A stretch of DNA of 64,000 bases from Ochromonas danica (lineage: Eukaryota > Sar > Chrysophyceae > Chromulinales > Chromulinaceae): NCBI GenBank assembly GCA_015146655.1, contig VKHL01000034.1:124001-188000 (forward strand). Direction: 5' to 3'. Below, piece after piece: positions 1-64,000 of this stretch (positions are counted from its first letter, which is position 1; each line of letters begins with the position of its first letter). The position numbers were made by a program, and so were the translations under genes. The notes below the pieces were generated by a model that was not told the DNA's origin, made no database searches, and worked only from the letters and a program-made list of their open reading frames with translations.

Positions 1-316
1 GCTGTAGTAGTTGTGCAGTAGTAAAACTGGTATTTTGAAGTACTTGCACTGCTGATGACGGCCTGTGTGTATATCCCTGTCGTCACCTTCTCTGTTGCCA
101 CCTACCAACGGCACAATTTAATTAATTGAGTAGGAGTCACTGTTACTCCTACAGAAGAGGATTGGCAATCGTTGCAAATCCTCAACACAATTAATTTAAT
201 TATGCAATTGATAGGTGGCAGCAACAGAGAAAGGTAACAACCGGGATATACATACAGTTCGTCATCAATAGCGCAAGTACTTCAAAATACCACTGTTTTA
301 CTGCAACAACTACAGC
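1..316. repeat. Imperfect foldback (long inverted repeat) element
   Basis: Bases 1 to about 128 read as an imperfect reverse complement of about 190 to 316, judged by eye at roughly 80 percent identity with small indels. The spacer holds two further small hairpins: about 130-151 (stem AGGAGT/ACTCCT) and about 157-183 (stem GAGGATT/AATCCTC). The left arm starts at the first base of the window, so the element may extend further left. No reading frame of note lies inside. It resembles a miniature foldback element, but no target-site duplication can be seen. No other gene is visible in 1-447. Confidence 0.7.
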
Positions 317-447
317 TACAGAGGAGGAACTTAACTGAAGTACAGCAGTAGCTTTACCATAAACTACTATGAATATAATAACCCTACTATGGATATCTAA
401 TACCTCTTCCATCTTGCTTGATAATAGACTAGTTGTTGTTATTGTTG

Positions 448-2193
448 TCATAAAAAATGAGTTCCCAAATATCTTGTCCAACAATGTAATTCTACATTAA
501 ACCTATACGAAACATGCCATGTTAGATAGATAGCCCCTTCTACAAGAGTTATAGGCCATTTTACTTTCCTATCCAGTAGAAATCCATCTAACATATCTTC
601 CGAAGCTATTTCTTCACTAACATTCAGAGAAATCTCTGTCAGACTTGAATGATTTGATACAGCTATTAGACTCTTTACTCCACAACCAGCTGGAAGTCTG
701 ATAAACTGTAATAATTGACATGACTGTATCATTTCACTTACCATTTCATCTGAAAAATCAAATGGAGTAAGACCTAAATCTAACTGTGTCAGATTCTTCC
801 CATATTTTGCTATAGCTGTTAGAAGTGCATCACTGTGTCTATTGTTGGTATCGTCCATACTTAGAAGCAAGCTGTTCAAATGAGGAAGATCCTCTAGTAA
901 AGCAATCAAAGAGGCCTCTGATGCAGAAGTCCCTAGATCAAGTTGATATGACTCTAAGATAGCCTTCAAATTCCCCATGGGATGGTAGTCTTCTATTAGA
1001 CTTAAAGCTGCTTGCTTGTACTGATTTCTTCTTAAAGCATGTGATAAACAGACAGCCCAATCATCTCCACTGCTGACCCCTATGTATATATAATTGTTCT
1101 CTTCATCTGTGTTAATAGTTCCATCAATAGATACATATTGGAGAAATGGACATTGTTCATAGAGAAGACGAACCTTCTCTATACTACATGGAAGAGTATT
1201 TAGTATTGCAAATCGTTTCAACTTCGGACATGATGTTGCTATGGAGACCAAGATAGCATCATCAATCGTAGAGGATGGCATATCGATAACGACAACAGTT
1301 AGTGTCTCTAATAACATCCCGGTACCTGATGAGAGATACGGTAACAACGACGATTCCATCAGCTGCCAGTTGGTCATAGTAACATCTAATACCTTCAGAT
1401 GAATTTCATTATTGATTAGGACAGATACAATCAAGTCCATTCCTCCTCCATTAATATGCAAATATAACTCTTGTAAGCTTCTAGCATGTTTAGTCAGTAG
1501 ATTTGTTATGATAACATCATGACTTTCATAATCCATAGGACAGTCTTTCAGATCGACTATTATCAACGAATTCTCTCTTAACGTCTCTACTAGCACTTCC
1601 AAAACAATTTCATAGAGATGCTTATTTTGATCCATTAGTCTCATTATCACTCCTTGTAGACCACGACAATGACTCAAGAAGACAGAGAGATTATTGCTGA
1701 TCATCATGGTATTAGAGGAATAACAATCATCATCATCACTAATAATAGAAGAAGTCTTGCAGCATCTTCTTCTTCCTCCTCCTTTGGTTATCTCAATGGT
1801 TTGGATAGTAGGACAATAAGTCTGTAAGTCTAACCCTTTGACTAGATATTGTAAGATATTAAGTTTCACAGGAAATCTCTCAATACAAAATATTTGATGA
1901 GAAATCAACCAGAAATAGAAAATCTTCATTTTATTCATTGAATTATCATCATCATCATCCTTTAGTGACTTTCGTCCACTACGTGGTGGAACAAGATTAT
2001 TGTCATTAGTCATAGTCTCATTACAAATACCAGTACATCCTCTCACTCGAAGGTTCGTCAAGGAAGATAACCAAATCTCTCGCACAGTCTTCCCCACACA
2101 GGCTATATCCAACTGGGATAGATCTTTCCATCCCAACCACTCAGAATATATACTATGAAGAATATCTCTTGGTAATTGCCAGATAACACTCAT
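448..2193 (-). CDS. F-box-like leucine-rich-repeat protein
   Basis: This is a single-exon 581-residue protein. The first 45 residues (LPRDILHSIYSEW, then a WKDLSQLDIACV segment) read like an F-box-type helical module, the part that would contact SKP1 in an SCF ubiquitin ligase. The rest is a series of irregular leucine-rich repeats of the RNI/AMN1 kind, with segments such as LTQLDLGLTPF, LPHLNSLLLSM and LKVLDVTMTNW. Known F-box/LRR proteins use the LRR solenoid to pick substrates; here the substrate is unknown. The start at 2193 is chosen because the F-box-like segment begins within eight residues of it. The gene is divergent from the LRR gene at 2469, with 275 bases between the two start codons. 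The call rests on N-terminal pattern and leucine spacing. The F-box assignment is less certain than the LRR assignment. Confidence 0.72.
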   Translation of the reverse strand: MSVIWQLPRDILHSIYSEWLGWKDLSQLDIACVGKTVREIWLSSLTNLRVRGCTGICNETMTNDNNLVPPRSGRKSLKDDDDDNSMNKMKIFYFWLISHQIFCIERFPVKLNILQYLVKGLDLQTYCPTIQTIEITKGGGRRRCCKTSSIISDDDDCYSSNTMMISNNLSVFLSHCRGLQGVIMRLMDQNKHLYEIVLEVLVETLRENSLIIVDLKDCPMDYESHDVIITNLLTKHARSLQELYLHINGGGMDLIVSVLINNEIHLKVLDVTMTNWQLMESSLLPYLSSGTGMLLETLTVVVIDMPSSTIDDAILVSIATSCPKLKRFAILNTLPCSIEKVRLLYEQCPFLQYVSIDGTINTDEENNYIYIGVSSGDDWAVCLSHALRRNQYKQAALSLIEDYHPMGNLKAILESYQLDLGTSASEASLIALLEDLPHLNSLLLSMDDTNNRHSDALLTAIAKYGKNLTQLDLGLTPFDFSDEMVSEMIQSCQLLQFIRLPAGCGVKSLIAVSNHSSLTEISLNVSEEIASEDMLDGFLLDRKVKWPITLVEGAIYLTWHVSYRFNVELHCWTRYLGTHFL

Positions 2194-2468
2194 CTTAGCT
2201 TAGCTTCTCATCAAATAACAACAGCAAAACAAAATGATTTTTTGGTGTGGTTTTCTGTTTTGAAAAAGGCGATTTATTGAATCGTTATGAGCGGTTTTAA
2301 ACTCCACTTTTCTTGGTTTGGACTAGCTCTCATAAGCTAGTGGGAGTGTTGAATAGGAGCACTAACAACAGGTTAAAACTACGGATTTGATTCTTTTATG
2401 AGTGTAAGATATGACTTTTATCAACCTCCTTCATCCAGCACAACAACACAATCAAAACATCATCTTCA
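2194..2468. promoter_or_regulatory. Shared intergenic region of two divergent LRR genes
   Basis: These 275 bases separate the start codons of two head-to-head LRR genes, so both promoters must lie here or overlap the genes. A small perfect hairpin, ACTAGCT/AGCTAGT with a 6-base loop, sits at about 2323-2342. No TATA box or other core element can be assigned with confidence. Confidence 0.4.
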
Positions 2469-4472
2469 ATGATGAAGATGATGATCACTGATCTAGGAGA
2501 TCTATGCTATTATATTATTACTTGGATTGAAGTCAATGATCTCTGTTCATTTACTATTGCTTTATCTTCTCAAGGAAAGAACTTTCTTTCCTTCTATTCA
2601 AGAAAACAATCTCCTTCATCAACAACAACAACAACAACAACACATCATGATAATGTTGAATTACTACAAGTAGTACATGGTCTATCCTCACATTATTTAG
2701 AAGGTGACTATGCTCGTTGGATTCAAAGACATCACTGTCCTATTGACCAGGTATTCTTACAGCATGGTCATATCCTCAACACCTCTTCTTTCTTATATCA
2801 ACAATATTACCTTCTATGGATATCCATTTCTTATCTAGAAGTTGATTCTATTCCATCTTTGATTACCTTGATTCAATACCAGCAACGATTGAAGAGACTA
2901 AGTCTGATGAATTGTATGTTGACAGTATTGGATGAATTCTCCACTTTACTACTAACAACTACAACTGTTACCACTACTATCACTGCTAACACTACTGCTA
3001 ACACTACTGCTAACACTACTGCTAACACCCCCACTACTACTATGACAGCACAAAGAAAAATGATAGCAACAGAGACACTAAGACAGATTGACATTTCATT
3101 CAGTCTAGAAGAAGTGTTATTACCACAACAACAACAACAACAACATCAACACCAACAACCCATAGCAACAACTACTGCAGGAGGAAGAAGAAGACCTTCT
3201 TCATTCATTATTGCTAGAATTCTCACTGCATTTCCCTGCCTAGAGAAGGTAAATCTTCATCGTTGTCGACTCCAGAATGAAGAGTATGATGGTCTAGAGG
3301 AGATTACACAAGGATGTTCAAAGATTAAAGAATGGCATCTATCATATGATACATCTTTAAGAGGAATTGACTTGAGAAGAATCATTGATAGTTATTATCA
3401 TCAAGTAGAAAGTATAGAATTAACAGGTTGTTGTCTATTAAGAGATGAAGATATTAGCTATTTGGGAAGATGTTGTAGTACATCATTACAAACACTTTCC
3501 TTAGCAAGAATCATTGATCTTACAGATGATGCTTTATATGGATTCTATGAGAATAAGAATATGTCAATGTCATCATTACATCATCTTCTATCTCTGGATC
3601 TATCATATTGTTTTCAAATCACTGATCATGGTCTTGCTCAATTGATAATATCATGTGGTCAAAGGTTACGAATACTTCGATTAAGTCATTGTGTACATCT
3701 AGCTAGTCAAACTTTCCATCAAATTGCTTTATCTTGTCCTGACTTAGAAATATTGGATTTAACTTATTGTAGTCGATTGACAGATACGACTTTAATTCAT
3801 CTTTCATCATCATGTAGAAGATTGAAAGAGATGAATATTGATTATTGTACTTTAATTAGTCCTGTCGGGATGAAAGGAATGTTATTTCATCTCGATCAAT
3901 ATCAAGACATTAACATGCAATCATCATCAGCATCATCATCAGCATCACCTCATCGTCATCATCATTCTTCTTCACTCACACAGGATCATTCTAAACGCTT
4001 ACCTTATCTTCTTCCTCCTCCTATTGGTCTAGTTTATCTACATTTATCTAATTTAATCCTATTAAATGATAATTGTATATTAGATTGTATTCCTTTCTTA
4101 CAATCTATTAAAGAAATCTATCTAGATGGTTGTGTAGAATTGACAGATATTAGTGTATTAAGTCTTTTGGCAGGTTGTCCAAGATTAGAAGTGTTATCCT
4201 TAGCAGACAATAACCATCTGACAGATCTTTGTATAGAGAAGTTATTAGAGCTACAATCATCATCACCACCTTCATCTCTACCATGTCATTCTAGAAGATC
4301 TTATCGATTGTTCTTGTTGGATCTTTCCTTTTGTCCTCTAATAACCAGACATGCTGTTAGTCGATTGAGAAGTAGTGGTCTAGTGAAAAGAGTGAAACAT
4401 TGTCAGCAATCACCATTGGATAGTGGGATAGAAGATGACAGCTCGCCACTGGAGGATGAAGAACAACCTTGA
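2469..4472 (+). CDS. Leucine-rich-repeat (AMN1/RNI-type) F-box-like protein
   Basis: This is a single-exon 667-residue protein. The N-terminal 50 residues (LGDLCYYIITWIEVNDLCSF) look like a weak F-box. From about residue 270 there is a run of cysteine-containing LRRs of about 25-26 residues: LRILRLSHCVHLAS, LEILDLTYCSRLTD, LKEMNIDYCTLIS and LEVLSLADNNHLTD. This is the pattern of FBXL/AMN1 proteins. Low-complexity inserts interrupt the chain: a Thr run near residue 55, four copies of a 12-base unit encoding TANT near 2987-3030, a Gln/His stretch near 3125-3160 and a Ser/His stretch near 3917-3975. These inserts look like slippage of short DNA repeats in loops. Role as an SCF substrate receptor is inferred from the family only. 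It is a divergent neighbour and probable distant paralogue of the gene at 448-2193. Confidence 0.75.
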   Translation: MMKMMITDLGDLCYYIITWIEVNDLCSFTIALSSQGKNFLSFYSRKQSPSSTTTTTTTHHDNVELLQVVHGLSSHYLEGDYARWIQRHHCPIDQVFLQHGHILNTSSFLYQQYYLLWISISYLEVDSIPSLITLIQYQQRLKRLSLMNCMLTVLDEFSTLLLTTTTVTTTITANTTANTTANTTANTPTTTMTAQRKMIATETLRQIDISFSLEEVLLPQQQQQQHQHQQPIATTTAGGRRRPSSFIIARILTAFPCLEKVNLHRCRLQNEEYDGLEEITQGCSKIKEWHLSYDTSLRGIDLRRIIDSYYHQVESIELTGCCLLRDEDISYLGRCCSTSLQTLSLARIIDLTDDALYGFYENKNMSMSSLHHLLSLDLSYCFQITDHGLAQLIISCGQRLRILRLSHCVHLASQTFHQIALSCPDLEILDLTYCSRLTDTTLIHLSSSCRRLKEMNIDYCTLISPVGMKGMLFHLDQYQDINMQSSSASSSASPHRHHHSSSLTQDHSKRLPYLLPPPIGLVYLHLSNLILLNDNCILDCIPFLQSIKEIYLDGCVELTDISVLSLLAGCPRLEVLSLADNNHLTDLCIEKLLELQSSSPPSSLPCHSRRSYRLFLLDLSFCPLITRHAVSRLRSSGLVKRVKHCQQSPLDSGIEDDSSPLEDEEQP

Positions 4473-4933
4473 TATCTCATACTGTTCTTCAACTCTAATA
4501 ATACACAGCAACTCTATCAACCAATTCGTCTCTTAGTAATAGTAAAGTAATTCGGTTGACTAGTAATATTAAAGATGGGAATATAGTAGTTAGTAGCTAC
4601 AGTCAGGTATTGCCACAGTAAAGAGAAGAAGGCCTTGGTTTGAATAGTGTAGTCTTAGTATATACACTACATCGCCCTGTTACATTGCACGCTTTTGAGG
4701 GGATTGTAACGTATGGTTAATAGTTAACTTCCAGGTCGTTCTATAACAACTAACATGTCATCCACGTTGCTTGTTACCATCGCTGTTAAGATACCATTCA
4801 ATGAAGGGTATTTATAGTACTCCCTCCGATTTCATTGCTTGATTATTAGGCAGTTGAGAGAGAGAGAGGTAATTTAGAGTTTCACCATTCTTTATCACGA
4901 CCTTGTCATGGACCAAATGACAATCTTTCCTTC
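4473..4933. other. Intergenic region between convergent genes
   Basis: This 461-base stretch lies between the 3' ends of the LRR gene (+) and the ankyrin gene (-). It holds a short GAGAGAGA run near 4857-4867. No reading frame, RNA gene or repeat element could be recognised. Confidence 0.6.
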
Positions 4934-7900
4934 TCATACATTTCTCGCTCGTGCTCCATGTTCCGTCAGAAGTTGTTCGATTTCTTCTGTCGCTGCCACA
5001 TCCAGCGGAGTATGACCATTCTAACCAGACAAAACAATAACAGCAACAACAACAAGATGGAGATACGGTTATTGTCAGTCATCCTCTGTGAAGACCATCA
5101 TGTTCTTCACCAGCACACACCACATTACATAGGCTATCTTACTTCATCGGCTTGGTTGACATTGACTCCATCATGCGACAATAACTTTCGTACTATCTCC
5201 ATGTGACCTTCCGCGCATGCTGCATGTAAAGGAGCCCATCCACCCTGCTCACATATATTTAAGCATATTTAAGCTGCATTTTAAATCAATCATAAGCAGC
5301 TTTTTCTCAACTTACTTGGTCAGCTTTGTTTACATCAATATGAGAATGCTGAAGCAATGCTTCCACCACTTGGAGACGACCCTCTTGGCAGGCTTCATGC
5401 AAAACTGTCCATCCTTCCTATTCCCACATGCATATATATTGATATCGAATGCCCACGTAATTGACCACAAGCAGTAGTAGTAGTACTGACATGAATACGT
5501 TCATAAAGTATAATCACAGTACCAGTGCAAATACCCATTGCAACAAGAAAACACTGGACAAAGATAAGAGGATGGTATGACTATAGATAACAGAACCTTC
5601 TCAAGATAACCATGGCGTATTACACAAGCTACGAACAGCATCACCATAACACTATATATATATCAATTATTCTCATGTATAATTATACACAATGTTTGTT
5701 TACATTCACCCCACACATCGCTCAGATATAGCAGGTACTGTAGTTAGACTAACCCGGTCAGCGTTCACATCAACACGATCATCCTGTAGTAGGACCTGTA
5801 TTACTTCCACATGACCCTGGCTGCACGCAGCTAATAACGGATCCCATCCATTCTATCCTCACAAATGCATATACAATATACAGTATATCACATTAACACA
5901 ACTGTTCGTTATCGTAGTGCTTATAACATAGCTGTGCAACATCCATCACAACCCAGACCGCATTTCATTCAAACAGCACTAATAAACATATATACTACTT
6001 GTCTAGTCACCATCATTAAAATGATACAGATACACACAAATCAACTATAATGATAACAGTCAACTTTACCTTGTCAGCCAAGGTTACGTCTACCTCACTG
6101 CTTCTCAACAGAACTCTCACTACGTCCGCAAAACCATCCCAGCACGCACCCACTAATACAGTCCTTCCCTCCTATTCATATACAACCATGTCACACGTTA
6201 AAATGGAGCGATTCATTTGTGACAACAGAAGCAGCAAATAGAATCACAACAGCACCTTCACATAATACACAAACCTCATATCAACCGAGCCATACATCAT
6301 ACAAACAAAGCCACAGAAGCTCTCATGTTAAGCATTTTATTATCAAATACCTCAGAAACTACGTTAACATCAACGCGAATGTCCTCTAGCAGCACTTCAA
6401 CAACTCTCACAAGATTATAGGTGCATGCGATAATAAGCAACGGAGTGATTCCTCGCTATTCACACACAGTTAGTTACATAAGTACAACAGCAATCATTGG
6501 TACAGAATCCATAGCTACACATTCACCACCAGTCATTTTCAAATACATTACCCACCGCTACCTTCCATCAGTAGGATATAATCAAACGTACCTCGTCAAC
6601 TTGTTGGTGGGCATTATCTGACGACAACAACCTAACGACCAATGGCCTAATGAGCTCCGCATTGTCACGACAGCGGGTAGTTAAGAGAGCACTCCAAATT
6701 ATCTATAAACACATAGCAAGCATGGTGAGTATCGAATGTCTATATTATAGCCAACACCACTGCATTTTCTAATTGAATAACAGTAAAGTGTTTCCGAGAA
6801 CATTGCACAGAGTTATATCAACTTATATCAACTAAGTCCTTGGAAATTCGCTTCTCATCACTAATCAAATCTACCTGGGAAGAGGCTATTACATCCACAC
6901 GAATATCCTGCAGCAATAGCCTCACTACTTCCACTTCACCATTGTAGCACGCAGCTAACAATGGACCATTACCCGCCTAAACTCATACAATAAAATATAT
7001 TAGAACCTGTATGAGAGTCCAAATGTAATAACATTGAACTAATATAGAGAAACAAAGCGTTGCCTCATTGCACAACACACTCATGGAGCGCTGGGGTTTC
7101 ACAGTCAGTACCTTGTCAGCTATGGTTATGTCAACCCGATTGTCCTCTATCAACCTTTTTACCACCTCCTTGTGACCACCATAGCATGCTGCAAAAAATG
7201 CAGTCCTTCGATTCTATCCAAACACAAACACACACATCGATAACAGAATGCACTACTAACATGTTCCAAACATGTTATCAATTCTAGCTCGCTATTCTCC
7301 TTCACTCACCTTAATGTCGACTGCATTCACAGCAATCTCAGGATGCAGTAGAAGTAACCTCACTATCTCATCGTGTCCCTTGGATGCAGATATACATAGA
7401 GCTGTCGCACCCTATTCATCAGACAAATCGCAGTCAAATCCATACAGTCCCTCATTATTAAATAAAAGGTCCATAATACAACGATAAATACAGCAAGTAT
7501 CATGCACACTCCCACATTCCCACACTCTGAGTAAACATTCTCTTCCTTCCTTACCTCCGCTTGAGTGAAGCTTTGATTAATTTCCTCGGCAGGTATTCTG
7601 TGAACAGCCTGACAAGCCTCTAACACTTTCAATAGAGTTACATCTCCTGACTCAGCTATTCGCTGTAAGTCACTTGAGACAGCTTGTACTAGATAAGAGA
7701 TAGTTTCTTCTTCTCTTCTTTCTACTTCAACTCGTCTTCTTTCTTCAACCTCTAGTTCAATGGACAGTGCATCCACTCTTGTTTCCAAAACGGTATCTAG
7801 AAGGTCAGACATCACCTCCTCTATCACAACACGATCTTTTTCGTCTTGTATTCTTCTTATTTCTTCACTCCTTCTCACTTCTTCTTCTGCTTCATCTTTC

Positions 7901-8070
7901 TTCTCTAAAATCGAAATGACCTTTTCTGTCACTTCCATCAAATAGGAAAATAAATAATAAAATAATTTTATAATGCATTGAATGAGGTAGACAACAAATC
8001 TAAGTTCAGCTTGTAGTTCTTCTAAGAGATCATTTGGTAATCCTAGTAATATCTTGACAAACTTGTTCAT
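4934..8070 (-). CDS. Coiled-coil/ankyrin-repeat protein, one repeat per exon
   Basis: I resolve 11 exons on the minus strand: 7555-8070, 7310-7411, 7112-7213, 6875-6976, 6592-6702, 6351-6455, 6070-6171, 5754-5852, 5316-5417, 5143-5244 and 4934-5020. Joined, they give 509 residues. Every boundary is GT-AG and every intron is in phase 0. Exon 1 encodes a hydrophobic/amphipathic N-terminal segment (FVVYLIQCIIKLFYYLFSYL), then a charged coiled coil. Each internal exon is 99-111 bases (33-37 codons) and encodes one ankyrin repeat; clear ones include GWAPLHAACAEGHMEIVRKLL and NGWDPLLAACSQGHVEVI. The last exon is a half repeat (NGHTPLDVAA) ending in TGA at 4934-4936. Ankyrin stacks bind other proteins; the partner is unknown. 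Exon 1 is homologous to the starts of the genes at 39784 and 51620, so this is the most diverged member of a three-gene family. Unlike the 51620 gene it has no C-terminal membrane segment. Confidence 0.85.
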
Positions 8071-9651
8071 CTTTTTTTGGTTTTGATTCTTCTGACAACA
8101 AACAACAACAAGACAGTGAGAGAGAGAGAGAGAGAGAGCACTTTCGGAATTTTGACATTTCGCAATTTTGCGATTTTGCGATTTTGCGATTTTGCAATGC
8201 CAGATTCCAGAAATCCAAATCCATCAATCATCGAAGTAAATGATGATGACTTGACAAACGGATTGTTGACTGCATCATTCATGATTAGCATATCGGTTGA
8301 TTGATTGTATAGAATGTGTCAAAAGAACCTAAGAATGTCAGAGAAAGTTAGTAGTTTGTAATGGTCCTGACAAGTCATTTCTCAAAACAAATCGTGTCAC
8401 TGACGGTTGAAAATCCTATCATTTTCAAATCTACTGTCAAATCATGAAGCGTAGACTAATATGTGAATGGCTCTATCGGTCACAATGTCCATCTCTAGTT
8501 TGAAGTTAAGGAATGAAATTCAGTGATGAGCAAATTCGGTTGCCTTCCTAAACAACTGAAATATCAGAGTTTGTCTTGGTTATTATCCGATGAGAGCCTG
8601 AACTCCCTCCATTGCAAGAGTTGAGAGTGATGGCTATCAGCACGTTTACTAACAGATTCTTCGTCGTGAATGAAGACTTAGACTGTATTTTATCAAATTA
8701 TCCTTCTCTCAATCTCTCTGTTGAGTACCTTAGATAGTAGGTATCTAGATATGATACCTTTTACTAATATGAGATGAGTTATCGGTTGATTAAAAGTGTT
8801 TTTGGAGATGTTTGGATGTGAGAGCATATTATGTGCAGCACAGTAACTAATGAGAGAGAACTTTGGCCATGTCAGAGCGTTAAAGTTCTGATTTGATCAG
8901 ATCTCTCTGTCTTGGATATTGTCTGGTTGATATGGATGGAGAAGAATGGTTTTCTTCTGTTTCTTCCAAGAAGGCATCCTTTTATTCTAGTGGAAGAGTT
9001 TCTCCAAACAAATGTCGTTGAGATGCCATAGAGGCAAAAAATGGGTGAGGTGGTGACAGAGCTGGTGACAGTGGTAGACTAGTCTAGTTGTAGGACAGCA
9101 GGCGTATCTCCACAGCAGGTTAGGGTTAGGTGTGGTTTGCTTTGTTTTGTTTTGTTGTTTATTATTATGTACTTACAAAATGGTTACATTTACATACGAA
9201 AAAGGATGCGCATAGGCTGTGTTTTTAATAAAATTGGTTGATATAGTTCAAAACTCTTTATCTTCTTCAAAAATATATGATATCTCACATGCCATAAAGT
9301 ACTGTAGAAACAATGATAGCTGAAAGATGAGTGATAGAGTCACCACCAGTCAAATAAATGCTCTTGTCACTGGAGATGTCTTATTGCGAAGCATTAGCCA
9401 TATCAATGTCGTGATACAACCCTATTTGGAAAAGGGGCAAGCCCCTGTCGTGTAGAGAAGAGTTGAATTAACGCATCTGCATCATCTCTTTTCTAACTCT
9501 CTCACAAACTTCTTTTTCTCCCACACTTCCCACAGTGATCACGCCCCTCACCAAAAGCCCATTTTCGTGTTTCGGGGTTTTCGTTGTTTCCCTCTGGCAG
9601 GATGATGGCAGGTCATACCCAATTGACCAAGTCGAGAGGAAGAATATTGTA
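8071..9651. other. Long intergenic region upstream of the ankyrin and Argonaute genes
   Basis: About 1.58 kb separates the divergent ankyrin (-) and Argonaute (+) genes. A (GA)n run lies near 8117-8139, and about five copies of an 8-base TTTTGCGA-type unit lie at about 8157-8196, just upstream of the ankyrin gene start. Two tandem TTAGGG-like units at about 9121-9134 are too few to mean anything. A GGGGC-AA-GCCCC hairpin sits at about 9435-9447. No reading frame of 60 codons from an ATG with family likeness was seen. It must contain both promoters. Confidence 0.55.
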
Positions 9652-12600
9652 ATGTCTGAATTTGCTGGAAGAGGTGAGTTTTCTTTCTTCTATTTTGAGA
9701 TCATTTGTTGTTGTGAAATGAGAAAAATAGAGAATATTTTAAAAAATAATATGTGAATTTCTGTTTTTTTTCTATCAGGTGGACGAGGTGGACGAGGTGA
9801 TTATCGTGGCGGAGGAGGAGGAGGTCAGAATAGATTGTTATTGATGATATATGAATATAGGAAATTTTATGAAAATAATTTGATTATATAGGTGGTGGAA
9901 GAGATAGTGGACGAGGTTATAAATTTCTTGTGTGGGTTGTCTGTACTTCTTCACCTGTTTTGACTCAATCCACTTTGAATATTTTTAGGACGCGGTGACG
10001 GTGGTCGCGGTGGTGGCCGAGAAGGCGGTGGCGGTCGTGGAGGATATGATGGTGGTCGCGGTGGCGGTGGCGGTCGTGGAGGATATGATGGTGGCCGCGG
10101 TGGAGGAGGAGGACGAGATAGCGGTCGTGGAGGATATGATGGTGGCCGCGGTGGTGGTGGGGGGCGATTTGAAGGCGGTCGCGGTGGTGGGGGAGGAGGA
10201 GGCCGCGGAGGCGGAGGTGGAGGTGGACTGAGCGGAAGGAATCGCCACATGGGAGAGATTTCCTCTGTCCAATCCCTTCTTACAAGGCCGGAAATGAGCG
10301 ATGCGGCTATTTTACAAGTGATCAATCCTCCTGCCGCGGAGCGTGATCGTAGTGCTATTCTGGCCGTGGGTAGTTTTGATCTTCCTGCGCAGTCTGCTCG
10401 TCGAGGCGAGAGACCCATCGGTGCGGTGTTATCATCCCCTCAACACATTATTCGCTCGAACCATTTCCAAGTGAACGTTAGTGGTTTGAGCCCACAGATT
10501 GCACACTATCACGTGCATATCTACAGAATTGCTGTGGATGGCTCATGTGATAAGAAGGATCGTGCTGCAGAGGGCGAGGATTCGCAAAATATGGCACTTC
10601 TATTGAAGCTTTTTGACAGGCACCGCGCAGAATGGGGAGGATCAGGTTATGCTTATGATTCCCGATCTGCCTTATTTACTGCTCGCAGACTGAATCTTCC
10701 TGAGCGTAATGATTCAAATCAACCTTTTCTTCAGGAGGATATTGGCTTGCCCAGTGTTGAAGGTGAGTTTTATGAGTGTATTGTAGTTCGTTTTTATGGT
10801 AACGTATGTGCGTTTTAAAGGCATTGAGTCAACGAGAGTTCGTTTCCGTGTGGCGTTGACCGAAGTCGATGTTATCAATATGCCTAGCACTCCTGAGGGC
10901 TGGAGATCACTTGATACTCGAACTCTGCGTCCTTTGGAAACCGCTTTGACTGCATTTGCGCGAAATCAAATGCATTTAACAAGTCCTGATTGGAATCTGG
11001 TGGGGCAAAAGTTCTTTTCCACTAAAGGAGCACCACTTGAATTGACTGGTCCTTTTGTGGCCAAACGTGGATATTATGCAGCTTTGAAGAGTTGTATTGC
11101 TGGTCTAACGCTGGTGGTTGATATGTCTGTCAATGCATTTCTCGATCATGGCCCTATTATGGATGTGATGAAAATGAGCCTCAATTATGATCTAAAGAAA
11201 TCCTTTGAAGATTTTGCCGCCAGAGGGTTCCCACCTGCTGCTATTAGGGAGATGGAAAAGGCTGTGAAAAAGTGCAAGGTTCGTTTGATCCATTTGAATC
11301 ATACCAAGAAGGTGATTGGATTGGGTCCCCCGGCTGATAGTCCCGAGTCTTCCTTCACTGACGACAGCGGAAAGAAGTTCACCGTCGCTCAATATTTCGA
11401 ACTTATGGCGAAAGACCCTTCTAAGCAGCAATACAGGAATGCTTTGAAAGGAGGAAAGCTGCGCTATCCGAAAATGCCAACGATTAATGTTGGAAGCAAA
11501 GCGCGTCCTATCCTTGTTCCTGCTGAGCTTGTGCATATATTGCAGGGTCAGTCTCGTGCAGGTTCGGCTGATCCTGAAATCGTGTCTCGTATCATTCGTT
11601 ATGCTGCTGTGAGACCTGAAGAACGTTTCCAGGCCATCACTGCTGGTGACTCCAATTCCTCCAGTATTGTGAGTGTCTTGCGTGGCGATGCTACTGCACA
11701 AGCTTTCGGCGTCGCGTCTATTGAGTTACAGCCTCTGACATCTTCTGCTGTATTGCTACCACAAGCTAAGCTGGCCTACGGTGGAAATAAAGTTGTTGAT
11801 CCTCTTCTTAATGGAAGCTGGAATATCGATCGTCCTCAGCAGAAATTTGCCCGCATGCCCCCTTCTCCGGGAGCTGATGGAGGATTCAAGTATGGTGTAT
11901 TAGTTGTTGGTGATGGTCCTCCTCGCGCACAGGATTGGGGTGCTCTTGTGAATGATTTCATGACAGCAATTGAACGAGATGCGGCTGGTAGTGGTTTGAA
12001 ACTCACTAAAGGTGGTGGATATTTGGTGTGCAACGGCAGACAAGCAGCGATCAAGACGGAGTTGTCGAAGATGGAAAAGGGTGGCGTGCGTATCGTTCTG
12101 GTTATTATGTTATCGGATAGTCATTCTGACATCAAGTTTGTCAGTGATGGAATGGGTCTGGTCACTCAATGTGTCAAGTGGAAGAATGTTGAGAAACCAC
12201 CACGTGGGTTTCATCTCAACGTGGTGTTGAAGATCAACACCAAGCTTGGTGGAACTTGTCATACATTAGCCCGTCGTACTCAAGCAGCTGCGACTGGAGC
12301 TGTTTGGCAAGATCCTCCCACCTCTATCTCGTGGCTCTTTGATAAGCCTACCATGTTAGTCGGCATGGATGTATCCCATCCTGAACCAGGATCTGACGCG
12401 CCCAGTATGGCAGCTGTGGTGGGATCCATGGATGGCCGTGCGAGTCAATATGTCGCTTATTTAACGACATTGAAAAGCCGACAAGAAACGGTTTCCACTT
12501 TAGAAGAAGGAATGACGAAGTTATTGGAAGTATTCAAGAAGCGCAATAACAATCGTCTTCCTGCCCACATTATTGTGTATCGTGATGGTGTCAGCGATGG

Positions 12601-13120
12601 CCAATTCAACATGGTGATTAACGATGAGTTACCATGCATTCATGGTGCTTTAGAATTGATGGGGGTGCCTCGTGGAGACGTCAAGGTTTCTATTGTGATC
12701 TGTCAGAAGCGCCACCACACTCGTATCTTCTACGATGATAATGGAGAGCATGTCAATCCATGCCCTGGTTTGGTTTTGGATGCCCGTGGTGCACAGTCTA
12801 TCACGAACGCTACTATCAACGAGTTTTATCTCAACTCTCATGCGGCAATTCAAGGAACTTGCAAGCCATGCAAGTACGCTCTCATTTATGATGAAATCGG
12901 CTTTCGCTTGTCTGAGTTGGAGTTGCTCACCTATTGGAGTACCTATCTCTACGCTCGTTGCAATCGCTCGGTGTCATATGCCACTCCTGCCTATTATGCT
13001 CACTGGGCATCTCAACGCTGCAAGGAGTTGTTTAAAGCTGGTTGTACAGATTCTGAGCTGCGTGAGATTTCTGATCGTTGGTCTCGCCCTGGCATCCCTT
13101 CCACTATGTTCTTTATATAG
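9652..13120 (+). CDS. AGO: Argonaute (AGO-type) with RGG-rich N-terminus
   Basis: Five exons (9652-9673, 9779-9823, 9892-9915, 9989-10762, 10821-13120) join in phase 1 throughout to a 1,054-residue Argonaute, the small-RNA-guided core of silencing complexes. Residues about 6-113 are RGG/RGY repeats, a usual substrate for arginine methylation. Then follow N/L1 (VNVSGLSPQIAHYHVHIYRI), PAZ (about 375-540), MID (about 645-770) and PIWI (about 800-1054). The catalytic tetrad is complete by manual alignment: D805 (GMDVSHPEPG), E844 (RQETV), D877 (YRDGVSDGQF) and H1016 (YYAHW). Spacing is close to human AGO2, so slicing is likely. In the MID 5'-phosphate pocket, Lys (DIKFV), Gln (VTQCV) and Lys (VLKIN) are kept, but the position matching AGO2 Tyr529 reads His. 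Exons 2 and 3 (45 and 24 bases) are symmetric micro-exons encoding RG repeats. An in-frame ATG at 9535 exists but would add an unrelated-looking segment; the ATG at 9652 is preferred. Confidence 0.95.
10010..10230 (+). repeat. GC-rich RGG-coding minisatellite in the Argonaute gene
   Basis: The Argonaute fourth exon opens with glycine/arginine codons. It includes three close copies of a unit that encodes GRGGYDGGRGG, at about 10065-10155. It is much richer in GC than the surrounding gene. Long open frames on the other strand and in the other forward frame here are artefacts of this composition. Confidence 0.75.
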
Positions 13121-13516
13121 TCATGTTGTCTTGTGAGTTTGTTCTGACTATCTCTCTTAACAACCATTTTCTTCAAAGATACTATATAATATTATGGCTA
13201 TTGCCCAGCCTTGATAATGTGGCATTTCCCTACATGTAGCGCAAGTTCTTCTTGTCCTTGTAAAATCTAACATGCTAACAATTATAATTTCACGTTGAAA
13301 TATGTTATGGATCGTCATGCCTCGCACCTGGTGTACTGGGCCCATTCGAATATCAACTTCTGATAGCCTTTAGCTTCAGCATTGTAGGAGGTTAGGTTCC
13401 TTTAGCTTCTGATAGCCTTTAGAGGTCCGAGGTTCTGCAACGGGGTAGTAGGTTCCATCATTCCAATTCATTCTTCCATGGAAACAGCTGGTTGGTAAAA
13501 AGGCGCAAATCCAGAA
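13121..13516. other. Intergenic region, Argonaute to trehalase
   Basis: This 396-base stretch holds the Argonaute 3' flank and the trehalase promoter. A 17-base CTTCTGATAGCCTTTAG unit occurs twice, at about 13358-13374 and 13405-13421. Nothing else could be recognised. Confidence 0.5.
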
Positions 13517-13591
13517 ATGGTCAAAAGAAATCCATTTTGCGCCACAGCGTCGTCCAGGAAGAATCCCATCAAACAAGAAAGGAAGGATAGG

Positions 13592-15832
13592 ATGACGATG
13601 AGGAGCCTCCTTCAAACTTCTCCTAATCTATGGATAGTCTCTGTTCTATTCTTGTTACTCTATAGTACTCTCTCTTTTGTTCATGGAGATTCCAACAACA
13701 ATAATAATAATAACAATTATAATAACAACAATAATAATAATAATAGCACTGCCTATATCGAACGAGCATGTCTGATTTATTGTCAAGGTCCACTTCTTGA
13801 AGCAATTCAACTCGCTGGTATCTATCCTGATAGTAAGACCTTTGTAGATATGCCAATGATTTATGAACCTGAAGAAACACTTGCTGCTTTCCAAGCACTA
13901 ACTGATCCCACCGATAAAACTATTTTACAAGATTTCTTACAATCTTATTTCCTTGAAGCAGGATCAGATTTAGAAGAATGGATACCTACTGATTTTAATA
14001 TTAATCCTCCATTTGTTCAACGTATGGATAATTCTTATATCTATAAGAATTGGACAATGTCATTAAATAATTTATGGAAAGTTTTAGGTCGACAAGTTTC
14101 AAAACAAGTACAAGAAATACCAGCTAAACATTCTTTCCTACCAAGAAATTATCCTATGATTGTACCAGGTGGAAGATTTCGTGAATCTTATTATTGGGAT
14201 AGTTATTGGATTATACGTGGTTTATTAGTTTGTGATATGTTTCAATCTGCACGTTATATATTAAATAACTTCTTTGATGATATTAATAACTTTCAATTTA
14301 TACCAAATGGTGGTCGTATTTATTATCTTGATCGTTCTCAACCACCTTTATTATCTGAAATGGTAATGGTATATTGGTATGAATGGAGGAATAAGTTTGG
14401 ATCATCATCTACTGATTTACTATCCTTTCTGAAAGAAGCATTTAATACATTAGAGAAGGAATATCAATGGTGGATGAATCCTGATAATAAACATGTTCTT
14501 TCCTTTTCTAAACCAACTGTAAAGACTCTAAAGAAAGAAGAAGAAAGTGATAGTGCAGGAGAAGAGGAGGTCTATTATCTTAATCGATATCATAGTAATG
14601 GTACAACACCACGTCCTGAATCCTATCTTGAAGATTACAGTCATAGCTTGTCATCTATTCGTACAGAGGATAAAGTGACTAATTTCTATCAAGCAGTTCG
14701 TAGTGGTGCAGAAACGGGATGGGATTTCTCTTCTCGATGGATTGCAGCTGATGCTATGGGTAATCATGCTAATATCTCTTTTATTGATACACATCATATT
14801 ATACCTATTGAATTAAATGCTATTCTATTTAAGATGGAAAAGAATATGATGATTATTGCAACATTTTTAGAGAATAATGATCGTGCAGAATATTATCGTG
14901 AAGCTGCTTCAAGAAGACAAGATGCTATTCAATATTGGCTATGGAATGAAGAGAGATATCAATGGACAGATTATAATCTTACTAGTATGAGTCAAGTAGA
15001 GAGACAGCCAAATGAACAAACTATTGCATCTTATCTTCCTCTTTGGGCTGGGATAACTCCACCAATACAGCAGCCCTCATCAAGGAGTACTACTGCTCCA
15101 TCTGATCCTAATGGTGGTGGTGATCTTGCTACAACTGCAGCTGAGAAGATTGTGGATAGTCTGAAGAATAGTGGTCTCTTACAAGCTGCTGGAGTGCTTA
15201 CAACTACCTTATCGACTGGTCAACAATGGGATGCCCCAAATGCTTGGCCTCCGTTGGTCTTGATGATTATTGAAGGACTTAAGAATTTAAATACACTCTC
15301 TTCTCGTAGCCTTGCGGTAAGCATCTTTCTAGTATATGATTGTGTTTTGTCTTCTAATTGTATGATGACCACGTGATAGCTTGTTACTGCCCAGCGTTGG
15401 TTATATACCTGTTATCGTGCCTTTAATGAGACAGGATATATGTATGAGAAATATAATGCCTATGTTGTTGGTGAAGGCGGCGGTGGTGGAGAATATGTTC
15501 CACAAGTTGGTTTTGGATGGAGCAATGCAGTTGCGTTGGTGCTAATCAATGCTACCTATGTTGAAGGGCCTATTGTACCTCAAACAGAGGACGATGATGA
15601 CGATGCTTCGCTCCCGATTGATGATGCTTTATCTACAGCGTTAATTGTCATTGCTCCTCTTTTTCTTATTTCCGCGGTGATTATAGGGGCATATTGGTAT
15701 TATCGCCATTTCTATGAGAAGAAGAAAGAGGTTTATTTGGCTGTTCGATTGGACGAAGAGAATGGAAGCTATGGCAGCAATAATAAAACTCTCATTACGC
15801 CCTTGAAGCAAGCAATGGCAACAGGTTATTAA
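13592..15832 (+). CDS. Trehalase, glycoside hydrolase family 37, membrane-anchored
   Basis: Two exons, 13592-15316 and 15380-15832, join in phase 0 to about 725 residues. The enzyme hydrolyses trehalose to two glucose molecules. Both family signatures are present: PGGRFRESYYWDSY (signature 1) and QWDAPNAWPP (signature 2). The catalytic acid is expected to be the Asp in ETGWDFSSRW and the base the Glu in YEKYNAY, by likeness to E. coli Tre37A. The glycine-rich lid GEGGGGGEY is present too. The N-terminus has a hydrophobic signal segment (LWIVSVLFLLLYSTLSF) followed by an Asn run from an AAT/AAC repeat. Near the C-terminus a single hydrophobic helix (LIVIAPLFLISAVIIGAY) precedes a basic, about 45-residue tail. 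The protein is therefore probably a type I membrane enzyme facing the outside or a vesicle lumen. An in-frame ATG at 13517 would add 25 charged residues before the signal segment, so 13592 is preferred. Confidence 0.93.
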
Positions 15833-16805
15833 TTGGTTTTGGGGGTTTGGTAATACTATGTCAAACAACAAGCTAAAATGGATGAAAGGAAGAATGTTCT
15901 CGTTCAAAATATGCTTGAAATATCGTAATATTTATTGTGTTTTTTCTTACTCACTACCTGGATGTTCCTCTATATTTCTAAGATCGAGGAAGGAAAAGTT
16001 GTGCACTTCACATAGTCTAGTTACTGGTTACCTTGACTATCATAAAATAATCAAATTGTCTACTAAGGAGTCATAAGGTGGTCTCTCCTGTGTCTTTTCT
16101 GTAGATAAATAAATTGTATTTATTATCCCTTGCAAGAACTGTAAATTAAATGGATATGTTGCGATGATCGCTTATGCCCATTACCAATGTTTTCTCAAAA
16201 CAACTCGCACGTTTCAGTAAACTAGATCGAATCAGTTTATCGAATCAGTTTATCTCAGCTTTTTGTTAAGTACTGTAGCACTTCCATTAATCAGTACTGT
16301 ACCTTTCCTGCGAATAAATAAGACACGAATGGTGGAAGTGAGTGTGGAATCCACGTGGAAATGAATGGAATGTGGGGAGACGAAATTTTGACAACACAAA
16401 CCGTGTGTGAAACGGCTCTGTGCGCCAGAGTCACTGTCACAGTCAGACTGTTCCGCTCCTGGTGATGGGAAGAGGCGGTTAGTTTGTCATTGCAATAACA
16501 GCGGAGCATACGATATTATAGTGACTGATTGACTGACATTGATTGGTTGTTAGTTGACTTGGGATTGAAATAAAGAGATTTTTAATCCTCTCGAAATTGA
16601 ATAGCTACTACCACTACTACTATTAGTACTATTGGTGTGATTCTATTTCGATCGTTAGCTATTTCATTCATCACTCTCGTTCTCTCTCATTCTTCTATCC
16701 TCTTCTATCAAATTTATAGCGTCAGCAGTGAACAACAACAACTGTTAGTCATCTCTCACCATTCGCAAGCTATTGACAATTAGTTGAATATCATTCATTG
16801 TACAA
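15833..16805. other. Intergenic region, trehalase to PP2C
   Basis: These 973 bases contain no coding region that I can support. Near 16224-16256 a short unit, GAATCAGTTTATC, is repeated. The 3' part (about 16600-16800), rich in TCT and CAA, is presumably the 5' untranslated leader of the phosphatase gene. Confidence 0.5.
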
Positions 16806-18897
16806 ATGGGTGCTGGTGCTTCTGCTTCTTATGAACTGAGCAAAGAAGATAAAGTTACCATAACAAAGGCCATTGAAGAAACATATAATGGTCTCAAAGC
16901 AAAAAGTGTGAGTGATGATGCTGAACTCTATCATGCATTGAAAAAGTAAGTCTTTCTGTTTTTCGCACATGTGTGTGATAGTATGACGCACTAACAATAC
17001 GATGTTATTGTTGATTAGTACTTTTGAACATCAAGCAAAGGCAATAGAAGCTTCTAAGAAAAGCCATCAACATGGATCATCTACCACTTCATCTTCTTCC
17101 ACAACAACAACAGCAATCACAAATCCAAACACATTTACTGATATTAACAATCCTCCTCGTCCAGCAACAGATGGTTCAAATCATAAAAGCAATCACTATG
17201 ATCCTGACTCTCCTCAAACACCCATTCCTATCGCACCAACTGCTTCTGCAGTGGCTATTCATGAACCACCATTATCTCTTGCAGCCAATTCTTTGGCCAG
17301 TACAAGCGCTGAAGGTGGAGCAAAAACTCCTGGAGGTACTGTTAAACGTCGTACGAAAAGTGTTACTCTTGTTGATGTTGCACCAACTGAAGTCCAAGCT
17401 GATGATGATTTGGATGAAGAAGAAACCTATCAATTCAACTTACGTAATTCTGTTCAAATCAAACCAGGTTCTATGCCTTCTATGAGTGCTGCTATGATCT
17501 CTTCTATTGAAGGACCTGGGAAGCTATTGAAAGCAAAGACAAGTACACAATTATTATCCATGGTGGATGACTCTGCTTTAGATGAAAATGCTAAGATTGC
17601 AGCATTTATCTCTCAATTAAAAGCAGGTGAAGTACAGACAAAAGGAAAGACAGAATTTCGTCAACGTCGTTTAACCTATTCACAACAGACAGTGAATGAA
17701 AGTCCATCTATCGTTGAAAGTACTAAACATGCTTCTCCAATTCGATCAGTTAAGAATCGAACAACTATCTTTGCTTCATCTGAAATTGGAGTTGTACGAG
17801 AGAAGCAACCACCCTTTCCCAATGATGTCTTGGGTACATATTCATGTCATGGTATTGAGCCTTCTCCTGATGAAGAAGATGGAATCCATGAGAAGATCAA
17901 TCAAGATCGTGGATGTGTCGTCTATCCATATAATAATAAACGAAATGAAGCTCTCCTTATGGTACTTGATGGTCATGGTGAACAAGGTGATAAAGTCTCT
18001 GAATTTGTCATGCGACAGGTTAGTTTATGTTATGTTAGCTTGTTGTTGTTATTATGGTTGATTATAAGTTCTATGACGACTGTTTTGAAATGGAAATAGA
18101 TTGTGGTATCATTAGAGAAAGATCCCTTGCTTAATGTTGATCCAATAGCAGCATTGAAGAATGCCTATATCACCACTAATACAGCCCTGTTAGTGACTGA
18201 TATTCATTACATGACGTCTGGATGTACCTGTGTCACAATCTATGTCAAAGGCAATACCCTCTATGTTGCCAATGCTGGTGATAGTCGAGCTGTTATGGCA
18301 AAGAAGTCAGACGATGGACAAAGTTTAGTAGCTTGTGATCTAACTCGTGATCATAAACCTGATGATCCAGAAGAACGTGTACGGATTGAAGGATGGGGTG
18401 GGTATGTTTGTCCACCTTATGAGGAAGGATTAAGTGCAAGAGTCTACCTAGATCCAGAGTTTACCATGATTGGCTTAGCCATGTCACGTTCTATTGGTGA
18501 TCATGCTGTCAAGAATGTTGGTGTTATTGCTGAACCAGAAGTCAAAGTCTTTGAATTAGAAGAGAAAGATCAATTCTTAGTCATGGCTTCTGATGGTGTT
18601 TGGGAATTTATTAATTCACAAGAAGCAGTCGAGATTGTGCACAGTTGTTTAGAAGATGGTGTTCATGATGCTTGCCAAGAGTTGATTGAGATGGCTGCAA
18701 CAAGATGGCAAGAAGAAGAAGGAGATTATCGTGATGATGTAAGCTGCCCCTGTTATTGCTTTTGCTTGTCTTGGTCTTGTTTCTAGTGTGTTCCTAATGT
18801 GTTCCTTTTACTACTGGGGGTCGAGTAGATTACTGCTATTGTGGTCAAGTTCCCGTTACCCAATTTTATCGATGCTCATGATGATGTCCATCCATAG
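16806..18897 (+). CDS. PP2C-family protein phosphatase, likely N-myristoylated
   Basis: Four exons (16806-16945, 17019-18018, 18100-18738, 18829-18897) give 615 residues. The C-terminal 280 residues are a PPM/PP2C serine/threonine phosphatase domain that uses two metal ions. Its motifs in order are QDRGCV, VLDGHGEQG (about residue 364), the GCTCV and ANAGDSRAV strands, DHKPDDPEE, MSRSIGDHA, MASDGVWEF and a final YRDDITAIVVKF created by the last splice. All metal-binding Asp positions that I can align are present. The N-terminus MGAGAS fits the N-myristoylation consensus (Gly2, Ser6), so membrane attachment is likely. Between lie about 300 low-complexity residues rich in Ser, Thr and Pro, with basic KRRTKSV and RQRRLTYS patches that look like kinase targets or linkers. 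The last exon has only 23 codons but supplies the conserved ending. Confidence 0.93.
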
Positions 18898-19683
18898 TCC
18901 AAACCTCTCCACGCACGAAAAACTAAATCATATCTACGATACTCGTGAAGGATGGACATTTATTGATACGATTGACATTTTGTTTGTAGTCGTTGACTAT
19001 CTGCATTGTTCTACATGATATTTGCTAGTGTAGTATATGTGTAGTGGTAGTTAGTGATGGTTGTTTAGATAGCTGTTAGGTCTAAGCATCATTTCTGTGG
19101 TTGATAGGTAGCAGCACAATTGTGATGGTGAACCACCTTTATTCTACGACCTATTTCCTCCAGGACATGGTCGTAATAGGATGGGAATAGGTTCTTTCTT
19201 ATGGATGTATAACTAAGCTCTTTGCATTATATTCCATGTTGAATGAAGCATGGACAACTCTAAGATTAAATAATACATTTATAAATATAATAACACAAGG
19301 AAACATTTAATAACTCTGATAATTCATATGTACAGTATTCATTTAAAAGTATTAACCTCCTTCATGTCCACAAAAAAACTACAGCTATCAAGAGCAAATA
19401 GTCCATAAGCTATCATTAAGAACAATCATCTCTTCCTACTACCACCTGGACACTAAACCCCGTAATACAGTCTAAGAGATGTTATGACCACATCTCCCTG
19501 GCTGCACTACAGGCAAAAGTACGAGGTGGAGTAAGATAGTCTAACTACTCTTACCCTACAACAACTACTACATATTTATCCAACCACAACCTACTGTATG
19601 TCTGCCTACCTCCATGATCATGGAAAGTGCAGCTGGTAAATAGACGAGAAGAAGGGAGGTAAAGGATAGGAGGAAAGATTCTC
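18898..19683. other. Intergenic region between convergent genes
   Basis: This 786-base stretch lies between the 3' ends of the PP2C gene (+) and the plastid protein gene (-). It is AT-rich around 19270-19340. No reading frame, RNA gene or repeat could be supported. Confidence 0.55.
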
Positions 19684-20142
19684 TTAGAAGTCAGATGGGT
19701 CAGGAAACAGACCACCTAATGCTTGAATCAGTGGCAAGGAGATGATAGCAGTACCAATGACAAGGCCACCAATGATGAGGTTCTTCTTGAAATCATTCTC
19801 GCCTAATTCAGAGACCACTTCCATCTTAGGCTCAACAGACCAGATATTGGATTTACCATCTTGATCACGGGAACGACCTAGACGAGTACGACGAACTTGA
19901 TCAGGAGTTTGATCGAAGTCATCAGCATCATCCACTTCACCAGCTGTGGTAGTGGTAGTTGTGGTAGTAGTGGTAGGCGCAGAGGTAGGCTCATCTGCAG
20001 CAGCTAGAGAGAGTCTCTGCATGGACAAGAAGGAGCGAGGAAGAGGACGATGGAAAGCTTGACCAGGTTGGATGAGAAACAATACCAACATGGTAAGAAG
20101 CAACAGAAGAAAAGAAGACATCATTTTTATTGAATTGATCAA
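19684..20142 (-). CDS. Small plastid-targeted membrane protein (A|F bipartite presequence)
   Basis: This is a single-exon 152-residue protein. The first 30 residues form a strong signal peptide (MMSSFLLLLLTMLVLFLIQ) ending in GQAF. In algae with secondary red plastids the presequence is a signal peptide followed by a transit peptide whose first residue is Phe, and GQA|FHRPLPRSF matches that pattern with a basic, hydroxylated transit region. After a Thr run and an acidic stretch, the mature part carries one transmembrane helix (NLIIGGLVIGTAIISLPLI) and a short GGLFPDPSDF tail. The expected place is a plastid membrane, perhaps the thylakoid. I do not recognise the mature family. ATGs at residues 1, 7 and 8 could each start the protein. 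It is divergent from the gene at 20575. Confidence 0.75.
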   Translation of the reverse strand: MINSIKMMSSFLLLLLTMLVLFLIQPGQAFHRPLPRSFLSMQRLSLAAADEPTSAPTTTTTTTTTTAGEVDDADDFDQTPDQVRRTRLGRSRDQDGKSNIWSVEPKMEVVSELGENDFKKNLIIGGLVIGTAIISLPLIQALGGLFPDPSDF

Positions 20143-20574
20143 TTGATTGAATAACTACTGGATGGAATAAATTATGAAGCTTCAAAGCAAAGAGAGAGAG
20201 TGAGAGTGAGTGAGTGAGGGAAGCAACAAGGAGAGGAGACGGATGATGAAGTAGTAAGTGATGAGTCACACTCTGCAGGGTTGGTGAGATGATGATGATG
20301 ATGTTTTGACGAGGTCTCTCTCTCTGACGCACTGCCTCACCACCGCAACACTCACTCAGGCTGCTGTACTGCTGCTGTATGATGCGATCCTGCCCCTGCA
20401 ACCTCCACATGTTTATCACCTTCAACAAGAAACGCGTTTGTTGAAAATTCAACGGAATTCAATGGAATGTTCAATGGATTCCATGCACTAGAGATTTCCT
20501 TCCTTCCCACAGTGCAGATCATTCAAGTATTTGCAACAACTCCCCGTTCGCATTAGTATCTGGTATTGTGAGTC
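20143..20574. promoter_or_regulatory. Shared intergenic region of a divergent gene pair
   Basis: These 432 bases separate the plastid protein gene (-) from the small membrane protein gene (+), so both promoters should lie here. A GAGAGTGAGTGAGTGAG run sits at about 20191-20220. No core promoter element can be assigned with confidence. Confidence 0.35.
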
Positions 20575-21543
20575 ATGGTTATAGTCTCAGTACAGATAAG
20601 TGATATTATAGCAGGGGGTAGAGTTCCTTTGGAGTTAGCCAACTTTCTTCTTCCTTCCCAATGGAATGTTATTGTGAGTAGTCTACAAGATGCTCATCGG
20701 GATGGGACATTTTGGAGTTGTCTATGTGAAGTCACAATCTGTGTTTTCTTTCTATTTCCTTGTATCTTCTTATGCCATCCATGTTGTGCTGCGGCCATGA
20801 CATTGAATAATGTTCATGGGTAAGTCGTCATATGATACTACCACTCTGTCTTCTCCTTGACACAGACAGTGGGAGGAGTTTTTGTGTGTGGTGCGGTGCG
20901 GTGCGGTTGTGTGTTTGTGTCCTTTTCTGCCCTCACTATCCTTTACTCTCGCAGTGAATTGGCCTCGAAGTTATATACCACCACCATCTTGACTCACACA
21001 CGTCACACACTTATTCTGTCTCATTGTTTTGACTGTTGTTTGTAACAGGAAAATAATGCATTTAAATTCCATTTTATTTAATGATGCACCTGTGCTATCG
21101 GAAATGGATGGTTGCATCTTGTTTAACACTGATTTGATCTATGTGCCTACGGCTGAAGCAGCTTATGTTGATCGCACTAACACGGCGGAGTTTGTCACCA
21201 AGGTCAGTGGAGATAATGCTGGAACAAGAGTTGCTTCAGCTCAGCCGGTTAGAGGATCAGTCGCTAACCCAGATGTCAGTCGTGATCAAAGTGGGTATGT
21301 TTCCTCGCCAATGCTCTCCTCAAGCACAAGTGGGAAGAGAATGATGTTAATCACGGTCCCTCCTACTGCTGGACCTGGGTCTGTTTTGACAGTCTCTGCT
21401 CCAGATGGGAGCTTATTATCTGTAAGTCTTCTTCTTATTGTTAGGCATATCATGTACCAATGACATTATGTTGGTTTGTTTTTCATCAGGTTGTGGTTCC
21501 TCATACCGCTGCACCAGGAGCTAGCATTACTGTACAGTACTAA
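20575..21543 (+). CDS. Small membrane protein with C-terminal VPxxxxPG domain
   Basis: Three exons (20575-20819, 21049-21421, 21490-21543) give 223 residues. A long hydrophobic, cysteine-rich segment at about residues 45-75 (EVTICVFFLFPCIFLCHPCC) is a membrane helix or re-entrant hairpin. The C-terminus contains two related segments, ITVPPTAGPGSVLTVSAPDG and VVVPHTAAPGASITVQY. They match a short beta-type motif, VPxxxxPGxxxxVxxPDG, that I have seen in proteins of algae and oomycetes but whose function is not known to me. The last splice joins the two copies precisely. The middle part is polar and probably disordered. The start at 20575 is the first ATG in the open frame; an upstream exon cannot be excluded. 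Confidence 0.68.
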
Positions 21544-22580
21544 TTGTGGTGCTTTATTTCTCTCTGTCATTATCTGGAGTGGATACAAACCAAACTAGCA
21601 AGTCAAGGCAGTTATAGTTGTACAAGAAGGATTGTACATTAACCATTGAGCTATTCGGGTCTGTTATTAGTGTAGTGAAGTTGTCTAACTTTGAAAGAAG
21701 AAGAAGAAATAGATGGAAGCTACAGTTTTGATTGATTGCGTGGAAGCAGAGGAGAATGCCCCACTTGTTTTTATGAAGTGATCACGTGGGACTGATTCTG
21801 ATAGACTCTGTCCATAAAATCCAATGATAGTATTTTTCTGATTCTTCTTCTATAATGTTAAATAGTCATGGGTTGTGTTTTTTCATTCCTGTTATAGATA
21901 ACTATCTACTATTTTCACTATCTGCACCATCATTCACTGTTCCCAAGAGACTGATAAATATCATAGATGTAATATCATTGGAGGTTACTGCAAAGTGGGA
22001 TGTATACCTGGTGTTCATATCTGCAGGATTACTGATGTTAACACATGCTTGACGCTTTTGACATCTCCAATCTCTACATAGCTAATTTAAATACAGTAAC
22101 AAGACAGCTAATTTAAATCCAGTAATCTTTATTGCGTGGNNNNNNNNNNNNNNNNNNNNNNNNNNNNNNNNNNNNNNNNNNNNNNNNNNNNNNNNNNNNN
22201 NNNNNNNNNNNNNNNNNNNNNNNNNNNNNNNNNNNNNNNNNNNNNNNNNNNNNNNNNNNNNNNNNNNNNNNNNNNNNNNNNNNNNNNNNNNNNNNNNNNN
22301 NNNNNNNNNNNNNNNNNCAAGAAGAAGACTACGTGAAATCAAGTAAGATACAATATTACTATTATTATTAGCACTTACTTCCTTTGTATAAACCAAAGAT
22401 CAATTCAAAGAATAACATTTTGTCTTTCGGTGTTTTTGTTTTTTGTGTGTTTGTTTTGTTTTCTGACAGATTCAGAGAATCTATCAGATTTCAAAAATCA
22501 ACTACCTTTCTTTAATTTGAAGAAGAAGCCTTTCTTTAATTTGATCTCTTCAGTGTTATTGCAAGAGTAGTGTTGACAAG
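21544..22580. other. Intergenic region with an assembly gap
   Basis: About 1.04 kb lies between the small membrane protein gene and the dynein gene, interrupted by unknown bases at 22140-22317. Just before the gap a unit beginning AGCTAATTTAAAT is repeated, at about 22079-22097 and 22107-22125. No gene is supported. Reading frames drawn across the unknown bases are meaningless. Confidence 0.6.
22140..22317. other. Assembly gap (178 unknown bases)
   Basis: A run of N lies between a 5' flank with a duplicated AT-rich unit and the dynein 5' region. A repeat-rich sequence probably stopped the assembly here. The true size may differ from 178. Confidence 0.99.
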
Positions 22581-25500
22581 ATGTCACTATCGGAACGTCA
22601 CCGATGGTGTATGAACAAATTGTTGGAATGCTTTGGCCCGGAGTTAACATCCGATCTGGCACAAAGCTTTATGCGAAATGAAAGTAATCTACAGAAGTTT
22701 AATACCTTTTTCAAAGGAGATGGAACAGGTAGATTGTTTGTCTATTACCAACCTGATCAAGTCGATGGAGAGGTAAGATGATCTTTCACACTTTCTTCTG
22801 CTCACACTGCTTTCTTCGTGGCTGACTTGCAAGTGTGTATGTGTTTGTGTCTCTCTCTATCTCTATCTTTGCATTGTGTTTTTATGCCCTTGTGTGTGTC
22901 TGTCCGTATGTGTGATTTTGTGTCTGCATGTCTGTGCCTGCCTGTGTGTGATTTTGGGGGAAAATAGTCCTGGAGTGAAAATCCTGGACCCAAACAGCTT
23001 TCTTTGACTGATGGAACAACCGGGTTAATGACTCACAAATGCTGTTATTTCGTTCGTAACGTAGCCAATGGAGTTGCTTTAGATATCGCCAAAGCAGGTG
23101 ATAGTGATCTGCTCTTTGGAGAACTTGGTAACTCTCCATTGGGAACCATTGAAGCTATTTTGAGTCAATCCTACCGTCCACTCATTGATGTCTATGACAA
23201 TTGGGGGAAAGTTGATGAAGAACAAAAGACTGACTTTATCAATGAAATTGGTGCTTTCATTAACAACATTAATGAAGCATTAACATCCTTTGCTTCAGGA
23301 TTAGAATTACGTGCACCTGATCCAAAGATTTTACGTGCTGTAGAAGTGAAAACACATCGTACAGCATTACCACCAGAAGCGATTGAACATTTTGAATCCT
23401 TATTAAATGAATGGTGTAATCAGATTGAACGTTATCTTAATCAATCTAGTCAGAATGGGGATAATGAAGATGTTGGTCCACGTGGTGAATTAGAATATTG
23501 GCGTTCTCGTATGCAGAAGTTAACAAGTATTACAGAACAATTAAAAAGACCTGATTGTAAGCAGGTGATTAGTGTTTTAAGTGCATTAACGAAAGCTGCC
23601 ACAGATACAGGCAAGCAGAATATTGCCAATTCGTTACGTCGTTGGAAACAGATTGATGTTAACATTACAGAAGCTGCTAATGAAGCTAAAGACAATGTAA
23701 AGTATCTGTATACTTTAGAGAGATTTATTGATCCTTTGTATACAGGCAATGCAGAGACTATTATTGATACCTTACCAGCATTAATGAATTCGATTAAGAT
23801 GATTCATACTATTGCAAGATATTATAATACACCAGAACGTATGACAGCGTTATTTGCTAAGATTACAGAACAAATGATAGCAAATTGTAAGATGCATATC
23901 ATGAATGACAATGAAATTGATAGTCTTTGGGATAGTGATCCACAAGAATTAGTTCGTAAATTAGAATCTTGTCTTAAACTCAATGATGCTTATCAAGAAC
24001 AATATCGTCTAACAAAGAATAAACTTGAACAAACACCAAAAGGCAAACAATTTTCTTTTAATGAAATGCAAATTTTTGGTAAATTTGATTTATTCTGTAG
24101 ACGTGTTTATAAATTGATCTATATGTTTAGTACAATTGATCAATTTAATTCCTTATCCAAGAATAAATTAGAAGATATGGATAAACTAATTGAACAATTC
24201 CATCAGATTGTACGTGAGTTTCGATTAAAACGACATGATCTCTTAGATTATCATAATAACAAATTTGATCGTGATTATGTAGAATTTAATGTGAAGATAA
24301 CAGATTTAGAAGCTAACTTACAACAATATATTAATCAAAGCTTTGAGAATATTACTTCCATTGAACATTCTTTACGATTATTAAAGAAGTTTCAATCAAT
24401 CTTACAACGTGAATCATTAAAATCTGATTTAGATTCAAAATTGAATATTATTTTTCAAAATTATGGACAAGAATTAGAACAAGTACAACAATTATATGAA
24501 AAAGAAAAGCATGATCCACCTATTCCACGTAATTTACCTCCTGTTGCAGGGAATATTACCTGGTCACGTCATTTATTAAAACGTATTGAAGAACCTATGA
24601 AACAATTTGAATCAAATCAAAATGTTTTAGCAGGGAAAGATGCTAAACGTATTATTAAAATGTATAATAAAGTAGCGAAGACATTAGTTGCTTTTGAATA
24701 TCTATGGTATCAAGCATGGGTACAAAGTATTGATCAAGCTAAAGCTGGTTTACAAGCAACATTAATTATACGTCATCCTGATGATGGGAAACTTTATGTT
24801 AACTTTGATCAAGAAATTTTACAATTAATTCGTGAAGCAAAATGTCTTGATCGTATGGGTATTGATGTTCCTGATGGTGCACGTATTGTTTTATTTCAAG
24901 AGGATAAGTTTAAAAACTATCATAATGAATTACATTGGGCATTAAGTGAATATGATAAAGTCATTGCTAATGTCATTCCTGTTACAGCAATGGTATTACG
25001 ACCACATTTCCGTGATATGGAACATAAATTACGTCCTGGTATGATAACTTTAACATGGACATCTATGAATATTGATGCTTATAAAGCACATATTCATGCT
25101 GGTTTACGTCGTTTACAAGAATTAGTTGCTAATATTAATGATATTATTGAAAATCGTATTGAAAAGAATTTGAAAATTGTTTCAAAAACATTACTTGTTG
25201 ATCTACCTGATGCTGAATCTTTTACAGTAGAAGAATTTGTGAAAATGCAAGAAAAACATATTACCAAACAATCTACTTTATTACAAGGAAAGAATTTAGA
25301 AATTGAATTTGCTGTACGTGATTTAATTAAGACAATTTCAAGTTATAAATTAGATGGTAATGTTGAAGCAGTCTCTGAAGAAGAAGTGAATAAATTGAAG
25401 AAACATTATAATCATTTCATGTATCAAGCTTTATTACATTGTGCTAAGAATTCCATGAATGCATTAAAGAAACGTATTGGTTCACGTCCTGTTGTTGCAC

Positions 25501-28500
25501 CTACACCAGCTGGTGGTAGTGGTTCAGGAGGAGATGAGAGTCCATCTGCTAAGAAGAAGTCTATGGGAGATGGTAATTCTAGCGGCGGCGGTGGTGGTAA
25601 TGGGTTGAAGAAGGAAGTGGTAGAAGTGGCAGTACAACCTTTCTTTGAAGTTGATATTCAACTTGCTGCACCACATGTTGCATTACATCCTTCTTTAGAT
25701 GAAATACAAGAATGTATTAATCGATCAGCACAAGCTATCTTACGTTGTTTTAAGACTGTTAAAGATTGGACTGTTGATAATGAACCAAATGCAAGAAATC
25801 GTACATTTTTTGATCGTATTACAAAAGATATTGAAATTGTACGTGTTGCTTTATTATTAACAGGTTGTATACAAGGTATACGTAATACAGTACAAGATTA
25901 TCTTAATTCATTTATTAAATATAATTGGTTATGGCAAGAAGAAAAGGATATTATATATCAATCATTTATGAAAACTAATCCTTCTTTAGATGATTTTGAT
26001 CATAAATTAAGATCCTTTGGTGATATTGATAATGAAATTGCAACAATTAATGATATTCAAAATATTGGTGCTTTATCATTACGTACCGTTTCTATTAAAT
26101 CTCAATTACGTGCTGAATGTCATCGTTGGAAAATTAAATTTTCTGATAATTTACATGCACAAGCTAAAGCTAAATTAGAACATCTTACAGAGTATATTCG
26201 TATGACTAATGGTAAAGTATCACGTGAAGTAACAGATTTAGATACATTATCCTTTATTATGAGATTACTTGTTGATGTACGTGATCGTGAATCATCAATG
26301 GAAATGGAAATTAATCCTATTATGGATATGTATCGTATGTTAGAATCTTATCTTACACCAGGATTTATGGAAAAAGAAGAAATTGATAAAAAGACTGTAT
26401 TACGTACAAATTGGAAGAAATTATTAAAACAATGTGAAGCACGTACAGAAGAATTATCAAAAACACAAACCAAATATAAACGACAATTATTAAAAGATAT
26501 TAAAGAATTTAAAAAAGATGTGGAACAATTTCGTGAAGATTTCTTACGTAATGGTCCTATGGTAGATGGTATTAATCCTAATGATGCTGTTGATCGTTTA
26601 AATCGTTTTAAAGAAGAAATGAGAATACGTGAACGTAAAATGGAATCATATAAAAATGGTGAAGAATTATTTGCTTTACCTATAACAGAATATCCTGATT
26701 TAATACAAACACAAAAGGAATTAAAACTTGCTGATCAATTATTTTCATTATATGTTGATGTTTTATCAACATTAAATGGATGGAAACAAGTCTTATGGGT
26801 TGATGTTACAAAAATGATTGGTGAAATGAATGAAAAAATTGATGCTTTTTCATTACGTTGTAAGAAATTACCTGCTAGATTACGTGAATATTCAGCCTAT
26901 AAGACCTTAAAAACACAAATTGAAGATTTCCAATTGATCTTACCTCTATTACAAGAGTTTACAAAAGAAAGTATTCGTGATCGTCATTGGGAAGAAGTAA
27001 TGCATATTACCAATTCACATTTTGACTTTACAGGACCTGATTTTCGTTTACAATCTTTATTAGATATTAATCTTGTTGCACATAAAGATGAAATTGAAGA
27101 AGTTACAGATGGTGCTGATAAACAATTAAAGATTGAACGTAATTTAGAAGATATTGAAGAAACATGGCGTGTAAAGAAATTTGTATTTAGAGAATGGAAA
27201 GGTCGTAATATACAAATCTTACAAGGTACTGTAGGTGTCATGGAAGAATTAGAAGAAGCACAAATGAATTTACAAGCTATGTTAACTATGAGACATGTTG
27301 GTCCATTTCGTGAACGTGCACAAGAATTATTACAAACATTATCAGAAACATCTGATACATTAGAAAGATGGTTAAAAGTACAAATGATGTGGTGTTCATT
27401 AGAATCTGTCTTTACAGGTGGTGATATTGCGAAACAGATGCCAATGGAAGCAAAGAAATTTGCTAAAATTGATAAAGAATGGGCAAAAGTTATGGCAAAA
27501 GCATATGAAACACAAATTGTTACTGAAGCATCTGCTAATGAAATATTACGTGCTGGTTTACCTGTTATGTATTCTGAATTAGAAAAATGTCAAAAATCAT
27601 TAGAAGGATATTTAGAACAAAAGAGAAATAAATTCCCAAGATTTTATTTTGTTTCCAATCCTGGTTTATTAATCATTCTTTCACAAGGATCTGATCCATT
27701 ATCTATGAATGATCATTATGAAAAAGTCTTTGATGCTATTACCTTAGTTGATCATAATAAGAAAGATAAAACTATTATTGAGAAGTTACATGGTGATGGT
27801 GGTAATGGACATGAAGTGATACCATTCTCTACTGCTGTACGTGCTGTAGGGAATATTGAAGATTGGTTATGTGAACTCTTACGTAAGATGCAATTAACGA
27901 TGAAAGATCTTACACGTAATTGTGCAAGTGATTTAGCAGCTGTTGCGGGTGATTTAAGTCAATTACGTAACTTCGTAGATAATAATATAGCACAATTTGC
28001 TTTATTAGGTATTCAAATTCTATGGACAACAGATATGCAATTAGCATTAGAACAAATGAAAACAAAGAAAAATGCTATGAAAGAATGTAATACAAGACAA
28101 AATGAAATTTTACGTATTATGTCAAGTTGGTGCTTACAAGATCTTGGTTCAGCTGTAAATCGTCGTAAGATTGAAACATTAGTTACCATTCATGTCCATC
28201 AGAAAGATGTTACAAATGATTTAAATGCATTAGCACGTTCTAAGAAGATCTCTGATCCAAATGATTTTGAATGGTTAAAACAAGCACGATTCTATTGGAA
28301 ACCATCAGCTTCAGATGAATGTTCTGCTGATGGTGCTTGTGTTATTAGTATTACAGATGTTGATTTCAATTATCAATATGAATATCTTGGTGCTAAAGAG
28401 AGATTAGTGGTGACTCCTTTAACAGATCGTTGTTATATTACTCTAGCACAAGCATTGGGTATGTTTTTTGGTGGTGCACCTGCAGGTCCTGCTGGAACTG

Positions 28501-31500
28501 GAAAGACAGAAACAGTGAAGGATTTAGGTCGTTCATTAGGTATCTTCGTGGTGGTAACCAACTGTACTGATCAACAATCTTACCTTGATTGTGCTAAGAT
28601 CTTTAAAGGTCTTTGTATGGGTGGATTATGGGGTTGTTTTGATGAATTCAATCGTATTCGTCTACCTGTCTTATCTGTCGTAGCTCAACAAGTCTTATCT
28701 ATCTTGAATGCTAAGAAGAGTGGTGTGACACAATTTCAATTCCCTGGTGATCCACAAAATGTTACATTAATTGCATGTTGTGGTTTCTTTATTACAATGA
28801 ATCCTGGTTATGCTGGTAGACAAGAATTACCAGAGAATTTGAAAGCTTTATTCCGTGGTGTAGCTATGATGGTTCCTGATTTCCAAATGATTATGAAAGT
28901 TAAACTTTGTTCAGTTGGTTATGAACAATTTGAAATGTTATCACAGAAATTCTATGTACTTTATAATACATGTAAAGAACAGTTATCAGCACAAAAACAT
29001 TATGATTGGGGTTTAAGAAATATTTTAGCTGTTTTACGTACAGCTGGTGCAACAAAGAGAGATAATTTAAGTACTTCCGAATCTTTCTTAATGTATCGTA
29101 CTCTACGTGAGATGAACTTATCGAAAATGGTTGCACAAGATGTTCCTTTATTCTTATCATTATTAGCTGATTTATTCCCTAATTTAGCCCCTCCTCCTAA
29201 AGCTGAATATCCACAACTTGAAGCTGCTTTAAAGAATTCTGTTGAAGGCTTTCGTTTAGTCTATCATCCTACTTGGGTAGGTAAAGTCTTACAGTTATAT
29301 GATACCACCTTAGTGAGACATGGTATCATGTTGGTTGGTCCTAGTGGTGGTGGTAAAACTCAAATCTTCAAGTGTTTACGATCTGCTTTGGATGTAACTA
29401 CAGGGATTACTCATAAAGATGTTCGTTTAAATCCTAAAGCTATTCGTGCACAAGAAATGTATGGTGAAATGGATCCTTTATCTGGTGAATGGACTACAGG
29501 TGTCTTTGCTGCTATGTGGGCAAAATATAACAATCGTCAAAATGCTTATAATACTTGGATTATTGCTGATGGACCTGTTGATGCAATTTGGATTGAAGAT
29601 TTAAATACTGTCTTAGATGATAATAAGATCTTAACATTAGCAAATGGTGATCGTATCCCTATGACAGCTAATGTGAAAATCATGTTTGAAGTAGAAACAT
29701 TAGTTAATGCTTCACCTGCTACAGTATCACGTGCAGGTATTATCTATGTCTCTGAGACAGATTTAGATTTTTCACCTACAATGGAAGGATGGGTTCGTAA
29801 ACAACCACAAAGTCATCAAACTATTTTACGTAATTTAATACAGAAATATCTCGGAACAAGTCAACCTACTGATCCAGGACCTATCTTTGATTGGTTAACT
29901 CGTAATGTTGCTCAAGTTATGACAACTTCTCGTGTTGGTACAACAACATCGTTATGTGACTTATTCAAAGGTTTAACAGATGGTAAAGGAGCGTGTGATA
30001 TTACTATTGATATGGAAGTACGAATGGAAAAGATCTTCCTCTATTGTCTCGTTTGGTCAGTTGGTGGTCTATTAGAAGCTGATGCTCGTATGAAATTTGA
30101 TGCTTTCTTACGTACTATAGACAAGACAAATATGATGCCTAGATGTGAATCTCATGAGACTATTTATGAATATTGGGTAAATCCTGAGACAGGAGATTGG
30201 CAATTATGGAAACCACCTATTTGGCATTATCCTGTTGGACAAGAGAAGTTAGACTTCTCTAACTTGTTAGTCCCTACTATGGATTCTACTCGTGCTATCT
30301 ACAATCTCACTCATATGCACAAACAAAAGAAGGCTATTTGTATGGTTGGTGGTGAAGGAACAGCTAAAACCTCTACTGCACTTATGTTCTTCCGTACTCT
30401 TGATCCTAGTGAAATGTTGGTTAAACGTGTTAACTTTTCATCTGCTACTACTCCTTTCATGTGTCAATCAGCTATTGAAGTAGAATTAGAAAAGCGTGGT
30501 GGTCGTAATTTTGGTCCACCAGGTGGTAAAGCTATGACAATCTTTATGGATGATCTCTCTATGCCTGAAGTGAATACTTGGGGTGATCAACCAACACTTG
30601 AAATGGTACGATTAATTGTAGAGTTTGGTGGCTTTTGTTTCTTAGATAAAGATAAACGTGGTGATTTCAAGATATGTGAGGATTTACAATATATGGCTGC
30701 TATGCAACATCCTGGTGGTGGAAAGAATGATATTCCAAATCGTTTAAAACGTAACTTCTTTATCTTTAATATGGTGCTACCTTCTATTACCTCTATTAAT
30801 GATATCTATGGTCAAATGTTAAATGGACGTTTCCCTGAAAAGAAATTTCCAGAAGAAACATTACAAGTTGTTCGTAAACTAACTGCTTCTACTATTGCCT
30901 TATGGAAGACAATGAAAGATAAAATGTTACCTACACCAGCAAAATTTCATTATATCTTTAACTTACGTGAATTATCACGTGTCTTTCAAGGTGTCTTATT
31001 AACACCCACAGAGACTGTTAGAACAGGTGGATATCGTTGTGAACAAAAAGTAGTTGCTTTCCCTGGTGGTGGTGTTACATTATTACGTATTTGGAAACAT
31101 GAATGTGCACGTGTCTTTTGTGATAAGTTGACAAACTTGAAAGATAAGGCAATCTATAATCAATATATTGAAAATCAAATTTTAGAGAGCTTTGGAACAG
31201 ATTTAGCAAGTCAAACACAACAACCATTCTATATGGTGAATTTCTTACGACCTGATGTCTTTGATGAAGAAGGTGTAATGGTAGAAGAAGCACCTAAAAC
31301 ATATGAACCAGGTGGAGGATTAGATGATATTCGTCCATTAGTTGTCTCTTTCTTAGACAAATTTAATACAGAATTCCCTGCTAAACGAATGGAATTAGTT
31401 CTCTTTAATGATGCATTAGAACATCTATTACGTATTAATCGTTTAATGGAAATGCCACGTGGATCAGGTTTATTAGTTGGTGTAGGTGGATCAGGAAAAC

Positions 31501-34500
31501 AATCATTAACAAGATTATCATCTTATATCTCTCGTTCTTTCCAATTTCAAATTACATTAACAAAACAATATAATAAGAATTCTTTTATGGAAGATGTACA
31601 AACATTATATAAATCAGCTGGTCATATGCGTAAACCTACAACATTCTTATTTACAGAATCAGAAATTAAAGATGAAGTTTTCTTAGAATTTATTAATTCT
31701 ATCTTATTAACAGGTGAAATACCTGGTTTATTTGCTAAAGATGAAATTTTAGCTATTACTGCTGATTTACGAAATTCTTTTATTAAAGAACGTCCAGGTA
31801 TGGATGATACACAAGATAATTTAAAACAATATTTCATTGATAAAGTACGAGATAATTTACATTTAATGATATGTATGTCACCAATGAATCCAAAATTTCC
31901 TGTACGTGCACGTAAATTTCCTGGTATTATCTCTTGTCCTACAATTGATTGGTTCTTACCTTGGCCATCAGATGCTTTAGTTGCTTTATCAAAAGCATTT
32001 ATTCAGAATTATCATGTTGAATGTACACCTGAAGTGAAATTAGGATTAATGACACATATGGGTATGGTTCATTCTATGGTAACAGAAGTCTGTGAGGAAT
32101 ATTTTTTGAAAATGCGTCGTCGTGTTTATCAAACACCCAAATCATATCTTTCCTTTATACAAAATTTTACAAACCTTTATGGTGTAAAATTAGCAGAATT
32201 AAAAGTAAAAGAAGGACGTGTTAATCTTGGTTTACAAAAATTAATTCAAGGTGCACAAGATGTTGAAGATATGAAAAAAGTATTAGCAGAAGAACAAGTT
32301 AAATTAGATGTTGCCACACAAGAAACAAATAAAATGTTAGCATCATTAGAAGTTTCTTCTGCTGAAGCTAAACGTGAATCAGATAAAGTACAAACTATTA
32401 AAAATAAATGTATGGCAGATGCTGAACGTATTGCTGGTGAAAAGGCAGCTTGTATGGCTGATTTAGCTAAGGCACAACCTTTTGTTGATGAAGCTGAAAC
32501 AGCTATTCGTTCTATTAAACCTGCTGATATTGGTGAAGTAAAGAAATTTGCTAATCCTGCTACTATTATTCAAATGGTTTTTGATGGTATTTTAATCTTA
32601 TTTAAATTACCATTAAATCCACCTAAAGCAACTAAATTAGTTATTGCTAAACAAGAAATTAATTTTATTGAACCATCATTTCGTCCACATGGTGTAGCTG
32701 TTATGAATAAAGCCGATTTCTTAGCACAAGTGATTGAATTTGGTAATAATGGTAAAGATATGATTAATGAAGAGACTATTGAATTATTATCGTGTTATAT
32801 TGATCTTGAAGGATTTACCTCACAAGTTGCTAAAAATGCTTCTAAAGCAGCTGAAGGTTTATGTACTTGGGTACGTGCAATGAAATTCTATCATGAAGCA
32901 TCTAAAATTGTTAAACCTAAATTAGAAGCTTTATCTATTGCTGAAGCTAATTTAGAAGCTGCAAATAAAGCTTTAGCAGCTGCTGAACATCGTTTAGAAG
33001 CTTGTCAAGCAAGATTAAATGAATTACAAGCAATGTTTGATACGCAAATGGCTGAAAAACGTCGTATTGAAGATGGTGCAATGGCATTACAACGTAAAAT
33101 GGTTATGGCATCACAATTAATTAATGGTTTAGCAGGTGAACGTGTACGTTGGACAGAAGATAGTAATAACTTTTCTGATTTAAAACGTCGTTTAGTTGGT
33201 GATTGTGCTGCAGCATGTGCTTTTGTTTCTTATTGTGGACCATTTAATCAAGAATTTCGTAAATATCTAATTGAAGAGAAATGTATGAAAGATTGTCAAC
33301 ATCGTGCTGTACCGATTACATTAGATTTAGATATTATTACCTTTATGGTTGATATTGGTACGATTGGTGATTGGAATATGCAAGGTTTACCAGCAGATCC
33401 ATTATCTATTCAAAACGGTAAGTACCCTGTATAACATGTCATTCATCTGTTATTGTGTTATCTCTATTAATAATGTTTGTAATTTATAGGTATTTTGGTA
33501 ACACGATCTAGTCGTTTTCCTCTTATGATTGATCCACAAGGTCAAGCATTAAATTGGATTAAAAATCGTGAAGCAACGAATGTTCCTATATGGGGTCAAA
33601 CAACTTTAACTGATCCAAAATTAAAAGATAAATTAGAAAGTTGTATGGGAGATGGATTAGCATTAATTGTTGTGGGTGTGGAAGAAGAAATTGATCCTAT
33701 GCTTGATCCTGTCTTAGAAAAGCAATTAATTACGAAGGGCAAGAGGAAATTTGTCAATGTTTCAGACAAGTTAATGGATTATGATGAAAAGTTTATGATG
33801 TACTTTATTACTCGTTTACCCAATCCTAATTTCTCTCCTGAATTACAAGCTAAAACAAATGTCGTAGATTTTACTGTAACACAGAAAGGATTAGAAGAAC
33901 AATTACTTGGAAAAGTGATTGGTAAAGAACAAAAGGCATTAGAAGATCAATTAAACTCTGTCTTAGAAGAAGTCAATGTGAATACAAAGGCATTACTTGC
34001 TTTAGATGCTTCTTTATTAGAGAGATTAACCTCTAATACAGGTAATCTCTTAGAAGATGAAGAACTAATTGGTGTCTTAGCTAATACAAAAGCTAAAGCA
34101 GCTGAAGTGAATGTTAAATTATCAGCAGCAGCAGATACCAAAACATCCATTGCAGAGAAAAGAGAACAATTTCGTCCTGTTGCAACACGTGGTTCTGTCT
34201 TATACTTTTCGATTGTTGAAATGAGTGGAGTGAATTGTATGTATCAAACTTCATTAACACAATTCTTAGTACTCTTTATGGAATCAATGGATAAAGCAGA
34301 AAAGGCATCATTAGCAAGTAAACGTGTTCAAAATATTATTGAAACAATGACATATCATGTTTATCGATATATTAATCGTGGATTATATGAAGCGGATAAG
34401 TTAACCTTTGTTGTCTTAGTGACATTAAAGATTCTGATTACTGCTAATCATCTTCGTTCAGCTGATATGACTTTATTCTTACGTGGTGGTGCAGCATTAG

Positions 34501-34675
34501 ATATTGATTCTGTACGTCGTAAACCATTTAGTTGGATTTCAAATGAAGCATGGTTAAATGTTGTAGAATTATCACAATCACAGAAATTCTTTGCTAATCT
34601 TCCTAATGATATGTCAGGTAAGAATTGAATAGACTGTCTAATGATTGCCCTATATCCTCTCTAATACTTGTGTGT

Positions 34676-34709
<34 letters not shown>

Positions 34710-36836
34710 ATCTATCTAATAGCTAATGAAGCCATGTGGAGAAGATGGTATGAAGATAATGAACCTGAACAAATGAATATTCCTGACTATGAACAAAAGA
34801 TTGCAGATGTTCCAATTATTGGACCATTCTATCGTCTATTACTTGTTCGTGCATTACGTATGGATCGTTGTATGCTAATGTGTAAATGGTTTGTTCGTCA
34901 TATTGAGGAAATGGGTCCAGCTTTCGTTGAACCTGTAACGGATACTATTGAAAGCATTTATGATGGTATGGTAGCACATACACCTGTTATCTTCTTATTA
35001 TCCATTGGTGCTGATCCAACAGAGTCAATTGAAGGTTTAGCAAGAAAACGTAAATTACCAAGTCCTGCAGTTATTTCCATGGGTGAAGGACAAGAACCTG
35101 TTGCTATTAAAGCTATGCAAGCAGGTTCTGCTAATGGTACATGGGTTTTATTACAAAATTGTGAATTAGGTTTAGAACTGATGGCAACAATGGAAGAGTT
35201 TTTAGATAGATTACGTGAAGGACAAGATCCAAATTTCCGTCTATTTATTACAGCTTTACCTGATAAAGCCTTTCCATTAGGTTTATTACAAATGTCAACG
35301 AAAGTAACAAATGAACCACCAGCAGGATTAAAAGCAGGTATTTTACGTTCTTATACGATTATTGTTGATCAAGATCGTTTAGAACGTGTTGATCAAGGTG
35401 CAGCACAATGGAGACAATTACTCTTTGCATTATGTTTTTTACATTCTGTTGTACAAGAAAGACGTAAATTTGGTTCATTAGGATGGAGTATACCATATGA
35501 ATATAATAATGGTGATTTAACAGCATGTATTCTCTTTTTAGAGAAACATTTATATAATGGATCAATCTCTTGGCCAACTTTTCAATATATGGTATGTGAA
35601 GCACAATATGGTGGAAAGATTACAGATTCATTAGATCGAAGATTATTTAAAACATATACTAGTGTATGGTTAAATGCTTCAACATGTCAAGAAGGTTTTG
35701 CATTTAATCCAAAAGCACCTATTTTTAAAATACCTGATAATTTTCTATATCGTGTTGAAAATTATGAAAATATTGGACAATATCATCAATATATTAAAAA
35801 CTTTCCTGAAGTTGATAGTCCAGAGATTTTTGGATTACATCCTAATGCTGATTTAACATTCCGTGTTAAAGAAGTAACAGCTTTATTAAATACATTAGGT
35901 GAAACACAACCTAAAGGTGGTGGTAATACAGGTGATGGATTAAGTCGTGAAGATATTGTTTCAGAGAAAGCAGCAGAGATTATTAGTCGTATGCCAGAAC
36001 ATTATATTGAAGAAGAATATAAATTAAAGATTAATAAATTAGGTGGATTAACAATACCATTAAATATCTTCTTATTCCAAGAGATACAACGTTTACAAAA
36101 TGTCATTTATAAAGTTGAATTTATGTTAAAACAATTACGATTAGCTATTAATGGTGAAGTCGTGATGACAGATCAATTACAACAATGTCTAGATGCTATC
36201 TATGAAGCTAAAGTACCTCGTATGTGGTTATTCACTGTAGCAGGTGATGAATTCTCATGGATTTTACCAACACTTGGTTTATGGTTTTCATCTCTATTAC
36301 AACGTGATGAACAAGATCGTACCTGGTTATTAACAGGTCGTCCTAATACCTATTGGTTAACAGGATTCTTTAATCCACAAGGTATGTTAACAGCTATGAA
36401 ACAAGAAGTTTGTCGTAAACATCAAAAAGATGCTAATAAATGGGCATTAGATGATATCATTTATCATACTGAAGTAACTAATTATGATCGTATTGAATCT
36501 GTTAAATCACCACCTGGTGAAGGATGTTACATTCATGGTCTATTCTTAGAAGGATGTGCATGGTCTAAAGAACATCAACATCTTGTAGAATCAGAACCAA
36601 AAGTTCTCTTTGTACCTTTACCTGTCTTACTTGTCTCAGCAAATCTAAAACAAGATGAGATGAAGAATCGTAAAGATGTCTATGGTGCACAAGGACCTTA
36701 TGAATGTCCATGTTATAAATATCGTTCACGTACTGATCGATATTTCATCTTTATGGTCACATTGAAATGTACACAAGAGAAGAATCCTGCTTTCTGGACT
36801 TTACGTGCTGTGGGATTGCTATGTAATACTGACTAA
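22581..36836 (+). CDS. Axonemal dynein heavy chain, outer-arm gamma (DNAH5/DNAH8) type
   Basis: Four exons (22581-22772, 22968-33417, 33490-34617, 34723-36836) join to 4,627 residues, full length for the family. The protein is the motor of a ciliary dynein arm and drives microtubule sliding. In order: an N-terminal tail (DHC_N1/N2) to about residue 1750; AAA1 with P-loop GPAGTGKT (about 1904) and WGCFDEFNRI; AAA2 with GPSGGGKT (about 2188); AAA3 with GGEGTAKT (about 2525); AAA4 with GVGGSGKQ (about 2902); the stalk coiled coil around the microtubule-binding tip (about 3090-3460); AAA5 and AAA6; and a C-terminal domain ending LRAVGLLCNTD. The AAA3 loop with Ala before Lys and the HYDWGLRNILAVLRTAGA segment resemble DNAH5/8 chains more than alpha or beta chains, which is a judgement from memory. 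A Gly/Ser insert (about residues 906-945) interrupts the tail. Exon 2 is 10,450 bases long and strongly favours T/A third positions. Its presence implies a motile flagellated stage. Confidence 0.97.
34670..34707. repeat. (GT)n microsatellite in dynein intron 3
   Basis: A nearly pure GT run fills about a third of the 105-base intron between 34618 and 34722. Slippage here would change intron length but not the protein. Confidence 0.9.
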
Positions 36837-37219
36837 TGAGATGAGATGACAACATGTCTTAGTGACTGACTGTGTTGTGTTGGTCTCATTGTCTATGATA
36901 TGATAAGAATAAGATATGTAGAAGAAGAAGTAGTAGTTAATATGTTAAAGAGTTACTACACTACAAGATGTTAACAGTGTTTGTTATTTATACTACTAAC
37001 ACTACCTCACAGTATAGTATCTCTTCTACTGTATATTCAGAGCACAGCATTACTCTAGTAACAGAATGACAGACACACTGTTGTTACATCACACAGTTAC
37101 AGTTATACACTGTGATCTGTCACCTCACTACCCATGAATAGTACGACAGAGATATACATAGTACGTACATACCATAAGGCAGTAGTTGAACCAGTTCTGC
37201 ACAGTAGCAGAAGGTTAAC
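36837..37219. other. Intergenic region between convergent genes
   Basis: These 383 bases separate the 3' ends of the dynein gene (+) and the proteasome chaperone gene (-). They are rich in short ACTAC and CACAG words. No feature was recognised. Confidence 0.5.
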
Positions 37220-37849
37220 CTAAGCAGTTGTAACTTCAGCAGTGGTTGTAGCAGAAGTAGAAGTAGAGGTGATGGTGGTTAGGTCAGACTGCTTCTGCTG
37301 CTGCTGCTCATCGGGGACAGTCAAGGAGGTACTACTAACACTACTAGTATTAACACCACTAGTATTAGCATGAAGATGAGCATCAAGACGAGGGAAATGT
37401 TTCTCTAACAACTGATTCACATTCTTCTCCACAAAATGACAAATAGGAGATTGATGATAACTACTAGGTAACTGATCTGATAAGAAGACTTGGATACCAT
37501 ATCGTTTAGCTAATCGTCTAGCTAATCCTTCTCCTGCATCATCCCAAGCATCAGTTAGACCACCAGGTCGGGCTAGTAGAGTGGAGGTCATTCCACCCAT
37601 TTCCGTGGAATGCATAGCGACGAGTAATGACTCCAAAGTGGGAGCATCTACTACACCACCTTCTTTGACAGTCGCGCCTAGCCAGAGGATGACTGACCCA
37701 GCCAAGGTGACCATCCAGACAGACAAGACCTGAGCACTACTAATAGGGAGAGATGGGAAGGTAAAGATAGTATCATCTAAGGGATGGACTGATAGGGGAT
37801 CATCTAGATTGTCAGGGATTTTAATTAAATGATGCTCTGTCTGAACCAT
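37220..37849 (-). CDS. PSMG4: Proteasome assembly chaperone 4 (PAC4/PSMG4-like)
   Basis: This is a single-exon 209-residue protein. PAC4 pairs with PAC3 and helps build the alpha ring of the 20S proteasome. Family features line up from about residue 38 to 155: AQVLSVWMVTLAGSVILWLGAT matches the strand ending in W(V/I)GAT of PSMG4; LLVAMHSTEMGGMTSTLLA matches the LAVAM...STSLLG segment; and GLARRLAKRYGIQVFLSDQLP matches the GLAQRLARKTNKQVFVSYNL segment. VEKNVNQLLEKHFP fits the C-terminal helix. The last 50 residues (Ser, Thr and Gln-rich) are an extra tail absent from the animal protein, which is about 120 residues. The call is from memory of the human sequence. Confidence 0.8.
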   Translation of the reverse strand: MVQTEHHLIKIPDNLDDPLSVHPLDDTIFTFPSLPISSAQVLSVWMVTLAGSVILWLGATVKEGGVVDAPTLESLLVAMHSTEMGGMTSTLLARPGGLTDAWDDAGEGLARRLAKRYGIQVFLSDQLPSSYHQSPICHFVEKNVNQLLEKHFPRLDAHLHANTSGVNTSSVSSTSLTVPDEQQQQKQSDLTTITSTSTSATTTAEVTTA

Positions 37850-38187
37850 TGTAGCAATGACCTTCTACACATGCAAAGGGTTAGTCTAACCAAGCAGTCA
37901 GAAAATTGAGTAAATCCTTAATATGCTTTTATGTATTTGCTTAACTCGGATACAACACGTTGTTTGTTCGATAATGACGTAGTGGTGCAAGATGGGAGGT
38001 TGACAAGGCAATATAATGACTTATAACTCATAAATTACACCTTTTCCACAGTGTGCTTCAAATGGAATATCAGTGAGATAGATCAGAGATGGTCATAATT
38101 GAATAGTCCTCTACTTGAAGACTGTGCTTTGCTTCTTTCTTAGACGACTAATTCTCTTCTTCTTTATCTTATATTGATAAAATCAAT
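37850..38187. promoter_or_regulatory. Shared intergenic region of a divergent gene pair
   Basis: These 338 bases lie between the proteasome chaperone gene (-) and the aldo/keto reductase gene (+), so both promoters are expected here. An AT-rich patch with TATATTGATAAAATC lies at about 38170-38184, just before the reductase ATG. No firm core element can be named. Confidence 0.35.
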
Positions 38188-39403
38188 ATGGCTGGACTTC
38201 TTTCTCAACGTCGACTTGGATCACAAGGTCTTGTTGTTTCCGCACAAGGATTGTAAGAAACACAACACAACAATACTATACTATTGTACTACTATACCAT
38301 ACTACCTCACTGTACCATACCATACCATATCATATCATATCATACCATATCATATCATACCACTACTCCCACTTCCACTCCCTTGATAGCGAGCGTTGCC
38401 TCACATTACTGCTGTGTCTTGATTGTTGTTGACTAGAGGATGCATGGGCATGACTGCCTTCTATGGTGGCTTTGATCGTGAAGCACAAGAACCAGAATCA
38501 CTTCGTACTATAGCCAAAGCTGTAGAACTTGGCATTACCTTCCTCGACACTGCCTGGATCTATCAAAACTATTCCAATGGTAAACTCTATACTAATGAAG
38601 AACTTGTTGGTAAAGCGATTGCTATACATGGTCGTGAGAAGTTCATCATTGCGACCAAGTTTGGTATTGCTGTGGATAGTCATGGTGTTCGTAGCTTTTC
38701 AGGGAAGGAAGAAGTCATTCGTTCTCAATTAGCTGACTCTCTTCATCGTCTAGGAACTGACTATATTGATCTCTATTATATGCATCGTATGGATCCTACC
38801 ACACCCATTGAAGAGACTATGATGGTATTAAAGTCATTAGTCGAAGAAGGAAAGATTCGTTATATTGGTTTATCAGAATGTACACCAAATGAATTACGTC
38901 GTGCACATGCTGTACATCCTATTACAGCCATTCAAATGGAATGGAGTTTACAAAGTCGTGATATTGAAGAAAGTGTTGTACCCACAGCACGTGAACTAGG
39001 TGTTGGTATTGTAGCTTACTCTCCATTGGGGAGAGGATTCTTAGCTGATCTAGCTACATTTGATAACCTTGTCGAGACGGACTCTCGTCGTTCACGTCCT
39101 CGCTTTGCAGGTGAGAATCTTGATGAGAACAGAAAGCGTGTGGCTCGTTTCTATCAGTTAGCAAGGGAGAAAGGTTGTACCCCTGCTCAATTGGCCTTGG
39201 CTTGGGTGCATAGTCGAGGAGAAGATGTCTTCCCTATCCCTGGCACTAAGTCTCCCAATCGATTAGAAGAGAATGTCAAAGCATTCATTGAGGTGTTGCC
39301 CAAACTAACTGTAGAGGATCTCGCGGAAGTTGAGAACTCCATTGAGACTTTAGTAGGCAATCGTTATGACGACAATGCGGGACAATTCAATTCTCGTCTG
39401 TAA
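38188..39403 (+). CDS. Aldo/keto reductase
   Basis: Two exons, 38188-38252 and 38437-39403, join to 343 residues. The enzyme is a NADPH-dependent carbonyl reductase with a TIM-barrel fold. Seen in order: RRLGSQGLVVSAQGLGCMGM, formed across the splice; FLDTAWIY with the catalytic Asp and Tyr; ATKFG with the Lys; YIDLYYMHRMDP with the His; IRYIGLSE; the GIVAYSPLGRGFL loop; and ALAWVHS followed by PIPGTKSPNRLEENV, which binds the NADPH phosphate. The catalytic tetrad Asp-Tyr-Lys-His is complete. Length and motifs fit the AKR13-like group of bacterial and plant enzymes; the natural substrate cannot be told. The ATG at 38188 is chosen because the first beta strand needs exon 1. Confidence 0.92.
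38290..38370. repeat. Short CCATA/TCATA repeats in the reductase intron
   Basis: The 184-base intron is largely made of 5-base units alternating between CCATA and TCATA. It is simple sequence with no other function visible. Confidence 0.8.
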
Positions 39404-39783
39404 TGGATTGAAATGTGATCATCCTGTTTGGCGTGTAATAACGAGTCATTCATTTTTGGTAATCTAACAAGAGGTACAAGAGTACAGACAGATAGTGTTT
39501 AGGCTTTTTTCTGTTTTGTTCTGCTGCCAAAATTTCATCGGAAAGAATAATCCGTGGAACTGGAAGATACTACTGATAGTGGAGCACCATAATCATTGGA
39601 ACGAGAAGAGGAAGAAGGTGGTGGGGGAATATGGTTCGTCATAGATCAGTTTCCTTTGTTCACAAACGTGGATTCCGCCGTATCATTCCATGGAATACCC
39701 CGCTCTCTCTCACGGCGCCCTCCTCTGTTGTGGGCCAAATCCTCACAAACAAATAGACGACAACAAGCAACATCATCAACATC
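39404..39783. other. Upstream region with a direct repeat and a REV1-derived fragment
   Basis: Bases 39459-39551 recur imperfectly at 41285-41380 (shared core AATCTAACAAGAGGTACAAG), so the pair flanks the next gene. Bases about 39556-39698 match the 5' end of the REV1 gene (about 43566-43717), in the same orientation as found there and therefore antisense REV1 with respect to the downstream gene. From about 39752 on, the sequence matches that upstream of the gene at 51620. Confidence 0.75.
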
Positions 39784-41208
39784 ATGGTATTACTAGGATT
39801 ACTTAATGACCTCCTGGAAGAGCTACAGGCTGAATTTAGATTCGTTGTCTACCTCATCCAATGCTTTATAAAATTATTTTATTCTGTGTTTTCCTATTTG
39901 ATGGAAGTGACAGAAAAGGTCATTTCGATTTTAGAGAAGAAAGATGAAGCAGAAGAAGAAGTGAGAAGGAGTGAAGAAATAAGAAGAATACAAGACGAAA
40001 AAGATCGTTTTGTGATAGAGGAGGTGATGTCTGACCTTCTGGATGCCGTTTTGGAAACAAGATACATGGAAGCAGAACGAAGAGCAGAAGAAACAACCAA
40101 TCAATTGCAGCAGGCCCTTACGGCAAGAGCGGTTGAATGCACTGAGCGAATGGAAGCGAAACAAAGAGCAGAAGAGCTCAGCATTCAGCTGCAGCAAGCG
40201 CTTGAAGCCAGAGATGCTGAGAAGACTGCACGAGAAGAGGCTGAACGAAGGGTGAACGAAACAGCCAATCAGCTTCAGGAAGTGCTTGCAGCTGGAGAGG
40301 CTGAACTAAGAACGTGCGTTGAGGTGGAAATGAAGGTGGATAAACCGACCAATCAGCTGCGGCAAACCCTTGCGGCTGGTGAAATATCAGCTGCGGCAAA
40401 AAGGAAACGAAACAAAGTAGAAAAGAAGGCAGAAGAAGCCAATACTCAGCGGCAGCAGGCTCTTGCTGCCAGAGAGTCTGAAGAGAAAACTCGAAGCAAA
40501 GTAGAACCAATAGAGGAGGGAATTATCGTTAATCTAGTGCAAGTAGAGGACCACGCTGTAGTAGAGGAGGTAGTGTCTGATCCAGTGATTGCAGTCTTAG
40601 AAGCAAACCATGTTGAAGCGGAACGAACAATCAGCTATCTACAACAAGCAATTACTGCCAGAGATTTTGAGAAGACTGCACGAGTAGAAGCGGAACGAAT
40701 CAATCAACTGCAACAGACGCCTTGTGCAAGATCACCGACCACCGGCAACGCAGGGAGCTCTACTGACGATATCATTCCCCACCCCATTCCTGCTGAGGTG
40801 GTCGCTGAAAGAGCTCAATTCAGCGAGGTTTCCTCAGTCTTCGAGGGAATGTTGGTGGAGCAGAAGTTCGGCAGCACATCTTCGTACAACTCCAAGTTTA
40901 TTTGGATTAACCTCAAGTTGCGAAAATTCTGTGTATCTGACCATAACTCTCACCTTCGCTCTCACAAGCAGGCATCACTCGCGGATATCTCAGGTTTACT
41001 GCCTGGAGCTCCACGCAAGTACAAGGGGTGTCGCGGACCTGATGGCAAACATATCCGTTTGGATCCTTCCCTGTGCTTGACCATTAGGTTTAACAATGGT
41101 GGAGATGTGGACCTGAAGTTCCCAACTTCCAGTGAACGTGACCTCTGGAAGAACGTTTTGGATCGTATTCTTTTTCGAACAGAAGGAGTTGGAGAGGCTG
41201 CCGAATAA
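39784..41208 (+). CDS. Coiled-coil protein with C-terminal PH-like domain
   Basis: This is a single-exon 474-residue protein. Residues 1-140 are almost identical, in DNA as well, to the start of the gene at 51620 and related to the gene at 4934-8070: a hydrophobic/amphipathic segment (FVVYLIQCFIKLFYSVFSYL), then a charged coiled coil with about 28-residue periodicity (NQLQQALTARAVE, SIQLQQALEARDAE). Instead of ankyrin repeats it ends in a PH-like module at about 345-465 that starts FSEVSSVFEGMLVEQKF and continues FIWINLKLRKFCVSDH, SLCLTIRFNNGGDVDLKF and the final helix SERDLWKNVLDRIL. PH-like domains usually bind phosphoinositides or proteins. The protein probably dimerises and sits at a membrane. 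The gene lies between direct repeats (39459-39551, 41285-41380) and just 3' of a REV1-derived fragment, and it points towards the true REV1 gene. The PH call is by pattern only. Confidence 0.8.
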   Translation: MVLLGLLNDLLEELQAEFRFVVYLIQCFIKLFYSVFSYLMEVTEKVISILEKKDEAEEEVRRSEEIRRIQDEKDRFVIEEVMSDLLDAVLETRYMEAERRAEETTNQLQQALTARAVECTERMEAKQRAEELSIQLQQALEARDAEKTAREEAERRVNETANQLQEVLAAGEAELRTCVEVEMKVDKPTNQLRQTLAAGEISAAAKRKRNKVEKKAEEANTQRQQALAARESEEKTRSKVEPIEEGIIVNLVQVEDHAVVEEVVSDPVIAVLEANHVEAERTISYLQQAITARDFEKTARVEAERINQLQQTPCARSPTTGNAGSSTDDIIPHPIPAEVVAERAQFSEVSSVFEGMLVEQKFGSTSSYNSKFIWINLKLRKFCVSDHNSHLRSHKQASLADISGLLPGAPRKYKGCRGPDGKHIRLDPSLCLTIRFNNGGDVDLKFPTSSERDLWKNVLDRILFRTEGVGEAAE

Positions 41209-41565
41209 TGGACAGTTTTTGAATCTTTCTCAAAACAAGTCATTTTGCGATCGCAAATCATCATCAAATCAAGTCCTTTTTGAGTTAATCTAACAAGAGG
41301 TACAAGTGTACAGAGAGATTGTATTGAGGTTTTGTCTCGCTCCATTGTAAAAGTTTCATCGAGAGGAATAATTCATACCAATGTTAGTGGGAATTGCTCT
41401 GTGAACTATCCACACTTGCATTGGAGAGCTTAGACATCTACAGTAACTCTTTAATTGACTTTTTCAACAATTGTCCAAACAATTGTAGAAAATGGCGAAA
41501 GTGTGAGAAATCGGTTATAATATCACCAAACCATAAAGTCTGCACAGAGAAGAACATCGTCACCA
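41209..41565. other. Intergenic region between convergent genes
   Basis: These 357 bases hold the second copy (41285-41380) of the direct repeat that flanks the PH-domain gene. A small CAATTGTCCAAACAATTG palindrome sits at about 41468-41485. No gene was seen. Confidence 0.6.
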
Positions 41566-43647
41566 TTATGAATGTCGACTGCGTTTGGCTTGGCGCAATA
41601 CTATAAGTTGTTCTTGACGGATTGATTCAGGCAGAGAGTCCCAGACAGTGCGATCGACTTCCTCCAAGAGCTCCTCTTCTTCTTCCTTCTTCTTCTTGTT
41701 TGCTGTCATTCCTATTCCGCCACCAAAAAAGGTTCTTTTTGGTTGTTGTTTCGGTTGCTCATGCTTCTTCATTGTCTCTTTCTCTTGTAATGTTGGCTGA
41801 TTGGAAGACTGTGCTGCTGGCTGGAAGAAGTTTGCAATAGTACTCCTCTTGACCACTGATTTCGATGATTGCGGTGGGGGACAAGAGATTCTATTAGTGG
41901 TAAGACTGGAGGAAGTAGGAGCATTTTCAGCAACAGTCACAGCAATAGGAAGAGGTTCTGGGGAGGCAGGAGGGTTTGCTGGGCTAGACCGACAGTCATC
42001 CTCGTGGAGCAGGTCAACCATAGTGGAAGTGTTAAGAGGACGAGTGAATGAGAGGATTGACCTTTGCTGTCCCGTGCTCCCTTCTCTTCTATTATTGCCT
42101 GTTCTATCAATGCTTGTTGACATAGCTATATCACCGTCACCGTAACTATCTTCATCACTTCCCACAACATTCCCTCCATCCTCCCCTTCTTCTTCCTCCT
42201 CTTCCCAAAGCTCCTTCGCTTCTTCTTCATCATACTGCAACTTCTTCAAATGAATCCCTAATCCTCTCAATTCATCTGGTCTCAGCCCCATCTGCTTATA
42301 AAGTACCAAGACATGTTGCCACAATTCAATAGCAAACTTCAATCTTCGCGCGAGATTGACAGTGCGAGAGAGATCCTCGCAACGCCCACAACCCAAGAAC
42401 TTCTCCGGCTCTCCCTCATAGAGTCTTCGCTTGGCATGTAAAGTGATTTGAAAGGCGCTATATCCAGTCTTTACGAGACGACCGACTACTTCTTCGCTCA
42501 ACTCCTTTAAGAATGTCCGTACTTCCTCTTCTCGTTGAAATCGAATTCCCCAATTTATATCCACACCTAATGACTGTCTTGGTGGATTGCATAATACACG
42601 ATCATCCATACCATGGGCATAATGATATAACGTCTCTCCAGTCTTCTCTCCAACAAGCTGTTGCAAGGAATGCAAAGAAACCCTTCGCAGGTCACCACAA
42701 GTAGTTAGACCAGCTTTCTTGCATTTCTCCGTAATAGAATGACCAAAGCCAGGCAAAGAAGAGATAGGCAGGACAGCGAGCAATCCTTTCTCATTGTCTA
42801 AGGCATCTTCCAAGCAGAGGTAGTGACTGCCATTGGGCTTTGCTTGCTGAGTGGCTAACCTCGCCAGGAGAAGATTCTTGCCGATACCTATTGAAGCACA
42901 GCATTGGGTAGCCTTATAGATAGCAGCTCGGATCTCTTCCGCTACTTCTAAAGCCACTGATCGAAGTGAGGAAGAAGTGCCTCTAGCAAGAGGTGGGGAA
43001 GGTCGAAGTAACCTCTTCCTCACCTCTTCTGTGAGGTCAAGATAACCTTCATCGCACGAGACAGCTTGGACGAAGTTGGCATACCTCAAGAAGAGGCGAT
43101 AAAGCTGCTTAGAAACCATGTCATAGTCCTCGAAGGAATAGGGTAATACGACAAGGTCGGGGATGGAAGAGCGAGCATTACCTAGAAACATGCCATTGCG
43201 AAGACCTCGCTTGCGCGCTTCATAGTTACAAGAGGCGATCTCGGAAGAAGAGTAGAAGGTAGTGGAGGAAGAAGAGGAGTTGGAACCGCGACCTCCATGT
43301 CCCTGTCCATGAGCTACAACGACAGGCTTGTCCAGGAGGTCGGGTCGCTGTCTCTGACTCACTGAGGCGAAGAAGCAGTCCATGTCCACGTGCATTACTG
43401 TACGATAAGGGTCGTCTAGAGATGCGCGACGATAACGTTGTGGTGCAGCAGCCATGCCACGGGCGACCAGGTCTGCCAGCTCGCTCTTCCAAGTGCTGAG
43501 ATGGTGCAGACGCGAGGAAGCAAAGAAGTTTCGTATAAAGCCTGGAGATGTCGATGTCAAGGCGGAACTGGAAGATACAGGCAGTGGAACATCATAATCA
43601 GTGGAACGAGAAGAGGAAGAAGGTGGTGGGGGAATATGGCTCATCAT
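41566..43647 (-). CDS. REV1: REV1-type Y-family translesion DNA polymerase (deoxycytidyl transferase)
   Basis: This is a single-exon protein of 693 residues from the ATG at 43645-43647. REV1 inserts dCMP opposite damaged or abasic template bases and scaffolds other translesion polymerases. REV1 rather than kappa or DinB is shown by FIRNFFASSRLHHLSTW before the palm, by MHVDMDCFFASV and SSSEIASCNYEARKRGLRNGMF, by SCDEGYLDL with both metal-binding acids, by ASIGIGKNLLLARLA, KAGLTTCGDLRR and VDINWGIRF, and by the LRGLGIHLKKL ending of the little-finger domain. The C-terminal tail has a PIP-like STIANFF and a ubiquitin-binding motif WDSLPESIRQEQL. No N-terminal BRCT domain is encoded in this exon, and the roughly 100-residue C-terminal polymerase-binding domain of animal REV1 is absent. 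The frame stays open upstream to 43827, but those 60 residues do not look like BRCT. Copies of its 5' end occur at 39556 and 51181. Confidence 0.92.
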   Translation of the reverse strand: MMSHIPPPPSSSSRSTDYDVPLPVSSSSALTSTSPGFIRNFFASSRLHHLSTWKSELADLVARGMAAAPQRYRRASLDDPYRTVMHVDMDCFFASVSQRQRPDLLDKPVVVAHGQGHGGRGSNSSSSSTTFYSSSEIASCNYEARKRGLRNGMFLGNARSSIPDLVVLPYSFEDYDMVSKQLYRLFLRYANFVQAVSCDEGYLDLTEEVRKRLLRPSPPLARGTSSSLRSVALEVAEEIRAAIYKATQCCASIGIGKNLLLARLATQQAKPNGSHYLCLEDALDNEKGLLAVLPISSLPGFGHSITEKCKKAGLTTCGDLRRVSLHSLQQLVGEKTGETLYHYAHGMDDRVLCNPPRQSLGVDINWGIRFQREEEVRTFLKELSEEVVGRLVKTGYSAFQITLHAKRRLYEGEPEKFLGCGRCEDLSRTVNLARRLKFAIELWQHVLVLYKQMGLRPDELRGLGIHLKKLQYDEEEAKELWEEEEEEGEDGGNVVGSDEDSYGDGDIAMSTSIDRTGNNRREGSTGQQRSILSFTRPLNTSTMVDLLHEDDCRSSPANPPASPEPLPIAVTVAENAPTSSSLTTNRISCPPPQSSKSVVKRSTIANFFQPAAQSSNQPTLQEKETMKKHEQPKQQPKRTFFGGGIGMTANKKKKEEEEELLEEVDRTVWDSLPESIRQEQLIVLRQAKRSRHS

Positions 43648-43900
43648 AGAACATGGTTTGGTAATTTCCCTTTGTTCACAAAATCGTGGATTCCGCCATG
43701 TCCTTCCATGGAATATCTCTTTGCGGGACAGTTCCCAATTCCGGAATTCCGAACTTGCGAAACTGCAGAACACCCCCAACAGGCGCAACGTCAGCAGCAG
43801 ACCCACAACTTTACACTTGACACCCAAAAGAAAGGATGATGAAGAAAGGAAACCGTCGAAGTGGCAGTTGAAATGAGCTTGCTGTTCCGTAAGGGGGTAA

Positions 43901-43972
43901 GGTGGGTTTTTACTTCAAAATAGTTGGTTTTGGAATTCGCCAAAACTAACTATTTTGAAGTAAAAACCCACC
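43901..43972. repeat. Near-perfect 33-bp inverted repeat (hairpin, 6-base loop)
   Basis: The left arm 43901-43933 and right arm 43940-43972 are reverse complements with one mismatch, around the loop AATTCG. The structure lies in the shared upstream region of REV1 and the myotubularin gene. If transcribed it would fold into a stem of about 33 base pairs. Confidence 0.92.
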
Positions 43973-44063
43973 TCCCCACCTTCAGGAGGTGCCCCCTGAA
44001 GATCTCGTTCTCTGTTCTCTTGCCCTTGTTCATCATCGCTGATGATCACCATCACCAACAACC

Positions 44064-44078
44064 TCATCATCATCAACC

Positions 44079-44111
<33 letters not shown>

Positions 44112-44112
44112 C
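44064..44112. repeat. (CAT)n microsatellite
   Basis: A run of CAT triplets with one CAACCT interruption lies just upstream of the myotubularin start, probably in its leader. Confidence 0.85.
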
Positions 44113-44168
44113 ATCCATCCTATCTTACTCTTATCTTTGCTGTATTATATATAGTCCAATTTTACACT

Positions 44169-47100
44169 ATGGAGATAGCTAAGCGCAAAGCGAATAATCT
44201 CTTCACAGCCAGTCTTAATGCCGGAGTAAACCTCATCCAACAAGTGGCGAGCCTCGGTGGGGCAGATTCCTCCGATGATGAGCGCATTGATGTGCAAGAT
44301 ATAGAAGACTTCATGTCTAATGGCAGCCGAGGTGTGTTGTCCTTCCCCGTCACGAGCCAGCGCACTTGCCGCAAGAAGATGCTCCACCTGCACCTCTACA
44401 AGGCCAAGATCATGCAATACCACGAAGGCAAGAAGCGAGTTTACCCCTGCGGAGATATTATCAATATTGAAAAAGAAGTTTCCGCGCAGATTTTGATGGA
44501 GATGAGGCAGCCCATCGACCTCAGCATCCGCCAGATTAGATTTCTCTTCGACTCTGACGTTGCAGCGGAAAAATTTCTGCAGTACGTTGAATTTCTCAAT
44601 GAGTTCGGAAAGACGATTAAGCAGGCTTTCAATGCTATTGACTATACTCGCTCGGGAGCCATTCGAGCGGAAGATTTGGCTTCTGCGCTGAGGAGAGTTG
44701 ATCTCCATGTGGACTCGACCACTTTGGACCAAATGTGAGTTTTCTATGGAATTGATGTTGCCTTATACTACACCTGTACTCATTTGGCTAACCTGATGAA
44801 CAATGAAACAGGATGGCCTTTGGCCGCAGTGGACACAACGTGCTGGACTACCACGCCTTCCTACGTGTCTTCATGGCCAGCTTTGTCTCCTCGTTGCATG
44901 ATTGCTTGCAGGAATGGTTGAACTTGACTATAGAGTCTAGTGGCGAGCTTTCTTTGAGTGGCCAATCTGGGCCTGTGAAAGTTGTGAACAGTAGCAAGTC
45001 AGCTATAAATATGCTGAGTGGCGAGGAGGTGACCTTTTCTCCAAGGGATCGTGTGCATTGGTGTGTCTTTGTGGGAAAAGCAACAAAGGAGCCATTCTTT
45101 ATTCCTGGTCATCTTATCGCTACCAACTATCGAATCGTATTGACCTCTTCGAGACGAGCTGCCGCGCAACAACAAAAGCCTTCTCGATACGATCTGCCCG
45201 CTTTCTTCAGTCGAATCTGTTTGCCCCTCAGTGCAGTTGTCAAATATACTATTGCTGCACCACGTCATTCTATCTATATCACCTGCAAAGACTATCGAGT
45301 ATTGCGCGTGACACTCTCGGCTTCGGAGGCCACTCGGCAAAGAGTGGAAGCTTACCTCAGTATTTTGCAGAAACTCACCTTCTCCTCGTCGCTTTCTTCT
45401 TCTCGCCTCGAAGATTGTCCTCTTTTTGCGTTTCGTTACGCACCGCCCGAACTTCTTGTTAATTATAATACATTCATCAAAGGCGAAGGAGGTAATACTG
45501 CAGATCATGATCATACAAGGGATTGGAGCTTTGGGTGGTTGTTTAGTGATGTGCGCAGAGACTATGACCGCTTGGGTTTGTCGAATGATCCTCAACATTG
45601 GCAAGTCTTTCACAATAAGGATTACTCTCTCATCGACACCTATCCTCGGTATCTCATTCTCCCTCGAGGGATTACGCTTGATGAGATCAAAGCAGCGGCG
45701 GAATATCGCTCACGCTCGCGTCTTCCCGTCGTAGTCTATAAGCATTCTTTCAGCGTTAGCGGCTCTGAAGATGGTGGTGGAGCGTTGCTGTTACGATCTG
45801 CTCAGCCGTTGGCGGGCATTACCCAAAAAGTTTGTGAAGAAGAGCAGCGTTTGCTTGAGTTTTACCGTATGAGAGGGCAACTAGATCGACCAGGTTCATT
45901 ACGTCATGACCATTCGCGCTTTATCATTCTTGACTGCCGTGGAATCATTGCCGCTACGCTTAATAAAGCTGCGGGAAAAGGAACTGAAAACATCGCCAAT
46001 TACACGAACACAGAGCTCGTGTTTGGTAATATCGATAATATCCATGTCATGCGAGCAGCTGCGCTTACATTGGCGGACAGTTTGGCTAGTTTTTCAAGCC
46101 AGGCAACGGGCATAGAAACTCGTGATCTCATCGATCAGAATATGTCTGGATACTTTGGTAAGCTGGAAGACAGTGGCTGGTTACGTTTCCTTCGTATCAT
46201 CTTGGTTTCCTCGGTATTTGTGGCTGAAAAGTTACACTTTAATCAAGACTCTGTCTTGGTCCATTGCTCTGATGGGTGGGATCGCACCGCCCAGATCACC
46301 TCCATCGCTCAGATCTTGCTTGATCCGTTCTATCGCACCTTAACGGGTTTGGCTACGTTGATTGAAAAAGAGTGGTGTGCATTTGGGCATAAATTTCAAG
46401 ATCGTTGCGGTCATGGTCAAGACAGCAACTCTCTTCCTGATGAAAGATCGCCCGTCTTCTTGCAGTTCTTGGATTGTGTCTATCAACTCCTAGAGCAGTT
46501 TCCCACTACATTTCAGTTCAATGAGGAATTGTTGATTTTCTTAGCCGACCATCATATTTCTTGTCTCTTTGGTACATTTCTTGGTAATAGTGAAAGGGAG
46601 CGAGTGGCTGTGTTGGATGCTCCAAGCCATACCATAAGTATTTGGGATTATATAATGGATGAGAAGAGGTTGTTTAACTTCCTGAACTCTCAATATGTTC
46701 ATTATCCACAGCCTCTATGGCCGCAAACTAGCTTGTTCAACTTGAAACTTTGGCAGAGATATTGGTTGAGATGGGATTCAGTTGCACATCCCAACACTTT
46801 GCAACAGAAGAAACCCTGGCATGATGATTGGTATGGATAACTTGTTTATTGATACTTCTTCTTACTTAATCGCTGATGATGCACTCACTCTTCGCTTTTA
46901 GGGGCAATGGCTATGAGACGATAATTACTACTACGTCTGCAGCCACCAGCAGCAACGTGTCCAAAAGTGGCATATCCTCCTCAACTCCAACTCCACCTCC
47001 ACCCCCACGATCGCCACTCCAGCGCAATCCACCTCCACCCCCACCTTCAACACCGATACAACAATCAAAACTCCCTTTGGAAAGAAAGCACGTGAGTATT

Positions 47101-47805
47101 AGTACCAATAGTACAGAATCATTTATCATGATTGCAGCGTCAGGAACAGATACCGATTCTCCTTATCAGCGAGTCCGCAGTTGGAGTTCACTGTCTCCAA
47201 CTAAACCCAGTAGACGTAAAATAGTATCTTCCTCGTCTAGTGCTGCTAGTTTGGAGAATGTTGGTTGGAAAGAAGAACGTACTACTGAAGAGGCCGCAGC
47301 GTTTCCTTCTTCATCTCCTCTGCCTCCATCACTGGCAACAGCCGACTCCACCACAACTAATCCAATCCGATTAGCTCGAAAGAGTAGCAGCGAATTCAAG
47401 CAACCATTTGGAAAACTGGATGGTATCTCCTCTACCATGACTGTTTCCCAAATCAGCCAAGAGGAGCTGAGCGCAGTTCTCTTGAAACGTTTGCATCGCA
47501 AAAGTGAAAGTAATCTCACCACTAAATCGTCTCCAACTAAACCCAGTAGACGTAAAATAGTATCTTCCTCGTCTAGTGCTGCTAGTTTGGAGAATGTTGG
47601 TTGGAAAGAAGAACGTACTACTGAAGAGGCCGCAGCGTTTCCTTCTTCATCTCCTCTGCCTCCATCGCTGACAACAGCCCACTCCACCACAACTAATCCA
47701 ATCCAATTGGCTCGAAAGAGTAGCAGCGAATTCAAACAACCATTTGGAAAGCTGGATCGTATCTTCTCTGCCTCCATCACTGGGAACAGTAGACTTCACA
47801 ATTAA
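44169..47805 (+). CDS. Myotubularin-family phosphoinositide 3-phosphatase with PH-like/EF-hand N-terminus
   Basis: Three exons (44169-44734, 44812-46830, 46902-47805) give 1,162 residues. Myotubularins remove the 3-phosphate from PI3P and PI(3,5)P2 on endosomes. The active site HCSDGWDRTAQ (Cys674, Arg680) is intact, so catalysis is likely. Before it lie a GRAM/PH module (about 255-360; FFIPGHLIATNYRIVLTS) and the myotubularin-related region (DWSFGWLFSDVRRDYDRLG, YLILPRGITLDEI). The first 190 residues add a PH-like unit (MLHLHLYKAKIMQYHEGKK) and an EF-hand-like loop (DYTRSGAIRAED). Exon 3 is a Pro/Ser-rich tail (862-1162) with an in-frame duplicated unit of 112 codons: 47194 onwards and 47530 onwards. 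The donor of intron 2 is GTATGG, and reading through it would stop at once (46838-46840). The first two exons show ordinary GC content, higher than the dynein gene. The 3' end and flank have been amplified into the array that follows. Confidence 0.9.
47194..47800 (+). repeat. In-frame 336-bp tandem duplication in the myotubularin tail
   Basis: The segment beginning TCTCCAACTAAACCC at 47194 begins again at 47530, giving a period of 336 bases or 112 codons. The copies are nearly identical over about 240 bases, and the second then diverges. The repeat keeps the reading frame, so the protein tail carries two SPTKPSRRKIVSSSS units. Confidence 0.88.
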
Positions 47806-49715
47806 TCCAATCCAATTGGCTCGAAAGAGTAGTAGCAATCTCTACCATGACTTTCTCGCTGATCAGTCAAGCTGCGCAACAGGATCTGAGCGCAGTATTC
47901 TTGAAATGTTTGTATCAGAACAATGAACATGGTCTCACTATCAAATCGCCTCCTGCTGAGGAAACTATTAATTTTCACCCTTGGGTGCGCACTTATCTAT
48001 TTAGATCGAATAAACTCCCAGATATATGTAGTATGATGAGTCTGTGAGCAATATTGTGTACTTCCTTCATGTTTCCAGAAGAGGGATGGCCTTGTTTTCT
48101 TCTTCTGATCTTTTTTGTTCCTTTGTCAATGTCTTTCGTGTTGTCTTTGTCTTTGTGTTCATGTGCGTATTGTGATCAGCAAATTTAATAGAAGAATATC
48201 ATAAGCGACAGGTAGCCTACGAATAAATTCGCAAAGAGACTTGAGAAATCCCACTCCTCCTTCTCTGCTTGTGCTTTCCAACTATTGAGGAGGAAGCATT
48301 TGGGAGGAAAGTGTAATTCAAGTGGGTCCAACAAGAATCCTTCGAATTGAAGTTCGCTATCAAGATGTCTCTTTTCAAGATCATATCAACAAATAAATGT
48401 CATAAACACTAACAACTTAATCAACCTATTCCTTCAGCAGCGAATTCAAACAATAACCATTTGGAAAACTGGATCGTATCTCTACCACGAATTTCAAGCT
48501 GATCAGTCAAGCTGCGCAACAGGATCTGAGCGCAGTATTCTTGAAACGTTGGTATCAGAACAATGAACATGGTCTCACTATCAAATCGCCTCCTGCTGAG
48601 GAAACTATTAATTTTCACCCTTGGGTGCGCACTTATCTATTTAGATCGAATAAACTCCCAGATATATGTAGTATGATGAGTCTGTGAGCAATATTGTGTA
48701 CTTCCTTCATGTTTCCAGAAGAGGGATGGCCTTGTTTTCTTCTTCTGATCTTTTTTGTTCCTTTGTCAATGTCTTTCGTGTTGTCTTTGTCTTTGTGTTC
48801 ATGTGCGTATTGTGATCAGCAAATTTAATAGAAGAATATCATAAGCGACAGGTAGCCTACGAATAAATTCGCAAAGAGACTTGAGAAATCCCACTCCTCC
48901 TTCTCTGCTTGTGCTTTCCAACTATTGAGGAGGAAGCATTTGGGAGGAAAGTGTAATTCAAGTGGGTCCAACAAGAATCCTTCGAATTGAAGTTCGCTAT
49001 CAAGATGTCTCTTTTCAAGATCATATCAACAAATAAATGTCATAAACACTAACAACTTAATCAACCTATTCCTTCAGCAGCGAATTCAAACAATAACCAT
49101 TTGGAAAACTGGATCGTATCTCTACCACGAATTTCAAGCTGATCAGTCAAGCTGCGCAACAGGATCTGAGCGCAGTATTCTTGAAACGTTGGTATCAGAA
49201 CAATGAACATGGTCTCACTATCAAATCGCCTCCTGCTGAGGAAACTATTAATTTTCACCCTTGGGTGCGCACTTATCTATTTAGATCGAATAAACTCCCA
49301 GATATATGTAGTATGATGAGTCTGTGAGCAATATTGTGTACTTCCTTCATGTTTCCAGAAGAGGGATGGCCTTGTTTTCTTCTTCTGATCTTTTTTGTTC
49401 CTTTGTCAATGTCTTTCGTGTTGTCTTTGTCTTTGTGTTCATGTGCGTATTGTGATCAGCAAATTTAATAGAAGAATATCATAAGCGACAGGTAGCCTAC
49501 GAATAAATTCGCAAAGAGACTTGAGAAATCCCACTCCTCCTTCTCTGCTTGTGCTTTCCAACTATTGAGGAGGAAGCATTTGGGAGGAAAGTGTAATTCA
49601 AGTGGGTCCAACAAGAATCCTTCGAATTGAAGTTCGCTATCAAGATGTCTCTTTTCAAGATCATATCAACAGATAAATGTCATAAACACTAACAACTTAA
49701 TCAACCTATTCCTTC
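47722..49715. repeat. Tandem array of a 640-bp unit made from the myotubularin 3' end
   Basis: Units lie at about 47722-48435 (first, with about 75 extra bases near its start), 48436-49075 and 49076-49715. Units 2 and 3 are identical to my reading except for one base near 49670. The start of each unit (AGCAGCGAATTCAAACAA) matches the coding tail of the myotubularin gene and the rest looks like its 3' flank. Each unit still contains an open stretch ending in NFHPWVRTYLFRSNKLPDIC. The array ends at 49715, where unlike sequence begins. Confidence 0.92.
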
Positions 49716-50052
49716 AGCAGAGTTTGGTGTTTCACTATTATACTATTCCAGTTACGGTATTCCTCATTCTCCTATATTTCCCATACACACCACAACACAA
49801 CTCTTCCATCTACCACCGCTCCTTGATGACAGAGCATCTAGCACACCCTCCGCTTGCTCGTTCCACATCCTTTGCCAGATATGTTATTTTCAATGGATAG
49901 TGTGTAAACATACTGTGGTTGGCCTTCTTGTCCAAAGTTTTTCTCCGCCGGTTGTGGCATCTTTGCTACTTCCTACTCCCTCATGAGAGAACATGTTTGG
50001 TTCTCCTTATACAAGCATCTAATTTGCCATGAGCCTTTAGTTACCTCATGTT
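49716..50052. other. Unassigned intergenic segment
   Basis: This stretch lies between the 640-bp array and the mosaic of ankyrin-gene pieces. No open frame or repeat that I can place was seen. Confidence 0.5.
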
Positions 50053-50470
50053 GTCAGTATGTAGCATACTCTGCTCTGAATTGGGATTCTGGTTGCTGTT
50101 GTTATTGAGTTAGAATGGAAAGACTCCTTTCGACCATAACATCTGTAACTGTCATAAAAACGAGTGTCAGATTGATTGATGATTAGATACCATTATGCTA
50201 CAGAGTGCTGAGCCCAAGAAGGGTCCCCAATATGTTGTATTTCTTCTCCCTTCTCCATTATTCCCTCAGAACGCCATTTCTGTAGCCTGTCCAAGCAAAA
50301 CAAGCGAAAACTAATAAACCCAAAAATTCAATTAGAACACCCCAGAACTTCCATGTTGTATCGTCCCCAACTTTCACTCCATACCCCTTGAAAAGGTTCT
50401 TGTTCGCTGCGCATTCTCCTCTTAAATTAATAAACGGGAAAGAAGGCGCGTTTCTCTATATAATGTGCTA
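50053..50470. pseudogene. Mosaic of fragments from the 3' end of the ankyrin gene
   Basis: Three pieces are joined. Bases 50053-50138 match 54905-54990 on the same strand (the last intron and the start of the final exon of the gene at 51620). Bases about 50162-50400 match the reverse complement of about 55012-55252, the final exon and its flank; read on the minus strand they give a close variant of that exon's C-terminus, from YGVKVGDDT through the membrane segment to FAWTGYRN. Bases about 50409-50470 match 55846-55905 on the same strand. The pieces differ from the source by several percent and encode only C-terminal scraps, so this is a relic rather than a gene. Confidence 0.85.
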
Positions 50471-51180
50471 GGCTGGTATCGATTAATGTGACCCTGTGTA
50501 TGGTGATCTACGCAATTAATACATTAACTTTGGTCATACAAAGCACTCTTGAAAGTGAATTGGAGAAGGTTTAATTTAGCATTTAAAATCTCAACTTAAA
50601 GTAGTCGGAGGTAGTAATTACTTATTACATAATTACGGAAGGCGCAAAGTCGACAACAAGTGGCTTGGACCAATCGAGACATGGCGTACACCTTCTCGCT
50701 GTCGGCTAAAGGCTCATACGCCTCTTCCTCCTCGTCGAACAGCTAGAACAACTACCCAGCAAGAATGGGTTGACAAAGCGAGCCTAGTCTAAATCATAGA
50801 AGAAATGCACTTCGGCCTCCCAAAAGCGTCGCCATCATCGACTACTACTATCGCGAAAGGTGGAAAGGAGTACAATGTACAAGGCTTTGAATGGGTTGAA
50901 TCAGGTTGGTGTTCATCATTGCCATTGAATTGTTTGATACGAGGGTGTCGTTGATGATGATAATGGGTCATGATGTGATGAGTTGGATAAGGGATAGTCT
51001 CTTTGTTGCCGATTTCTCATCGGTGTGAGAAGAGGCGACATGATTGTCGAGGAATCGAGTGCGTTTGCTTCAAGAGGCTGCCCTTCCCATGGCCGGTGCC
51101 CTTCTTGTGTAGATTACAGTTGTGTGTTCACGATGTTGCGCTGGCTGTGGGTATTGATCAAAGAGCAATTGCTAATACCT
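50471..51180. other. Unassigned intergenic segment
   Basis: No gene family could be recognised in this roughly 700-base stretch. The portion at about 50640-50790 is richer in GC and has an open + frame of about 50 codons without clear likeness to anything. Confidence 0.45.
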
Positions 51181-51440
51181 CAAGAATAGGTGATAATAGA
51201 GCTGCTTAGAAATCACGTCATAGTCCTCAAAGGAATAGGTCTGCCAGCTAGCTCAGGAGAAAGAAGTTTCGTATAAAGCCTGGAGAGGTCGATGTCAAGG
51301 TGGAAATGGAAGGTACAGCAGGCATTGGAGCATCATAAAATCATTGCAACGAGAAGAGGAAGGGGGTGGCGGGGGGATACGTTCCATCATTGATCGTGGA
51401 TTCCACAATATCCAGGTATCATTCCATGGAATATCGGGGG
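51181..51440. pseudogene. REV1-derived fragment upstream of the ankyrin/coiled-coil gene
   Basis: Bases 51181-51238 match 43084-43141 of REV1. The match then jumps, and 51238-51440 match about 43468-43717, with further short losses. Orientation is the same as at the REV1 locus, so the fragment is antisense to the gene at 51620. It ends at CCATGGAATATC, the same break seen in the copy at 39556-39698. It is a broken piece of a host gene, now lying in the 5' flank of another gene. Confidence 0.85.
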
Positions 51441-51619
51441 GAAGCGTCCAAAAAAATGAAAAAAGTTTGGGAGGAGGGGGTCCTTGGACTGAACACACAC
51501 ACACTCTCTCTCTCTCAGGTACACCTCGTGCAGTATGTCAACGTGGCAGTGCCACGCACACCCAAAGCAGCACACAAGACATAAACAAATAGACGACAAC
51601 AAGCAACATCATCAACATC

Positions 51620-54600
51620 ATGGTATTACTAGGATTACTTAATGACCTCCTGGAAGAGCTACAGGCTGAATTTAGATTCGTTGTCTACCTCATCCAATGC
51701 TTTATAAAATTATTTTATTCTGTGTTTTCCTATTTGATGGAAGTGACAGAAAAGGTCATTTCGATTTTAGAGAAGAAAGATGAAGCAGAAGAAGAAGTGA
51801 GAAGGAGTGAAGAAATAAGAAGAATACAAGACGAAAAAGATCGTTTTGTGATAGAGGAGGTGATGTCTGACCTTCTGGATGCCGTTTTGGAAACAAGATA
51901 CATGGAAGCAGAACGAAGAGCAGAAGAAACAACCAATCAATTGCAGCAGGCCCTTACGGCAAGAGCAGTTGAATACACTGAGCGAATGGAAGCGAAACAA
52001 AGAGCAGCAGAGCTCAGCATTCAGCTGCAGCAAGCCCTTGAAGCCAGAGAGGCGGAAGAACGAAGGTGTGTCGAGGAAGAACGAAGGCGTGTCGAGGAAG
52101 AACGAAGGGTGCAAGAAACAACCCTTCAACTGCAACAGGCGCTTGCGGCGGTAGAAGATGAAGGAAGAACTCGCGTTGAGACTGAAGTATGGGCAGATGA
52201 AGCGACTAATCAGCTGCGGCAAGCCCTTGCAGCTAGACAAGCTGAAGAACAAAAGTTTATGGAGGCAGAACGACGAGCACAAGAAACATCAAATCACCTT
52301 CAAGAAACATCCAATCAGCTGCAGCAAGCGCTTGCCGCTAGAGATGTTGAGAAGACTGGACGAGAGGAAGCAGAACGAAGGGTGGAAGAAACGGCCAATC
52401 GTCTTCAGGAAGCACTTGCTGCTAGAGATGTTGAGAAGACTGGACGAGAAGAAGCTGAACGAAGGGCGGAAGAAACGGCGAATCAGCTGCAGGAAGCGCT
52501 TGCCGCTGGAGATGTTGAGAAGACTGGACGAGAGGAAGCAGAACGAAGGGTGGAAGAAACGGCGAATCAGCTGCAGGAAGCGCTTGCTGCTAGAGATGTT
52601 GAGAAGACTGGACGAGAAGAAGCTGAACGAAGGGCGGAAGAAACGGCGAATCAGCTGCAGGAAGCGCTTGCCGCTGGAGATGTTGAGAAGACTGGACGAG
52701 AGGAAGCAGAACGAAGGGTGGAAGAAACAGCCATTCAACTGCAACAAGTGCTTGCGGCTAGAGAGGATGAAGGAAGAACACGCGATGAGGCGGAAATGAA
52801 GGTAGATGAAGCGACCAATCAACTGCGACAAGCCCTTGCAGCTAGAGAAGCTGAAGAACAAAAGTGTATCGAGGCAGAACGAAGGGTGGAAGAAACGGCC
52901 AATCGTCTTCAGGAAGCACTTGCTGCTAGAGATGTTGAGAAGACTGGACGAGAAGAAGCTGAACGAAGGGCGGAAGAAACGGCGAATCAGCTGCAGGAAG
53001 CGCTTGCCGCTGGAGATGTTGAGAAGACTGGACGAGAGGAAGCAGAACGAAGGGCGGAAGAGGCCAATATTCAGCGAAAGCTCGCTCTTGTAGCTAGAGA
53101 GGCTGAAGAAAGAAGACGAGAGGAAGCAGAAAAGAAGGTGGAAGAAGCTAATATTCAGCGCCTTCTGGCTCTCGCGGCTAGAAAGGCTGAAGAAAGAAGA
53201 CGAGAGGAAGCAGAAAAGAAGGTGGAAGAAGCTAATATTCAGCGTTTTCTGGCTCTTGCTGCCAGAGAGGCTGAAGAAAGAAGACGCGTTGAAGCAGAAA
53301 AGAAGGTGGAAGAAGCGAATATTCAACAGCAGAAGGCTCTTGCTGCCAGAGAGGCTGAAGAAAAAAGACGAGAGGAAGCAGAAAAGAAGGTGGAAGAAGC
53401 GAATATTCAACAGCAGAAGGCTCTTGCTGCCAGAGAGGCTGAAGAAAAAAGACGAGAGGAAGCAGAAAAGAAGGTGGAAGAAGCGAATATTCAACAGCAG
53501 AAGGCTCTTGCTGCCAGAGAGGCTGAAGAAAAAAGACGAGAGGAAGCAGAAAAGAAGGTGGAAGAAGCGAATATTCAACAGCAGAAGGCTCTTGCTGCCA
53601 GAGAGGCTGAAGAAAAAAGACGAGAGGAAGCAGAAAAGAAGGTGGAAGAAGCGAATATTCAACAGCAGAAGGCTCTTGCTGCCAGAGAGGCTGAAGAAAA
53701 AAGACGCGTTGAAGCAGAAAAGAAGGCAGAAGAAGTGAATGTTCAGCGGCGGCAGAAGGCTCTTGCTGCCAGAGAGGCTGAAGAAAAAAGACGCGTTGAA
53801 GCAGAAAAGAAGGCAGAAGAAGCGAATGTTCAGCGGCAGAAGGCTCTTGCTGCCAGAGAGTCTGAAGAAAAAAGACGCGTTGAAGCAGAAAAGAAGGCAG
53901 AAGAAGCGAATGTTCAGCGGCAGAAGGCTCTTGCTGCCAAAGAAGCTGAAGAGAAAAAACGAAGCGAAGTGGAAGCAAGAGAGGAGGGTATTATCGTAAC
54001 TCTAGTGCAAGCTGTCTCAAAAGATTTGAAGCGGATGGTTGATTCAGGAGACACGACAATATTGAACTTGCTAAAGACCTACCAGGCTATTCACAGAATT
54101 CCTGAGAAGGTAATCAATCAAAGATTTGCCGTAGCTCAGGTAAATGTAACCAATCGTTATTCTGAAAGGCATCGAAACATGACTCGTCAAGTGCTGCTTT
54201 CAATATGCATTCTTATAACTGTTGTGACATGTGGCGAATTGTCTTCTTTAGGATTTTATGACCGCATTGCACATCTCAGCTACCAAGGGGAATGTAGAGA
54301 TGTTAAAATTACTACTACTACATCTCCAGATCGATGTCAATGATGTGGGGCCTGGGGTAAGTGCAGTAACAGATTTGGGGTGGTAATAGTAGCGAATCAT
54401 AAAATTTGTGGTAGTGTTTGTATCAATTTTGAGTTGATGTCATGATGACGGTTTGTCATTTTAATGGTTTGGTGTATGTGAATAGCAGGGATGGACTGCA
54501 CTGTTCTTCGCATGTTACGTAGGACAAGTGGAGGCTGTGAAGGCTCTTTTGTCGGACGCTCGAGTCGATGTTAACAAGGAGAATCAGGTGAAGAGTATGC

Positions 54601-55148
54601 CCTTGTAGTTTACATATATTTATGGCTAATCGTAAAGCCGGCAGCTGCATCTACTGTAATTGGATGGGTGTGAATAGACTGTAATAATAGATTAGATTAC
54701 TGTTGCGAGAAGTTATGCTGCGATGATGATGTTATGTGCTTATAGATGTTTTTCTTATGGATATATGGTTGGTGTTTGTGAATAGGATGGATCTACCCCA
54801 TTGCACACTGCTTGCATGGCAGGTCGTTTGGAAGTAGTGAAGATTCTTTTGGAAGACAATCGAATCAATTTCGCCAAAGTGAATGAGGTAAACGAGACTT
54901 TAGTCGTGTTGTCAGTATGTAGCATGCTCTACTCTGAATTGTGATTCTGTTTGCTGTTGTTGTTGAGTTAGGATGGAAAGACTCCTTTCGATGTGGCAAC
55001 AACAAAGGAGATTAAAAACCTTTTCAAGGAGTATGGAGTGAAAGTTGGGGACGATACAAAATGGAAGTTATGGGGTATTCGAATTGATTTTATGGCTTTA
55101 TTGGTTTTTGCTTGGTTTGTTTGGACAGGCTACAGAAACGTCTTCTGA
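51620..55148 (+). CDS. Coiled-coil/ankyrin-repeat protein with C-terminal membrane helix
   Basis: Five exons (51620-54139, 54252-54356, 54489-54587, 54786-54887, 54972-55148) join in phase 0 to 1,000 residues. The N-terminal 140 residues, with the hydrophobic segment FVVYLIQCFIKLFYSVFSYL, are almost identical to those of the gene at 39784. Residues about 95-790 are a long coiled coil built of 28-residue (four-heptad) units such as EETANQLQEALAAGDVEKTG and EEANIQQQKALAAREAEEKR. Exons 2, 3 and 4 each encode one ankyrin repeat (MTALHISATKGNVEML; GWTALFFACYVGQVEAV; GSTPLHTACMAGRLEVV). The last exon has a half repeat (GKTPFDVATTKEI) and a membrane helix (FMALLVFAWFVWTGY). The design suggests a membrane-tethered, rod-like scaffold. 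The binding partner is unknown. REV1-derived sequence lies in its 5' flank and copies of its 3' end lie at 50053-50470. Confidence 0.87.
52300..53980 (+). repeat. 84-bp coding minisatellite (28-residue coiled-coil units)
   Basis: Two arrays with the same 84-base period lie inside the first exon of the coiled-coil gene. The first, at about 52320-53060, has units starting GAAGAAACGGC. In the second, five nearly identical units start at 53306, 53390, 53474, 53558 and 53642. A period of 84 bases equals four heptads, so unit gain or loss keeps both reading frame and coiled-coil register. Long open frames seen here on other frames and on the other strand are by-products of the repeat. Confidence 0.93.
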
Positions 55149-56157
55149 GGGAATACAGGAGGAGGGAGAAGAAATACAACACAATGAGGACCCTTCTTGG
55201 GCTCAGTATACTATTGCATAATGGTATCCAATCATCAATCAATCTGATACTCATTGATGGGAACGAGTGCTAACTATATCAAATAATATAACTATAGCTA
55301 TAGTTAACTATATCCTTCATTAAGAGTATAACTCCTTGAACATCTACATCAAAAAGTACTGTGTTGTAGAACCTTCTCCTTCTTCTTTGTCATCAAGACC
55401 AACAAAGATCAGGAGACTGGGGAGGGACTTGAATACGATAGTGTTGGTTAGTATCGTCACCAAAGCACTTTCTAGTAGTGAGCACTCGCTGCAACATGAT
55501 AGTTGCGATACTGCTGTAGCAATGCATGCCACTGTTATAATTTGGAGTGAATATTATCGTAGAAGATGAATGGAGGGAAGAAGTCCATCATGGGTGGAGA
55601 TGAGCAGGTATTACCAGAAAGGACATGCTATCATTGACAAAGAGCTGAGGAAATGACGTCTTCCATCTCATGCTTAAAGAAGGTCCAAAGGGTTTGCCCC
55701 AGTATTCATTCTCATGACAGAGAATTACACCGTGTAACCAAAACTAGAACCCAAAACAATAATTCAACCTCCTTCTACGAATTTCAAATGCCAAATATAA
55801 TTTGGTGTTTGAAATTCGTTGAAGGAATTCCAAATTCAATCCAAAGCATTTTCTCCTCTTAAATTAATAAACGGGAAAGAACGCACGTTTCTTTCTATAA
55901 TGTAATTGCTTAACAAAGGAGGTAAGTAATTTCGCTCTTCACTTGCTGCTGTTGTTTGGCCTCCTATTGGTGGGAGGTGATCGAATTCCAAATTGTGTTG
56001 TTGACTTGACTTGGCTTGACGTGTACTATCCCACTGTCTTGCTCTCGTTATTATCACTAGTGTGTACTGTGGGTCGTATAGTGGTGAAAAGAGAGTCAGT
56101 GTGAGTGTGGTATTCTATCATAGGATATTACTATACCATATTATGCATTAGTCAGAC
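55149..56157. other. Intergenic region with hairpin
   Basis: About 1.0 kb lies between the ankyrin gene and the PTSQPS gene. It holds the hairpin at 55771-55825 and the segment (55846-55905) copied at 50409-50470. Short repeats of an ACTATA kind occur at about 55274-55310. No gene was seen. Confidence 0.55.
55771..55825. repeat. 26-bp imperfect inverted repeat (hairpin, 3-base loop)
   Basis: The left arm 55771-55796 and right arm 55800-55825 pair with about three mismatches around the loop ATA. It lies in intergenic sequence close to the copied segment at 55846. Confidence 0.85.
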
Positions 56158-57971
56158 ATGATGATGACAATGTATTGGGTGAACACGCTTCTTTTCTTCT
56201 TGACTATCTGGGAGATGAACTTCCATTATCAAATACAAGCTGTTCCTTTTTCTTTCACTGATTCTCAAGATAGTCTATCCAATATACCTTCTTCCCTTCC
56301 AACAGGCCAGCCTACGAGCTCACCAACGGAAATGCCAACTGGTCAACCGACTAGTCAGCCAAGTGCCCCACCAAGTGGTCAGCCTACTGGTCAGCCTACT
56401 AGTCGACCAACCAGCTGGCCAAGTGCCCAGCCCACATCCTATCCTAGCAGCCAACCTAGCAGTCTTCCAACAACTCAACCCACAGCCAATCCCAGTGCAC
56501 AACCCACAGCCAATCCCAGTGCTCAACCAAGCAGCCAGCCTAGCACCCAGCCTAGTACTCAGCCCAGCAGTGAACCCAGTGCACAGCCTAGTGCTCAACC
56601 TAGTGCTCAACCTAGTAGTCAGCCTTCATCAGCGCCATCCCCAGCTCCTTCTCCTTCACCCACAGCTATGCCTACCCCTGTGGGTAGTTTAGGTGTTACC
56701 TGGTGGTGGATGGTGCAGTCTTCTGTCGTCTTGACCTCGTCACAGTCCTTGGCCGGCTATGGCAGTGAGAAGCTACAAGACGATGTTGTTGAAGCCTTTC
56801 AAACTGTCTTACAAACAACATCTTCTTCACCCATGCAAGCCACTCTGATTACCATGAATACAGCAGCATTGCCATATGGTAATGTCCCGCCACCTAATGG
56901 AGGAGGACCAGACAATGGTGGTGGAAATAATGGTAATGGTGGCGGTGGTAATGGAGGTGGTAATGGTGGCTCGCCTCCACCAAATGGTGGTCCTCCTTCG
57001 GGTGGATATCGACCTCAAAGTGGCTCTTATATCACCACCTTTACACTGTCCATCTGGTGTGATGATGATGCAGATCTTCACACTGTCTGGTCTGGAATGA
57101 CAACTCTTGCAGTCAATGCTACAGCTCTACTCAGGTAAGACAACCACTACAGTATAGACTCTACTACACAGACTAACCGACTTGTCTTCAACGAACTAGT
57201 CCTCTTCATAAAGAAGGACTAACAAGTGTAACGACCTCTTCTGTCAATCATTTAGTCCTCTCCACTACAACAACTGCACCACCAAATAGTTCAGATGATG
57301 GCTCTTCCTTTGATGCTGGTCTCATTGTCGGGGTCATAGTCGCGGTGATTGTTGGTGTTACCTTGTGTTATCTATTCTCCTATTCTTCAGCTGGTATTGC
57401 CTGTTATCTCTCCATCAGACAATGTTGGGATCATAGTGGAGGTTTCTTATTATCAGATGAAGAAGAAGGTATTGAGATTGATAAAACATCATCGACATTA
57501 CGACATTTGAATATTCACTATCGTGATCGTTATGATGATGTTCGTCATGAGACTATTGATGATGAATCTGATCATCAACGACAACAAAAGCAATTAGCAC
57601 GTGGACTACCTGTTCGAACTCAACCTTCCCCATCTGCTGCTACAGCCATCACGTCCACGTTTCGATGGAATAATAATAGTGGTCATGGTAGCAATGGTAA
57701 TACTAGTAGAAGTGGAACAAAAGGGAAGGGTTATCGTGGTTCCAATCCTATCCATCAGTTCGATGAAGATGATGAAGATGAGGAAGGATTTACGCATATT
57801 GATCTCCAGTCAACATCTGATGAGGCGGCGCCACAAGCAACTCGAAGTAGTATTACTCCGTCGTCGTCAGCAAGCAAAGGAAAGACTATGGCTTATACGA
57901 CATTCTTTGGTAGTTCAGGCTCTGCCATGAAGACTTATCGTGATGGAGATGTTGATGATGGAGTCATTTGA
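56158..57971 (+). CDS. PTSQPS-repeat type I membrane protein
   Basis: Two exons, 56158-57134 and 57200-57971, join in phase 2 to 582 residues. A signal peptide (YWVNTLLFFLTIWEMNF) is followed by about 120 residues of PTxxPSxQPTSQPS repeats. Such repeats are frequent in secreted and wall-linked proteins of stramenopiles and are probably glycosylated stalks. A folded domain of about 200 residues follows (VTWWWMVQSSVVLTSSQSLAGYG...YITTFTLSIWCDDDADL), interrupted by a Gly/Asn/Pro run. Next come one membrane helix (FDAGLIVGVIVAVIVGVTLCYLF) and an acidic and Ser-rich cytoplasmic tail of about 190 residues. The expected place is the plasma membrane, with the repeats outside. The globular part is not a family I can name. 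The start at 56158 is the first of several close Met codons. Confidence 0.85.
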
Positions 57972-58916
57972 TGCCCCTAGTTGTTGCTGCTGGTGTGGTC
58001 ATGGTTGTTGTGTTGTTGTTGTTGTTGGTATAGTTGTTGTTAGCTGTTCTACCTTGAGAAAGAGCCAATGAAAACACGCAGACTATTTTAGTTTAATTTT
58101 AGATAATAATAACCGTCATTTGTTAATTGGTATTCGATCACCAGCTCATTAGATGTGCAGCACCATGAGAGTCATGCAGGTGATAGTAAATTCGCCTTTC
58201 GGTCCGTAGCGAGTACTAGCGTTGGGGTACTGCATCCAGAGAGAACACCGGAGTGTTCTAGCTTGTGATGCCTCTAACAAATTGCTTGATGTGTACAATA
58301 CAGATTCAGGTTTGGCTTTCTTCGCCACCGACGATCGCAGACTTGAACACTTTCATTTCCTCACTAGACTTGTTGGGCATAGCCTCATCATCATGATGGC
58401 TACCGAACTGGATAATCCATCGTGCAATCTTGGCTGCTTTTAATACCAGTAATTGACAAAACTTCAAACGCGTTAGTTAGAACTTACTATAGTCTAGTTC
58501 GTTCCAATTTTAACCTGTTCCATTTTTATTTGCATGTTTTGTCAGTTGTTTATTTAACAATACTTTGATCCATTTTGGGGGGGTCCTATAGTGGTTCTGG
58601 TGGGCAACAGTAGAGGACTCTGGCGAAATGGAATTAAGTTTGAATGTTGGTTGGAGTTTTGTCAGCGCATACATAGTCTAGAGTCGGAGCAACAAGCGGA
58701 AATTAGTCTTCTTTTGCGTGGGACTCACTTGATGACTGCCTCACCTCGTACCCCACAGCGTCATCATGTCACGTCACCACCACATCAAAGCACTGCCTGA
58801 CAGCGGGCAGACACACAGTGGCAGTTGATTGACAAGATCATGCCATGTGATCACTCTGTCACTCATAAAAACAAATCAATCTTCTTCTTTTTGAACTAAA
58901 AACAACGAAAGCAACT
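57972..58916. other. Intergenic region without a supported gene
   Basis: These 945 bases hold GTTGTTGTT simple sequence at about 58000-58035 and a segment at about 58140-58450 that is richer in GC than its surroundings. No family could be recognised in that segment on either strand. The 3' part contains the leader of the gene at 58917. Confidence 0.5.
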
Positions 58917-59726
58917 ATGGATATTGAACAACAACAACGCCCTTCAGAGTGTGATAAGGATGGACTTATTGAAGGAGAATATGAGACCATTGAATATCTA
59001 TCTGATCTTTGGCTGGGAACAACTGAGAAGAAGAACATGCCCTTCTTACGACTCTTTCGTCTAGCCAGTGTCTTTGTCATTGTTATTCAATACATGGTAC
59101 TCGCTAGTGTAATCTACGAGAACATTAATGATCCCCCTTATCATAATTTAAACTTTCAAATTGTCGCAACACGTTTGTTCGTTGTCATCTACTTGGCTGG
59201 TAATGTGGCAGAATACTTCTCTAAAGATGTGCTGGGTTATTATGCTATGTCTAGAATTGTTTACCCAAAGCTTGAAGAGCTTCTAGGCGGCGGTGAAAAC
59301 GAAGCAACCTATTGTGCACAAATTGCTTACTTCCTCTTTGTTATTATCCAAGGATTTTACTATGCGTTTGGCTTTCCAGCTTTGATCTTTGGTCTGATTC
59401 GTATGATTAAGGATCGTTTTAATCTCCGTGACATATTTGTATTTATTGCCTTGAGTACTTATGAATATGTTTTATTAGTGCTTGCTTTAATTGCCTCTGT
59501 GTCTGTCATTCTCATCCAGTCGGATGCTGTTTCTATCTTGTTTAATTTTAGTGGTGTACTTGTGGTCATGGAACTTGATAATGTGGTATTTAAACTGTTT
59601 CATATTAAGGTGAAGAAGATGAAGGAGTTGAGACATTCTGAGTTTCAACTGACATCTGCTAAGCTGTCACTGGGTGGCCTCGTTGCTGTGGTAACCTTCC
59701 TCTATTCTTTTGTGTTCCGAACTTAA
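58917..59726 (+). CDS. Multi-pass membrane protein of unknown function
   Basis: This is a single-exon 269-residue protein. About six hydrophobic helices are visible: LASVFVIVIQYMVLASVIY, IVATRLFVVIYLAGNVAEYF, IAYFLFVIIQGFYYAFGFPALIF, IFVFIALSTYEYVLLVLALI, SVSVILIQSDAVSILFNF and LGGLVAVVTFLYSFVF. A VVMELDNVVFKLF segment before the last helix resembles the acidic E-x-D-N motif that I associate with membrane proteins of oomycetes and algae, but no function is known to me. The N-terminal 35 residues are acidic and soluble. The start is the first ATG of the frame and lies just downstream of an AAC/AAA-rich leader. Its last 60-70 bases have been duplicated just past the stop codon (about 59745-59810). 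Confidence 0.72.
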   Translation: MDIEQQQRPSECDKDGLIEGEYETIEYLSDLWLGTTEKKNMPFLRLFRLASVFVIVIQYMVLASVIYENINDPPYHNLNFQIVATRLFVVIYLAGNVAEYFSKDVLGYYAMSRIVYPKLEELLGGGENEATYCAQIAYFLFVIIQGFYYAFGFPALIFGLIRMIKDRFNLRDIFVFIALSTYEYVLLVLALIASVSVILIQSDAVSILFNFSGVLVVMELDNVVFKLFHIKVKKMKELRHSEFQLTSAKLSLGGLVAVVTFLYSFVFRT

Positions 59727-59812
59727 ACTAAACTGCCAATGGCCGGTCTCGTTACTGTGGTAACCTTTCTCAATTCTCTTGTGCTCTGAGCCTAAACTAC
59801 AATCAGCGGCTG
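59670..59812. repeat. Short tandem duplication of the gene end at 59726
   Basis: The sequence from about 59673 to 59735 (GGTGGCCTCGTTGCTGTGG and onward, through the stop region to TAAACTA) is repeated with changes at about 59742-59800. The period is about 69 bases. The second copy is downstream of the stop codon. Confidence 0.75.
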
Positions 59813-59968
59813 ACTACCTTCCTCAATTATATTATGTTATTAAGTCAGCCAGTCATACTTTTGTAATCAGTAATTAGTAATTATCATCATCATTGTGAAC
59901 TAACTCATTTTGATTGTCATTTATGTCAACTGCTCCATCCTTTGCCATCCAATCCAATCCAATTGAAA

Positions 59969-60724
59969 TTACATCGTCAAAGATCTGACAGGATGGTGAA
60001 ACAACTCTGTGCCTCGGAATAAAGCAATGCGCTTTACCACATAGGTGTATCTGCAGTGTTCAAACATCTGCCAATGGCAGGGGAGTTCGTGCCGTACAGC
60101 TCGATGTGCAGTATGACAAATCGTCTGTCGAAACCGTTCAAAATGCTCTACCAGTAACTTGCCGTTGAGCGTCAGCTCGAGAAACATGTCGAGAGTGTGG
60201 TTCAGATAGTAATCGACCGAAGCAGCCCGACGACGCCCAGGATTGGGTAGCGCACACTAAGGAGAGATGTATATTCCTTCTACATAGCTCAGGCATACGC
60301 CGATGAAGAGTCCAACTCCATCCTCCCACCTCTCTCTCTGATGAGGCATTATGGATGAATACTGCTCAAAAGTCTCCTGCCCCAAGTACTTCAGAGCATG
60401 CACTAGAAGTGCACCAAAATTCTCGTAACTCGCATCCAGCACAAAGCAAGGTCTCGGGCCAAACTTGTTTATGATTGTGTATTGGAGCAACAGGCTGGTG
60501 AGACAATTCTCGTCGGTCAGCCACAGTCCAAGTTGTCTCAGCTCTGCTACCACAGCTCCAGCTCCTACTGGCTCTGCCCCCCAGGCTGTGGAGAGCCAAT
60601 GGATTGTTTCACCTCCAATACTTGTGAAGCATCGCTTGAAAAGGGTGTTATACACTGTGGTGAAATGGGCCTCTGCTGTGAAATCCATCAACTTTGCCCT
60701 CTGCTGTGCTGCTTTATACAACAA
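59969..60724 (-). CDS. Unrecognised two-exon reading frame of unlike composition
   Basis: On the minus strand an open frame at 60299-60724 (142 codons; begins TTG, with the first ATG at 60688) can be joined in phase 0 to 59969-60256 (96 codons) by removing a 42-base GTATGC...TTAG intron. The intron is short for this window, where others are 58-230 bases. The predicted protein (segments IHWLSTAWGAEPVGAG, FVLDASYENFGALLVHAL, YYLNHTLDMFLELTLNGK) has no motif I recognise. Third-position GC is clearly higher than in the neighbours. Direct repeats of about 27 bases with two mismatches (ACTGCTCCATCCTTTGC core) lie on both sides, at 59929-59955 and 60994-61020. It may be a host gene with missing 5' exons, or inserted DNA. 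Confidence 0.42.
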
Positions 60725-61372
60725 GCTGTGATTGGCTGGCTATATACGGTTCACTTCCCCTGATATTGAATTTGCTCTCCCCCAGTGCTACTAGCGAGTA
60801 CATCTGATTATCATATAGTGTAGTGTCTGAGGAAAAGATATCATCATCACCATAACCATGCTCTAGTCAATTCAAGCCTTTTTCTATTCAAGCCTAGTGA
60901 AGAAAAGCAGATGCATCATGTCGGACATGTAATAAGAGTAGTTAGAATGGTTGTTACATCGTATTGCAATTATCGCCATCATGAAGGAATCCAGACTGCT
61001 CCATCCTTTGCAATCCGATCCACATGACAAGCTTCTTGCTTCTTGTCTCTATTGAGACCAACCGAACTCTACAACAAGGACGATAACAAGAATGATCGTG
61101 ATGATAGTGCAATGATCACGACAACATGGCAACCACACCTCCGCAAGACAAGCAGAAGAGAACAACACAACAAACAAAACAAAAATAAAGGTGATGATAC
61201 ACAAAATGTCAGAACCAGAATTCTACCAAAGCAATCCACTCCCCACACAATGATGATCGAGTTCATCAAACTTATCAGCTCCTCATCTGATCTCATCTCA
61301 TGTGATCTGATCCGATGCTATCTATCTATGACTTAGGATGTAGTTGTCAACACTTTTTCTGACTACTTGAAC
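60725..61372. other. Intergenic region without a supported gene
   Basis: This 648-base stretch contains the right copy of the direct repeat (60994-61020) and AC-rich sequence at about 61060-61210. No gene was recognised on either strand. Confidence 0.5.
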
Positions 61373-62079
61373 TCATCCGCTGCTAATACCAGTACTGCCT
61401 GTGACTGGTTGTTGGGTGATATCATGGCTATTATCCACAACACCATCCTTCACATTACTGCTATTCTTATTACTACTCTTACTAGCATTGCTGTTCTTGT
61501 GATCATTGGTGGTGGTGTCATTGACATGGAATTGTTCTTCCGCTTGTCGATACGCTTCTTCAAATGCTTGCCTATCCATATTCAACGTTGAACTGTCCAA
61601 ATAACAAACAAAATCGATCGCTGAGCGAAGGTTAATCAAACAATAACCTGCCTTGCTCATCAATCTCGCGGGGTTCATATAGCTTTGGATATACTCACAA
61701 TTGGAGAATAAGTAAGGAATGTGACAATGAAGAACAACCCATATCAGCAATGGCAAGAAGTCATCCGCCCCTGCTGGGGTATGTTGATGAGATCGCTTCT
61801 CCTCGTCCCCATCTTTCTCATGTTGATCATCATGATCTTGTTTGATACGAGCCAAGGAGAGGGAACGGAAGATGATTGTCACACATTTCACAATGCATTG
61901 TACTTTCTCTCCAGGAGATTTAAAGGCATTGATCTTTCGTAATTCATCTCCTGCTAGACTGAGCAGAGGCTCGTTTAGCAGATCAGCTTTGATTTCCAAC
62001 GCCTAACAGCAGATTAACAATGAGTAAGCATTATAAATTAGTAGAATCGCACACAGACACACAGACACACAGACACACA

Positions 62080-62115
<36 letters not shown>

Positions 62116-64000
62116 ATCGAATCTATTATCGCGCAAGGAAAGACACTTACTTCAGGTGTGAGGAATGACAACAGCTTCATTCTCTTCAAGAGCAAGTTGT
62201 CTTCTTCCTCACTTCGACATAATTCAAAAGCACGAGCACCTAATCGTGTCATAACATAGTTTTCTAATTGATCTCGTGCACTTTGTAATCGCTCTTCGCA
62301 TTCCCCTATTGCCAACCCAGACAAACAAACATCAACATATTATATACGCTATTAGATAGAAGAAGACAGAGGAAGAATGCAATTCATTCGTCACCTTGAA
62401 AGTTGGGATGACTAACAAACTTGCTTAGCATTTCATCGAAGAATTGTCGACAACGTTCATCCAGACGATGCAATCCATAGAAGATGTAATCCACCTAAAC
62501 CAAGTCAGCAAACGACAAATCAGTCCCAGAAGTGCTTTCTCTCAGTCTACTTCTTGCTTTTACCTTGCGATTCTTTGGCGGAGGCTCACAATCCCCCTTT
62601 GGTCCTAAGACAGAGAGCAGGAAACGTCGTGTTGCATCCACAAGATCCATGGAAGAGCCAAACTTCAACAGAAACTCTTCATAAGTCATTCCCTCCTATA
62701 AAACAACAATACAGTAGCAGCATATAGAAAAGTAATATGAGAAAAATAAGAGGCCAAGACATCGATGAGATTCTATATGACCTTGGTGATATCATGAGAA
62801 GGGGAAGGTGCAATCGTCGTGGAATTTCGTTGGGTATCACCATTAAGAGCAGCACTATCTCCGGCATCGGCGGTGAGGGGAGAGGTAGAGGCGATTGGAG
62901 TGGTGGGTGTCGTTGTAGTCGCATCACGGAAGAGGGGAGTCGCCGCAGAAGATCGAGCAGCTGTGGCTTCTTCGATAAGATCGGCTACACGACTCGTTAC
63001 CAAGGCCGCAGCAGATGTGCTAGTATTACCCTGCACTACTGGGAAAGAACGCAGTAGATCTCGTTCTGATCCCACTGTCAGAGGGTTGTAGATCTTTCTT
63101 CCTGGTCCAGCTCCCTCGTGTCCTGCTGCTCCTTCCCCGCCTCGTGCTTGTGATCCTCCGCCTACACCTCGAGAAGGAAGCAGAGAGACCAGATGGGCCT
63201 GGCCTTCATCCACGTCCATGGAAGGCAGTCGATTAGGAGGAGACGTAAGGACATCAGCAAGTAGGTCAAGATCTCGAATGGAAGATCGCAAAGTGGAGAG
63301 TCTGCTGGGAGTGTGACCGTCGTCCAAGTCCAAGTCATCAAAGAGCCCGCCTTCTTCATCATCTTCCTCCTCCTCGCTCTCATCATAATCACCACCTTCG
63401 TAGTCTCCCTCCGTCACAGTGACTAAGCCCATATCCGTTAGAGCAGAAGGTCGAACACGCAGGGAATTCCGAACATTTGCTCCAGTTCCTACACCATTAC
63501 TGCCACTACCTTCTGTGAAGTCATCCGAGGTCTTCGTGGAGAGCTCATAGGCTTCAATCACTCTCTGCTGACGCTCAATCTCACTTCTCAGTCTCATGAC
63601 TTCCTTGCGGAGGATGAGGTTCTCCTCGACTAGCTGCTCGTAGGAGACCATGGCTGCAGGAGGAGGTGGAGGCGTATTTGTGTGTGGACTACCCACACTG
63701 TTAGACGATAAGCTGCGGCCAAAGAGGGTGGAGGTCAAGGTCGGGGGAGTGTTGATGAAGTCTTGGTAATGGGTACGCGCTGCTTCGTTGTCCATCGACA
63801 GCTGCCTGGTGTTACCACTACTACTGCCACCTCCAACACCGCCCTGACCATTACTGCTGGGAGATGATAATGTCCAAGGCAGGCGGCGCTCATAGATGAA
63901 CTTGCCGGGATACCACAGATTGCTTCTACTACCCTTCCCCCCACCACCACCTCCTCCTACCGTTCCTGGAGACTGTATCCCATTGCTACCAGGTGAGGAG
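61373..64000 (-). CDS. VPS9-domain Rab5-type guanine nucleotide exchange factor (5' end cut)
   Basis: The exons on the minus strand are 62782 to the window edge (open frame continues past 64000), 62564-62695, 62395-62494, 62151-62305 and 61373-62002. They encode at least 745 residues. VPS9 domains load GTP on Rab5/Rab21-type GTPases on early endosomes. The last three exons carry the helical bundle and the VPS9 core: ELRKINAFKSPGEKVQCIVKCVTII, GADDFLPLLIWVVLHCHIPYLFSNCEYIQSY, then NPARLMSKAGYCLINLRSAIDFV. The catalytic Asp of the conserved GADDFLP and the following Tyr-containing helix are present. The first exon has a Gly-rich start, a WYPGKFIYERRLPW segment, a coiled coil (LVEENLILRKEVMRLRSEIERQQRVIEAYE) and an acidic stretch, then Ser/Thr-rich linker. 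The donor of that exon (GTCATA) is weak. The true start lies outside the window. Confidence 0.88.
62047..62115. repeat. (CA)n microsatellite in a VPS9-gene intron
   Basis: The run is made of CACAGA units followed by pure CA, and fills about half of the intron between 62003 and 62150. Confidence 0.9.

Follow-up and report, generated by a model that had tools for sequence, protein, structure and literature searches.

By sequence comparison, the genome of Ochromonas danica (31.2 Mb in 337 contigs) is predicted to contain a family of several dozen ankyrin genes, which are dispersed and locally clustered. Three members lie in the window, the whole 64,000-nucleotide stretch analysed here (C34:124001-188000). 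They are named W39 (39784, forward strand), W51 (51620, forward strand) and W8 (8070, reverse strand); other members are named by contig. As an explanation of the whole, we consider the following account moderately probable: a family of ankyrin genes with constant ends, subject to 5' conversion and exon exchange, encoding a scaffold or recognition repertoire and including W39 as a fusion.

The 5' ends of W39 and W51

W39 and W51 share a near-identical 5' block, which extends from 39747 to 40199 in W39 and from 51583 to 52035 in W51, both on the forward strand, with 3 mismatches between the copies. Read without gaps, the copies show zero mismatches over 379 bases from 39752 and 51588; mismatches occur at 40131, 40139 and 40172, and differences are frequent from 40200 on. 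Counted from the ATG, positions -37 to +346 form the longest stretch of identity, 384 columns; when the 797 aligned columns were shuffled, 0/20000 shuffles reached this length. The two proteins have the same first 95 residues, here called the N-module, and the genome search also places this module in W39. Identity over the N-module (-40 to 215) is 99.6%, and this pair has no later modules for comparison. The near-identity described in an earlier note on this DNA is therefore confirmed, as is an extent of about 450 bases, but the block starts 37 bases before the ATG rather than the 32 or so claimed.

That note also called the rest of the two genes unrelated. Divergence after 40199 is indeed sharp, but the coiled coil 3' of the block continues as a diverged homologue (65-82% identical across the next 160 bases), and both genes contain EEGIIVxLVQ. 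Since the coiled coil of W39 past the block is homologous to that of W51 but diverged, the family-type first part predates the recent homogenisation. On the other side, identity falls to 50-65% in the windows that span -120 to -41, where the alignment has large gaps. With so poor an alignment just upstream, the left edge of the block is not sharply defined, and there may be an insertion edge here.

The sequence upstream of both genes resembles a neighbouring gene. W39 is followed by a Y-family (IMS) DNA polymerase gene on the reverse strand (41566-43827; PF00817, E=4e-41). A segment upstream of W39 (39554-39697) matches the head of this gene, with 82% identity between 39556-39697 and 43564-43715, and also matches the region upstream of W51, where a 96-base stretch is 78% identical between the two loci (39554-39647 and 51300-51395). 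Counting the segment itself, the genome contains at least three matches to it. Upstream of W51, remnants of the polymerase gene occupy 51175-51402; they are homologous to 43081-43142 and 43522-43659, with identities of 82.5% and 88%. At 50046-50466 there is also what remains of a W51-like 3' end, degenerate and in part inverted, which matches 54904-54991, 55014-55255 and 55851-55903. The polymerase remnants 5' of both W39 and W51, together with the W51-like 3' remnant, suggest an old tandem array of units, each made up of a family gene and a polymerase gene. Apart from the polymerase, the neighbours in the window include genes for an aldo/keto reductase, a myotubularin-like phosphatase, Argonaute and trehalase.

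The two window genes with ankyrin repeats

W51 (51620-55148, forward strand) is a predicted gene model with splice sites placed by eye. Exon 1 (51620-54139) contains a coiled-coil repeat array found by TRF at 52315-53952, with 19.5 copies of an 84-nt (28-residue) unit. It is followed by ankyrin exons, supported by ankyrin matches, at about 54252-54356, 54489-54587 and 54786-54887, and by an exon (54972-55148) that carries the cap pattern and a hydrophobic tail. The tail reaches a 19-residue mean hydropathy of 1.66, which agrees with the earlier description of W51 as ending in ankyrin repeats and a membrane segment.

W8 (4934-8070, reverse strand) consists, by sequence comparison, of exon 1, the first ankyrin exon, variable ankyrin exons and a cap exon. 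Its N-module (7777-8057, reverse strand) is 93% identical to that of W39 over 281 bases. The likeness is uneven, with an identical run of 120 columns yet 20 mismatches in 263; a run of that length was reached in 1/20000 shuffles for W39-W8 and 0/20000 for W51-W8. Eight ankyrin repeats were scored, one more is degenerate (by eye) and a cap repeat ends the array. W8 is thus a third member, as proposed, and its repeats agree with the ten ankyrin exons previously counted.

A family with constant ends and a variable array

The first 95 residues of W39 gave 29 genome matches at about 28 places (E<=0.01), and a second variant of the N-module gave 32. The pre-ankyrin module, of the type NWQQMIESGD.T.LKTLETYNAIHRIP in 17 aligned matches, was found 48 times at E<=0.01, with 40 matches (39 places) below E=1e-5; seven of its places are on one contig, C124. 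The first ankyrin exon has at least 52 matches at E<=1e-8 among 150 scored of 263 candidates, and the cap exon has 61 at E<=0.1, the weakest of which are uncertain. A genome search with the Pfam Ank model scored 150 of 1122 candidates. The three copies in the window are therefore far from the only ones, and the idea of a real, large and variable family is borne out. Member counts given below refer to 23 members, namely the three window genes and 20 others taken with their flanks; five of the 28 N-module places are left out of every such count.

In gene models read from the sequence, the members follow a constant-variable-constant plan: exon 1, a conserved first ankyrin exon, a variable ankyrin array and a conserved cap exon. 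Exon 1 comprises a hydrophobic helix, a charged coiled coil and the pre-ankyrin module. The coiled coil varies in both length and repeat unit (84 nt x 19.5 in W51, 63 nt x 8.7 in C194a). Ankyrin matches are present in 22 of the 23 members, the sole exception being W39, and a cap pattern search found the same cap exon in 14; C124_16 has a variant cap (by eye). Given these shared ends, the notion that C-terminal domains are generally swapped within the family does not hold, as only W39 differs. In the 14 capped members, counting the first ankyrin, 3 to 17 ankyrin matches come before the cap. Among 140 non-first ankyrin matches, 94 (89 of them distinct in sequence) can be read as phase-0 exons of exactly 102 nt, a count that is biased upward because the donor closest to that length was chosen. 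With PF00023, the C124_37 protein, whose exons were joined with some joining residues guessed, scored E=1.5e-47 and 157.3 bits over 5 stretches (cut-off 21.1), and single unjoined exons, for example from C124, C63 and C262, also passed the cut-off in the genome search.

The start of the N-module is intact in 12 of the 23 members. Stops or frameshifts interrupt many N-modules, and part of the family is thus decayed. In C73 (L059), an additional gene found through its pre-ankyrin module, inspection by eye shows the N-module in frame-shifted form and no alternative domain.

Pfam gave no ROC-COR GTPase match in W39, W51, W8 or the C194a pre-ankyrin module, and no NB-ARC or TPR match in the few family proteins scanned. 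Solved relatives of the pre-ankyrin module were sought and none was found at E<=1. The CNNM transmembrane domain was rejected as an assignment for the N-module, since scores of 14.5-15.3 bits fell below the curated cut-off of 28.4. Viral origin or carriage was likewise rejected: a scan of viral contigs with the pre-ankyrin alignment gave 2 pattern matches, 0 of which were confirmed. At six loci at or near contig ends, no telomeric TTAGGG or TTTAGGG units were found on either strand; an array of CTAACC, a telomere-type unit, is internal in C262 (L046). Other features seen in the sequence are PTSQPSSQPT-type repeats, a dynein-like sequence and targeting-like leaders, for which we take an AF motif to be the mark; these point to an ochrophyte alga.

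Recurrence of near-identical 5' ends

Other members, too, combine near-identical 5' blocks with downstream sequence that is more divergent. For the N-module (-40 to 215), the pre-ankyrin module and the first ankyrin exon, respectively, identities are 100, 85 and 92% for C194a-C194b, 100, 72 and 70% for C124_29-C80, and 97, 84 and 68% for C124_29-C124_37. Near-identical blocks thus occur in two sets besides the window genes, with downstream modules 68-92% identical. Identical runs of 248-608 columns are present in W39-W51 and four other pairs, each reached in 0/20000 shuffles; the shuffle test covered nine pairs, with ranges set by the analyst around the blocks. C194a-C262 had no significant block (6648/20000 shuffles), and C124_29-C187 had no long block, its longest run being only 46. 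Because C194a and C194b remain identical past -500 on the upstream side, their likeness is accounted for equally well by a simple inverted segmental duplication.

Nine of the 12 members with intact starts have a block in common with at least one other member (W39, W51, W8, C194a, C194b, C124_29, C124_37, C124_83 and C80). For the 11 members whose start is not intact, a 5'-restricted block was not found among the matches listed. C112 and C252, both broken, are 94% alike throughout the compared length. The sharing of blocks among intact starts fits conversion that keeps starts intact. The 5' near-identity would then come from non-allelic gene conversion, or an equivalent double exchange, between paralogues. 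Such conversion would hold the leader and anchor uniform while the coiled coil and ankyrin array diverge.

The right ends of the blocks vary by pair (+196 twice, +241, +415, +465 and +690), and four of the five main pairs, C194a-C194b being the exception, have left edges between -22 and -52. The earlier note had proposed a mobile 5' cassette, in which promoter, leader and anchor segment are copied by segmental duplication to a place before unrelated downstream sequences. The left edges suit such a cassette, as do the lack of recognisable homology between C80 and C124_29 beyond about -75 and the poor alignment just upstream of the W39/W51 block, and the PH-like gene W39 can be read as a fusion of this kind. 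However, the recipients already have the family coiled coil and, except for W39, the pre-ankyrin module. Upstream of C124_29 and C124_37, the region from -120 to -52 is a diverged homologue (80-87% in 40-base windows) that adjoins their 248-column identical run. At the window locus, the W39/W51 block is flanked on both sides by older, diverged homologous sequence, and gene conversion is therefore favoured there over a new mobile cassette. We regard the cassette as unlikely for the family, and at the window locus another reading is better.

Ordinary birth-and-death of an ankyrin family, in which recent partial tandem duplications produce near-identical ends and no special diversification system exists, would agree with the clusters (seven pre-ankyrin places on C124, three members in the window) and with the decay of many copies. 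This seems quite improbable to us, as 5'-confined near-identity recurs outside the window, an exon block is common to genes at different array positions, single-repeat exons are uniformly phase-0 and discordant histories of 5' and 3' modules are already seen. Collapsed or misjoined repeats that merely make 5' ends look identical are very improbable: to the eye, one and the same ankyrin-intron repeat seems to form the end of C112 and the start of C194, so the arrays are hard to assemble, but the W39 and W51 copies differ at three positions inside the block, have different flanks and lie on one contig, and a misjoin can swap flanks but cannot create near-identity.

Probable movement and variability of ankyrin exons

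In the predicted gene models, exon 1 and the conserved first ankyrin exon are followed by two or more variable single-ankyrin exons, separated by symmetric phase-0 introns, and by the conserved cap. Unequal exchange at repeat-rich introns may delete, duplicate or move whole ankyrin exons with the frame unbroken. C246 and C262 share a 753-nt ankyrin exon-intron block that is 98.1% identical and lies near the array ends; their 5' kilobase is only 73.6% identical. In C194a (L038), an exon-intron unit of 458 nt is repeated 4.4 times in tandem with 98% matches. C262 (L046) has four exons that encode the same residues at a spacing of 692 nt, and minisatellites are present in the introns of its array. 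Ten of 17 disjoint closest exon pairs lie within one gene, which indicates tandem exon duplication.

Among the 89 unique exon translations, entropy peaks at repeat positions 1, 3, 8, 11, 12, 20, 23 and 25, several of which we take to be binding positions by analogy with DARPin numbering. Over the 17 disjoint exon pairs, pN/pS was 1.23 (0.82-2.33) at the high-entropy positions, which were chosen on the same data, compared to 0.46 (0.35-0.64) elsewhere. For a position set presumed from the DARPin analogy, it was 0.76 (0.51-1.43). Clear positive selection on the ankyrin exons is not evident from these values, and the evidence for selection is weak.

Predicted protein and comparison with known systems

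Exon 1 of a short member was modelled with a mean pLDDT of 72 and a pTM of 0.32. The model has one confident helix at residues 2-49 (block-mean pLDDT 88-97), followed by less certain helices, and Foldseek returned no match at E<=10. Hydropathy over 19 residues peaks at 1.6 in W39, 1.7 in W8 and up to 2.3 in C124_83; values for several members are not comparable, their scan window having begun outside the N-module. The hydropathy of the N-module would suit a membrane or membrane-surface helix. We infer a recognition or scaffold function. The proteins may form a membrane-associated or oligomerising repertoire, in which helix and coiled coil would act as the platform and the ankyrin stack as the binding face, and the family looks like a way of making many binding proteins.

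By analogy, the family would work like two described sets of LRR genes, except that the repeat is ankyrin, the exons are phase 0 and no ROCO domain was found in the parts scanned. In the brown-algal LRR-ROC-COR (ROCO) genes, each LRR has a 72-bp phase-2 exon to itself, and both exon shuffling and diversifying selection take place (PMC11378527, which cites Zambounis 2012). Those genes, from a probably related ochrophyte lineage, resemble the present ones in having one motif per exon with uniform length and phase (here 94 of 140, biased upward) and in combining exon shuffling and amplification with a variable binding surface. They differ in that the unit here is a 102-nt phase-0 ankyrin exon rather than a 72-bp phase-2 LRR exon, the array ends in an ankyrin cap and ROC-COR GTPase is absent from the parts scanned. 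Homogenisation of 5' ends would be a feature here, whereas the term gene conversion is absent from the main text of PMC11378527.

The LRR genes of Tetrahymena contain arrays of phase-2 exons, each exactly 90 bp long, whose shaping is attributed to ectopic recombination or gene conversion, and T. thermophila has 1,874 LRR genes (PMC6564038). Both systems have repeat exons that are uniform and symmetric, numbers of exons that vary widely, and near-identical exons in different genes. In contrast to the phase-2 LRR exons of Tetrahymena, the present family has ankyrin repeats, a constant exon for anchor and coiled coil, and far fewer genes. Brown-algal NB-ARC/TPR genes are, judging by a title, also exon-shuffled repeat receptors, but neither domain was found in the few family proteins scanned. 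Compared to ankyrin repeat proteins (PF00023) in general, the repeat sequence is alike, while the genomic arrangement and the constant N-terminal module differ. None of the open-access titles listed describes an ankyrin exon-array family.

A more far-reaching reading, which we find possible but doubtful, is that this unicellular alga has an ankyrin constant-variable-constant system in which conversion refreshes the starts and exchange at minisatellite introns moves the exons, giving a heritable, fast-renewing recognition repertoire that is possibly immune. If so, ankyrin would be the third repeat fold made into an exon-shuffled repertoire, after LRR (Tetrahymena, brown algae) and TPR (brown algae), and in this ankyrin repertoire conversion would hold the start exon uniform. 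The family would then allow a test of how unicellular eukaryotes renew their binding repertoires and of whether such repertoires serve defence.

The exceptional member W39

W39 is a single-exon gene of 474 residues (39784-41208, forward strand) whose open reading frame encodes the hydrophobic helix, the coiled coil, the beginning of the pre-ankyrin motif and a PH-like C-terminus. Only the start of the pre-ankyrin module, EEGIIVNLVQ, is recognisable by eye, and W39 is absent from the pre-ankyrin matches. An ankyrin match or cap exon was not found downstream. Because it has no pre-ankyrin module, ankyrin exons or cap, W39 is regarded as a fusion derivative and not as a typical member. It would be a one-off fusion in which the PH-like domain takes the place of the ankyrin stack.

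The earlier note called the C-terminal domain (40756-41208, forward strand) PH-like. The domain was modelled poorly (mean pLDDT 50), and the best Foldseek matches of this low-confidence model were PH domains or PH-containing proteins, with a best E of 1.3e-3 and none at E<=0.001. By this fold comparison it may be called PH-like, but there was no Pfam match at E<=10. A sequence search of the PDB gave 8 matches at E<=1, all to ribosomal protein L14 and at chance level, and none to a PH domain.

Elsewhere in the genome, a single match to the C-terminal 150 residues of W39 was found, on contig C151 (locus L058), with 62% identity over 141 aligned positions. Counted from its first methionine, the C151 reading frame starts with MGNNVCPC, which resembles what we take to be a lipidation signal.

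Further ankyrin arrays and repeats near family members

Further dense arrays of single-ankyrin exons were detected on contigs C197, C236, C278, C145, and C198 by a genome search with Pfam Ank, and these possibly represent a second subfamily. The pre-ankyrin module, the conserved end of exon 1, gave weak matches on C197 and C236 in a genome search.

A related reading frame, RKAP...TEK.KKRQSINF.KE, was found on the minus strand near two family members: about 0.4-0.8 kb before the N-module of the C80 member (in locus L042) and 6.6-6.9 kb after that of the C10 member (in locus L057). This frame is a dispersed repeat and may be a mobile element. An internal, telomere-like tandem repeat of CTAACC (12.5 copies; 8233-8307 of locus L046) lies on the downstream side of the C262 member.

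Other genes in the window

An Argonaute-like gene with Pfam Piwi, PAZ, and ArgoL1 domains lies at 10796-13120; immediately upstream, on the opposite strand, is a proline-rich reading frame (9951-10418). ORF translation gave very long reading frames of 3476, 377, and 722 aa at 23004-36836. By eye, these look like axonemal dynein heavy chain, a likeness that suggests a flagellate stage. A secreted-looking protein translated from 56158-57138 carries long PTSQPSSQPT-type repeats, a style known from stramenopiles.
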